From Membranipora membranacea (Eukaryota > Bryozoa > Gymnolaemata > Cheilostomatida > Membraniporidae), in assembly GCA_914767715.1 (NCBI GenBank), contig OU612070.1, forward strand, positions 8,511,501 to 8,575,500: a stretch of DNA of 64,000 nucleotides, given 5' to 3'. Position numbers and translations under genes: made by a program. Below are positions 1 through 64,000 of the stretch, in pieces. Under the pieces are notes generated by a model. That model had not been told where the DNA came from, made no database searches, and was given only the letters and a program-made list of their open reading frames with translations. Within the stretch, counting starts at the first letter, position 1. Every line of letters starts with the position of its first letter.

Positions 1-1168
1 ACAGAGAGTGCAATACTAATTTATCAGGAAATGGGTTTTTTTGCAAATCTGCCAATCTTGAGTCCGGCATGTCACTTACTCATATCAAAACTTGATTAGG
101 ACTATTCAGTGTATTGATTGTGATTTGCTGTGATTCGAGGTTTCCTGGGCCAGGATCAGTGATATGTGATATCTTCTGGACTATCTATGCCTATCATGAG
201 AAATTTGATTACAACCATAATTAATTGTGGATATCCATTTCATGCATAAAAAAGCTCCCAGCCATTGATAATCCTGATACCCTGTGATTGCAATGGGAGA
301 AAAACCATGATGTTGCTTTTTTTTTTTTTTTCTGGGTATAGTACGGGTCTACGAACTTGTACCAATAAGGCACAGGAGCATTTTAGGTTGGATGCCCTGC
401 GTGACACCACCATGTTTTGCTGGGAATGGAAAACTTGCTGATCCGTTTCATGTATATTCTGTCCAGCTTATAAAATCGTGTTCGTTATCATCCTCTAATA
501 TTTCTTTTTTTATAAAAGGGATGTGGTGTTTCAGGCTAGAAACAAAAGGTAACTGACTTGGTTCCATTTTAGGGGTATTGAGATTTGGTAAATATGTCTT
601 TTTATCAAATACATTGAATCTGATACAGGTTCGCTTCATATGTAATCTTGAAATTCAGGTATTGCTGCATAAGAAACACTTAAATAACATAATCCGATGC
701 CTTTCTATTTCAACAACATTCAATTTACAATTACGAGTGTAACGTGAGTTTGAGAATCTCTGTCTCTGTATCATTGTCAGCACTGCCACCTTGAAGGTGA
801 TGTTACGTTTACAGTAATGTATGGTCTGATGGTAACGGGTTGGGGGAAAACTGTGACCTTTTACATTTTTACTCTCATGACTATAAAACTACCAAGTTCT
901 ACCACAACTGACTCGACAGCTAGGAACAATGGAAAACTCATATCCAGTGCTTCATATCACTTTATCAAGAAGTGTTTTGGAAAAAAATAGAAGAAATGGC
1001 TGAATCACAGTCCTATCTTCAACCACATATGTGTAGTAAAAGCAGTTGAAGGTGCGCTTATTATATTTTTTACACTTCTTTTGCCTGACTGTGCTATAAA
1101 AGCTTGAAATCAATAACAAATTAAATAACAGCTTACTTTACCCATTCATTTCCAATTTAAATCAGTAA

Positions 1169-1222
1169 GCTTCAGCGGGCTGGAATGGCCGAGCAGTTAG
1201 AATGTTTGAAGCGTGACCAACC
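1169..1222 (+). ncRNA. tRNA-like 5' half, monomer G
   Basis: Contains an A-box-like TGGCCGAGCAGTTAG, typical of the D-arm of tRNA-Leu or Ser. No B-box follows, so this is at most a fragment of a tRNA-derived repeat fixed in the monomer. Confidence 0.35.
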
Positions 1223-1918
1223 ATATATAATGTGTAAAGCGGATGCTTAATTGAGAAATATCCTTGCAAAAATTCAATAATAATTCTCTGTATCTGTTAA
1301 TTCATGCTTTCACATTATCCTGTTTGTGTTTGTAGGTGCTGCTCGACAGGGATTTATTCTTGTCCATGTATTTTCCTTAGATCAAAGTGTCACTGCCGAT
1401 GGGCGATTAGTGCCTGTTTCAGATTCTGGCAGCTTGCTGCACACTCACATTTAGGATGTCCCACATGGCTTCACCTCTAGGATGCATTTTAGTCTACTAG
1501 GGTGTATCACACTCTCAGTATGAGGATTTCGGGCAACATGCGTCTCTCTTTAGGAGCAGCCAACCCTCTGTTTTGTCATAAACAGGGATTGTAATTTTAA
1601 TTCAAGTGATTTTCAAGGTTACAACACGCCTGTTTGTAGGTATGGATATTTGATGAAGAAATTACATTCTTTTGATTCCTGTAAAATAAACATTTTATTA
1701 GAATGTTTTTTTAGATGTTGGCGCTGTCTGATTGGTGAGGCCCTTCCTGATATGTGAGTCTGTTTTAGAGCACAGACTAAGATGTACTGGTGTGCAAAGA
1801 CATCGGACCTGCCTCAGATCAAGTGACAGCTGGCCACAGAATTTTGGGAAGAACCACTAGCCCGCCTTGATACCACCCTGCAATTCTCTACTCCTGTACT
1901 GTGCTGTACTGATGTATG

Positions 1919-2101
1919 TTATTTGACAATTGTGCCATCAACATTGTAACTGAGAAATACTTTCATAAAGGTGTTATCGGACAGAGCTACATAATTCATG
2001 GAATTGTCTTCCCAGGCCATGTGTGGATGTGGCTCCATTGACCACACAAACCAACTGCTCAGTAACAGACCAATGAGCAATGAGTAAGAAGCATTGACCA
2101 A
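1919..2101 (-). CDS. 60-residue secretory-like ORF, copy G
   Basis: Member of a small ORF family lying about 600 bp downstream of each mini-gene. It has an N-terminal hydrophobic stretch (LLIGLLLSSWFVW) resembling a signal peptide, then a polar segment with MAWEDNSM, stopping at 60 residues. No known family. See copy at 8,710 for caveats. Confidence 0.2.
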   Translation of the reverse strand: MVNASYSLLIGLLLSSWFVWSMEPHPHMAWEDNSMNYVALSDNTFMKVFLSYNVDGTIVK

Positions 2102-2700
2102 TCAGTTGTGCTCTATGGAACCAGACTGGCCAATGACAGAGACGGAGGTAGAGATGCTAGTCCACAACCCCAATTTACTGGTCTGTCGATAGACGTATCA
2201 TTAGCATGCCAAACGATGTGGTTTGCCATTGCACAACGCATGGGAAGATTTCATAGATATGTCTATCAACCACTTTACTCAACAAAATATTGTTAAACCA
2301 GTCTCTAGTTCAAAAAGTGAAAGTAAAGTATATCAGCTGGCATGATGTTGGAACAACACGTTACCCATTCTACTGCTATTAAAGGGGAGCTGTGTTTCAT
2401 GATCTGAAATAGACTGAACCCACACATATGCGCTAAGAGGCAAGCCTGATTATAAGTTAGTCAGTTATCAACATTATAGTGGGTCTTTAGTTCCACCAAC
2501 TAATAGCAAGCAAGTATTATCAAATGTAGCAACTTTCTTCTGCATCTATATAGAATCAGAAATATAGCACAAGGAGTAAAGACTCCTTGCTTCATGCCAA
2601 CTATAAAATAGTGAATATCACCTTTATTTTTAGTTACTTGCTGTATTTCATTGCAACCATTTAAAATGACAATAAATCATTAAACAAAATATTAGTACAT

Positions 2701-3160
2701 TTTATTCAGACTTGGTAAAATGCACGTCTATTGACATACTAGAGAAAATGAATAGAAGATGTTCTGTCTTTGAAGTGTTCAGCAGATATATATGAGCCAT
2801 TGAACAGTCATTCGTTGGTCCTTTTATTTATTGTTTTGTCTTATACAGCCTCGGTCAGGTTCCATCATTTTTACCAAAAGATGGGAATAATAATAGGCCA
2901 TCCCATTTCTAAAAGAATGTAAAAAAAACAGATTGTTATATTTAGTAGTTCTGTATTTTATGGACACTATGCAGTGTTGGCAAGATTGATAGAGCTTTGC
3001 ATCTCTTCAACATGTTTATGTGAATTAGTTTTCTAGCTCTTACCTTGAATGATGAATGGAAATGTTGAGTTCTACTAATGTTTGTCACTGGTTGGTGTCT
3101 GTTTCCAATGGCTGTTCAGGAAATGTATGGTATCTATGGACTTGACCCAGTATTTATATA
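2701..3160 (-). other. Putative spliced mini-gene, copy G (inverted)
   Basis: On the minus strand: TATA box at 3,152-3,160, exon 1 ending at 3,044, intron 3,043-2,909 (135 bp), exon 2 from 2,908, AATAAA at 2,706-2,701. As in copy A, the exon 2 ORF has an early stop after about 25 codons. Confidence 0.5.
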
Positions 3161-3811
3161 CACAGCTAGTTTGCATCTGGCGACTCTAGCCTTGTCAAGC
3201 GGCTACAGATATCTAGCAGCGTGACATTGCTATGGTGACTCAGGCATTGATTAAAGTTAATTATCCATGATATTGACAAATCATTATTAATAATCGACAA
3301 AAAGAGGTATCGTCTTATTTCACAATGCAAAAAGTTGGCCGCAAAATTTGGCAGCTTTTTCAACAGCCGATCTGTGCGAGAGCAACTCAATTCAAAGAAA
3401 GGCTTAAATTTCCTTAGGAACGCTGACTCAATCTCATTTTTCTGGGCCGGAATTTCTCTGTGTTTCACACATCTTTCTGACAAACAATAGAACAAAAATA
3501 AAATTGAGTCATGACGACTTCATTGCCACTTTTGTAATTCAACAATATTAAAAGCCTCCCTCCCATATCTAGTGCCAGCATTCTGCTCGGAATTAGACAA
3601 CATGATTGATAAGTGTATTGATATTCCTTGAGAAAATTTGAAAGAAAATTGTTTACAGTCTGGCAATCACCCGAATTCATTTAGTAATTGAATGAAATAA
3701 AAAAATGAAAATAATAGAGCCAACTCTCTGTACATCAAACAATGTTTAGGTACTATTGTCACATCATTGTTTTCAAGTTTTTTTAACTGACCGCACTCAA
3801 TATACTAAATA

Positions 3812-4510
3812 CTCCTCAGGGTACAGTTTTGTCATCACTGCATTTCTCGATATATACTGATTTTATCACTTCTGCTACCTCAAATGTGACGGTGCTAAAA
3901 TATGCCAATGACACGGTTATTATAGGAAATATTCAGTCTTATAGTGATTTTATGTCATACCAAGAAGAAGTACATTACATTTGCATACTTTGTAATAATA
4001 GCGATCTTTTACTGACTCCAACCAAGACACATGAAACGATTTTTACCACAAGCCGTTATTCACCTGTTTTCCCTCAACTATATTGATAACTGTGCTATTC
4101 AAACAGCCGATGATGTTTTATACCTAGGAGTACTCATTGATTCCAAACTACGATTTTCTAAAATATAAACAAGCCACATCAGTTGAGTCAAAATGCGGAC
4201 AATGGATGTATATTTTAAAACGTTTTGCTTTCTATGGTGCTTCTAAGCAAATACTTTGCCAGCTTTTCCGTTCTTTCAGCGAGTCATGCCTTTTATACTG
4301 ACTACGACTCATGGTGGATCAGTAGGAACTCTAGACAACCGAATATCGGAGCGTTTTAAGAGATATTTTATGCTTTCATTACATGATGATGACCACCTCT
4401 TTCATGATTTTATTTCTAACTTCTGTCTGGTAGACTCTGTGCATATACATCAAGATGTACATGTGGTCGTAACTGTTTTATTAGACACTATATCAATGTT
4501 ATCAATACTG
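3812..4510 (+). pseudogene. Decayed CR1-like reverse transcriptase piece, copy G
   Basis: The translation shows a PQG motif followed by LSxLxFSIYT, then KYANDTVIIG (motif C of reverse transcriptase; the usual Asp-Asp is Asn-Asp here), and the downstream LTPTKTHE region. After a stop near 4,084 a shifted frame continues with YLGVLIDSKLRFS and further RT-like sequence to about 4,510. Upstream, WFSSF..LTDRTQ is visible in another frame. Non-LTR retrotransposons of the CR1/L2 group use this arrangement. The endonuclease and N-terminal RT are absent, so this is a dead fragment fixed in the monomer. Confidence 0.7.
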
Positions 4511-6559
4511 TGATAGCTAGTTCCTGAGAGTAGATCTTGAGTAGCAAACTGCTTTTATCGTAGACTTTATTTTTTATAGTATCATCCTCTTATTTTTTAC
4601 TATTTATTCACAAAGTGGCAATCTAAGTTTTATCTCCTTGATTTTTTGTTAAAAATTGTGTGCCAAATAGATAATCAATCATTGGTAAGTAGCCTGTTAG
4701 CAGGATTTCCTAGTTATGCACTAGCTCATTAGGGACAGTTTTGATCATGTCCATATGCTGTGTTTACCTTGTATGCTTCTGGGGCTAAGACATTTAATAA
4801 CTTCACTTTTTGTAGGCTTAAGGATATCTTCAGGAACTGGACCTGCCAAAGTGCTAATGGAGCGGAACATTTTGCACTTTATCATGTCATTGCAGACTAA
4901 TTAAACTCCTAAAAATGATAACAGTATCTGCGTAAATGTTGGTGATATTCAGTTTCCCATCAAATAATGGACATGAACTTCAGAATACTTTTCTTACCAA
5001 GTTGTTCTGTCAGGCAACAATTTTACAGATAGCAAAAAAAGGTAATTCGTGTCTTCCTAAAGCTTTGGTGACATCGCTTTGAACAGGGAGTGCAATACTA
5101 ATTTATCAGGAAATGTTTTTTTTGCAAATTGGGCAATCTTGAATCCGGCATGTCACTTACTCATATCAAAACTTGATTAGGACTATTCAGTGTATTGATT
5201 GTGATTTGCTGTGATTCGAGGTTTCCGTGATGATCCTCAATACATTGGGTGAACACAGTGCATGATCATGTACAGAACTGTCCCTAATGACCTAGTGCGT
5301 AACTAGGTAGTCACACTAACAAGCCATTCGCCGTTCGATCCTCAATACTATTCGCCAGACATCTTTCAAGTTTATCTAGAAAAAATAAATACACTGAATC
5401 AGACATGTTGACTGATTCCGAACAGAATGCTGGCACTTGGTGAGTGTTGGAGGGTGGTATATTTGATGAATGAGAGGAAGAGGAGCCATGGGTGGCCACA
5501 AGACTGCCAATGAAGTCATGCCATGCTGGAACATGCTGCTTGGGCAGTCTATTCTTTTGCCCATAGATTGAAAAAAGAAGGAAAATAACGATTTAACATA
5601 TTAAATGGATAGGCCAAAAATTCTCAAACTCACGTTACACCCGTAATTGTTAATTGAATGTTGTTGAAATAGAAAGGCATTGGATTATGTTATTTAAGTG
5701 TTTCTTATGCAGTTTCACCAGAATTTCAAGATTACATATAAAGCGAACCTGTATCAGATTTAATGTATTTGATAAAAAGACATATTTACAAAATCTCAAC
5801 AGCCCTAAAATGGAACCAAGTCAGTTACTTTTTGTTTCTAACCTGAAACACCAGAACTCTCTTATGATAAAAGAAATATTATCTATCACGCATCCCATTA
5901 GAGGATGATAGCGAACACGATTTTATAAGCTGGACAGAATTTACATGAAATGGATCAGCAAGTGTTCCATTCCCAGCAAAACATGGTGGTGTCACGCAGG
6001 GCATCCGACCTAAAATGCCCCTGTGCCTCAGCGGTATAAGTTGGTAGACCCGTACTGTTACCAGAAAAAGTAATCAAGCCACATCAGGGTTTTTCTCCCA
6101 TCGCAATCATAGGGTATCAAGACTATCAATGGCCGTAAGCTTTTTTATGCATCAAATGGATAATCACATTTAATTATGGTTGTAATCAGATTTCTCATGA
6201 TAGCCATAGATTGTCCGGAAGATATCACATATCACTGATCCTGTCCCAGGAAACCTCGAATCACAGCAAATCACAATCAATACACTGAATAGTCCTAATC
6301 AAGTTTCGATATGAGTAAGTGACATGCCGGATGCAAGATTGCCCAATTTGCAAAAAACCCATTTCCTGATAAATTAGTATTGCACTCCCTGTTCAAAGCG
6401 ATGTCACCAAAGCTTTAGAAAGACAGGAAATACCTCTTTTTGCTATCCGTAAAGTTAATGCATGACGGAACAAAATAATTCTGAAGTTAATGTCCATTAT
6501 TTGATTGGAAACTGAATATCACCAACATATGCAGATATTGTTATCATTTTTAGGAGTTT

Positions 6560-7030
6560 AATTAGTCTGCAATGCTAAGAAGCACCATAAACGGCAAAGT
6601 GTTTTAAAATATACATGCATTGTCTGCATTTTGACTCAACTGATGTGGCTTGTTTATATTTTAGAAAATCATAGTTCGGAATCAATGTGTACTTCTAGGT
6701 AAAAAACATCATCTGCTGTTTGAATAGCACAGTTATTAATATAGTTGAGGAAAAACAGGCTGATCACGGCTTGTGGTAAAAATCGTTTCATGTGTCTTGG
6801 TTGGAGTCAGTAAAAGATCGCTATTATCACAAAGTATGCAAATTCTATTAACTTCTTCTTGGTATAACATAAAATCACTATAAGACTGAATATTTCCTAT
6901 AATAACCGTGTCATCGGCATATTTTAGCACCGTGACACTTGAGGTAGCAGAAGTGATAAAATCAGTATATATCGAGAAAAAGAGTGGTGAAAAAACTGTA
7001 CCCTGAGGAGTATTTAGTATATTGTGTGCG
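6560..7030 (-). pseudogene. Decayed RT piece, copy A
   Basis: The minus strand carries KYADDTVIIGNIQ and the LTPTKTHE segment. The downstream third is deleted: sequence jumps near 6,568 from a motif shared with 6,360-6,560 directly into the RT tail. Confidence 0.65.
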
Positions 7031-7651
7031 GTCAGTTAAAAAAACTTGAAAACCATGATGTGACAATAGTACCTAAACATTGTTTGATGTACAGAGAGTT
7101 GGCTCCATTATTTTCATTTTTTTATTTCATTCGATTACTAAATGAATTTGGGTGATTGCCAGACTGTAAACAATTTTCTTTCAAATGTTCTCAAGGAATA
7201 TCAATGCACTTATCAATCATGCTGTCTAATTCCGAGCAGAATGCTGGCACTAGATATGGGAGGGAGGCTTTTAATATTGTTGAATTACAAAAGTGGCAAC
7301 GAAGTCGTCATGACTCAATTTTGTTTTTGTTCTATGGTTTGTCAGAAAGATGTGAGAAATTCCGGCCCAGAGAAATGAGATTGAGTCAGCATTCCTAAGG
7401 AAATTTAAGCCTTTCTTTGAATTGATTTTCTCTCGCACAGATCCGCTGTTGAAAAAGCTGCCAAATTTTGCGGCCAACTTTTTGCATTGTGAAATAAGAC
7501 GATACCTCTTTTTGTCGATTATTGATAATGATTTGTCAATATCATGGATAATTAACTTCAATCAATGTCTGAGTCACCATAGCAATGTCACGCTGCTAGA
7601 TATCTGTAGCCGCGTGACAAGGCTAGAGTCGCCAGATGCAAACTAGCTGTG

Positions 7652-8111
7652 TATATAAATACTAAGTCAAGTCCATAGATACCATATATTTCCTGAACAG
7701 CCATTGGAAACGGACACCGACCAGTAACAGACAGTAGTAGAACTCAACATTTCCATTCATCATTCAAGGTAAGAGCTAGAAAACTAATTCACATAAACAT
7801 GTTGAAGAGATGCAAAGCTCTATCAATCTTGCCAACACTGCATAGTGTCCATGAAATACAGAACTACGAAATATAACAATCTGTTTTCTTTACATTCTTT
7901 TAGAAATGGGATGGCCTATTATTATTCCCATCTTTTGGTAAAAATGATGGAACCTGACCGAGGCTGTATAAGACAAAACAATAAATAAAAGGACCAACGA
8001 ATGACTGTTCAATGGCTCATATATATCTGCTGAACACTTCAAAGACAGAACATCTTCTATTCATTTTCTCTAGTATGTCAATAGACGTGCATTTTACCAA
8101 GTCTGAATAAA
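7652..8111 (+). other. Putative spliced mini-gene, copy A
   Basis: A TATATAAAT box (7,652-7,660) is followed at the usual distance by a predicted first exon (about 7,683-7,768) without any ATG. It ends in a strong donor, CAAG|GTAAGA. The intron (7,769-7,903, 135 bp) ends in a pyrimidine-rich tract and TTTTAG. Exon 2 starts at 7,904 with two overlapping ATGs (7,906 and 7,911). AATAAA lies at 8,106-8,111. The second ATG opens a short ORF that in this copy stops early, after about 25 codons, because a GAA-type codon is TAA. What is seen is the ordered set of signals; transcription is inferred. Function unknown. Confidence 0.5.
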
Positions 8112-8220
8112 ATGTACTAATATTTTGTTTAATGATTTATTGTCATTTTAAATGGTTGCAATGAAATACAGCAAGTAACCAAAAATAAAGGTGATATTCA
8201 CTATTTATAGTTGGCGTGAA

Positions 8221-8244
8221 GCAAGGAGTCTTTACTCCTTGTGC
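8221..8244. repeat. Short perfect stem-loop downstream of mini-gene A
   Basis: CAAGGAGT and ACTCCTTG form an eight-pair stem with a four-base loop about 110 bp beyond AATAAA. Also at about 15,061-15,084, 24,325-24,348, 31,051-31,074 and 2,570-2,593 (inverted). Imperfect in F (about 35,430-35,450) and lost in H. Confidence 0.5.
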
Positions 8245-8709
8245 TATATTTCTGATTCTATATAGATGCAGAAGAAAGTTGCTACATTTGATAATACTTG
8301 CTTGCTATTAGTTGGTGAAACTAAAGACCCACTATGATATTGATAACCGACTAACTTATAATCAGGCTTGCCTCTTAGCGCATATGTGTGGGTTCAGTCT
8401 ATTTCAGATCATGAAACACAGCTCCCCTTTAATAGCAGTAGAATGGGTAACGTGTTGTTCCAACATCATGCCAGCTGATATACTTTACTTTCACTTTTTG
8501 AACTAGAGACGGGTTTAACAATATTTTGTTGAGTAAAGTGATTGATAGACATATCTATGAAATCTTCCCATGCGTTGTGCAATGGCAAACCACACCGTTT
8601 GGCATGCTAATGATACGTCTATCGACAGACCAGTAAATTGGGGTTGTGGACTAGCATCTCTACCTACGTCTCTGTCATTGGCCAGTCTGGTACCATAGAG
8701 CACAACTGA

Positions 8710-8892
8710 TTGGTCAATGCTTCTTGCTCATTGCTCATTGGTCTGTTACTGAGCAGTTGGTTTGTGTGGTCAACGGAGCCACATCCACACATGGCCTGGG
8801 AAGACAATTCCATGAATTATGTAGCTCTGTCCAATAACACCTTTATGAAAGTATTTCTCAGTTACAATGTCGATGGCACAATTGTCAAATAA
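8710..8892 (+). CDS. 60-residue secretory-like ORF, copy A
   Basis: Starts MVNAS, followed by about 15 hydrophobic residues and a polar tail ending VDGTIVK. Equivalent frames are open at 1,919 (minus), 15,549 and 31,235; frameshifted at the end in the copy at 24,811. In the diverged copies near 18,430 and 35,880 the frame carries a 24-bp in-frame insertion and then a TGG-to-TAG stop. Differences between open copies are mostly amino-acid changing, which argues against strong protein selection. No promoter or Kozak evidence specific to this ORF. Confidence 0.22.
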   Translation: MVNASCSLLIGLLLSSWFVWSTEPHPHMAWEDNSMNYVALSNNTFMKVFLSYNVDGTIVK

Positions 8893-9534
8893 CCTACATC
8901 AGCAGGGTGGTATCAAGGCGGGCTAGTGGTTCTTCCCAAAATTCTGTGGCCAGCTGTCACTTGGTCTGAGGCAGGTCTGATGTCTTTGCACACCAGTACA
9001 TCTTAGTCTGTGCTCTAAAACAGACTCACATATCAGGAAGGGCTTCACCAATTTAGACAGCGCCAACATCTAAAAAAACATTGTAATGGAATGTTTATTT
9101 TACAAGAATCAAACGAATGCTATTTCTTCATCACATATCTATACCTACAAACAAGTGTGTTGTAACCTGGAAAATCACTTGAATTAAAATTACTATCCCT
9201 GGGTGGGCTGCACCTAAAGAGAGACGCAAGTTGCCCGAAATCCTAGTACTGAGAGTGTGATACATCCTAGTAGACTAGAATGCATCCTAGAGGTGAAGCC
9301 ATGTGGGACATCCTAAATGTGAGTTTGCAGCAAGCTGCCAGAATCTGAAACAGGCACTAATCGCCCATCGGCAGTGACACTTCAATCTAAGGAAAATACA
9401 TGGACAAGAATAAATCCCTGTCGAGCAGCACCTACAAACACAAACAGGATAAAGTGAAACCATGAATTAACATATACAGAGATTAATTATTGAATTTTTG
9501 CAAGGATATTTCTCAATAAAGCATCAGCTATGTG

Positions 9535-11003
9535 GTGGAGTAATATTTTAGTAAATAGTTGATTGGAGTTTCATGACAAAATTATAATATTATGGTTCTT
9601 CACTTGAATGAACAAAGAGGCAACTATGACAAAGTTGTTGATATAAATCTTTCCTTCTATAATTCTATTAGCAATACTTCTTGTTTGACTATGTTTTAAA
9701 TAAGAGATGAGTGACAGATAGTAGACACACAACATGACATGATGTGACAGTGGGCAATGTCTTCGGCTATCATTTGAAACTGAAAAGAGCAAAATAGATA
9801 ACCATATAAACACCCTCAAATGACATGTCCTACCTAGATCAAGTTTGATTCATTTTTCCCGCATTGGAATTACCCTCCCCCTCTCTACTGACAAAGGCCG
9901 AAGGCGTGTCAGTAGAGGGGGGGGCAACTTCAATGCGGTCTATGACACGAATGGTAGTAAGGTGCTATATCAGATACATATTTTTAGCCGATTGCACGTT
10001 GTAGTAGCAGCAGTATTTTTTTTAGTATGGTCACTTTCAGCTGATATATTATGGTTGCACACTGTTTTTAAATGAAATATATTTTTTCTGGCCTCATTTG
10101 GTAAAATCGATTTACTCTAAAATAAAGCAAATTGTATTCAAATATAATCTAAGGCTATTAAAGGCATATAAAAACATATAATTTGTTGATGCCATAAATA
10201 TATTTACGGTATACAAAGGTCATCAATGTAATTAAGATGAAAGTTTGCCCTAATCTTAATTACAATTTAAATACACCCATTTTTGTACTGCTCCATAAAA
10301 AACTTTACCAATTGTACAATAATACCTTTGAAACGCTGATCTTAACAACTAAGAAATATCGCTCTTATTTTACATTTGCTTAGCAAAATTCATTTTCCAA
10401 TGGACAATACCAGAGAACACATTGGCAAGCCTTGTCCTTATGTGATGCTTTTAGAACTCCCAAGTCAGTGATAATCACTTGCAACCCAGTTAATAGTTAG
10501 GAGTTGTCTACTTAATGTCAAGGTGGAGCCAATTCAACCTTTTTATTTTTTTATTTTGATCCATGGTACATAGATCTTTTATCAAATTATGGAATGTACA
10601 TTCATTCTTTCGACACAAGCTTCACAAAATGTCTCTGCTAATTTGCTGGCAATCAGCAGTTTCACCTGATTGTTACCAATCTTCTACTGGGAACATGGAA
10701 CCCAACCTCAAATTGGACCCATGTCAATTTCTACATTGACACAAAAACTCTTACACATGAAAATCTCACTACACGTTCGAGATTTTTTAATTTGAACAAC
10801 AAAGTATAAAGTAATAGTCTTTTCCACAATTGAGGTGAGTTTCATTGTATCTGCTCCAGAGGTTGTGCTTTATCTACAATCGTATCTGAGGTAAGGGGCA
10901 TCTGTTTGATAAATTAAAAAAGAGTGAAAAAAAGGTTATAATTGTGTTATATTCATATAAAAATAAAGAGTCCTACCCAGGCTCTTCTTTGCTTTTCACA
11001 TTG
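9535..11003. repeat. Optional block S1 in monomer A
   Basis: About 1.47 kb present here and, in part, at 19,128-20,340, 25,672-27,045 and 36,291-37,590 (inverted). It is absent at the matching point in monomers B (near 16,412), E (near 32,097) and G (near 1,237), where the flanks join directly. A short GCT is shared at both edges. No terminal inverted repeats or coding domain seen, so whether it was gained or lost is undecided. It contains the hairpin at 9,859-9,938. Confidence 0.6.
9859..9938. repeat. 80-bp G/C-rich hairpin in S1 (copy A)
   Basis: Arms begin CCGCATTG and end CAATGCGG. The inner arms are a pyrimidine-rich CCTCTCTACTGAC and its complement GTCAGTAGAGG, with a loop around AAGGCCGAAGG. 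A C/G-rich island in AT-rich surroundings. Confidence 0.6.
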
Positions 11004-11009
11004 TAAATG

Positions 11010-11062
11010 GTTGGTCACGCTTCAAACATGCTAACCGCTCGGCCATTCCAGCCCGCTGAAGC
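11010..11062 (-). ncRNA. tRNA-like 5' half, monomer A
   Basis: Minus-strand copy whose D-arm-like part reads GGCCGAGCGGTTAGC, closer to a real tRNA than the other copies. Confidence 0.35.
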
Positions 11063-13394
11063 TTACTGACTTAAATTGCAAATTAATGGGTGAAGTAAGC
11101 CGTTGTTTAATTTGTTATTGGTTTCAAGATTTCATAGCGCAGTCAGGCAAAAGAAGTGTAAAAAATATAATAAGCGCACCTTCAACTGCTTTTACTACAC
11201 ATATGTGGTTGAAGATAGGACTGTGATTCAGCCAATTCTTCTATTTTTTTCCAAAACATTTTTTGAAAAAGAGATATGAAGGACTGGATTGGGTTTCTTT
11301 TATTGAACAAAAAACTTTGCTTCTACAACTTAGGACTTGGGCAAAAACATCTTCGTTTCAAAGCCGTGACGTCACATTATTAATTTTTTAATGTATATGA
11401 ATTAATGCATGACAGAACAAATTAACAAAAAAATCCTTTGAACTTGATCTCCATTTTTTTGGACTACTGAATATCGCCAATATTTACACAGGTATGTTTA
11501 ATGTCGTTTTCAGGAGTTTAACTAGTCATGCGATGGAAAGGCAATGATTCTCCGCATTAGCAATCTGGCAGGTTATTCATGTTCCTAAAACCTATTAAAA
11601 ATGAGAAGTTGTGAAATGTTGTAGCCTCAGAAACACATTGGGTGAACACAGCACATGATCATGTTCAGAACTGTCCCTAATGACCTAGTGCGTAACTAGG
11701 TAGTCACGCTAACAAGCCATTCGCCGTTCGATCCTCAATACTATTCGCCAGACATCTTTCAAGTTTATCTCGAAAAGATGAATATACTGAATCAGACATG
11801 TTGACTGATTCCGAACAGAATTCTGGCACTTGGTGAGTGTTGGAGGGTCGTAATGTTGATGAATTAGGGATAGAGGAGCCATGAGTGGCCACAAGACTGC
11901 CAATGAAGTCATGCCATGCTGGAACATGCTGCTTGGGCAGTCTATTCTTCTGCCCATTGATTGAAAAAAGAACGAAAATAACGATATGACATATTAAATG
12001 GATAGGCCAAAAATTCTCAAACTCACGTTACACTCGTAATTGTTAATTGAATGTTGTTGAAATAGAAAGGCATTGGATTATGTTATTTAAGTGTTTCTTA
12101 TGCAGTTTCACCTGAATTTCAAGATTACATATAAAGCGAACCTGTATCAGATTTAATGTATTTGATGAAAAGACATATTTACAAAATCTCAACAGCCCTA
12201 AAATGGAACCAAGTCAGTTACTTTTTGTTTCTAGCCTGAAACACCACATCTCTCTTACAAAAAAAGAAATATTATCTTTCACGCATCCCATTAGAGGATG
12301 ATAGCGAACACGATCTTATAAGCTGGACAGAATATACAAGAAATGGATCAGCAAGTATTCCATTCCCAGCAAAACATGGTGGTGTCACGCAGGGCATCCG
12401 ACCTAAAATGCCCCTTTGCCTCAGGGGAATAAGTTCGTAGACCCGTACTGTTACCAGAAAAAGAAATCAAGCAACATCAGGGGTTTTCTCCCATCGCAAT
12501 CACAGGGTATCAAGACTATCAATGGCCGTAAGCTTTTTTATGCATGAAATGGATAATCACATTTAATTATGGTTGTAATCAAATGTCTCATGATAGCCAT
12601 AGATAGTCCGGAAGATATCACATATCACTGATCTTGTCCCAGGAAACCTCGAATCACAGCAAATCACAGTCAATACACTGAATAGTCCTAATCAAGTTTT
12701 GATATGAGTAAGTGACATGCCGGATTCAACATTGTCAGATTTACAAAAAGCCCATTTCCTGATAAATTAGTATTGCACTCCCTGTTCAAAGCGATGTCAC
12801 CAAAGCTTTAGAAAGACAGGAATTACCTTTTTTTGCTATCCGTAAAATTAATGCATGACAGAACAAAAAAATTCTGAAGTTAATGTCCATTATTTGATGG
12901 GAAACTGAATATCATCAACATATTGTTATCATTTTTAGGAGCTTAATTAGTCTGCAATGACATGATAAAGTGCACAATATTTAGCTCCATTAGAAATTCG
13001 GCAGGTCCAGTTCCTGAAGATATCCTTAAGCCTTCAAAATGTGAAGTTATTAAATGTTTTAGCCCCAGAAGCATACAAGGTGAACACAGCATATGGACAT
13101 GATCAGAACTGTCCCTCATGAGCTAGTGCGTAACTAGGCAATCCTGCTAACAGGCTACTTACCAATGATTGATTCTTTATTTGTCACACAATTTTTAACA
13201 AAAAATTGGGGAGATAAAACTTAGATTGCCACTTTGTGAAGAAATAGTAAAAAATAAGAGGATGATACTAAAAAAAAAAAGTCTACGATGAAAGCAGTTT
13301 GCTACTCAAGATCTACCCTCAGGAACCAGCTATCACAGTATTGATAACATTGATATAGGGTCTAATAAAACTGTTACAGAACGGAAAAGCTGGC

Positions 13395-13860
13395 AAAGTA
13401 TATGCTAAGAAGCAACATAGACGGCAAAGTGTTTTAAAATATACAGGCATTGTCTGCATTTTGACTCAACTGATGTGGCTTGTTTATATTTTAGAAAATC
13501 ATGGTTCGGAATCAATGTGTACTTCTAGGTAAAAAACATCATCTGCTTTTTGAATAGCACAGTTATCAATATAGTTGAGGAAAAACAGGTTGATCACGGC
13601 TTGTGGTAAAAATCGTTTCATGTGTCTTGGTTGGAGTCAGTAATAGATCGCTATTATCACAAAGTATGCAAATTCTATTAACTTCTTCTTGGTATAACAT
13701 AAAATCACTATAAGACTGAATATTTCCTATAATAACCGTGTCATCGGCATATTTTTGCACCGTGACACTTGAGGTAGCAGAAGTGATAAAATCAGTATAT
13801 ATCGAGAAAAGCAGTGATGACAAAACTGTACCCTGAGGAGTATTTAGTATATTGAGTGCG
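13395..13860 (-). pseudogene. Decayed RT piece, copy B
   Basis: Open for 85 codons (13,823-13,566) through the YADD motif, then stopped and frameshifted as in the other copies. Confidence 0.65.
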
Positions 13861-14491
13861 GTCAGTTAAAAAAACTTGAAAACCATGATGTGACAATAGT
13901 ACCTAAACATTGTTTGATGTACAGAGAGTTGGCTCCATTATTTTCATTTTTTTATTTCATTCGATTACTAAATGAATTCGGGTGATTGCCAGACTGTAAA
14001 CACTTTTCTTTCAAATTTTCTCAAGGAATATCAATACACTTATCAATCATGCTGTCTAATTCCGAGCAGAATGCTGGCACTAGATATGGGAGGGAGGCTT
14101 TTAATATTGTTGAATTACAAAAGTGGCAATGAAGTCGTCATGACTCAATTTTATTATTGTTCTATTGTTTGTCAGAAAGATGTGTGAAACACAGAGAAAT
14201 TCCGGCCCAGACAAAAGAGATTGAGTCAGCGTTCTTAAGGGAATTTAAGCCTTTCTTTGAATTGATTTGCTCTCGCACAGATCCGCTGTTGAAAAAGCTG
14301 CCAAATTTTGCGGCCAACTTTTTGCATTGTGAAATAAGACGATACCTCTTTTTGTCGATTATTAATAATGATATGTCGATATCATGGATAATTAACTTTA
14401 ATCAATGCCTGAGTCACCATAGCAATGTCACGCTGCTAGATATCTGTAGCCGTGTGACAAGGCTAGAGTCGCCAGATGCAAACTAGCTGTG

Positions 14492-14951
14492 TATATAAAT
14501 ACTGGGTCAAGTCCATAGATACCATACATTTCCTGAACAGCCATTGGAAACAGACATCAACCAGTAACAGACAGTAGTAGAACTCAACATTTCCATTCAT
14601 CATTCAAGGTAAGAGCTAGAAAACTAATTCACATAAACATGTTGAAGAGATGCAAAGCTCTATTAATCTTGCCAACACTGCATAGTGTCCATAAAATACA
14701 GAACTACGAAATATAACAATCTGTTTTCTTTACATTCTTTTAGAAATGGGATGGCCTATTATTATTCCCATCTTTTGGTAAAAATGATGGAACCTGACCG
14801 AGGCTGTATAAGACAAAACAATAAAAACAAGGACCAACGAATGACTGTTCAATGGCTCATATATATCTGCTGAACACTTCAAAGACAGAACATCTTCTAT
14901 TCATTTTCTCTAGTATGTCAATAGAGATGCATTTTACCAAGTCTGAATAAA
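14492..14951 (+). other. Putative spliced mini-gene, copy B
   Basis: TATATAAAT at 14,492-14,500, exon 1 about 14,522-14,608, intron 14,609-14,743 with GTAAGA donor and TTTTAG acceptor, exon 2 from 14,744, AATAAA at 14,946-14,951. Exon 2 keeps an uninterrupted 40-codon ORF. All signals intact. Confidence 0.5.
14751..14873 (+). CDS. 40-residue ORF in exon 2 of mini-gene B
   Basis: This is the second ATG of exon 2 (G at -3 and +4). It encodes about 40 residues with a conserved central segment MEPDRGCIRQN and a hydrophobic end, WLIYIC. The overlapping upstream ATG at 14,746 encodes only 11 residues. I recognise no family. The frame is open in copies B, D, E and H. Most differences between copies change residues, so selection for protein is not shown; it could equally be chance. 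Confidence 0.25.
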   Translation: MAYYYSHLLVKMMEPDRGCIRQNNKNKDQRMTVQWLIYIC

Positions 14952-15548
14952 ATGTACTAATATTTTGTTTAATGATTTATTGTCATTTTAAATGGTTGCA
15001 ATGAAATACAGCAAGTAACTAAAAATAAAGGTGATATTCACTATTTATAGTTGGCATGAAGCAAGGAGTCTTTACTCCTTGTGCTTTATTTCTGATTCTA
15101 TATAGATGCAGAAGAAAGTTGCTACATTTGATAATACTTGCTTGCTATTAGTTGGTGGAACTAAAGACCCACTATGATATTGATAACCAACTAACTTATA
15201 ATCAGGCTTGCTTCTTAGCGCATATGTGTGGGTTCAGTCTATTTCAGATCATGAAACACAGCTCCCCTTTAATAGCAGTAGAATGGGTAACGTGTTGTTC
15301 CAACATCATGCTAGCTGATATACGTTACTTTCACTTTTTGAACTAGAGACTGGGTTAACAATATTTTCTTGAGTAAAGCGGTTGATATAATATCAATGAA
15401 ATCTTCCCATGCGTTGTGCAATGGCAAACCACACCGTTTGGCATGCTAATGATACGTCTATCGACAGACCAGTAAATTGGTGTTGTTGACTAGAATCTTT
15501 ACCTACGTCTCTGCCAACGGCCAGTCTGGTACCATAGATCACAACTGA

Positions 15549-15731
15549 TTGGTCATTGCTTCTTATTCATTGCGCGTTGATCTGTTACTGAGCAGTTGGT
15601 TTGTGTGGTCAACGGAGCCACGACCACACATGGCCTGGGAAGACAATTCCATGAATTATGTAGCTCTGTCCAATAACACCTTTATGAAAGTATTTCTCAG
15701 TTACAATGTCGATGGCACAATTCTCAAATAA
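15549..15731 (+). CDS. 60-residue secretory-like ORF, copy B
   Basis: Same ORF family, with MVIASYSLRVD at the N-terminus, so charged residues interrupt the hydrophobic stretch. Confidence 0.18.
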   Translation: MVIASYSLRVDLLLSSWFVWSTEPRPHMAWEDNSMNYVALSNNTFMKVFLSYNVDGTILK

Positions 15732-16427
15732 CCTACATCAGTACAGGACAATACAGGAGTAGAGAATTGCAGGGTGGTATCAAGGCGGGCTAGTGGTTCT
15801 TCCCAAAATTCTGTGGCCAGCTGTCACTTGGTCTGAGGCAGGTCTGATGTCTTTGCACACCAGTACATCTTAGTCTGTGCTCTAAAACAGACTCACATAT
15901 CAGGAAGGGCCTCACCAATCAGACAGCGCCAACATCTAAAAAGACATTGTAATGGAATGTGTATTTTGCAGGAATCAAACGAATGTAATTTCTTCATCAA
16001 ATATCCATATTTACAAACAGGCGTGTTGTAACCTTGAAAATCACTTGAATTAAAATTACAATCCCTGTTTATGACAAAACAGAGGGTTGGCTGCTCCTAA
16101 AGAGAGACCCAGGTTGCCCAAAATCCTCATACTGAGAGTGTGATAGACCCTAGTAGACTAAAATGCATCCTAGAGGTGAAGCCATGTGGGACATCCTAAA
16201 TGTGAGTGTGCAGCAAGCTGCCAGAATCTGAAACAGGCACTAATCGCCCATCGGCAGTGACACTTTGATCTAAGGAAAATACATGGACAAGAATAAATCC
16301 CTGTCGAGCAGCACCTACAAACACAAACAGGATAATGTGAAAGCATGAATTAACATATACAGAGATTAATTATTGAATTTTTGCTAGGATATTTCTCAAC
16401 AAAGCATCCGCTATTCACATTATATAT

Positions 16428-16483
16428 GGTTGGTCACGCTTCAAACATTCTAACTGCTCGGCCATTCCAGCCCGCTGAAGCTT
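16428..16483 (-). ncRNA. tRNA-like 5' half, monomer B
   Basis: Same fragment, reading GGCCGAGCAGTTAG on the minus strand. Confidence 0.33.
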
Positions 16484-18115
16484 ACTGATTTAAATTGGAA
16501 ATGAATGGGTAAAGTAAGCTTTTATTTAATTTGTTATTGACTTCAAGCTTTTATAGCACAGTCAGGCAAAAGAAGTGTAAAAAATATAATAAGCGCATCT
16601 TCAACTGCTTTTACTACACATATGTGGTTGGAGATAGGACTGTGATTCAGCCATTGCTTCTATTTTTTTCCAAAATACTTTTTGAAAAAGTGATATGAAG
16701 CACTGGATATGAGTTTTCCATTGTTCCTAGCTGTCGAGTCAGTTGTGGTAGAACTTGGTAGTTTTATAGTCATGAGAGTAAAAATGTAAAAGGTCACAGT
16801 TTTCCCCCAACCCGTTACCATCAGACCATACATTACTGTAAACGTAACATCACCTTCAAGTTGGCAGTGCTGACAGTGATACAGAGACAGAGATTCTCAA
16901 ACTCACGTTACACTCGCAATTGTAAATTGAATGTTGTTGAAATAGAAAGGCATCGGATTATGTTATTTAAGTGTTTCTTATGCAGCAATACCTGAATTTC
17001 AAGATTACATATGAAACGAACCTGTATCAGATTCAATGTATTTGATAAAAAGACATATTTACCAAATCTCAATACCCTTAAAATGGAACCAAGTCAGTTA
17101 CTTTTTGTTTCTAGCCTGAAACACCACATCTCTCTTATAAAAAAAGAAATATTATCTATCACGCATCCCATTAGAGGATGATAACGAACGCGATTTTATA
17201 AGCTGGACAGAATATACATGAAACGGATCAGCAAGTGTTCCATTCCCAGCAAAACATAGTGGTGTCACGCAGGGCATCCGACCTAAAACGCTCCTGTGCC
17301 TTATTGGTATAAGTTCGTAGACCCGTACTATTACCAGAAAAAAAAACAAAAAAAAACAAGCAACATCATGGTTTTTCTCCCATTGCAATCACAGGGTATC
17401 AGGACTATCAATGGCTGGGAGCTTTTTTATGCATGAAATGGATATCCACATTTAATTATGGTTATAATCAAATTTCTCATGATAGGCATAGATAGTCCAG
17501 AAGATATCACATATCACTGATCCTGGCCCAGGAAACCTCGAATCACAGCAAATCACAATCAATACACTGAATAGTCCTAATCAAGTTTTGATATGAGTAA
17601 GTGACATGCCGGACTCGAGATTGGCAGATTTGCAAAAAAACCCATTTCCTGATAAATTAGTATTGCACTCTCTGTTCAAAGCGATGTCACCAACGCTTCA
17701 GGAAGACGGGAATTGCCTTTTCTTTATCTATTAGTAAAATTGATGCTTGACAAAACAACTAGATAAAAAAATGATCAGGACACTCCCTTATGGTCTAGTT
17801 AGTAGCTAGGTTACCATTCTAACAAGCTACCTGCCAATGGTTCCTAAACATTGTTTGATGTATAGACTGTTGCCGCGATTATTTTCCTCTTTTTCTCCCT
17901 TTTATTGGCTAGGCGAGTTTTGGGTGACTGCCAGACTTAAAAAAAAATTCTTTCAAAATTCCACTTATGTTGAATAATTTGTTTGTTAGTTGATCAATTT
18001 TAATGATCATGATAATTAACTTTAATCAATGACTGAGTCATCATAGCATTGTCACGCCGCTAGATTTATGTAGCCGCGTGCTAAGGCTAGAGTCGCCAGA
18101 TACAAACTAGCTGTG

Positions 18116-18124
18116 TATATAAAT
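18116..18124 (+). promoter_or_regulatory. TATA box of truncated mini-gene copy C
   Basis: The TATATAAAT motif and its upstream flank are kept, but matching sequence stops a few bases later. Unrelated pyrimidine-rich sequence follows (about 18,126-18,300), so exons 1 and 2 are missing in this monomer. Confidence 0.45.
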
Positions 18125-19127
18125 CATACCTGACAAGTCTCCCTTTTTGGTAGGGAGCCTCCCAGTTTTTAGGGGTATTTTCCACCTCCTCCCTATCTCC
18201 CTTTTTCCTCCCTTTTTTCAGCCTCCTTCACCATGAAGACTTTTAAAGCTTCTCATTGGGAAAAAAAAATGTTTTCCTACCCCCACAGTACATATACCTA
18301 GAAATAACTGCCTATTAACATACTATCTCTCCTCAATCTTCCAACGCGTTGTGCAATCGCAAACCACAAGGCTGGCTTGCAAATGATACATCTATTGACA
18401 AACCAGCAAATTGGTGTTGTGGCTCCTACGCCTACGCCTGACATTGGCCAGTGTGGTACCAAAGAGCACATTTTATCGGTCATTGCTCCTTGCTCATTGC
18501 TCAATGGTCAGTTACTGAGCGTCTATCTATCACAAGGTATGGAGAGTTGGTGTGTGTAGCAAACGGAGCCACACCAACACATGGCCTGGGAAGACAATTC
18601 CATGCATGCTCTGTCTGGTAACACCTTTCTGACAGTTACAATGTTGGTGGCAAAATTGCCACATAACCTAAATCAATGCAGAACCATATGGGAGTAAAAA
18701 ATTGCAGGGTGATATTCAGGGAGGCTAGTGGTTCTTACCAAGTGAATGGTATTACTTCATCAATTATCAATACTTACAAACGGGCGGGTTGGAACCTGGA
18801 AAATAAAGTTACAATCCCTGTTTTTGACAAAACCCAGGGTGGGCTGCCCCTAAAGAGGGACAAAAGTTGCACGAAGTCCTCGTACTGAGAGTGTGATACA
18901 TTCCAGTAGACTAGAATGCATCATAGAGGTGAGGCCATGGGGGCATTCTAATTGTGAGTTTGCAGCAAGCTGCCAAAATCTGAAACAGGCACTAATCGCT
19001 CGTTGGCAGTGACACTTTGATCTGAGCACAAAGGGAAAAACACATGGACGAGAATAATTCCCTGTCGAGCAGAACCTACAAACACAAACAGTTTAAAGTG
19101 AATGCAGGATTTTCTCAATAAAGCATC

Positions 19128-20340
19128 CGCTATGTGGTGGAGAAATATTATTGCTCTTTATTTTAATGAAAAAAGAGTCAACTTCGACAAAGTTGTTGAT
19201 ATAAATTTTTCTTTCTATAATTCTATTAGCAATACTTCTTATTTGACAAAAATATATTTTAAATAAGAGATGAGTGACAGTTAGTAGACACACAACATGA
19301 CATGATGTGACAGTGGGAAATGTCTTCGGCTATCATTTGAGACTGAAAAGAGCAAAATAGATAACCATATAAACACCCTCAAATGACATGTCCTACTTAG
19401 ATCAAGTTTGATTCATTTTGCCCGCATTCAAATTACCCTCCCCCTCTCTACTGCCAAAGGCCGAAGGCGTGTCAGTAGAGGGGGGCAACTCCAATGCGGT
19501 CTATGACACGAATGCTAGTAAGGTGCTATATCAGATACATATTTTTAGCCGTTTACACGTTGTAGTAGCAGCAGTAATTTTTTAGCATGGTCACTTTCAG
19601 CTGATATATGATGGTTGCACACTTATTTTAAATGAAATATACTTTTTATGTCCTCATTTGGTAAAATTGAATTACCCTAAAATAAAGCAAATTGTATTCA
19701 AACATAATCTAAGGCTTTCAAAGGCATATAAAAACATATAATTTGTTGTCGCCATAAATATATTTACGGTATACAAAGGTCATCAATGTAATTAAGATGA
19801 AAGTTTGCCCTAATGTTATTTATAATTTAAATACACCCATTTTTGTACTGCTCCATAAAAAACTTTACCCATTTTTTAATGATGCCTTTGAAACGCTGAC
19901 CTTAACAAGTAAGAAATATCGCTCTTATTTTACATTTGCTTAGCTACAATTCATTTTCCCATGGACAATACCAGAGAACACATTGGCGAGCCTTATCCTT
20001 ATGTGATGCTTTTAGAACTCCCGAGTCAGTGATAATCACTTGCAACCCAGTTAATAGTTAGGAGTTGTCTACTTAATGTCAAGGTGGAGACAATTCAACC
20101 TTTTTATTTTCTTATTTTGATCCATGGTACATAGATCTTTTATCGATCTTTTATCTTTTATCATTTCACCTGATTGTTACCAATCTCCTACTGGGAACAT
20201 GGAACCCAACCTCAAATTGGACCTATGTCAATTACTACACTGACACAAAAACTCTTACACATGAAAATCTCACTGATTTCGGATGAGTTTTTTCGATTTG
20301 AACGACAAAGTATAAAATAATAGTCTTTTCCTTAATTGAC
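19128..20340. repeat. Optional block S1 in monomer C
   Basis: Same start as in A. It is cut short near 20,340, where the sequence jumps to a segment normally about 1.1 kb further on (like 11,850), giving a large deletion that also removes the next part of the monomer. Confidence 0.55.
19422..19499. repeat. G/C-rich hairpin in S1 (copy C)
   Basis: Same hairpin with a few stem mismatches, for example CTGCC for CTGAC in one arm. Confidence 0.55.
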
Positions 20341-21239
20341 GAATTAGGGGAAGAGGAGCCATGAGTGGCCACAAGACTGCCAATGAAGTCATGCCATGCT
20401 GGAACGATATAACGATCATACGAATACGATAATAGCGATATAACATATTAAAAAGATAGGCCGATATCATCAAATTAAATTGCTATTGCACAGATCCGCT
20501 GTTGAAAAAGCTATCAAATATGGGCCAATTTTTTGCCTTGTGACATCACACAATGCATCATTTTGTCAATTGATTTGCAATTATCACGGACAATTAACTA
20601 GGAAACTTGTGCAGCGTCAATTTCCAAAGATTGACTCAGGTTTGCTCTGGAACATAATCACCTTGCAAAAAACCCATTTCCTGATATATTAGTATTGCAC
20701 TCTCTGTTCAAAGCGATGTCACCAAAGCTTTAGAAAGACAGGAATTACCTTTTTTTGCTATCCGTAAAATTTATGCACGACAGAACAATTTGGTAAGAAA
20801 AATATTCTGAAGTTCATGTCCATTATTTGATGGGAAACTGAATATCACAAACATTTATGCAGATATTGTTACCATTTTTAGGAGTTTAATTAGTCTACAA
20901 TGACATGATGAAGTGCACAATGTTTCGCTCCATTAGCAATTTGGCAGGTCCAGTTCCTAATGATATCCTTAAGCCTACAAAAAGTGAAGTTATTGAATGT
21001 TTTAGCCCCAGAAGCATACAAGGTGAACACAGCATATGGACATGATCAGAACTGTGCCTAATGAGCTAGTGCTAACTAGGCAATCCTGCTAACAGGCTAC
21101 TTACCAATGATTGATTATCTATTTGTCACACAATTTTTAACAAAAAATTGGGGAGATAAAACTTAGATTGCCACTTTGTAAATAAATAGTAAAAAATAAG
21201 AGGATGATACTGAAAAAAAAAAAAAGTCTACGATAAAAG

Positions 21240-23130
21240 CAGTTTGCTACTCAAGACCTACCAGACGCAAGTTTAGAAATAAAATCATGAAAGAGGTGGT
21301 CATCATCATGTAATAAAAGCATACAGTATCTTTTAAAACGCTCCGATATTCGGTTGTCTAGAGTCCCTACTGATGCACCTTAAGAGTTTGCTATAGGATA
21401 AATCTTTCTGAGTGCATTCTTATCATAGTCAAATAGATTGTTAAAATACACAGGAAGTCAGTATAAAAGGTATGACTCGTTGAAAGAACGGAAAAGCTGG
21501 CAAAGTATTTGCAAAGAAGCACCATAGAAAGCAAAACGTTTTAAAATATACATGCATTGTCTGCATTTTGACTCAACTGATGTGGCTTGTTTATATTACT
21601 AGACGACCCCACCCAGTTTGCGTATAAGTCTGGTAGGTCTACTGAAGATGCTCTAATCACTCTGATCGACTCGGTAACTGAACATCGGGTCCGAGCTCTT
21701 TTTATAGACTTTTCTAGTGCTTTTAACACCATCAATCCTGCCACAATAATCAGCAAACTCGATAGCTACAACATCAATCCTAACATCATCAACTGGCTAT
21801 ATAACTTCCTTACAAATAGAACACAGCGAGTTATTACATCACTCAACACATCAAAATCATTGAGCACTTCGACTGGAAGCCCTCAGGGATGCGTCATCAG
21901 CCCACTGCTATTCTCCTTTTATGTTGTCGATATGCCATCAACAAGCAACATCAAACTAGTAAAATATGCCGACGACACTGTGATCATTGAATTGTTGACA
22001 GAAAACCAGCCATCTGAACTTCAAACAATGACTAATACCATCAACTCATGGTGCTCGGATAATGACCTAATACTCAATGCAAAGAAAACAAAAGAAATGG
22101 TCATGTGCAATGCAAGGGAAAACCCAAGCTACCCACAACTGCTTGTAAACAATACTTCAATTGAGCAGGTAGAACAATTTACATACTTAGGCACCATTAT
22201 TACCAAAAAACTGGAATTTACTCTGAACACCTTGAAAACTACAGCGAAAGCTCGCCAAAGGCTACATATAATCGCCAAGCTATACCATCTCGGTGTCACT
22301 GAGAAACTAATAACGACCTGCTGCTGAAGTCCTTCATAGAGTCAGTAATCACCTACCACCTGGTTGTGCTATATAGTCATCTGAGCGCAGACTCTAAGAA
22401 AAAGTTAAAATCTGTGATAAGAACTGCAGGTTACCTATCAGGCGAACTTACGTTCACACCCGTAGACGACCTTTACTCTAATATACTGAAAGTAAAGAGC
22501 CTCCGTATGATTGCCACCGAAGATGAACCACTACTCCGTCTTAACCAGCTGCCGTCAGGCAGATATCAACCAGTCAAGTTCCGCGTGCAGATCCGTGCCA
22601 AATATTTTAGAGCAGAATGTATCAAATACCTAAATAGTGTCTTCCAAAAGTAATAGTATTTTTTTTATGGTCTTATCATTTTATTTATTTTTACAGAATC
22701 AACAGTTTTAATAAGTTTTACAGAGCACCATACAGAGACAGTTTTATTTCTCAGAGATTGAGACCAAATATAAACATACATACATGCATACATACATTTT
22801 AGAAAATCATAGTTCGGAATCAATGTGTACTCCTAGGTATAGTTATCAATATAGTCGAGGAAAAACAGGTGGATCACGGCTTGTGGTAAAAATCGTTTCA
22901 TGTGTCTTGGTTGGAGTCAGTAAAAGATAGCCATTATCACAAAGTATGCAAAATCTATTAACTTCTTCTTGGCATAACATAAAATCACTATAAGACTGAA
23001 TATTCACTATAATAACCGTGTCATCGGCATATTTTGGCACCGTGACACTTGAGGTAGCAGAAGTGATAAAATCGGTATATATTGAGAAAAGCAGTGGTGA
23101 CAAAACTGCACCCTGAGGAGTATTTAGTAT
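21240..23130 (-). pseudogene. Decayed RT piece, copy D, split by a younger retrotransposon
   Basis: The RT piece reads on the minus strand from about 23,130 (YADD at about 23,020-23,040) down to 22,796. It is interrupted by the element at 21,598-22,795 and resumes from 21,597 to about 21,240 with its C-terminal part. Confidence 0.65.
21598..22795 (+). mobile_element. 5'-truncated CR1/L2-like non-LTR retrotransposon
   Basis: About 1.2 kb inserted into the RT piece of monomer D. The first frame (to a stop at 22,325-22,327) shows FAYKSGRSTEDA, FIDFSSAFNTI (motif A), STGSPQGCVISPLLF (motif B region), KYADDTVII (motif C) and YLGTIIT. A frameshift near 22,320 is followed by a second open stretch (to 22,653) with the RT C-terminal region. 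The 3' end is a CATA-type short tandem repeat with no poly-A, as is usual for CR1/L2 elements. Both flanks match the uninterrupted site in other monomers, with ATT present at both ends. It is dead: no endonuclease, and a broken frame. Confidence 0.85.
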
Positions 23131-23756
23131 ATTGAGTGCGGTCAGTTAAAAAACTTGAAAACCATGAAGTGACAATAGTACCTAAACATTGTTTGATGTA
23201 CAGAGAGTTGGCTCGATTATTTCCATTTTTTTATTTCATTCAATTGCTAAATGAATTTGGATGATTGCCAGACTGTAAACAATTTTCTTTCAAATTTTCT
23301 CAAGGAATATCAATACACTTATCAATCATGTTGTCTAATTCCGAGCAGAATGCTGGCACTAGATATGGGAGGGAGGCTCTTAATATTGTTGAATTGCAAC
23401 AGTGGCAATGAAGTCGTCATGACTCAATTTTATTTTTGTTCTCTTGTTTGTCAGAAAGATGTGTGGAACACAGCGAAATTCCGGCCAAGAGAAATGAGAT
23501 TGAGTCAGCGTTCCTAAGGAAATTTAAGCTTTTCTTTAAAATGATTTGCTCTCGCACAGATCCGCTGTTGAAAAAGCTGCCAAATTTTGCGGCCAATTTT
23601 TTGCATTGTGAAATAAGACGATAGCTCTTTTTGTCAATTATTAATAATGATTTGTCAATATCATGGATAATTAACTTTAATCAATGCCTGAGTCACCATA
23701 GCATTGTCACGCCGCTAGATTTCTATAGCCACGTTGCCAGATACAAACTAGCTGTG

Positions 23757-24215
23757 TATATAAATACTGGGACACGTCCATGGATACCATACATTGACTG
23801 AACAGTCATTAGAAACAGACACCAACCAGTAACAGACAGTAGTAGAACTCAACATTTCCATTCATCATTCAAGGTAAGAGCTAGAAAACTAATTCACATA
23901 AACATGTTGAAGAGATGTAAAGCTCTATCAATTTTGCCAACACTGCATAGTGTCCATTAAATACAGAACTACGGAATATAACAATCGCTTTTTTTTCTTT
24001 CTTTTAGAAATGGGATGGCCTATCATTTTTCACATCTATTGGTAAACATTATGTCACCTGACCGAGGCTGTATGAGACAGAACAATAAAGAAAAGGACCA
24101 ACGAATGACTCTACAATGGCTCATATATATCTGCTGAACACTTCAAAGACAGAACATCTTCTATTCATTTTCCCTAGTATGTCAATAAAACTGCATTTTA
24201 CCAAATCTGAATAAA
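23757..24215 (+). other. Putative spliced mini-gene, copy D
   Basis: TATATAAAT at 23,757-23,765, exon 1 about 23,787-23,873, intron 23,874-24,007 (134 bp) with GTAAGA donor and TTTTAG acceptor, exon 2 from 24,008, AATAAA at 24,210-24,215. More diverged in exon 2 than A, B or E, yet it keeps the splice signals and the 40-codon frame. Confidence 0.5.
24015..24137 (+). CDS. 40-residue ORF in exon 2 of mini-gene D
   Basis: Same length and stop position as the copy B ORF despite about six residue changes, including loss of the first Glu of the MEPDRG segment (reads MSPDRG). Confidence 0.22.
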   Translation: MAYHFSHLLVNIMSPDRGCMRQNNKEKDQRMTLQWLIYIC

Positions 24216-24810
24216 ATGTACTAATATTACGTTTAATGATTTATCGTCATTTTAATTGGTTGCTATGAAATACAGCAAGTTCATAAAAATAAAGGTGATA
24301 TTCACTATTTATAATTGGCATGAAGCAAGGAGTCTTTACTCCTTGTGCTATATTTCTGTTTTTATAAAGATGCAGAAGCAAGTTGCTTCATTTGATAATA
24401 CTTGCTTGCTATTAGTTGGTGGAACTAAAGACCCACTATGCTATTAATAATTGACTAACTTATAATCAGGCTTGCCTCTTAGCGCATATGTGTGGGTTCA
24501 GTCTATTTCAGATCATGAAACAGTCCCCTTTCGTAGCCGTAGAATGGGTACCGTGTTGTTCCAACATCATGCAAGCTGAGTTACTTTACTTTCACTTTTT
24601 GAACTAGAGACTGGTTTAACAATATTTTGTTGAGTAAAGTGGTTGATAGATATATCTATGAAATCTTCCAATGCGTTGTGCAATGGCAAACCACACCGTT
24701 TGGCATGCTAATGATGCGTCTATCGACAGACCAATAAATTAGTGTTGTAGACCAGCATCTTTACCCACGTCTCTGTCATTGGCCAGTCTGGTACCATAGA
24801 GCACAATTGT

Positions 24811-25023
24811 TTGGTCTTTGCTTCTAACTCATTGCGCATTGGTCTGTTGCTGAGCAGTTGGTTTGTGTGGTCAACGGAGCCACACCCACACATGGCCTGG
24901 GAAGACAATTCCATGCATTTTGTAGCTCTGTCCAATAACACCTTTATGAAAGTATTACTCAGTTACAATGTTGATGCACAATTGCCAAATAACCTACATC
25001 AATACAGGACAATACAGGAGTAG
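24811..25023 (+). pseudogene. Frameshifted copy (D) of the 60-residue ORF
   Basis: Aligns with the family through LSYNVD, then loses the frame and continues to an unrelated 70-residue end. Confidence 0.25.
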
Positions 25024-25671
25024 AGAATTACAGGGTGGTATTAAGGGAGGCTCGTGGTTCTTACCAAAATTCTGTGGCCAGCTGTCACTTGGTCTGAGCC
25101 AGGTCCGATGTCTTTGCACATCAGTACATCTTAGTCTATGCTCTAAAACAGACGCACATATCAGGAGGGGCCTCATCAATCAGACAGCGCCAACATCTAG
25201 AAAAACATTAGAATAAAATTGTTATGTTACAGGAATCAAACGAATGCAATTTCTTCATCAAATATCCATACCTCCAAACAGGCGTGTTGTAACCTGGAAA
25301 ATCACTTGAATTCAAATTATTATCCCTGGGTGGGCTGCCCCTAAAGAGAGACGCAAGTTGCCCGAAATCCTCGTACTGAGAGTGTGATACATCCTAGTAG
25401 ACTAGAATGCATCCTAGAGGTGAAGCCATGTGGGACATCCTAAACGTGAGTGTGTAGCAAGCTGCCAGAATCTGAAACAGGCACTAACCGCCCATCGGCA
25501 GTGACACTTCAATCTAAGGGAAATACATGGACAAGAATAAATCCCTGTCGAGCAGCACCTACAAACACAAACAGGATAAAGTGAAAGCATGAATTAACAT
25601 ATACAGAGATTAATTATTGAATTTTTGCTAGGATAGTTCTCAATAAAGCATCAGCTATGTGGTGGAGTAAT

Positions 25672-27045
25672 ATTTTAGTAAACAATTGATTGGAATTTCA
25701 TGACAAACATTATAATATTATTGTTCTGCACTTGTATGAACAAAGAGGCAACTATGACAAGTTGTTGATATAAATCTTTCATTGTATAATTCTATTAGCA
25801 ATACTTCTTGTTTGACTAAAATATGTTTTAAATAAGAGAGGAGTGACAGATAGTAGACACAAAACATGACATAATGTGACAGTGGGCACTGTCTTCGGCT
25901 ATCATTTGAGACTGAAAAGAGCATAATAGATAACCATATAAACACCCTCAAATGACATGTCCTACTTAGATCAAGTTTGATTCATTTTTCATGGTAGTTA
26001 GGTGTTATATCAGATGCATATTTTTAGCCGTTTACAAGTTGTAGTAGCAGCAGTATTTTTTTTAGTATGGTCACTTCAAGCTGATATATGATGGTTGCAC
26101 ACTTATTTTAAATCAAATATGCTTTTTATGGCCTCATTTGGTAAAATCAATTTACTCTAAAATAAAGCAAATTGTATTCAAATATAATCTAAGGCTTTTA
26201 AGGCATATAAAAACATATAACTTGTTGATGCCATAAATATATTTACGGTATACAAAGGTTATCAATGTAATTAAGATGAAAGTTTGCCCTAATGTTATTT
26301 ATAATTTAAATACACCCATTTTTGTACTGCTCCATAAAAAACTTTACCCATTTTACAATAATACCTTCGAAACGCTGATCTTAACAAGTAAGAAATATCG
26401 CTCTTATTTTACATTTGCTTAGCTACAATTCCTTTTCCAATGGACAATACCAGAGAACACATTGGCGAGCCTTCTCCTTATGTGAGGCTTTTAGAACTCC
26501 CGAATCAGTGATAATCATGCGCAACCCAGTTAATAGTTAGGTGTTGTCTACTTTATGTCAAGGTGGAGACAATTCAACCTTTTTATTTTCTTATCTTGAT
26601 CCATGGTACATAGATATTTCATCGATTCATGGAATGTACATTCATTCTTTCGACTCAAGCTTCACAAAATGTCTCTGCTAAATTGCTGGCAATCAGCAGT
26701 TTCACCTGAATGTTTCCAATCTCCTACTGGAAACATGGAACCCAACCTCAAATTGGACCCATGTCAATTACTACACTGACACAAAAACTCTTACACATGA
26801 AAATCTTACTGATTTCGGATGAGTTTTTTCGATTTGAACGACAAAGTATAAAATAATAGTCTTTTCCTTAATTGTGGTGAGTTTCATTGTATCTGCTCCA
26901 GAGGTTGTGCTTTATCTACAATCGTAACTGAGGTAGGGGCATCTGTTTGATAAATAAAATAGAGTATAAAAAGAGTTATAATTGTGTTATATTCATATAA
27001 AAATAAAGAGTCCTACCCATGCTCTTCTTTGCTTTTCACATTGTA
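25672..27045. repeat. Optional block S1 in monomer D
   Basis: Full-length copy, except that the internal hairpin is precisely missing at 25,990/25,991. Confidence 0.55.
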
Positions 27046-29389
27046 TATGGTTGGTAACGCTTCACACATGCTATTATTTAATTTGATATTGATTTCAAGC
27101 TATCATAGCACAGTCAGGCGAAAGAAGTGTAAAAAATATAATAAGCACACCTTCAACTGCTTTTACTACACAAATGTGGTTGAAGATAGGACTGTGATTC
27201 AGCCATTGCTTCTATTTTTTTCCAAAATACTTTTTGAAAAAGTGATATGAAGCACTGGATATGAGTTTCTTTTATTTTATACACACATGCATTTACCATA
27301 AACACACAACTGAAGCTTTTTGGAAAAAAAAACTGCTTCTACAACTTAGGACTTGGGCAAGAACATATTCTCTTCAAAGCCGTTTCGTCACATTATTAAT
27401 TTTTTAATGTATATGAATCAATGCATGACAGAACAAATTAACAAAAAAATCCTTTGAACTTGATCTCCATTTTTTTTGGACTACTGAATATCGCCAATAT
27501 TTACACAGTTATGTTTAATGTCGTTTTCAGGAGTTTTACTAGTCATGCGATGGAAAGGCAATGATTCTCAGCATTAGCAATCCGGCAGGTTATTCATGTT
27601 CCTAAAACCTACAAAAAATGAGAGGTTGTGAAATTTTGTAGCCTCAGATACACATTGGGTGAACACAGCACATAATCATGTACACAACTGTCCCTAATGA
27701 CCTAGTGCGTAACTAGGAAGTCACACTAACAAGCCATTCGCCGTTCGATCCTCAATACTATTCGCCAGACATCTTTCAAGTTTATCTAGAAAAAAGAAAT
27801 ACACTGAATCAGACATGTTGACTGATTCCGAACAGAATGCTGGCACTTGGTGAGTGTTGGAGGGTCGTAAATTTTATGAATGAGAGGAAGAGGAGCCATG
27901 GGTGGCCACAAGACTGCCAATGAAGTCATGCCATGCTGGAATATGCTGCTTGGGCAGTCTATTCTTTTGCCCATTGATTGAAAAAAGAACGAAAATAACG
28001 ATATAACATATTCAATGGATAGGCCAAAAATTCTCAAACTCATGTTACACTCATAATTGTTAATTGAATGTTGTTGAAATAGAAAGGCATTGGATTATGT
28101 TATTTAAGTGTTTCTTATGCAGTTTCACCTGAATTTCAAGATTACATATAAAGCGAACCTGTATCAGATTTAATGTATTTGATAAAAAGACATATTTACA
28201 AAATCTCAACAGCCCTAAAATGGAACCAAGTCAGTTACTTTTTGTTTCTAACCTGAAACACCAGAACTCTCTTATGAAAAAAGAAATATTATCTATCACG
28301 CATCCCATTAGAGGATGATAGCGAACACGATCTTATAAGCTGGACAGAATATACATGAAATGGATCAGCAAGTATTCCATTCCCAGCAAAACATGGTGGT
28401 GTCACGCAGGGCATCCGACCTAAAATGCCCCTTTGCCTCAGCGGTATAAGTTCGTAGACCCGTACTGTTACCAGAAAAAGAAATCAAGCAACATCAGGGG
28501 TTTTCTCCCATCGCAATCACAGGGTATCAAGACTATCAATGGCCGTAAGCTTTTTTATGCATGAAATGGATAATCACATTTAATTATGGTTGTAATCAAA
28601 TTTCTCATGATAGCCATAGATAGTCCGGAAGATATCACATATCACTGATCTTGTCCCAGGAAACCTCGAATCACAGCAAATCACAATCAATACACTGAAT
28701 AGTCCTAATCAAGTTTTGATATGAGTAAGTGACATGCCGGATGCAACATTGCCCAATTTCCTGATAAATTAGTATTGCACTCCCTGTTCAAAGCGATGTC
28801 ACCAAAGCTTTAGAAAGACAGGAATTACCTTTTTTTGCTATCCGTAAAATTAATGCATGACAGAACAAAAAAATTCTGAAGTTAATGTCCATTATTTGAT
28901 GGGAAACTGAATATCACCAACATATTGTTATCATTTTTAGGAGCTTAATTAGTCTGCAATGACATGATAAAGTGAACAATATTTCGCTCCATTAGCAATT
29001 CGGCAGGTCCAGTTCCTGAAGATATCCTTAAGCCTACAAAAAGTGAAGTTATTAAATGTTTTAGCCCCAGAAGCATACAAGGTGAACACAGCATATGGAC
29101 ATGATCAGAACTGTCCCTCATGAGCTAGTGCGTAACTAGGCAATCCTGCTAACAGGCTACTTACCAATGATTGATTCTTTATTTGTCACACAATGTTTAA
29201 CAAAAAATTGGGGAGATAAAACTTAGATTGCCACTTTGTGAAGAAATAGAAAAAAATAAGAGGATGATACTAAAAAAAAAAGTCTACAATGAAAGCAGTT
29301 TGCTACTCAAGATCTACCTTAAGGAACCAGCTATCACAGTATTGATAACATTGATATAGGGTCTAATAAAACTGTTACAGAACGGAAAA

Positions 29390-29840
29390 GCTGGCAAAGT
29401 ATATGCTAAGAAGCAACATAGACGGCAAAGTGTTTTAAAATATACATGCATTGTCTGCATTTTGACTCAACTGATGTGGCTTGTTTATATTTTAGAAAAT
29501 CATGGTTCGGAATCAATGTGTACTTCTAGGTAAAAAACATCATCTGCTTTTATCAATATAGTTGAGGAAAAACAGGTTGATCACGGCTTGTGGTAAAAAT
29601 CGTTTCATGTGTCTTGGTTGGAGTCAGTAAAAGATCGCTATTATCACAAAGTATGCAAATTCTATTAACTTCTTCTTGGTATAACATAAAATCACTATAA
29701 GACTGAATATTTCCTATAATAACCGTGTCATCGGCATATTTTTGCACCGTGACACTTGAGGTAGCAGAAGTGATAATATCAGTATATATCGAGAAAAGCA
29801 GTGGTGACAAAACTGTACCCTGAGGAGTATTTAGTATATT
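29390..29840 (-). pseudogene. Decayed RT piece, copy E
   Basis: Same 85-codon open stretch (29,810-29,553) with YADD. A short deletion near 29,548 distinguishes it from copy B. Confidence 0.65.
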
Positions 29841-30481
29841 GAGTGCGGTCAGTTAAAAAAACTTGAAAACCATGATGTGACAATAGTACCTAAACATTGT
29901 TTGATGTACAGAGAGTTGGCTCCATTATTTTCATTTTTTTAATTCATTCGATTACTAAATGAATTCGGGTGATTGCCAGACTGTAAACACTTTTCTTTCA
30001 AATTTTCTCAAGGAATATCAATACACTTATCAATCATGCTGTCTAATTCCGAGCAGAATGCTGGCACTAGATATGGGAGGGAGGCTTTTAATATTGTTGA
30101 ATTACAAAAGTGGCAATGAAGTCGTCATGACTCAATTTTATTTTTGTTCTATTGTTTGTCAGAAAGATGTGTGAAACACAGAGAAATTCCGGCCCAGACA
30201 AATGAGATTGAGTCAGCGTTCCTAAGGAAATTTAAGCCTTTCTTTGAATTGATTTGCTCTCGCACAGATCGGCTGTTGAAAAAGCTGCCAAATTTTGCGG
30301 CCAACTTTTTGCATTGTGAAATAAGACGATACCTCTTTTTGTCCATTATTAATAATGATTTGTCAATATTATCATGGATAATTAACTTTAATCAATGCCT
30401 GAGTCACCATAGCAATGTCACGCTGCTAGATATCTGTAGCCGTGTGACAAGGCTAGAGTCGCCAGATGCAAACTAGCTGTG

Positions 30482-30941
30482 TATATAAATACTGGGTCAA
30501 GTCCATAGATACCATACATTTCCTGAACAGCCATTGAAAACAGACACCAACCAGTAACAGACAGTAGTAGAACTCAACATTTCCATTCATCATTCAAGGT
30601 AAGAGCTAGAAAACTAATTCACATAAACATGTTGAAGAGATGCAAAGCTCTATTAATCTTGCCAACACTGCATAGTGTCCATAAAATACAGAACTACGAA
30701 ATATAACAATCTGTTTTCTTTACATTCTTTTAGAAATGGGATGGCCTATTATTATTCCCATCTTTTGGTAAAAATGATGGAACCTGACCGAGGCTGTATA
30801 AGACAAAACAATAAAAACAAGGACCAACGAATGACTGTTCAATGGCTCATATATATCTGCTGAACACTTCAAAGACAGAACATCTTCTATTCATTTTCTC
30901 TTGTATGTCAATAGAGATGCATTTTACCAAGTCTGAATAAA
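30482..30941 (+). other. Putative spliced mini-gene, copy E
   Basis: TATATAAAT at 30,482-30,490, exon 1 about 30,512-30,598, intron 30,599-30,733, exon 2 from 30,734, AATAAA at 30,936-30,941. Nearly identical to copy B, its higher-order partner. Confidence 0.5.
30741..30863 (+). CDS. 40-residue ORF in exon 2 of mini-gene E
   Basis: Appears identical to the copy B ORF, as expected for its higher-order partner. Confidence 0.25.
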   Translation: MAYYYSHLLVKMMEPDRGCIRQNNKNKDQRMTVQWLIYIC

Positions 30942-31234
30942 ATGTATTAATATTTTGTTTGATGATTTATTGTCATTTTAAATGGTTGCAATGAAATACA
31001 GCAAGTAACTAAAAATAAAGGTGATATTCACTATTTATAGTTGGCATGAAGCAAGGAGTCTTTACTCCTTGTGCTATATTTCTGTTTTTATATAGATGCA
31101 GAAGAAAGTTGCTACATTTGATAATACTTGCTTGCTATTAGTTGGTGGAACTAAAGACCCACTATGATATTGGTAACCAACTAACTTATAATCAGGCTGC
31201 CATCGGCCAGTCTGGTACCATAGATCACAACTGA

Positions 31235-31417
31235 TTGGTCATTGCTTCTTATTCATTGCGCGTTGATCTGTTACTGAGCAGTTGGTTTGTGTGGTCAACG
31301 GAGCCACGACCACACATGGCCTGGGAAGACAATTCCATGAATTATGTAGCTCTGTCCAATAACACCTTTATGAAAGTATTTCTCAGTTACAATGTCGATG
31401 GCACAATTGTCAAATAA
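31235..31417 (+). CDS. 60-residue secretory-like ORF, copy E
   Basis: Differs from copy B by a single residue near the end. About 300 bp that precede it in copy B are deleted here. Confidence 0.18.
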   Translation: MVIASYSLRVDLLLSSWFVWSTEPRPHMAWEDNSMNYVALSNNTFMKVFLSYNVDGTIVK

Positions 31418-32111
31418 CCTACATCAGTACAGGACAATACAGGAGTAGAGAATTGCAGGGTGGTATCAAGGCGGGCTAGTGGTTCTTCCCAAAATTCTGT
31501 GGCCAGCTGTCACTTGGTCTGAGGCAGGTCTGATGTCTTTGCACACCAGTGCATCTTAGTCTGTGCTCTAAAAAAGACTCACATATCAGGAAGGGCCTCA
31601 CCAATCAGACAGCGCCAACATCTAAAAAAGCATTGTAATGGAATGTTTATTTTACAGGAATCAAACGAATGTAATTTCTTCATCAAATATCCATATCTAC
31701 AAACAGGCGTGTTGTAACCTTGAAAATCACTTGAATTAAAATTAAAATCCCTGTTTATGACAAAACAGAGGGTTGGCTGCTCCTAAAGAGAGACCCAAGT
31801 TGCCCAAAATCCTCATACTGAGAGTGTGATACACCCTAGTAGACTAAAATGCATCCTAGAGATGAAGCCATGTGGGACATCCTAAATGTGAGTGTGCAGC
31901 AAGCTGCCAGAATCTGAAACAGGCACTAATCGCCCATCGGCAGTGACACTTTGATCTAAGGAAAATACATTGACAAGAATAAATCCCTGTCGAGCAGTAC
32001 CTACAAACACAAACAGGATAATGTGAAAGCATGAATTAACATATACAGAGATTAATTATTGAATTTTTGCTAGGATATTTCTCAACAAAGCATCCGCTTT
32101 TCACATTATAT

Positions 32112-32165
32112 ATGGTTGGTCACGCTTCAAACATTCTAACTGCTCGGCCATTCCAGCCAGCTGAA
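32112..32165 (-). ncRNA. tRNA-like 5' half, monomer E
   Basis: Same fragment as in monomer B, with one change at its outer edge. Confidence 0.33.
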
Positions 32166-34865
32166 GCTTACTGATTTAAATTGGAAATGAATGGGTAAAA
32201 TAAGCTTTTATTTAATTTGTTATTGACTTCAAGCCTTTATAGCACAGTCAGGCAAAAGAAGTGTAAAAAATATAATAAGCGCATCTTCAACTGCTTTTAC
32301 TACACATATGTGGTTGAAGATAGGACTGTGATTCAGCCAATTCTTCTATTTTTTGCCAAAACACTTCTTGATAAAGTGATATGAAGCACTGGATATGAGT
32401 TTTCCATTGTTCCTAGCTGTCGAGTCAGTTGTGGTAGAACTTGGTAGTTTTATAGTCATGAGAGTAAAAATGTAAAAGGTCACAGTTTTCCCCCAACCCG
32501 TTACCATCAGACCATACATTACTGTAAACGTAACATCACCTTCAAGGTGGCAGTGCTGACAGTGATACAGAGACAGAGATTCTCAAACTCACGTTACACT
32601 CGTAATTGTAAATTGAATGTTGTTGAAATAGAAAGGCATCGGATTATGTTATTTAAGTGTTTCTTATGCAGCAATACCTGAATTTCAAGATTACATATGA
32701 AGCGAACCTGTATCAGATTCAATGTATTTGATAAAAAGACATATTTACCAAATCTCAATACCCCTAAAATGGAACCAAGTCAGTTACTTTTTGTTTCTAG
32801 CCTGAAACACCACATCTCTCTTATAAAAAAAGAAATATTATCTATCACGCACCCCATTAGAGGATGATAACGAACACGATTTTATAAGCTGGACAGAATA
32901 TACATGAAACGGATCAGCAAGTGTTCCATTCCTAGCAAAACATGGTGGTGTCACGCAGGGCATCCGACCTAAAACGCTCCTGTGCCTTATTGGTATAAGT
33001 TCGTAGACCCGTACTATTACCAGAAAAAAAACAAAAAAAAACAAGCAACATCATGGTTTTTCTCCCATTGCAATCACAGGGTATCAGGACTATCAATGGC
33101 TGGGAGCTTTTTTATGCATGAAATGGATATCCTCATTTAATTATGGTTATAATCAAATTTCTCATGATAGGCATAGATAGTCCAGAAGATATCACATATC
33201 ACTGATCCTGGCCCAGGAAACCTCGAATCACAGCAAATGACAATCAATACACTGAATAGTCATAATCAATTTTTGATATAAGAAAGTGACATGCCGGATT
33301 CAACATTGTCAGATTTGCAAAAAGCCCATTTCCTGATAAATTAGTATTGCACTCTCTGTTCAAAGCGATGTCACCAACGCTTCAGGAAGACGGGAATTGC
33401 CTTTTTTTATCTATTAGTAAAATTGATGCTTGACAAAACAACTAGATAAAAAAATTTCAGAAGTTTACGTCCCTTATTTGTTTGGAAACTGAATATCACC
33501 AACATTTATTCAGATATTGTTATCATTTTGAGGAGTCACGCAATATCATGATTAAGTGCAATGTTTCACTCCATTAGCAATTTGGCAGGTCCAGTTCCTG
33601 AAGATATCCTCAAGCCTACAAAAATGAGATTATTAAATGTTTTAGCCTCAGAAGCATACAAGGTGAACACAGCACATGGACATGATCAGAACTGTCCCTA
33701 ATGAGCTAGTGTGTAAATAGGCAATTCTGCTAACAAGCTACTTACCAATGGTACCTAAACATTGTTTGATGTATAGAGAGTTGGCTCGATTATTTTATTT
33801 TTTTATTTTATTCAATTGCTAAATGAATTTGGGTGGTTGCCAGACTGTAAAAAATTTTCCTTCAAATTTTCTCAAGGAAGATCAATACACTCATCAATCG
33901 TGTTGTCTAATTTCGAGCAGAATTCTGGCACTGGGTATGTGAGGGAGGCTCTTAATATTGCTGAATTACAACAACGATGGCAATGAAGTCACGGTATGCA
34001 GGGACGTGCTACATGGACTCATATTCTCCCATCAATAGGAAATAGGAAACGAGAAAACTAGATACAGTATAAATGGAAATTTTACATTGTTTTCAACTGT
34101 CAAAGTAGCTGATTTATAATCTTTGTGGTATCTTTTGTGAGCTTGTTGTTGGGGTAGTGCTTGGTCTTTTAATGTTTATAATCATATGAGTCAGTCTCCA
34201 TTCCAGCCATTGCCTTCAAACCGCAGTAAATTAATTATTAAATGAAATTAAATTGGCTTTTTATATAAAGATTGGTGCATGACAGAACGAGTTGACAAAA
34301 AACTACCTGCACTTGATGTTTATAATTTTTTAGCGACTGGTTATCACCAACATATACAAAGATATTGATTGTCATTTTGATGAATTCAAATAGTCATGCA
34401 ATGTCATTTTAGAAACGCAATGTCCATTGGCAATTTAGCAGGTTTAGTTGCTGAAGATATATATGTTCCTACGAAAAAAGAGATTGTGAAATATTTGTAG
34501 ACTCAGAAACCCAAAGGGTGAACACAGCACACGGAAATGATCAGGACACTCCCTTATGGTCTAGTTAGTAGCTAGGTTACCATTCTATGGTTCCTAAACA
34601 TTGTTTGATGTATAGACTGTTGCCGCGATTATTTTCCTCTTTTTCTCCCTTTGATTGGCTAGACGAGTTTTGGGTGACTGCCAGACTTTAAAAAAAATCC
34701 TTTTAAAATTCCACCTATGTTGAATAATTTGTGTGTTAGTTGATCAATTTTAATGATCATGATAATTAACTTTAATCAATGACTGAGTCATCATAGCATT
34801 GTCACGCCGCTAGATTTCTGTGGCCGCGTGCTGAGGCTAGAGTCGCCAGATACAAACTAGCTGTG

Positions 34866-35322
34866 TATATAAATACTGGGACACGTCGATAGATACCATA
34901 CATTTCCTGAACAGCCATTGGAAACAGACACCAACCAGTAACAGACAGTAGTAGAACTCATATTCTCCATTGATCATTCAAGATAAGAGCTAGAAATTTA
35001 AATCACATAAACATGTTGAAGTGCTGTAAATCCCTATCAATTTGGCAAACACTGCATAGTATCCATAAAATACAGACCTACAAAATGTAATACTTTGTTT
35101 TTTCCTTCTTTTAGAAAAACCATGGCCTGTTTTTATTCCCTTCTATTGGTAATAATGATGGAACCTGACCGAGGCTGTATAAGACCGAACAATAAAGAAA
35201 AGGACCAACGAATGACTCTACATTGACTTCTATATATCTGCTGAAAACTTGAAAGAGAGAATATCTTCTATTCATTTTCTCTAGTATGCCAATAGACGTG
35301 CATTTTACCAAATCTGAATAAA
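34866..35322 (+). pseudogene. Mini-gene copy F with mutated splice donor
   Basis: TATATAAAT at 34,866-34,874 and AATAAA at 35,317-35,322 are kept. The donor that reads CAAG|GTAAGA elsewhere is CAAG|ATAAGA here (about 34,978-34,987), so normal splicing should fail. The exon 2 ORF is also shortened by a TGG-to-TGA type change. Probably a dead copy. Confidence 0.5.
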
Positions 35323-36290
35323 ATGTACTAATATTTTGTTTAATTATTTATTGTCATTTTAATTGGTTGCAATGAAATACAGCAGGTAACTAACAATAAT
35401 TGATATTTAATATTTATAAATTGCACAAAACAAGGAGATTTTACTCCTGGCATGAAGTGTACTTTCTATTTCTAAATTGACGCAGTAGAAATTTGTTTCA
35501 ATTGATAATATTGGCTTGCTATTAGTTGGTGGCGTTGAAGACCCACTATTTGTTAAAAATTGATTAACTAACTTATAACCAGGCTTGTTTATAGCACATA
35601 TGTGGGAAAATTTTTAGGTTAAATTTATTTCAAATCAAGAAGCACAGCTCTCCTTTTATAGCAGCAGAACGGCTGACGTAATGTTGCATCAGCATGTCAA
35701 TTGATATATTATCCCTTCACTTTTTGAAATAGAGAAGGGTTGACAGTATTTTTCTGTGTAAAGCTCTTGCCAGACAGAGCTAGGAAATCTTCCAACGCAT
35801 TGTGCAATCGCAAACCACAAGGCTGGCGTGCAAATGATACATCTATTGACAGACCAGCAAATTGGTGTTGTGGCTCCTACGCCTACGCCTGACATTGGCC
35901 AGTCTGGTACCAAAGAGCACATTTTATCGGTCATTGCTCCTTGCTCATTGCTCAATGGTCAGTTACTGAGCGTCTATCAATCACAAGGTATGGAGAGTTG
36001 GTGTGTGTAGCAAACGGAGCCACACCAACACATGGCCTGGGAAGACAATTCCATGCATGCTCTGTCTGGTAACACCTTTCTGACAGTTACAATGTTGGTG
36101 GCATAATTGCCACATAACCTACATCAATGCAGAACCATATGGGAGTAAAAAATTGCAGGGTGATATTCAAGGAGGCTAGTGGCTGAGGCCAGCTGTCACT
36201 TGGTCTGAGGCAGGTCAGAAAGCTTTGCACATCAGTAGATCTTAGTCTGTGCTCTAAAACAGACTCACATATCGGGAAGGGGCTTCACAA

Positions 36291-37590
36291 ATCTGGAGCA
36301 GATACAATGAAACTCACCACAATTAAGGAAAAGACTATTATTTTATACTTTGTCGTTCAAATCGAAAAAACTCATCCGAAATCAGTGAGATTTTCATGTG
36401 TAAGAGTTTTTGTGTCAGTGTAGTAATTGACATGGGTCCAATTTGAGGTTGGGTTCCATGTTCCAAGTAGGAGATTGGAAACAATCAGGTGAAACTGCTG
36501 ATTGCCAGCAAATTAGCAGAGACATTTTGTGAAGCTTGAGTCGAAAGAATTAATGTACATTCCATGAATCGATGAAATATCTATGTACCATGGATCAACA
36601 TAAGAAAATAAAAAGGTTGAATTGTCTCCACCTTGACATTAAGTAGACAACTCCTAACTATTAACTGGGTTGCAAGTGAGTATCACTGATTCGGGAGTCA
36701 TAAGCATCACATAAGGAGAAGGCTCGCCAATGTGTTCTCTGGTATTGTCCATTGGAAAATGAATTGTAGCTAAGCAAATGTAAAATAATAGCGATATTTC
36801 TTACTTGTTAAGATCAGCGTTTCAAAGGTATTATTGTAAAATGGGTAAAGTTTTTTATGGAGCAGTACAAAAATGGGTCTATTTAAATTATAAATAAGAT
36901 TAGGGCAAACTTTCATCTTAATTACATTTATGACCTTTGTATACCGTGAATATATATATTTCAACAACAAATTATATGTTTTTATATGCCTTTGAAAGCC
37001 TTAGATTATGTTTGAATACAGTTTGCTTTATTTTAGGGTAAATCAATTTTACCAAATGAGGACATAAAAAGTATATTTCATTTAAAATAAGTGTGCAACC
37101 ATCATATATCAGCTGAAAGTGACCATGCTGAAAAATTACTGCTGCTACTACAACGTGTAAACGGCTAAAAATATGCATCTGATATAGCACCTTATTACCA
37201 TTCGTATCATAGACCGCATTTGAGTTGCTCCCCTCTACTGACACGCCTTCGGCCTTTGTCAGTAGAGAGGGGGAGGGTAATTCCAATGGGGGCAAAATGA
37301 ATCAAACTTGACCTAAGTAGGACTTGTCATTTGAGGGAGTTTGTATGGTTATCTATTTTGCTCTTTTCACTCTCAAATGATAGCCGAAGACATTTCCCAC
37401 TGTCACATCATGTCATGTTGTGTCTTTACTATCTGTCACTCGTCTCTTATTTAAAACATATTTTAGTCAAACAAGAAGTATTGCAAATAGAATTATAGAA
37501 AGAAAGCTTCATATCAACAACTTTGTCAAAGTTGCCTCTTTTTTCTTTCAAATAAAGAGCAATAATATTTCTCAACCACATAGAGGATGC
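36291..37590. repeat. Optional block S1, inverted copy at the orientation switch
   Basis: The second orientation switch of the array lies at the inner end of this copy: its first bases match the 26,880-26,900 region inverted. Confidence 0.55.
37213..37291. repeat. G/C-rich hairpin in S1 (inverted copy)
   Basis: Reverse-complement copy. The outer terminal pairs on one side have drifted, while the inner stem and loop are kept. Confidence 0.55.
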
Positions 37591-38970
37591 TTTATTGAGA
37601 AAATCCTGCATTCACTTTAAACTGTTTGTGTTTGTAGGTTCTGCTCGACAGGGAATTATTCTCGTCCATGTATTTTTCCCTTTGTGCTTAGATCAAAGTG
37701 TCACTGCCAACGAGCGATTAGTGCCTGGTTCAGTTTTTGGCAGCTTGCTGCAAACTCACAATTAGAATGCCCCCATGGCCTAACCTCTATGATGCATTCT
37801 AGTCTACTGGAATGTATCACACTCTCAGTACGAGGACTTCGGGCAACTTTTGTCCCTCTTTAGGGGCAGCCCACCCTGTGTTTTGTCATAAACAGGGATT
37901 GTAACTTTATTTTCCAGGTTCCAACCCGCCTGTTTGTAAGTATTAATAATTGATGAAGTAATATCATTCATTTGGTTCCTGTAAAGTAAACATTTCATCA
38001 GAATTGTTTTTAGAAGTCGGCCCTGCTTTTGGAGCCCCTTCCCGATATGTGAGTCTGTTTTAGAGCACAGACTAAGATCTACTGATGTGCAAAGATTTCT
38101 GACCTGCCTCAGACCAAGTGACAGCTGGCCTCAGCCACTAGCCTCCCTGAATATCACCCTGCAATGTTTTACTCCCGTATGGTTCTGCATTGATGTAGGT
38201 TATGTGGCAATTGTGCCACCAACATTGTAACTGTCACAAAGGTGTTACCAGACAGAGCATGCATGGAATTGTCTTCCCAGGCCATGTGTTGCTGTGGCTC
38301 CATTGGCTACACACACCAACTCTCCATTCCTTGTGATAGATAGATGCTCAGTAACTGACCATTGAGCAATGAGCAAGAAGCAATGACCGATAAAATGTGC
38401 TCTTTGGTACCACACTGGCCAATGTCAGGCGTAGGCGTAGGAACCACAACACCAATTTGCTGGTCTGTCAATATATGCATCATTTGCATGCCCAGCCTTG
38501 TTGTTTGCAATTGCACAACGCCTTGGAAGATTTCGTAGCTCTGTCTGGCAACACCTTTACTCAGAAAAATATTGTTCAACCGTTCTCTATTTCAAAAAGT
38601 AAAGGGATAATATATCAACTGACATGCTGATGCATCAACGCGTCAGCCGTTCTGCTGCTATGAAAGGAGAGCTGTGTTTCATGATCTGAAATTGACTGAA
38701 CCCACACATATGCGCTAAGAGGCAAGCCTGATAATAAGTTAGTCAATTATTAATATCTTAGTGGGTCTTGAGTCCAACCAACTAATAGCAAGCAAGTATT
38801 ATCAAATGAAGCTACTTGCTTCTGCATCTATATAAAAACAGAAATATAGCACAAGGAGTGCTTCAGGCCAATTATAAAGAGTGAATATCACCTTTATTTT
38901 TAGTTACTTGCTGTATTTCATAGCAACCAATAAAAATGACGATAAATCATTAAACAAAATAATAGTACAT

Positions 38971-39431
38971 TTTATTCAGATTTGGTGAAATGCACTTTCA
39001 TTGACATACTAGGGAAAATGAATAGAAGATATTCTGTCTTTGAAGTGTTCAGCAGATATATATGAGCCATTGTACAGTCATTCGTTGGTCCTTCAATTTA
39101 ATGTTTTGACTTATACAGCCTCGGTCAGGTTCCATCATTTCTACCAAAAGAAGGGAATAATAATAGGCCATCCCATTTCTAAAAGAATGTAAAAAAAACC
39201 AGATTGTTATATTTCGTAGTTCTATATTTTATGGACACTATGCAGTGTTGGCAAGATTGATAGAGCTTTACATCTCTTCAAAATGTTAATGTGAATTAGT
39301 TTTCTAGCTCTTACCTTGAATGATGAATGGAAATGTTGAGTTCTACTACTGTCTGTTACTGGTTGGTGTCTGTTTCCAATGACTGTTCAGTAAATGTTTG
39401 GTATCTATGGACGTGTCCCAGTATTTATATA
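38971..39431 (-). other. Putative spliced mini-gene, copy H (inverted)
   Basis: On the minus strand: TATA box 39,423-39,431, exon 1 ending at 39,315, intron 39,314-39,179 (136 bp), exon 2 from 39,178, AATAAA at 38,976-38,971. The 40-codon exon 2 ORF is open. A stem-loop found downstream of the other copies is disrupted here. Confidence 0.5.
39049..39171 (-). CDS. 40-residue ORF in exon 2 of mini-gene H
   Basis: Open over the same 40 codons on the minus strand, with several substitutions (for example His to Leu before the LLV motif) and the MEPDRGCI core kept. Confidence 0.22.
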   Translation of the reverse strand: MAYYYSLLLVEMMEPDRGCISQNIKLKDQRMTVQWLIYIC

Positions 39432-39679
39432 CACAGCTAGTTTGTATCTGGCGACTCTAGCCTTGTCACGCGGCTACAGAAATCTAGCGGCGTGACAATG
39501 CTATGGTGACTCAGGCATTGATTAAAGTTAATTATCCATGATATTGACAAATCATTATTAATAAATGGCAAAAAAGTATCGTCTTATTTCACAATGCAAA
39601 AAACTGGCCGCAAGATTTGGCAGCTTTTCAACAGCGGATCTGTGCGAGAGCAAATCAATTCAAAGAAAGGCGTAAAGGC

Positions 39680-41100
39680 TTAAGGAGTGTGTAAACTGTT
39701 TGCTCACATTTATGGTGATGGTGATTAATTGACAGGAGCTTTGATATGTCCAGGGTTCAATTCCCCTTCCTGTCTCGAGATAATTACCCTGGCTTCTCTC
39801 TGCCCAAACTAGAACACTCAGATCAACTTCAACTAGCAACTCTAACAATAACTCAACCATATAGTTCACTCAGGTAACTCTTATATTCCCCAACCGCACT
39901 GACTGATGGAACATACTCATCCTTCTCACAGGTACAGCATCCTTATTTGAACAACGCCAGGCCTTATAAACTACTGCTGGTAGAAAAACAAATTAATAAT
40001 AACAATTGATAAAGTAAATTTGATCAATAACTATCTTGAAAAGCAAAACTATCGCACTGCTGAGTTTTAAAATTTATGGCAATATTCTCAAATGTGTGAA
40101 AATTAAAAATTCAGGAATTTATATGACTTTAGATCTTGAGCCTAATGCATTTATAGCCTTTGATAGTGTCCACGTGTGTGCAGTGGAAATGTGCAGTTAA
40201 AAAGGGGGAAATTTCGAATGGTGGAAAATTCGCACTGCCTAGGATTTTGAGTAGCTATTCATGGTGAATATAACTTTCTGAAGCATGCCTTTGGAGCTAG
40301 CAAGACAGCATAATTCATAATTTATAATGCAATTAGAAATGAAAACAGTTGTTGTACCTATCATCAAAGATGTGTTCTATCAGTAATAATCAAAATTGTC
40401 CGGGCCTTTGAGAACTATGCGTGACAATCACCTGTTCTCTGGAGAGTATGGTGCTATACCACTACCCTCCCCAAATATGAACAGATTTATTGTAAATTAT
40501 TTGCGGATTTTGAACTGTCTACATTAATATCCTGGTACATTGTTAGTGGTATCACATATATAGTTACGTACTGGGGTTTGTAGGTAATAGGCTTAGATGG
40601 AACTGTGATTACTTATCAAATAATATTAACAGAAGCCTGTTTGTTTCAACGACATTCTATTTCCAATTACAGATTCAATTTGAGTTGCAAATGTTTAACA
40701 GTTCATTTTTATATTCTGGTACAATGCCAGTGGTGTCACATTTACAGTTAGGTGACTCAATATAATAATTAATACTAATAATCATTCTCGAATATCACTT
40801 TTCTCAAGGAGCCTTTTTATGCATTTTTGTTAATCCTTCATTCTTTCGTTGATATGGTCTGATTCGTCGGATATGGACATTGATCGGTCAAAATAAAATA
40901 AAATGCAAAATAAAACAAGGTGTGGTTTGAAGGTAACAGTTTGATTGGAAATTGTAATTATTTAAACTATTACAATTATGACCAAGAACCACCCCAACGC
41001 CCAGCTCACAAAAGATAACACAAAGAGTATCAGCCAGTGACAGCTGTGCCCATTTATGCTTTATCTAATTTCCTCTTCTCAAATCGTTATATGATTATAT
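39680..41100. mobile_element. Foreign insertion of about 1.4 kb in monomer H
   Basis: In monomer G the sequence runs uninterrupted from the 3,395-3,405 region into 3,410-3,430. In H the same flanks are separated by about 1.4 kb not seen elsewhere in the window. No terminal repeats, transposase or RT recognised. A B-box-like GGTTCAATTCC occurs near 39,753 without a good A-box. Several phrases recur inside, such as a 'tggtacaatg/ttg' plus 'gtggtatcacat' block at about 40,530 and about 40,715, pointing to internal duplication. Confidence 0.5.
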
Positions 41101-41494
41101 TCCTTAGGAACGCTGACTCAATCTCATTTCTCTGGGCCGGAATTTCTCTGTGTTTCACACATCTTTCTGACAAACAATAGAACAAAAATAAAACTGTGTC
41201 ATGACGACTTCATTGCCACTGTTGTAATTCAACAATATTAAGAGCCTCTCTCCCATACCTAGTGCCAGCATTCTGCTGGGAATGAGACAACATGATTGAT
41301 GAGTGTATTGATATTCCTTGAGAAAATTTGCAAGAAAATTGTTTACAGTCTGGCACTCACCCAAATTCATTTAGTAATCGAATGAAATAAAAAAATGAAA
41401 ATAATGGAGCCAACTCTCTGTACATCAAACAATGTTTAGGTACTATTGTCACATGATGGTTTTCAAGTTTTTTAACTGACCGCACTCAATATAC

Positions 41495-41960
41495 TAAATA
41501 CTCCTCAGGGTACAGTTTTGTCACCACTGCTTTTCTCGATATATACTGATTTTATCACTTCTGCTACCTCAAGTGTCACAGTGCTAAAATATGCCGATGA
41601 CACGGTTATTATAGGAAATATTCAGTCTTATAGTGATTTTATGTTATACCAAGAAGAAGTTAATAGAATTTGCATACTTTGTGATAATAGCGATCTTTTA
41701 CTGACTCCAACCAAGACACATGAATCGATTTTTACCACAAGCCGTGATCAACCTGTTTTTCCTCAACTATATTGATAACTGTGCTATTCAAACAGCAGAT
41801 GATGTTTTTTACCTAGGAGTACACATTGATTCCGAACTATGATTTTCTAAAATATAAACAAGCCACATCAGTTGAGTCAAAATGCAGACAATGCATGTAT
41901 ATTTTAAAACGTTTTGCCGTCTATGGTGCTTCTTAGCAAATACTTTGCCAGCTTTTCCGT
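41495..41960 (+). pseudogene. Decayed RT piece, copy H
   Basis: Plus-strand copy with PQGTVLSPLLFSIYT, KYADDTVIIG and, in a shifted frame, a YLGV-like segment. Here the PQG and LSPLLF motifs are in frame with YADD. Confidence 0.65.
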
Positions 41961-43271
41961 TCTGTAACAGTTTTATTAGACACTATATCAATGTTATCAA
42001 TACTGTGATAGCTGGTTCCTGAGAGTAGATCTTGAGTAGCAAACTGCTTTTATCGTAGACTTTTTTTTTTTTAGTATCATCCTCTTATTTTTTACTATTT
42101 CTTCACAAAGTGGCAATCTAAGTTTTATCTCGCCAATTTTTTGTTAAAAATTGTATGACAAATAAAGAACCAATCATTGGTAAGTAGCCTGTTAGCAGGA
42201 TTGCCTAGTTACACACTAGCTCATTAGGGACAGTTCTGATCTTGTCCATATGCTGTGTTCACCTTGTAAGCTTCTGGGTCTTAAACATTTAATATCTTCA
42301 CTTTTTGTAGGCTTAAGGATATCTTCAGGAACTGGACCTGCCAAATTGCTAATGGAGCGAAACATTGTGCACTTTATCATGTCATTGCAGACTAATTAAA
42401 CTCCTAAAAATGATAACGATATCTGCATAAATGTTGGTGATATTCAGTTTCCCATCAAATAATGGACATTAACTTCAGAATTTTTTTGTTCTGTCGTGCA
42501 TTAATTTTACGGATAGCAAAAAAAGGTAATTCCTGTCTTTCTAAAGCTTTGGTGACATCGCTTTGAACAGAGAGTGCAATACTAATTTATCAGGAAATGG
42601 GTTTTTTTGCAAATCTGGCAATCTTGAGTCCGGCATGTCACTTACTCATATCAAAACTTGACTAGGACTATTAAGTGTATTGATTGTAATTTGCTGTGAT
42701 TCGAGGTTTCCTGGGACAGGATCAGTGATATGTGATATCTTCCGGACTATCTATGCCTACCATGAGAAATTTGATTACAACCATAATTAAATGTGGATAT
42801 CCATTTCATGCATAAAAAAGCTCACGGCCATTGATAGTCTTGATACCCTGTGATGGAAATTGGAGAAAAACCATGATGTTGCTTGTTTTTTGGTTTTGTT
42901 GCTGGTAAAAGTACGGGTCTACGAACTTATACCAATAAGGCACAGGAGCGTTTTAGGTCGGATGCCCTGCGTGACACCACCATGTTTTGCTGGGAATCGA
43001 ACACTTGCTGATCCATTTCATGTATATTCTGTCCAGCATATAAAATCATTTCATTATCATCCTCTAATAGGATGCGTGATAGATAATATTTCTTTTCTCA
43101 TAAGAGAGTTGTGGTGTTTCAGGCTAGAAACAAAAAGTAACGGACTTGGTTCCATTTTAGGGGTGTTGAGATATTGTAAATATGTCTTTTTATCAAATAC
43201 ATTGAATCTGATACAGGTTCGCTTTATATGTAATCTTGAAATTCAGGTAGGACTGCATAAGAAACACTTAA

Positions 43272-43922
43272 AGACTTTGTTTGAGGCTGCTCTTTTGTAT
43301 CACAGCTTATTCTCCATATTTTATTCTATCATGTGAGCGATTTTCAGGAAGGTTTTGAAGGAAGTTATGGCCTCTCAAACCTCCAAGGTGACGGCAATTT
43401 AGTTGCAGTAAGAATCAGCCGTCAATCCCTAGGGTACGTCACAACCATCATACTTATTGCGATACACTAATAAATATGTTTATGATCAAAATGTTCAGAT
43501 ATGTAACTGTCTTGAACCCAGGTCCAAATGGCTTTGCAGGCAACGCCGCTAACACTTAGCTATATTGCCTACTGGCTCAGTGTGTTGGTCCAAGATGGTA
43601 GCGTCGTTGCCTATAGGTATGGGGACCTGGGTTCGATTCCCACCCAGGTCTGAATTTTGATCATCATCTTATCTGTGTTATTATTAGTTTATTAACTAAT
43701 AACTCATAATAAGTATGACCATAGACAAAACACATGTCTATGGTTGTGACGTACCCCAGGGGAAACATTCGCTTATTCCCAATGCCGATTGAAGGCAATC
43801 ACCCTGGAGGTTTGAGAGGCCATAACTTCCTCAATATTTGGATTCTAAAGCTGAAAATCGCTCACATGATAGAATAAAATATGGAGAATAAGATGTGATA
43901 CAAAAGAGCAGCCTCAACCTCT
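43272..43922. mobile_element. Fold-back element flanked by TTAA, with tRNA-like centre
   Basis: TTAA occurs immediately on both sides (43,268-43,271 and 43,923-43,926). The paralogous site at about 676-690 has a single TTAA in otherwise matching flanks, so this is a clean insertion of 651 bp. The two halves are inverted copies of one another for nearly the whole length: the outer 70 bp match closely, and inner parts near 43,380-43,470 match 43,735-43,830. No transposase ORF. TTAA duplication is typical of piggyBac-type transposition, but the termini do not show the usual CCC start, so the family is open. The centre carries tRNA promoter-like boxes. Confidence 0.8.
43574..43652 (+). ncRNA. tRNA-like sequence at the centre of the fold-back element
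   Basis: An A-box-like TGGTCCAAGATGG (43,586-43,598) precedes a perfect B-box GGTTCGATTCC (43,630-43,640). The other arm holds a decayed mirror copy near 43,505-43,555. No convincing acceptor stem, so it is not a working tRNA gene; a tRNA-derived SINE head captured or duplicated in the element is more likely. Confidence 0.4.
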
Positions 43923-45078
43923 TTAAATAACATAATCCAATGCCTTTCTATTTCAACAACATTCAGTTTACAATTACGAGTGTAACGAGAGTTTGAGACT
44001 GTTTGTCTCTGTATCATTGTCAGCACCGCCACCTTGTAGGTGATATTATGTTTACAGTAATGTATGGTTAGATGGTAACGGTTTGGGGGAAAAATGTGAC
44101 TTTTCAAATTCTTACTCACATGACTATAAAACTACCAAGTTCTACCACAACTGTCTCGACAGCTGGGAACAATGGAAAACTCATATCTCTACTGTATCTA
44201 GTTTCCTTATTACAAATGACAAAGTGATTATGTTCCAGAGCAAACCTGAGTCAATCTTTGGAAATTGACGCTGCACAAGTTTCCTAGTTAATTGCCCGTG
44301 ATAATTGCAAATCGATTAACAAAATGATGCATTGTGTCATGTCACCAGGCAAAAAATTGGCCGCTTGTTTGGCAGCTTTTTCAACAGCGGATCTGTGCAA
44401 TAACAATTTAATTTGATGATATCGTCGGGTTAACCATTTAATATACACTATTTACTTTCCTTTCTTTTCATCTATGTGCAAAAGAATGCAGCATGTTCAA
44501 GCATGTCATGGCCACATTGGCTGTCTCGAGGCCACTCTTGCTCCTCTTCACATAATTCAACAATTATACAATCAGAATTAGTCAACATGACCGATAAAGT
44601 GTATTGCTTTTTCTAGATTAATTTGAAAGAAGTCTGGCGAACAACATTGAGGGTCGATTGGCGAATAGCTTGTTAGCGTTACTACTTAGTTACGCACTGG
44701 GTTATTAGGGACAGTTCTGAACAAGACCATGTGCTGTGTTCACCCTATGTGGTTCTGAGGCTACAACATTTCACAACCACACTTTTTGTAGGTTTTAGGT
44801 ACATAGATAACCTGCCAAATCGCTAATGCAGAGAATCATTGCCCATTCATTGCATGACTAGTTAAACTCCTGAAAACAACAACATAGCTGCATAAATATT
44901 GGTGATATTCAGTTGTCCAAAAGATATAGGACATTAAGTTCAGAGCATTTTTTTGTCATGTTGTTCTGGCATGCATAAATGTGATACATTAAAAAATAAG
45001 TTATTTGAAGACACGGTTTTGAAGAGAAAGTGTTTTTTTCCAAGTACTAAGTTGTAGAAGCAAAGTTTTTGCCCACAA

Positions 45079-48000
45079 AATTTCAGTTTTGTGCTTTTGG
45101 GTTATATGCCTGTAGGATGTTTGTTGCGCTATATTCTATGGCTGTAATAACTGAGAATAATTGTGGGGGGAGGTTCACCACATAATACGACATCGATACT
45201 CAGGCTTTCTACCTCATAGGTTGTATGGAACGGTCAGCCGTTTTGATTTGCACTTATATTGACATAGCCAATTGCCCGTCCATCATAAACTCAATCGACA
45301 ACCTGAGTGTATGCCATCCACACCCCTGAAGTTTTCTGGCATCTATGATTGTGCGGCATTTCTAATGTAAATTATCGATTGATGATTGAACTACAGAGGT
45401 TTATTCCCAATAGCAATACTGATGTGCTGTGGTCTCTGAAATGTTATATACTGTTAACAAAATTTACCATGCACTATGCAGGGCCTTATAGAAGCATTGT
45501 TAGGGGTCAGGGTCAGGGTATGGGTTGATCTAACTACAGTTGTACGATTAATTAGGGTGTATATCCTAAAGGGTAATGTAGACAAACGAGTAAGGTTTCA
45601 AAATAGGAGTGTCCAAATTTACTGACTTTGAAGGGAGTGGGGGCTTTGAACTTACCTGGTGCTATGCGCGAGGAATTTCCACGGCATTGCTATGGCAATG
45701 TTAGGGCAGTATGTTAGGCACTGGGTGTTAGTGTTTCCCATAAAATTGCTAAATTGACAATCCCGTCTATCAGGTAATCAAGGGATACTGTTGTTTCAGT
45801 GAGGTGTCATTTTCATGATGAGAAATTCAACAGAATGGTTAAAACCTGATAAAAAAGACAGATATGTGCGAAGATGCTGACTTTTTGTATCATGCTGTAT
45901 CATGATTTCCGCTTTTTTGATTGGAATCCAAAGGTCTCAAACTAAATACCCTTAATTCGTCGAACAATTAAATCCCATGTTTCAGTAATTGGTAAAAAAT
46001 ACGATTCCAAATAAATTTTGGGGTTTTTTGCTGTATGACCTTTTAATTGAAAACCTAAATGTATTTGCTTAAAATCTAATCCTCATTTCGAAAACACAAA
46101 TCTATGTTTCACTAATTCGTAAAACAGAATTTATTTGTTCACCAAAAAATTGTGTGTTTTGCTTTATAAATGCAGCAGAGTGTTTTCTCTCAAATTACAT
46201 GGTATGTGACAACAGCAGGCTCATTGTAAAGTTTTTCATATATATCTTAATTGTGGAACAGGTACTCGTATGGACAAGTGCAACTTCACATTTTAATAAT
46301 CGGCCAGATTTAAAATATGAAACCGCGTGTTATCCGTATTTCTGCCCTGACCCTGAATGCCAATTACCTCAATCAACCAGTATTCACGCTTGAAGTCTTT
46401 GAGCACTGCTAAACAGCAATATCTTCCTGCGTGTTACTTTGATATGGTCGATAACTCTACATACCAACGGTACTGTGTAAGGTTCAAATGCCAACCATAG
46501 AGGTTTTTGTGCAATCATTGCTGTTGCTGTTGGATGTTAATACTATAATCCTCATCTCGAACGGTTAGGTGAGTATATTCCTAGGAAACCTAACTCGGTT
46601 TCTTCTGCTCTGGCCTATGACCATGGTTTGAGAAGACTGATTGAGTTCGCTCCCCCTTGACATTTAGTAGACAACTCCTAACTTTTTGCCAGTTGATCAG
46701 TGTTTGCAATTGACTAAGGGTCTCAATCTTCCTTACAAGAGGGAATTGGGTGGTGTCATTAGAAAGATGATATAAGTTGAAGTTAATTTAACATGATCAT
46801 GATAATTATTGACAAAAAGAGGTGTTGTGAGTTTTGAAGATGCAAAAAATTGGCCATAAATTTGACAACTTTTCAGCTATATTCTGTTGTCCAAACATAA
46901 GGGACATGGGTATTTATGCCGGCATTCTATAATCTTTAATCAGTTGGGGTCATGCATCATTTGATATAAATTTTTCCACTTTTTGCTTGTCGTTAAATAT
47001 TTTGCTTTCACTTCAAACAGAAGTTTTCTAACCTGAATTCTGATATTATCTTTAAGTTTTTAGGAAAGCAAAAAACAACCACTGTTCATATCAAAGCGAG
47101 CTTGTAGCAATGAAAAAGAACTAAAAAACTAATTTACTTGCGCAAAGATAATAGTGAATGATATAAACGGCTTCCAAGTGTGAAATCCCAGAGTCTAGAA
47201 GGGTATAGAGCATGCATAGCCAACCTTTTTTTCGGGTTTGGCCAATTTTTGTTGGGGAGCATACCAATTGGCCGCACCACTTTGAGATACAGAATGGGGA
47301 TTATTTGTGCCTGTTTCCTACGGTTTTAAAGTGATAGGGCGGGGTGGGTGCCTAAAGGTGAGGGTATATGGGGCTTCCCTCAGCAAATCTTTTGAAAATA
47401 GAGGCAGTTTTAGGCATTCTAGCCCTATTTAGGAAGAAAACTTGCAAGCAACCGGACACAGGAATCCTTGAGTAACAATAGAATTTGAGGGACATCATAT
47501 CATTCTGACCCCTTCCATACTTCATACTTGATATGAAAATTCAGTGATTGTATTGCGGAGGGTTGTGAATGTTTGACAGCAAATTTTCACAGTGATTGAA
47601 AAGATCACATTGGAGTCCTAGGAGATAGGAACCAGAGCTCTAACTGAATTAACTGCTTACAGAGAAGAAGAGGATTAGCAGTCAAGAAAGTTTGTGATTT
47701 TGGTAGCTTGTCCGTGAATAGAATAACGATAAAAGTCAATAGGCGAGCAATTTCCAGTCAAAGTTCTTGTTTTAATAACCATCACAGAGCAATGTGAACA
47801 CTTTACCGCAGAAAATATTTTGGATGAAACACCATGACCAGTGAAACTTTACAAGGTCAAACCCTTGGCCCCTCTGCAATCAATTTAGAACATGCGATTT
47901 TAAGAGGCTGTGATTTCGAGCCATGCCCATATTGTCCTAGAGGTATTTTTTTGAGGCGGGCCGTAGTGCATAAGGATGGCTCACATGTTTTGTTTTAAAT

Positions 48001-48370
48001 TTGCTGATGAGCATTGAACATTATAACATAGAGAACTTGCTTACCTCATTGAAATAGAGCAACAATTGGACTTTTCTATGTGCGCTAGCTGGAATATCAG
48101 TTGTTACAGAATACTGAGGGATTTCTTTTTATATATTTTTTTAACAAAGATGAGAACATGTGTCTCAATTGTTTTCTGTGGTAATGGTGCCAGCTTGGCC
48201 AAAGTTGAGCATCGCTGGTCTAGAGTATGTTATCTCACCTTTCTAAGATTAACACTGAAATTCTCATTCAAGGTAAAGAGAAATTAGTGCCACTTGCGTC
48301 ATACAAAAATATTTTTTATTATCTTTAATCCTCCTTTGGCTGCTCTGCCAAGATAACTTCTAAAAAAAAA
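45079..48370. other. No gene recognised; decayed array scraps
   Basis: No exon chain, RNA gene or intact element seen. Two short stretches still resemble the array: about 46,645-46,705 (like 10,490-10,540 inverted) and about 46,777-46,880 (like 3,255-3,360). The rest is AT-rich with only short chance ORFs. Confidence 0.5.
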
Positions 48371-48379
48371 AGCAGATAC

Positions 48380-48540
48380 ACAGATGAGGTATACACCTGA
48401 GGATGCTGTGGGCTGGAGCAATCAACCTTGAAAGCTCCCCCAGTGGGACTCAATCCTACAATTCCTATGGCACCAATCACCAGGAAGTGAATAGTAAGCG
48501 CGCTAACCGATCGCGCCATCTCACCATGTCCAAAAAAGAA
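48380..48540 (-). repeat. Possible tRNA-derived SINE
   Basis: On the minus strand an A-box-like TGGCGCGATCGGTTAGCGCG (about 48,503-48,522) is followed by GGATTGAGTCCC (about 48,440), a B-box with changes. The spacing is longer than in a tRNA and the acceptor arms do not pair, so it is a SINE-like relic at best. Confidence 0.35.
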
Positions 48541-49348
48541 CGGTTGATGGCACTAATTAGCATGCACCCTATTCACTGCTCATTTTACACATGCGCTATA
48601 CACCTCATTGAGAGTTTTTTTAGAAATGTGCACTGCTCACATCTTTGGTTGGTGGCTCCAGTACAACTGATGATTGATGGCATTGTAATTCAAGGCTCAA
48701 AACCGGCATGACTAGCTTCTGACATTGCAGATAGTTGTACCAAACCTTCTTTTTATCATAAGTGCAAATTGAATTAGATGCAGCATTTATTCCAATTTTT
48801 CTATCCATCTAGCTTTGTCCGCTGGCGTATTAAAGATTCAAATAAAAGTTGAATGGTTCATTTATTATGGAATATGATTCTCACGCTAAATTTATTCATT
48901 GGAATACAGCAGGCTCAAAATTAAAATTTATAATTCCCTTTATATAGTCACTCATTTTACGAGCATCTAATAGTGGTAGAGGTATCTGTGTAGCTGTATT
49001 TTTTGGAAAGTTATTTATTAAAGAAGAAGTAGATAAACAGTATCGCGAAAGTAATGACACAGATTATCTTGAGATCGGACCAAATCTGATGTTTTATCGC
49101 CTTATAAAACAAACCTTCAATACGATAACTATGAGCTTAGAATCATTCGCCAACAATTTATGACAACTCCTCAATTAGAAGGGAAATGACTTAAAAAAAC
49201 AATACCACATAAAAAATAGACTCGCAAACACTATACAACCTGCTAACTGGGAGGAGATTTAGAAGCTATTATTTAGACCTCAAAGCGCTATCCAAAAAAA
49301 CCAAAGATCATCAAAACTGTACCGAAATTCGTTGATTTTAGGAGGGAT

Positions 49349-49354
49349 TTTATT
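49349..49354 (-). promoter_or_regulatory. Polyadenylation signal of the sulfotransferase gene
   Basis: AATAAA on the minus strand about 80 bp after the stop codon. Confidence 0.5.
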
Positions 49355-49431
49355 TCAATAACAGTTAGGGATAATACCAGTTGGGTTTGTGAGAAGAAAT
49401 TGGGATGACAATTTATCTTTTGCCTCTTTTA

Positions 49432-49621
49432 TTAATGCAGATCTAGAACTTTGTTGAATTTAGCGGAGTAGAGGTTTTTCACATATGATATGCTTTCCTC
49501 TATTCTCTCAGATGTAAGTGACCTAAGTTCGTCTTTACTATCTGCTATAAGAGGTACATGTGGTCTTTTCTTCGCCTCAGTTTTCTGAAAGTTTTCTCGA
49601 AAACAGTTATTCCTTTTAAAC
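49432..49621 (-). CDS. Sulfotransferase exon 6 and stop
   Basis: Acceptor TGTTATTTCAG at 49,622. Residues 278-340, ending with TAA. Contains the Cys expected after the YDDL region (C284) and an amphipathic C-terminal stretch, as in the family. Frame and phase agree with both exon 5 endings. Confidence 0.7.
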
Positions 49622-52600
49622 CTGAAATAACAATGAATAATATGAAAGGAGTTACAATATAAAGTTGTATATTATATTTGAAAATTGAATATAATTGAGA
49701 GTACATAGTTAGCTCCAGAGAAAAAATTACTTTTTTATTTATCTTTGGTGTCAAGAGCGCATTACATTGGTGTTTGTCTGCCCTTGGAGAGAGGAAGGAT
49801 AACTCTGACCACTTCAAAGACAGCATGCTGAAGAATTAGCTATCATTGAAAGGAGAACCAGTCACCCCTTTCCTCCATAATTTGTAAATGATGACAGCAA
49901 ATTAGGCCAGAAGCAGCTATAGCATAAGTTGTTATGGCACGGACAATATTTGATGGCAGGATATTGATCACGTTTTATACTTCATTGGTGTATGTTCTGT
50001 AAAATTCACCGGGTGTACCCAGTTGTAGTGGTCATATTTAGAAAATAAAAGGTGTTTTGTTTTGGCATTATATGTGCGGGGAATTAACTCCTATTCTGTG
50101 TAATCTAAGTAATCTAATCATCAGGGAATTCCAGGTTGAAATTGCACTGGGATTTTGTTGACATGGCAATTAATTCACCAAGTAAACCTGGAGAGAAGGC
50201 TGCTCGTAGCAGACCAGCACAAATTGAAAAATTTCAATTGAATTATATGTCAAACTTCTTATGGGACTAGTATCAAAGATTATAAATACTTGATGGCAGG
50301 ATACTTGATGCTAGTATGATATTGTATGGTCTTAATATCACTGTCTTGGGGCAATGACAAACAACATTTTTGACGTTTCAATTGCCTCTTATGTCATATT
50401 TTGGCTGGATATATTTTGCATAACACATGAGCAAAGAGTTCAATGAGTGCCTCACATTTCAGAAAGAAACCAAACTATCAGAGTCTGAAAAACTTAGATA
50501 TGCCAGCTTCGCATACTTTCCTAACATGCTAATGACATGATATGGGGATATGCGGTAGCGCTGTCTCTCATCAACCATCTCATGCAATGATAAAACATAT
50601 ACAATGTAGAACCCAGTACTATAGTCTTGACTTGTGCCAACTGCATCAAACCCTTGACTTCCCACTAATCACATATCGATAGTGTGTATATTTGGGATAT
50701 GCAGTAGTGCTGCGACTGACCTCTTCAACTGGGTACACACTTTTTTCCTACATCAAATTTGTCTCACGCTATCATGTTTTGAGCATTCTCACGTCTAGGC
50801 TGCTTTTCGTCTTGTTCTCATTGAGATGTAGTGCTGTCGCTGACCACCTTTTAAAATGATGTGATAGAATATCTTGTTAAAATCATACATATAGTTCCTG
50901 CTGACCATATTAATCACTTAACATTTCACTTACCTAACCGATTGTGAAGAAAATAGCAGGTATGCTGCCGCGCTGCCCCTGTAATGATTGCTACAAAAGG
51001 GTACACTCTCAGTTTTAGATTCAGCACGTTGTTCTACCCTAGATATACCCTTGTTTAAAACTCATAACATTTCACTCATTATAAGCGATTTTGAGAAAAA
51101 TTGCGATATGCTGCCGCGCTGCCGATCTTCCGCTGACATGATTGCTACGACTGGGTACACAAGACCAAGTTTGGTCCATTTGCCTGCATTCCGAGTGGCT
51201 TCCAATCCACTGGTCGGCGTGACCAGTGGATCGGGAGCAAAAGGCATGCAGGCAAACTTGTTCTAGGTTACACCCTTATTTCTTTATATTCAGCACGTTA
51301 TTATACCCTTGAAACACCTTTTATTTAAACTCTTAATATTTCACTCATTAAAAGCAATTTTAAGAGGAAATGAGGATATGCTGCCGCGCTGCCACTGACA
51401 TGATTGCTACAACTGGGTACACCCTTAATATTGGATTCAGCACGTTGTTCCACCCTAGAAACACCTTTTATTGAATTCTTAACATTTCACTTATTATATG
51501 CAATTTTGAGAAATATTGCGGATATGCTGCCGCAAGACAGTATCATACTAACCTCATAAAGATCTGACATTATACTTATTGAAAATTTTAAATTTGTCCT
51601 GATGTAACACGAGCAGACTTCTGCAAGTTTACTTGGTAAATAAATTGGCAAGTCAACAAAATCCCAACAATGCAGTTTCAACCTGGAATTTCCTGAAGAT
51701 TAGATAAGTAATAGTACGCAGAATAGGAGTTATTTCCCGACACATATAATGCATAAACAAAACACCTTTTAATTTCTAAATATGACCACTACAACTGGGT
51801 ACACCCGGTGAATTTTACAGAAGAAACATCAATGAAGTATAATATGCGATCAGTTTCCTGCCATCAAAAATTGTCCGTGCCATTTTTTTATAGAGCAGTT
51901 ACAGCTAAATGATTGTGTCAGTGAGACAAAAAATCTGTAGTCTTGTTTGATATTTACATCGCTCTAACATGCTGTGGATTGTTGGTGTACACTGCCCAAA
52001 ATTCCAGAACTAAGAAGGAAAGCTAATCACCCCAAACCTAATCTGCAGAAACATAACATAATGGTCTTGCCTGTCTCCATTAGCCTTGCTATCGTATCCA
52101 AAGAACTTAACCATTGGTAAGAAGTTGTTAATATCTTTCACCAAGTCATCATATAGAACAAACATCAGCTCTCCTGTGTAGTCAACTAACCAGTACTTGT
52201 GATGCTGTGACCAGATCACCAGATAGTTCTCAAGAAACTTATCAAATGCTGGCAAAAAACAATAGTATATAAAGCTTGCTTCTTAATGAGAGGCTAGGGT
52301 TCATTGTATTGATGTGTTTTATCTATGGGATTGACTCACATTGGGAAAAATTTATAGATTGCTTGTTTAAACCACCATGTTCTAGTCCCCAGTATCCCTT
52401 GAGGTTTCTGTTATCAATGCTACTATGACAATACAAATTAATTTGATATTGCTCCAGTTCCATGAGAATTATTACTTATTTTTTTCACGTGGAATAAATC
52501 CTAATCACTATTTCAATTTGTCTAAGCAATGTAAGTTCTGACCGGTTGCTCAGACTTATAATGGCAGACTGTTATGTCCTTGGCATAGCCTGCTCCAGAC

Positions 52601-55600
52601 ATCTGATGCGATTGATAGAGAAATCCTTGGCTGAGAACAGCGGCTAGTTCAGCTAGTTGTGGAAACTTTGCTCAAAAAAGCTTAGACAGCTATTTGCTAG
52701 CCAATAAAGACACCACAACTGACTACAAACTACAAAAAAATATAACTCAGACACAAGATAACATATAATGCACGCAACCAACCCGCTTATGAGTGTGGGA
52801 AAATAATATGTCCTTTGACAGAATTTTGTATACCTAAATCACCATGTTTCCATGTGAATTTCGAGGTCGGCCTAGATCGAGCTGAGTTGTCACCTCTTGG
52901 CTCGATCTCGAAATATGCAGTCATTCCCGTGATAGAGCTGAGAAAAAAAACTTCAAAAAAATCTGCTGACGCCAGGACTTGAACCCCGGCCTCCCACCCA
53001 GAGTCTTTCATGATTACCGCTCAGCCACGCCAACTCGCCTTTGCGAGCCGCAACTACCATGAAAATGCAGTGAATGTAAGAACAACATCAATAAACAATC
53101 GGTGCACTCAAGAGATTCAATAATCATAAAAGAAAGTTATTTGCTCTAACAAACAAGATTTATCATTCATATTGAAATTATTTTCCACAGAATAAGATCA
53201 ATTCCTGATGGTTGATGAATGCGTTCTATCCATGTTCATTGAACAGACATGATTTTGACATGGGATTTAAATAATTGTGATTGTGATAACTATATTATGT
53301 GTAAGTTCTCTCCAGCCCAACTGTCAATTCCAATTGATGCGAAACTAAATACAGAAGTTTGTTTTAGTACTGACCTCCCATCATCTAAAGCCCAGCAGCA
53401 TAACAAGCGGGTGAGAGAATTTATGAATTTGTTTGATCAAAGTTGGGTATGTACTACAAATTCTGCCACAGCGCAGACAGTATAACTATGTATTATATTT
53501 TATATAATTGGCTAGACATAACTAGCTACAAAGTAGGAAGGATTCATATTTCAGCCACAAACAATGCCAACCGGGCTGAAAATAGTGACAAAGACATCCC
53601 TGATGGTTGGCTTCACCTTCGATTTGATGACTTAAAGGAGCAGTTTTACATCTTTTCGGATGGGGGGGGGGGGGGTCTCCGATATTATCAGTTCTAGTTT
53701 TATAGACAATGTGACCTGCGTTAATTAAATATAGAGAAAAAATGTTATATTCTTGTGACTTGTGTATGTCATACCAATTTCGATTGCATCAGATGTCCGC
53801 AGTGAGCTTTGACCTCTCTAACTTATGGTTCTATAAGTCTGAGCAACTGGTCAAAAATTAATAGTTCTGGAGCAAACAAAAAAGTGAATAGAATTAAAAA
53901 TAGATTCTTACCAGATGAGGGAACCTGCCCGTCGCTGGTGTTTTTCAAAAAGTCTTGTGGAACCATGAGTGTCTCTACCTTGGCGTATTTATCTGGATCT
54001 CTTCCTCGCCTCCATTCCATTTTCTGCCTTCAAAGTAAAAACACAGAGCATCAACTATTTGATCAAAGTTGAGAGTATGGCTACAGTTACTGGAGTAGCT
54101 ATTCTGTGAGGGGCAAATCAGTCCAATCAGTGTAAATTATGATATTGAGAGAGACATGGACAGATAGATGTATGTATGTTTAATATTTCTCATCACCAAT
54201 CTGTCCGTGTCCAATTTTTTTTACACATCATCCAATCCATCAATAGATGTATCAATACACTCACATCCACTTAATAAATAGATGGACTGCTAGGTAATTG
54301 TGGTTTTGACCTGCTCAGGAAACAATGGAGAGCAAACCTGCATCCATTAACAAAACTGTTAGTGAGTGGAACTCTCAAACTGTAAGGCTCAGCGCCACAC
54401 CATCAAAAATTCTATACTACCGACCTGGCATCTGAACATTGTAATGCAGCTGCGTTGAAAGTCCTACATAATGCAAGCTTTTTTTGATAAATCACCAAAT
54501 GTGGTTGGATCAGCTACCACCCTCACAGCTGTATACTGTTACCACCACACGTTTGAAGCATTTAAAACTGCCAGAAATTGTTGGTGTTTACATTTGACTT
54601 GGATGAGTCACCATTGACAAACCTTTTTTCATTAATTCAACGCAGGGCTGCTACCTTACCTGGAAGAGGAGTAGATTTTGTTTGGTATAAAAATAACTTA
54701 GCGTCATCCTACGGAGGAGAAGGGGTTCGATGCTAAAATTTGGGGCTCATGGGTAAACCTGAAGCCATACGCCAATGTACAAATACTCATAAAACAATTT
54801 AACTTGATTTGTCAAAGTAGGCATGAATCCAAACTTTTAAAAAAGTAGATTACCATGCTTTAGGAAAAAAGCAAAAGAACAGATATACTTTTAAAAGAGT
54901 AGAGTTGGCAGCCCTGGTTCAAACTGAAGCATGAACATGAACATGGACATGAACATAAATATTAACATCAACATCAACATGACCATGAACATCAATATCA
55001 ACATCAACATCAACGTCAACATCACCATCAACATCAACATCAACATCAACATCAACATCAACATCAACATCAACATCAACATCAACATCAACATCAACTT
55101 ACCTGATGAACTCGGAGAGTGCGGCGTCTAATGGATTACGTACCACCACAATAACTCTCTCAGCATGATCATGAAGGTATTCGTCGCCTGCGCAGTGAGA
55201 CTTGATGAAGGGATAGTGAGATTTATAGTAGATTGGGTATTTTCCATCCTTAAAGACCGTATCAACATTCTTTTCATGCATGAAGTCAAAGACTTCATGA
55301 GTCTTCAATCCTGAAAGAGAAATAAGTATAAAAAATGGTTCTGTTAAAAAAAGTCAAATGTCTGCAGACTCTGGCTTTTGCAATTGAAAATCTAAACAAA
55401 ATAAAATTAAAGTGAAGAGGTTGGGTAGACAAAAAAGGAGCTGTTAAAAGGCTAGCGTATTCCAGGTAATCACTAATCAGGCATATATAAATTGATATAA
55501 ATTATATTGCAATTTTACATACTTTAAAAAGATTAATAAATTTTTTAGAATAATATTATATTATTTTATAAATTTTCTTGCTGACATGAGTATTACCTGT

Positions 55601-58600
55601 GAGAAGACTGATGGTGGTCCGACACCAGTCACTACCCGAGCCTGGAGTAGCTGCTATCAGCTGAATACGGAAATCTGATTTGTTTAGATAGCTCTGACTC
55701 TTGAGGAGCCTGTCACAAATCTGGGGGTCCTCAGCGACCTTGACCTTCAGGATTTGGGTTGGTGATTCGTGATTATTGCGTAACTTGTTGTGTTTTTCGA
55801 ACTGCTCATCATTACCAAATTGAATTTTGTTGCTGAAAATAGAGCATCAAAATGATGTCAGAAGGTCTTTCAAGGTTTTTTCATCACACCACATTGTATC
55901 ACAACTTGTTACAAATCAGGACTTCAATTCGAAGACATTCAGACCTCACACATTCATTTATTTCATGTCTAAGGCATGATCATTTTCATCGTATTCTATT
56001 CAGCCGAGCGGTCTATGTCTCACTTCCACTAGCACATTCGGAAAAACATCGTTTTTATGATGAAGATGGTTGTAAATAAATGTTAAAAAAAATATTAGTT
56101 AGCTTCTAATGTAAGGAATTTATATGTATTTCAGCACAGTTATGACTTACTCAGCGCCCAGGATGCTTAGCCCAAAAAATAAATGTGTCCGTGTGCTCGA
56201 TCCATTATTTAAAAAAAGCCTTAATATTGTGTTAAAGACTTAAAAAATTTCAATTCCTCTTGTTCAATTTTATATGTATACCTGAAGATAAATTAATAGT
56301 TACTTCGTCGTCTATACTCCTCTTGCAATTTAAGTTGGGCACTTAACTCAAAATATGATGGTGCTTTCTCCATGATGTGCTGACACTCTTAGAGTGATAA
56401 TTCAGGCCCTGACTGCCCTTCAAATTTAAATTTTTTTTAATTCTACAAAATCTCAAGTACAAGGAAAAGTATGTATGTTGAGTCTTCCATTCAAGTATTC
56501 ATTTGTTATACAGTAAATTTCTACTGCAAATAACAGAAAATATTGTCATACAGTAGCTGGTACTGAACAGGTAAAATTAACACACCAGATGTGTAACATA
56601 TAAGTAGAAGAGACAGATCACCCCTTTGAAGTTCAGTGTTAAAAACCCAGCTAGCCCTGTATTTGCAATTTATGAGGCATGGGTTTGCGTTTGAGATTGG
56701 CTTATTTTTATGGGAGAACACTAATGTGTCCACTAATTGCCAGTAAGATCTCTCGCAAGTGGCCTTTATGGTGTCACATAAAAAGATTTTCCTGTAAAAT
56801 GACTATAGGTGCTCTGTAAACTAGATTTTTGCGCCAAATTGCTATATTCTCAATGAAAAGTCAATGATATGAGCACTAGCTATGCACAACCAGGCTGCGT
56901 TGAGTCATAGACTTGCACAATAATTAAGTAGGACACTTTGAGCGCTGTATTGTCCACTCTAGAGAAAATAATAACTCTATGGTCTAAACACACTGACAGA
57001 GGTTGCCACAAGTAATGAAGTACACATCAATTCTGTAAGGATCAGCTGAGGCTTAAGTCTATATTTATTATTAATGTAATGCCATGCGAACCGGTCTGCA
57101 CTCTGAGGTTGCAACTGCTGATCAAACCCCATAAGAGGCTGCTGTCAGCATTTATTTTGACAATGATGACGTTGTGCAAACCTCTGAGGTTATGACCAAT
57201 ATTAGTGTTTTGACCAGTGGTATCCGCCCATTTTCCCACCTTCCGTTTTTCCACCAAGTCATTTTCCCACCAAGCCATATTCCCACCAAGCCATTTTCAC
57301 ACCTGAACTTTTTCCCAGGTACAATTACTACGCAGACCAGGGAACACTGGCAGTAATGAACAATAGAGGGAGATCATTGCTGGCATCATCTTACAAAATT
57401 ACAATTGTTTATCCTCGAAGGAAAAACAATTGAGAGAACTACAGGTGTTAATTATGCGTTCAATATGAAAACAAATCTGAGACTTCCGCAGAAACACAGA
57501 GCAGGGCTATTCAGAGAATATCAATATTAGCGGCATATTTTCTTGAAAGTTTCCAAACATTAGCCATAAATCTCTCAACTCATATAGCAATTCACAGCAC
57601 ATATATTATTTCAACGAACAATCTGAGATTAGTAATCTTCCAACCTTACATGATGAAACGAAGGGAGGGAGGGAGGGAGGGAGGGAGGGAGGGAGGGAGG
57701 GAGGGAGGGAGGGAGGGAGGGAGGGAGGGAGGGAGGGAGGGAGGGAGGGAGGGAGGGAGGGAGGGAGGGAGGGAGGGAGGGAGGAATTCTTTCTTCAGTA
57801 ATTGCATTGTTGCTCAAGTTGTTCCCAAACCCCTGTACTGGGTATTCCAGTTGCTACCAATATTATGTTTTGACCAGTAGGGTACAAACTTAAAGATGAA
57901 CTGTATTTCAGATCCAGCATAAATTGTAGAGCCTTGGTAGTCCATTGACAGGGGTTTACTTGTGCGGGGAGTAATAATATGGACAACAAATCTTTGTATG
58001 AGACTTATTTTTACCAATTTGCTAAGCTCAAATTTACTTCCTAATGATTTTTGACATCTTGTTAAGTACACGGAGCATAGCATGTCTTGTCAAGACAGGC
58101 TACATTGACCCATATTTAATAGCGTAAATCATGATGATTAATGATGTAATGATTTATAACTCACTAGAAAATCAATATTTGCAGTGCCCTGCGATGGCAC
58201 ACACATTGTGACACTGTCATTTAACTAAGAACTGACCTCAAAATTATTGTATACCTATTTTTCTCATACCTTACTTTCTTTTAAAAGAAAGAAAATTAGC
58301 TTTCAAAAATGATAAATTAAACATGATAATTAAAATCAAAATCTGCTGTATTGACGAGAAACTACCGAGCAAATGGGTCATCACTTATTCTCAAAGTTGA
58401 GATTTGAGTCCTATCATAACCAATATCAAACACAAACAAGACAAGGATTGAGCGCTGTAAGTGGGAAAATCTTGGCTGGTTTTTGCCGAAGGAGAAATAA
58501 AGAGCAGCGGGACTGCAAAAATATAATACTCATGTAATGTAATCATGCTCAATTGTTTTAGGTTTTAAGCCAATAGAGACTATATTGTCTAACATAAAAC

Positions 58601-58774
58601 TTGTGTTGATGGATTGAGGGCTGAGGTTACATCCCTTTTTCTTTTACCTGCGATGGTAATCCTTATCACAAAATCTTACCTGCTGAGCTTGAAGGAAATG
58701 AGGCAGAGGCAGCTGAGATAAATAAGAGAAGCTGCTGCCGATAATATTTGTCTCGCTGTCAGTCGAAGCTTCAT
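49432..58774 (-). CDS. Type II membrane sulfotransferase, six coding exons (WSCD/sialate sulfotransferase-like)
   Basis: Joined coding exons are 58774-58680, 55832-55597, 55310-55103, 54027-53912, 52248-52071 and 49621-49432. The total is 1,023 nt, exactly 341 codons with stop. Residues about 10-28 form a signal anchor after a basic N-terminus, so the enzyme should sit in the Golgi facing the lumen. Family motifs: GSGSDWCR at 96-103 (5'-phosphosulfate loop), KSHYPF at 140-145, ERVIVVVRNPLDAALSEF at 161-178 (3'-phosphate site, R168 and S176), YDDLVKD at 251-257, then a C-terminal helix region. Glycosylation sequons at N82 and N209. It should transfer sulfate from PAPS to a glycan; the substrate is not readable. 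The WSC domain is absent, so the name reflects only the catalytic part. Splice phases agree at all five junctions. The last junction uses a GC donor and is the least certain. Confidence 0.85.
49934..51883. mobile_element. Fold-back element with internal tandem repeats, in intron 5
   Basis: Inverted repeats of about 280 bp: 49,934-50,215 matches 51,600-51,883 inverted, with outer ends ATGGCACGGACAAT. The interior (about 50,520-51,540) holds diverged copies of a unit of roughly 110-150 bp, recognisable by GATATGCTGCCGCGCTGCC and AACTGGGTACAC at about 50,545, 50,695, 50,957, 51,101, 51,375 and 51,519. No transposase. No clear target duplication was found. Confidence 0.65.
52071..52248 (-). CDS. 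Sulfotransferase exon 5
   Basis: Acceptor TTTTTTGCCAG. Residues 219-277, with the W..HHKYW and YDDLVKD segments. The preferred donor is GACAG|GCAAGA, a GC donor. Reading on instead meets a stop at 52,010-52,012. An alternative GT donor (ATTAG|GTTTGG, about 52,030) is also in phase but adds about 12 odd residues. Confidence 0.75.
52964..53034 (-). tRNA. tRNA-like element (decayed tRNA or SINE head) in intron 4
   Basis: This is 71 bases long on the minus strand. The ends GTTGGCG and CGTCAGC pair over all seven positions (two G-U). A-box TGGCTGAGCGG and B-box GGTTCAAGTCC are good. The T-arm has four of five pairs. The D and anticodon stems pair poorly, and a T-run follows the 3' end. Likely a tRNA pseudogene or the head of a SINE rather than a working tRNA. 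Confidence 0.45.
53662..53675. repeat. Poly-G run in intron 4
   Basis: More than ten consecutive G; a likely length-unstable homopolymer. Confidence 0.7.
53912..54027 (-). CDS. Sulfotransferase exon 4
   Basis: The acceptor must be TTTGAAG, not the nearby GGCAG three bases further in, because only the former keeps the frame and gives the family-like RQ after SEFI. Residues 180-218. Donor CTG|GTAAGA. Confidence 0.75.
54930..55098. repeat. Hexanucleotide ACATCA array in intron 3
   Basis: Pure hexamers from about 55,026 to 55,098 and degenerate copies to about 54,930. It ends within the splice donor of exon 3: on the minus strand the intron begins GTAAG followed at once by TTGATG units. Confidence 0.9.
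55103..55310 (-). CDS. Sulfotransferase exon 3
   Basis: Acceptor CTTTCAG. Residues 111-180 carry the 3'-phosphate-binding motif RNPLDAALSEF. Donor CAG|GTAAG at 55,102 runs straight into the hexanucleotide repeat. Confidence 0.9.
55597..55832 (-). CDS. Sulfotransferase exon 2
   Basis: Acceptor TTTTCAG. Encodes residues 32-110: a polar stem region with Cys71 and the PAPS-binding GSGSDW loop near its end. Donor ACAG|GTAAT. Enters in phase 2 and leaves in phase 1. Confidence 0.85.
57228..57305. repeat. Short tandem repeat, unit about 18-20 bp
   Basis: Four to five copies of a unit like TTTTCCCACCAAGCCAT, within intron 1. Confidence 0.7.
57663..57784. repeat. GGGA tetranucleotide array, about 30 copies
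   Basis: Uninterrupted purine-only tract in intron 1 of the sulfotransferase gene. Confidence 0.95.
58680..58774 (-). CDS. Sulfotransferase exon 1
   Basis: Start codon at 58,774. Encodes residues 1-31, a short basic N-terminus then the membrane anchor. The donor reads CAG|GTAAG at 58,679. ATG is the first in-frame one after upstream stops. The 5' UTR and promoter are not identified. Confidence 0.75.
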
Positions 58775-59752
58775 TGCTAAGATTTTTATTTATTTATTTC
58801 CGAGTCTCTTGTATGGTCTACGCCGTCAAGGGAAGTATCTATGTTGTGCTACTTATGTCCACCTAGACTCAGTCTGTGTTGGTATGCCTGATACAAGCTT
58901 GAGTCAGCTGCACTCACGACATAACCAGAGGAGAAAAGGTACTGTATCCTAGGTGTCCGGTGATTGGATTATCTACTGAAATATGAAATGAGGTTTTACA
59001 GTAACAAAGAGATTAGTCAAGTGAAAATGATGTAATAGGAACATGATTATTGAAAAGATGTTTTTGGAATCAATAAACAAATTCTTGGAAATAATAAAGT
59101 ATACTTACATATTGTTTCACTTAAAACCTCCTGCAGGTTGACAGTCGATTTTATCTATTTGTTACAGTATAATCAGCAAAAATAGGCAATGCTGTAATTC
59201 AAAAAATATTCTATATTATCAATAATTAAAATGAAAAATACAAAATGCAAGTGATTATTGTTCACTTACATTTTAAATTTGAATATGAACTCTGTTTAGA
59301 AAGTCAGCTGTTCAATTAAATGGATTAGATGAACAGAAAAACATGGTTTCTTTCAGCATAATGCTTACAACAACACAATAGAAATAATATTATTGATTTT
59401 TACTTTTGCCAAATCAAACACGATAAGTAATCAAGTATTGAAAAGATGTTTTTGGAAGCAATTAACAAATTCTCTGAAATATGCATTTCGGTAGCGCACT
59501 AAAATCAAAAGCAAGATAAATAAATAAGGTCTCAACTGGAGGTCACATATTCAATCATATTATAGGTTGTAGAAATCGATACTCACAGTCGGAGTGCAAT
59601 ACATAGTTTGCGATCTGCAGCAGGATTGTTCAGCAGCAATATTAGCCTGACACTGCATCTCACACCCTTATATTGTCGAACAATAATGATCGGAAATAAA
59701 ACTCATTCACTTTTTACCCATTCACCATTTTCAAATCAGTAACCCATCAAAC

Positions 59753-59968
59753 ACACATTTGCCTGTGCAGCAGCTGCAGTTGTTTATCAATGCAGTGAAT
59801 GTGATTTATTTAACAGGAAGTGTAACAATTTTTCATTAACAGGTTCACAGAGTAAGGATATATTCTTACTCTGTGAACACGTTATTGATAAATTGTTACA
59901 CTGCCTGTTAAATAAATCACATTCACTGCATTGATAAACAACTGCAGCTGCTGCACAGGCAAATGTGT
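59753..59968. mobile_element. Near-perfect 216-bp palindrome
   Basis: Arms of about 105 bp begin ACACATTTGCCTGTGCAGCA and mirror around 59,860/59,861. Only scattered mismatches are seen. No coding content. Looks like a short fold-back (MITE-type) element; no clear target duplication identified. Confidence 0.75.
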
Positions 59969-60005
59969 ATTTTCTAAATTTATATATAGCTCAAAACTAA
60001 TAATA

Positions 60006-60254
60006 TGAGGCTGCAATCTCAGCACTGTAACTTATTGGGCAAATCAACCTTTTAATCAAATAATTTGCACAAACTGATCGTCAAAATCAGGGCATGAACT
60101 TAACTATCTAGCGTGCATTGTGGTGTCTTTACCGTAATACTAGTTAAAGTTGGTGACGTAATCAGCTAGTGCGTTAATTTCATACCCTGATTTTGAAGAT
60201 CAGTTTGTTCATATTATTTGCCCATTACGTGAAAATTCTGAGATTAAAGCCTCA
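60006..60254. mobile_element. 249-bp inverted-repeat element
   Basis: The ends TGAGGCT and AGCCTCA, with AATCTCAG just inside, are inverted. Inner matches include GGGCAAAT and CAAACTGATC with AAAATCAGGG, mirrored on the other side. Arms about 110 bp, with more mismatches than the preceding palindrome and a different sequence, so a separate family. Confidence 0.65.
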
Positions 60255-60656
60255 ACTAAGTGGCAGCAGTACAGGTTTACGTTTCTGTCTGTGGCAACAC
60301 AGGTATAATACTTTTTCGCGCCCGGGGGGCAGTCGGACGAGGGGCAAAAGTTTGGGGGGCTCAGACTAGTATAATACTGATTGCCTCACTTTGAACAACT
60401 TGGACATTTGGTTTTTTTCTGGCTAGGTCTTTTTTTATCTTGCCTTGTAAATCTCGGGGACATCTAATCGCACTTAATTATCCTGTCTACATTTAAGCAG
60501 AAAAGCTCAGGATGATTCATCTGCCAAAACACACTTTATACCCTAACAATGAAAGTTTGAAATAAAAGTGGTAAAGCTACACAAAGCTGACAACATATCT
60601 TTGAATTATTACATGGCCACAAGAAACCTGGGAACGTGCAACAACATGGAAAACAG

Positions 60657-60750
60657 TAGTTTAAGTGCTCAAACGGTGCAAGATGCTGGTAGAGGCATTG
60701 ATAATGAAATGCCTCTACCAGCATCTTGCACCATTTGAGCGCTTAAACTA
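60657..60750. repeat. 94-bp hairpin with about 42-bp arms
   Basis: The arms share AGATGCTGGTAGAGGCAT and its complement, with very few mismatches (one near each outer third) and a loop of about 8 bases. Size resembles a microRNA precursor or a minimal MITE. Confidence 0.65.
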
Positions 60751-60999
60751 GGAAAACAGGTGCACAAGACGCTATGAATTATCTTATAATAGTCAAAACA
60801 AAACCAGAGAAGATCAAGAAAAGGACAAACTAACAATGTTTTGACAGCTAGACAAATCAAAACTGACAAAATACCCAAATCAAAAGAGATTAATGACGAA
60901 ATTAAGGCAAAAACCAATAACAAGGTTAACTCCTTTACGCCTGTAAATGCAAACATTGCACAATAACAGGACGCAAACCAGCACTATTAAAGCCTGATG

Positions 61000-61560
61000 G
61001 ACACTTGTAAAAATCAGTCAGCGCCAGGAGGCGGGTTCACGACGTACAACATTACACAATTAATCAGAGAATTATCTGATTCAGTCAGCCCCAGGAGGCC
61101 TATTCTTCAACAAGAAGATAACAAATTCAAGTCAGCGCTAAGAGGCGGGTTAACGACACACAGGATCACACATTTAATCAGATAACTACCTGATTTACTC
61201 AGCCCAAGGAGGCACATTCACAGCGTGAAACCAAGTCTAAGATTGTTTAGACACACACACAGATACAGATACCGCAATTCACAGCGAGTAACCAAGTCTG
61301 AGATTGTTTAGACATACACAGAGATACAGATACCGCAATTCACAGCGAGGAATCAAGTCTGAGATTGTTTAGACCATAGAGTTATTATGTATAATAACTC
61401 TATGGTTTAGACATACACAGAGATACAGATACCGCTACCCACAAGCGAGGAAAATTGTCTAAAATCAATTAGACACAGTTCAGCCAACAGAGCTAAGACA
61501 CAGAGTTACAGATACCGCTATTTACAGCAAGACGACAGATATCACACAAAATTCAAGGTC
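61000..61560. repeat. Diverged tandem repeats, unit about 60-70 bp
   Basis: The first part (about 61,017-61,205) repeats a CAGCGCCAGGAGGCGGG-type unit. The second (about 61,215-61,535) repeats a unit containing GTCTGAGATTGTTTAGAC and ACAGATACCGC. The third unit of the second part is split by a tiny palindrome. Confidence 0.65.
61374..61405. mobile_element. 32-bp palindromic insertion in a tandem repeat
   Basis: A perfect inverted repeat, CCATAGAGTTATTAT and its complement, sits inside one repeat unit. The flanking TTTAGA is present on both sides while neighbouring units have it once. A half copy (AATAACTCTATGGTCTAAAC) lies at about 56,967-56,987. Confidence 0.6.
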
Positions 61561-64000
61561 ATCTGCACCAAGGGTAAGATCTTATTTTAAAGATTTTGAA
61601 TGTTTATGTATTTATATGACTATATGATAAATGCCAAGTTATTGTCAAAACAGTGATTGATTTATTGCCTGACGATTAGAACCATATTTATAGTTTGTTA
61701 TCATTGTTGAAAATAAATCCTTGAGCAATTCCACCGAGAATTGCGCCCAACACAAATCTAAACCATTTCTCAGTAGTTGAGGCTAGCGCACATTGTACGA
61801 TAGTAGCTCTACTTACCGCTGAGGTACTGTTGATCAATAGTTCAGTTGTGTTTATGAAGTCTCTCTCTAATAACCGAATCATCAGCAATTATAAGTCCAG
61901 ACCTGCTACCATTTCATTTGCACTATTTGAACCATACATATCGCGGATTCTAAGACAGAAAATTGGAGGATATTTTATTATTTGGGATTTGAGCCAAGGA
62001 GTGAACAACTCCAAATTACAGTCTGATCAATCAAACAAAATATTCATTTACAATAAATATTATATTACATAACACAATAAACATAAATTCCATGCTGATA
62101 GAAGGAACCGCGTTGGTTCACAAAAGCCATACCAAAAACAGGCAGAAATAATTTGTTGCCACATAATGATATGACTTGCTGGCTTCAAACAAAAACTCAA
62201 ATTGACTCATCTCTCTGTGTCCGTCAATGTACGTTCATTTCCATCTTCAATCTCCATGCACATTCCTGTGCAATGTCCATCAATTTCTGTCCGATGTATG
62301 TCTACTTTCGCCCAATACCCCTCAAGGTTTGTCAAATGTCCCTCTATCTCCATAATGTCTGTCAATTCCATTCCATTTTATTTTCGATTTCCAGGCCTGT
62401 CCACATATATTGCATGTCGAAATATGAGTCGCATTTCTAACTCAAACTTTATCCCCAAGGCTTTCTCTGCGGCAATCAGTCTTGTATTTTAGATATTTCC
62501 ATTTTCATATTTCCAAAACAAAGCACTCTGGTATCATTTTATAAAAGTCTTCGAGTGTAATTTCCGGGTACAACCAGGAATACCCAGGGCAAGGGAACAA
62601 ATTTTGCAATATTACAATTATCGCAAATTAGACTCACCCTTCCCTTACTATAGTTACTGTACAATGTATTGGTTTTGCCATGTTTCATGATGAAAGGTGT
62701 ATGGACGGAAGTTCATTGATCTCAGATTGTTCATCGAAATATATGTGCTTCGATAACTAATATGAGTTAATATATGTATGGCAAATGTTTGGAGACTTAT
62801 ATTTTCTGAATAGCCTTGCTCTATGTTACTGGGAAAGTCTCAGATTTGTACCCATGTTGTGTGCTTATATAACAACTGTTATTATCACAGCTGATTTGGT
62901 AGGTGGATTGGCTATTATAATCTTGTAACGATGCTGCCACGTGTTCCCTGATCAGCGTAGTCATTGAGCTTCAAGTTTGTTGAAACGGTCCCATATCAAT
63001 ATGAGCCTTACCAGCACAAAATTCATAAGATGCAACTAGTATTTATAAATAAAAAGGGAAGTTTTTTTATGGTCTATGACATTATAACAGTGGAACCTGC
63101 CTTTAAGTTCACAATCAAACAAACACACTAGGCGTTAGCAGTAACAAATCCTACCAATACATAGCACACATGGAAAAAGATGTCTACGAATGTGGTTTTT
63201 TAAAGGGACTAGAAGAATGTGCTTTGAGAAATATCTGAATCAATGATACCTATTTCTGATCAACTTTACATATACTAGCTGACTTGCTGTGCAACTTAAT
63301 TTTTGTATGAATAGTATTGTTGAAATCTACCAGGTTACCATAATCTAATATACATTGGGCATCATGTCAATTAAGGGGCATGCGTACAACTACGAGCCAG
63401 TCGGTAGAGGCTTCTGATAAAACTGAATGAATTGAGCAAAAGCCTTTCATCCAGAAATGTTCTGCCTGTCCATTTAAAAATTGTGTCCATCTGTCCTTGC
63501 TTTCTTTCTGTCCATCCTGTCCATCCATCCTTTCTGTTTCTCTTTTTTTATTTTAAAAATCTTTTTTCTGGCACTGAGTGCAAAACATTTCGAATGAGAT
63601 GACTTTGGTTGCCAATAAAAGTATATATCTGTCCACGCCCCTCTGGTAAAACCTGTTTTTCCAGATTTTTTCTGTCAGTCCGTCAAAAGATTTGGTCTGT
63701 CCGTCCATGCTCGTCCAGGAACATAAACATTTGACCATTCATGCCCGCCAGCAAAATCCGCCCGGCCAGAATAAAATTTGTCCGTCCGTCCATGCCTGTC
63801 CAGCAAAAAAGAAAATTTATCCACCCATGCCCATCTAGTACAGAATGTCCGCCCACTGTGTCCATAAATAGACAGACACAGACAGACGGGATTCCGCATA
63901 CCTTTGACTACTATGTGATCAAGCCAGGAAGTGCAAAGATCAATTATTGATCATTGTGTGGCGGATTTTATGAGCCAATCATGTTTGATCCAATCTAGTG
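61561..64000. other. No gene recognised; 'tgtcc'-rich low-complexity DNA
   Basis: No supported exon chain. Two zones, about 62,215-62,345 and about 63,465-63,880, are crowded with irregular TGTCCATC/TGTCCGTC words on the plus strand. Short ORFs there are by-products of this composition. Confidence 0.5.

Follow-up and report, generated by a model that had tools for sequence, protein, structure and literature searches.

Six times in the window (the whole 64-kb stretch of Membranipora membranacea DNA analysed here), a TATA box, a putative exon free of ATG, a strong splice donor, a putative intron of about 135 bp, an acceptor and an AATAAA follow one another in the same order. A sequence-only reading had claimed this for six named copies, and a scan of both strands recovered all of them. 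Judged by their alignment, the copies of this cassette all come from one ancestor, their divergence being mosaic and conversion-like within an irregular array, and because of that single ancestry the six clusters are not independent evidence: the repetition itself adds none. We give about an even chance to the idea that one ancestral promoter-plus-first-intron cassette, belonging to a non-coding or decayed gene, has been copied passively, with some copies perhaps still transcribed. If this is right, the array is a clean example of duplication making one ancestral set of signals mimic repeated evidence for a gene.

The cassette and the array that carries it

At 34-39% GC in 2-kb steps, the window is AT-rich, and on self-comparison positions 1-45113 proved to be mostly an irregular array of duplicated segments, both direct and inverted, with shared blocks of up to 4.3 kb; blocks longer than 1 kb are 78-98% identical. 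One such long duplicated block holding cassette copies relates 13378-17675 to 1-4274 in inverted orientation, with 95.8% identity over 4.3 kb. Like a macrosatellite, the array consists of adjacent, kilobase-long repeated units, though it is irregular and partly inverted; it lacks a regular head-to-tail order, since copies A and H are inverted and the TATA boxes are unequally spaced (the six successive boxes on the + strand are 6840, 3624, 5641, 6725 and 4384 bp apart, a range of 3.6-6.8 kb).

In copy B (7652-8111, + strand), the TATA box TATATAAA at 7652-7659 is followed by a putative exon 1 at 7684-7768, its start being placed about 30 bp past TATAAA, then by a putative 135-bp intron of the GT...AG type (7769-7903) and a putative exon 2 with a predicted 3' end (7904-8125), which has a short ORF at 7911. 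The donor (AAG/GTAAGA, with the intron starting at 7769) scores 10.2 bits, and the acceptor (TTCTTTTAG, final G at 7903) scores 7.9 bits. AATAAA is found at 7980, 7984 and 8106. The overlapping pair at 7980-7989 is less conserved than the last one (8106-8111): its second member is retained in A and B only, and the first poly(A) signal of copy H is ATTAAA, not AATAAA. The last AATAAA is unchanged in all seven copies that have the region, TATATAAA is common to all eight copies, and exon 1 is devoid of ATG in each of the seven copies examined (D left out).

Eight copies with the TATA box (A-H) lie in the window, and the complete set of signals is present in six of them; these are the six named earlier, and of the other two, G has no donor and D is cut at the TATA box. 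Copies A (2701-3160) and H (38971-39431) are on the - strand, with the TATA box at 3160 and 39431, the donor at 3043 and 39314, the acceptor at 2909 and 39179, and the AATAAA at 2701-2706 and 38971-38976, respectively. The remaining copies are on the + strand, and the positions of TATA box, donor, acceptor and AATAAA are, in turn, 14492, 14609, 14743 and 14946 in copy C (14492-14951), 23757, 23874, 24007 and 24210 in copy E (23757-24215), and 30482, 30599, 30733 and 30936 in copy F (30482-30941). In copy G, the most diverged (34866-35322), the TATA box is at 34866-34873, the acceptor G at 35114 and the AATAAA at 35317, and the donor GT has become AT at 34983. Copy D (18116-18123) is a TATA box alone, immediately after which homology to G stops; it restarts about 210 bp on, at about 18335, with sequence whose counterpart in G is about 910 bp further downstream. 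The intervening stretch of copy D (18124-18335) has no match longer than 150 bp in the self-comparison of the window.

Chance, common descent and the retention of signals

How often would such an ordered set arise by chance? The scan used splice-site weights taken from general consensus frequencies, with thresholds equal to the scores of copy B; it gave six clusters, at 7652, 14492, 23757 and 30482 (+) and at 3160 and 39431 (-), and none elsewhere in the 64 kb. Among 60 dinucleotide shuffles, with clusters counted on both strands, the mean at these scores was 0.05 sets per 64 kb, a figure that probably understates chance because the feature itself had defined these thresholds, and it was 0.00 when TATATAAA was demanded; the real window has six in either case. 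With both splice thresholds lowered by 2 bits the shuffles gave a mean of 1.28 against six in the real window, and with thresholds lowered by 4 bits a mean of 8.07 (largest 15) against 16. The earlier judgement that the set was unlikely by chance is thus right at the observed scores but weaker at the relaxed ones, and the copies amount to one event. The ordered set is nevertheless real and above typical chance, so that the ancestor may fairly be read as a promoter with a first intron.

When copies were profiled against copy C, mean identities per 60 bp were 0.93-0.96 over the cassette (14481-14960), similar in the 900 bp preceding it (0.90-0.98) and mostly lower in the 900 bp past about 15260 (0.80-0.95). 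A substitution tree of copies A-C and E-H has a mean of 0.257 changes per site over 7545-8368. On this tree a first mask of 50 sites, comprising the TATA box, the donor, the polypyrimidine tract with the acceptor, and two AATAAA, showed 12 changes versus 12.9 expected, and 12 or fewer were reached in 52% of circularly shifted placements. A strict mask of 22 sites (TATATAAA, GTAAG, the acceptor triplet and the last AATAAA), picked after the result of the first, showed one change versus 5.4-5.7 expected (P 0.033-0.035), and this sole change is in the donor of G. The fastest-changing region tabulated is 7981-7990, around the first AATAAA pair, with seven changes in 10 sites. Any constraint on the signals is marginal. 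The equality of rates between splice signals and surrounding monomer, which the sequence-only reading had offered as a refutation, turned out ambiguous (background rate by the first mask, slower by the later, strict one), and its assertion that the signals are kept in diverged copies is weakened, in that divergence between complete copies goes up to about 8%, and G, which alone stands at about 13%, has lost its donor.

Tallies of copy-pair divergence and of exons against intron cover copies A, B, C, E, G and H. Between C and G, changes number 6 of 85 in exon 1 and 23 of 132 in the intron; exon 2 has 19 of 129 within its ORF and 8 of 93 outside it, and the sequence just downstream (8201-8440) has 56 of 239. 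With G as the distant copy and C, H or E as the reference, the comparison of all exons with the intron gave P values of 0.06, 0.23 and 0.30, respectively, that of exon 1 and the last part of exon 2 with the intron 0.013, 0.064 and 0.13, and that of exons with the downstream sequence 0.0001 (33/307 vs 56/239), 0.0006 and 0.001. Exon-intron contrast was absent from the C-H and C-E pairs. The block of low divergence in G (B-coordinates 7547-8200) ends near 8200 and, as the copies are mosaics, a conversion tract explains it equally well as selection. Copy H (36292-39676) resembles C and E through the cassette and G (34756-36293) past about B-coordinate 8441: C and H differ by 6.0% within the unit, but by 19.2% (112/583) over B-coordinates 8441-9060, where G and H differ by 6.6% (40/606). 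This mosaic structure suggests that gene conversion or unequal exchange has taken place among the units.

What the ancestor may have been

Three lengths are seen for the ORF of exon 2: 40 aa in copies C, E, F and H, 34 aa in G, and 25 aa in A and B. In the six pairs compared, pN nearly equals pS, each pair having few synonymous changes (1.0-4.0); in view of these lengths and ratios, a peptide gene in exon 2 was rejected. No database protein shares three words with the 40-aa form of copy C. A substitution scan found no clear coding frame in one unit (Z mean 0.02, SD 0.91, in 2,687 overlapping windows), and a multicopy protein-coding gene, with a conserved frame under purifying selection, was likewise set aside. 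Thus the multicopy small gene proposed earlier is not supported as a protein gene, given the varying ORF lengths, the pN values and the lack of a clear frame; the other two earlier proposals, a functional noncoding RNA and the promoter of an element, may still apply. A structured noncoding RNA family gains no support, in that the window has no Rfam match at the gathering threshold and that the one RNA folded, unspliced copy B (7684-8125), did so no better than shuffled sequence (z 0.08). An intronless exon junction was found neither in the window (up to three mismatches) nor, as an exact match, in viral contigs. Nor does the cassette look like the promoter of a LINE retrotransposon in copies H and C, as reverse transcriptase (RT) sequence does not lie downstream in the orientation of the cassette: an RT fragment at 41476-41772 (+) is upstream of, and on the opposite strand to, the TATA box of copy H at 39431 (-), and a similar frame at 13569-13865 (-) is placed likewise relative to the TATA box at 14492 (+).

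In the passive-copying scenario that we favour, the ancestral unit would have comprised a Pol II-type promoter, exon 1, a short first intron and an exon 2 with polyadenylation signals, and may have been the 5' part of a gene that either made a noncoding RNA or has since lost its coding portion. Several rounds of duplication and inversion would then have multiplied the surrounding unit of about 4-7 kb, exchange partly homogenising its copies, with the cassette riding along and at least two of the eight copies losing it (D truncated, G without a donor). We infer that the ancestor was transcribed and spliced and that the copies are now mostly passive, some perhaps still being transcribed. Two results pull the other way, for both the lower divergence of G over B-coordinates 7547-8200 than in its downstream flank and the shortage of changes in the strict mask could mean constraint; moreover, no parent gene was found. 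Arrays of pseudogenes, as tandem duplicates of a decayed gene, share promoter and first-intron anatomy, maintain no frame and are variably truncated. The present array is like them in anatomy, absence of a maintained frame and truncation, but its unit is without an identified parent gene or a recognised remnant of host coding sequence.

A less probable, though still serious, competitor holds that TATATAAA, donor, acceptor and AATAAA came together by chance in an AT-rich ancestor, were multiplied by duplication and never formed a transcription unit. The yield of the shuffles at relaxed thresholds, the abundance of AATAAA (155 in the window), the background rate at the sites of the first mask and the lack of significance when all exons are set against the intron with G as the distant copy are in keeping with such an origin, but the scarcity of sets in shuffles at the observed scores is not, nor is the fact that the real window has no other set even with thresholds 2 bits lower. 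It is unlikely that the copies form a noncoding RNA family still under selection, each unit giving a short, spliced and polyadenylated RNA, with the exons and promoter, or transcription of the array, being what matters. The near-invariance of the strict sites, the ATG-free first exon and the C-G contrast of exon 1 and the 3' part of exon 2 with the intron (P 0.013) would fit this; yet the strict mask was picked only after the first had given nothing, the exon-intron contrast fades with H or E as the reference and vanishes from the C-H and C-E pairs, the single change at the strict sites abolishes the donor of G, the most diverged of the copies, and 7981-7990 changes faster than any other tabulated region. 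Very unlikely, in our estimation, is a longer, multi-exon gene of which the cassette would be the promoter and 5' UTR intron, with coding exons further along the unit; in its favour, the first ATG is two bases past the acceptor in six of seven copies, as happens in genes that have a 5' UTR intron.

It is quite improbable that each unit is an autonomous promoter of a short spliced noncoding RNA, with transcription and not a peptide being selected (for instance for openness of the array or for small-RNA silencing). If so, an organisation like that of DXZ4 would exist outside mammals, every unit having its own promoter and splicing; and were the cassettes active, the eight copies, with two natural mutants (one lacking the donor, one cut at the TATA box), could readily be compared to learn the requirements of a minimal spliced unit. 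Mouse Dxz4 has the closest organisation that we met: it has about seven units of 3.8-5.7 kb, spanning 36 kb and more than 5% diverged from one another, and each monomer contributes the same 163-nt sequence as a spliced exon; the promoter is outside the array, and the units, described as tandem, are without obvious promoter activity (PMC3491370). The likeness is one of organisation only, and no homology is claimed. Unlike mouse Dxz4, the present array has a TATA-like site in each unit and some inverted units, and its splicing is predicted. Human DXZ4, as described in the same account, has promoter activity inside each monomer, 62.2% GC, less than 1% divergence between neighbours and up to about 100 units, and splicing was not observed (PMC3491370). 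The promoter-like site predicted here in each unit recalls the human array, from which the present one differs in its 34-39% GC, its divergence of about 2-22% (blocks longer than 1 kb) and its eight copies in the window.

Three exact cassette patterns had no match in viral contigs, a fourth matched one viral contig over 20 bases without further similarity (taken as chance), one pattern had no match in prokaryote genome contigs, and 13378-17700 had none in phage records, but these collections are not aimed at eukaryote genomes, so the absence of cassette relatives from them says little. Among the papers listed, no title or abstract opening describing this array was found, and we make no claim that it is unpublished.

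Other elements in the window

An RT ORF at 21581-22324 (RVT_1 in Pfam, E 1e-27) marks a LINE inserted between units D and E, in which an open frame of 248 aa is followed by a second open frame (21581-22650 in all); among the 120 listed of its 1,360 protein matches, the best come from short contigs, and the sources of others include fish and a sea cucumber. The shorter RT fragment at 41476-41772, within the unit itself, also matches RVT_1 (E 2e-8) and has 14 relatives, 13 of them from ENA; a scan of viral contigs with an RT fragment gave no confirmed relative. A non-coding repeat older than the array units, about 330 bp in length, occurs at 11384-11730, 12830-13168 and eight more places, in two subfamilies about 70% alike. 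Within 11482-11661, the changes among its copies follow a three-base period on both strands, yet there are stops in all frames. Self-complementary stretches at 43281-43917 (about 640 bp, 66%) and 59749-59972 (224 bp, 94%) are possibly foldback elements. Finally, we draw attention to two exon-like frames on the minus strand of the right flank (52013-52282 and 55102-55353), with similarity to sulfotransferases below the Pfam cut-off, which possibly belong to one gene beside the array.
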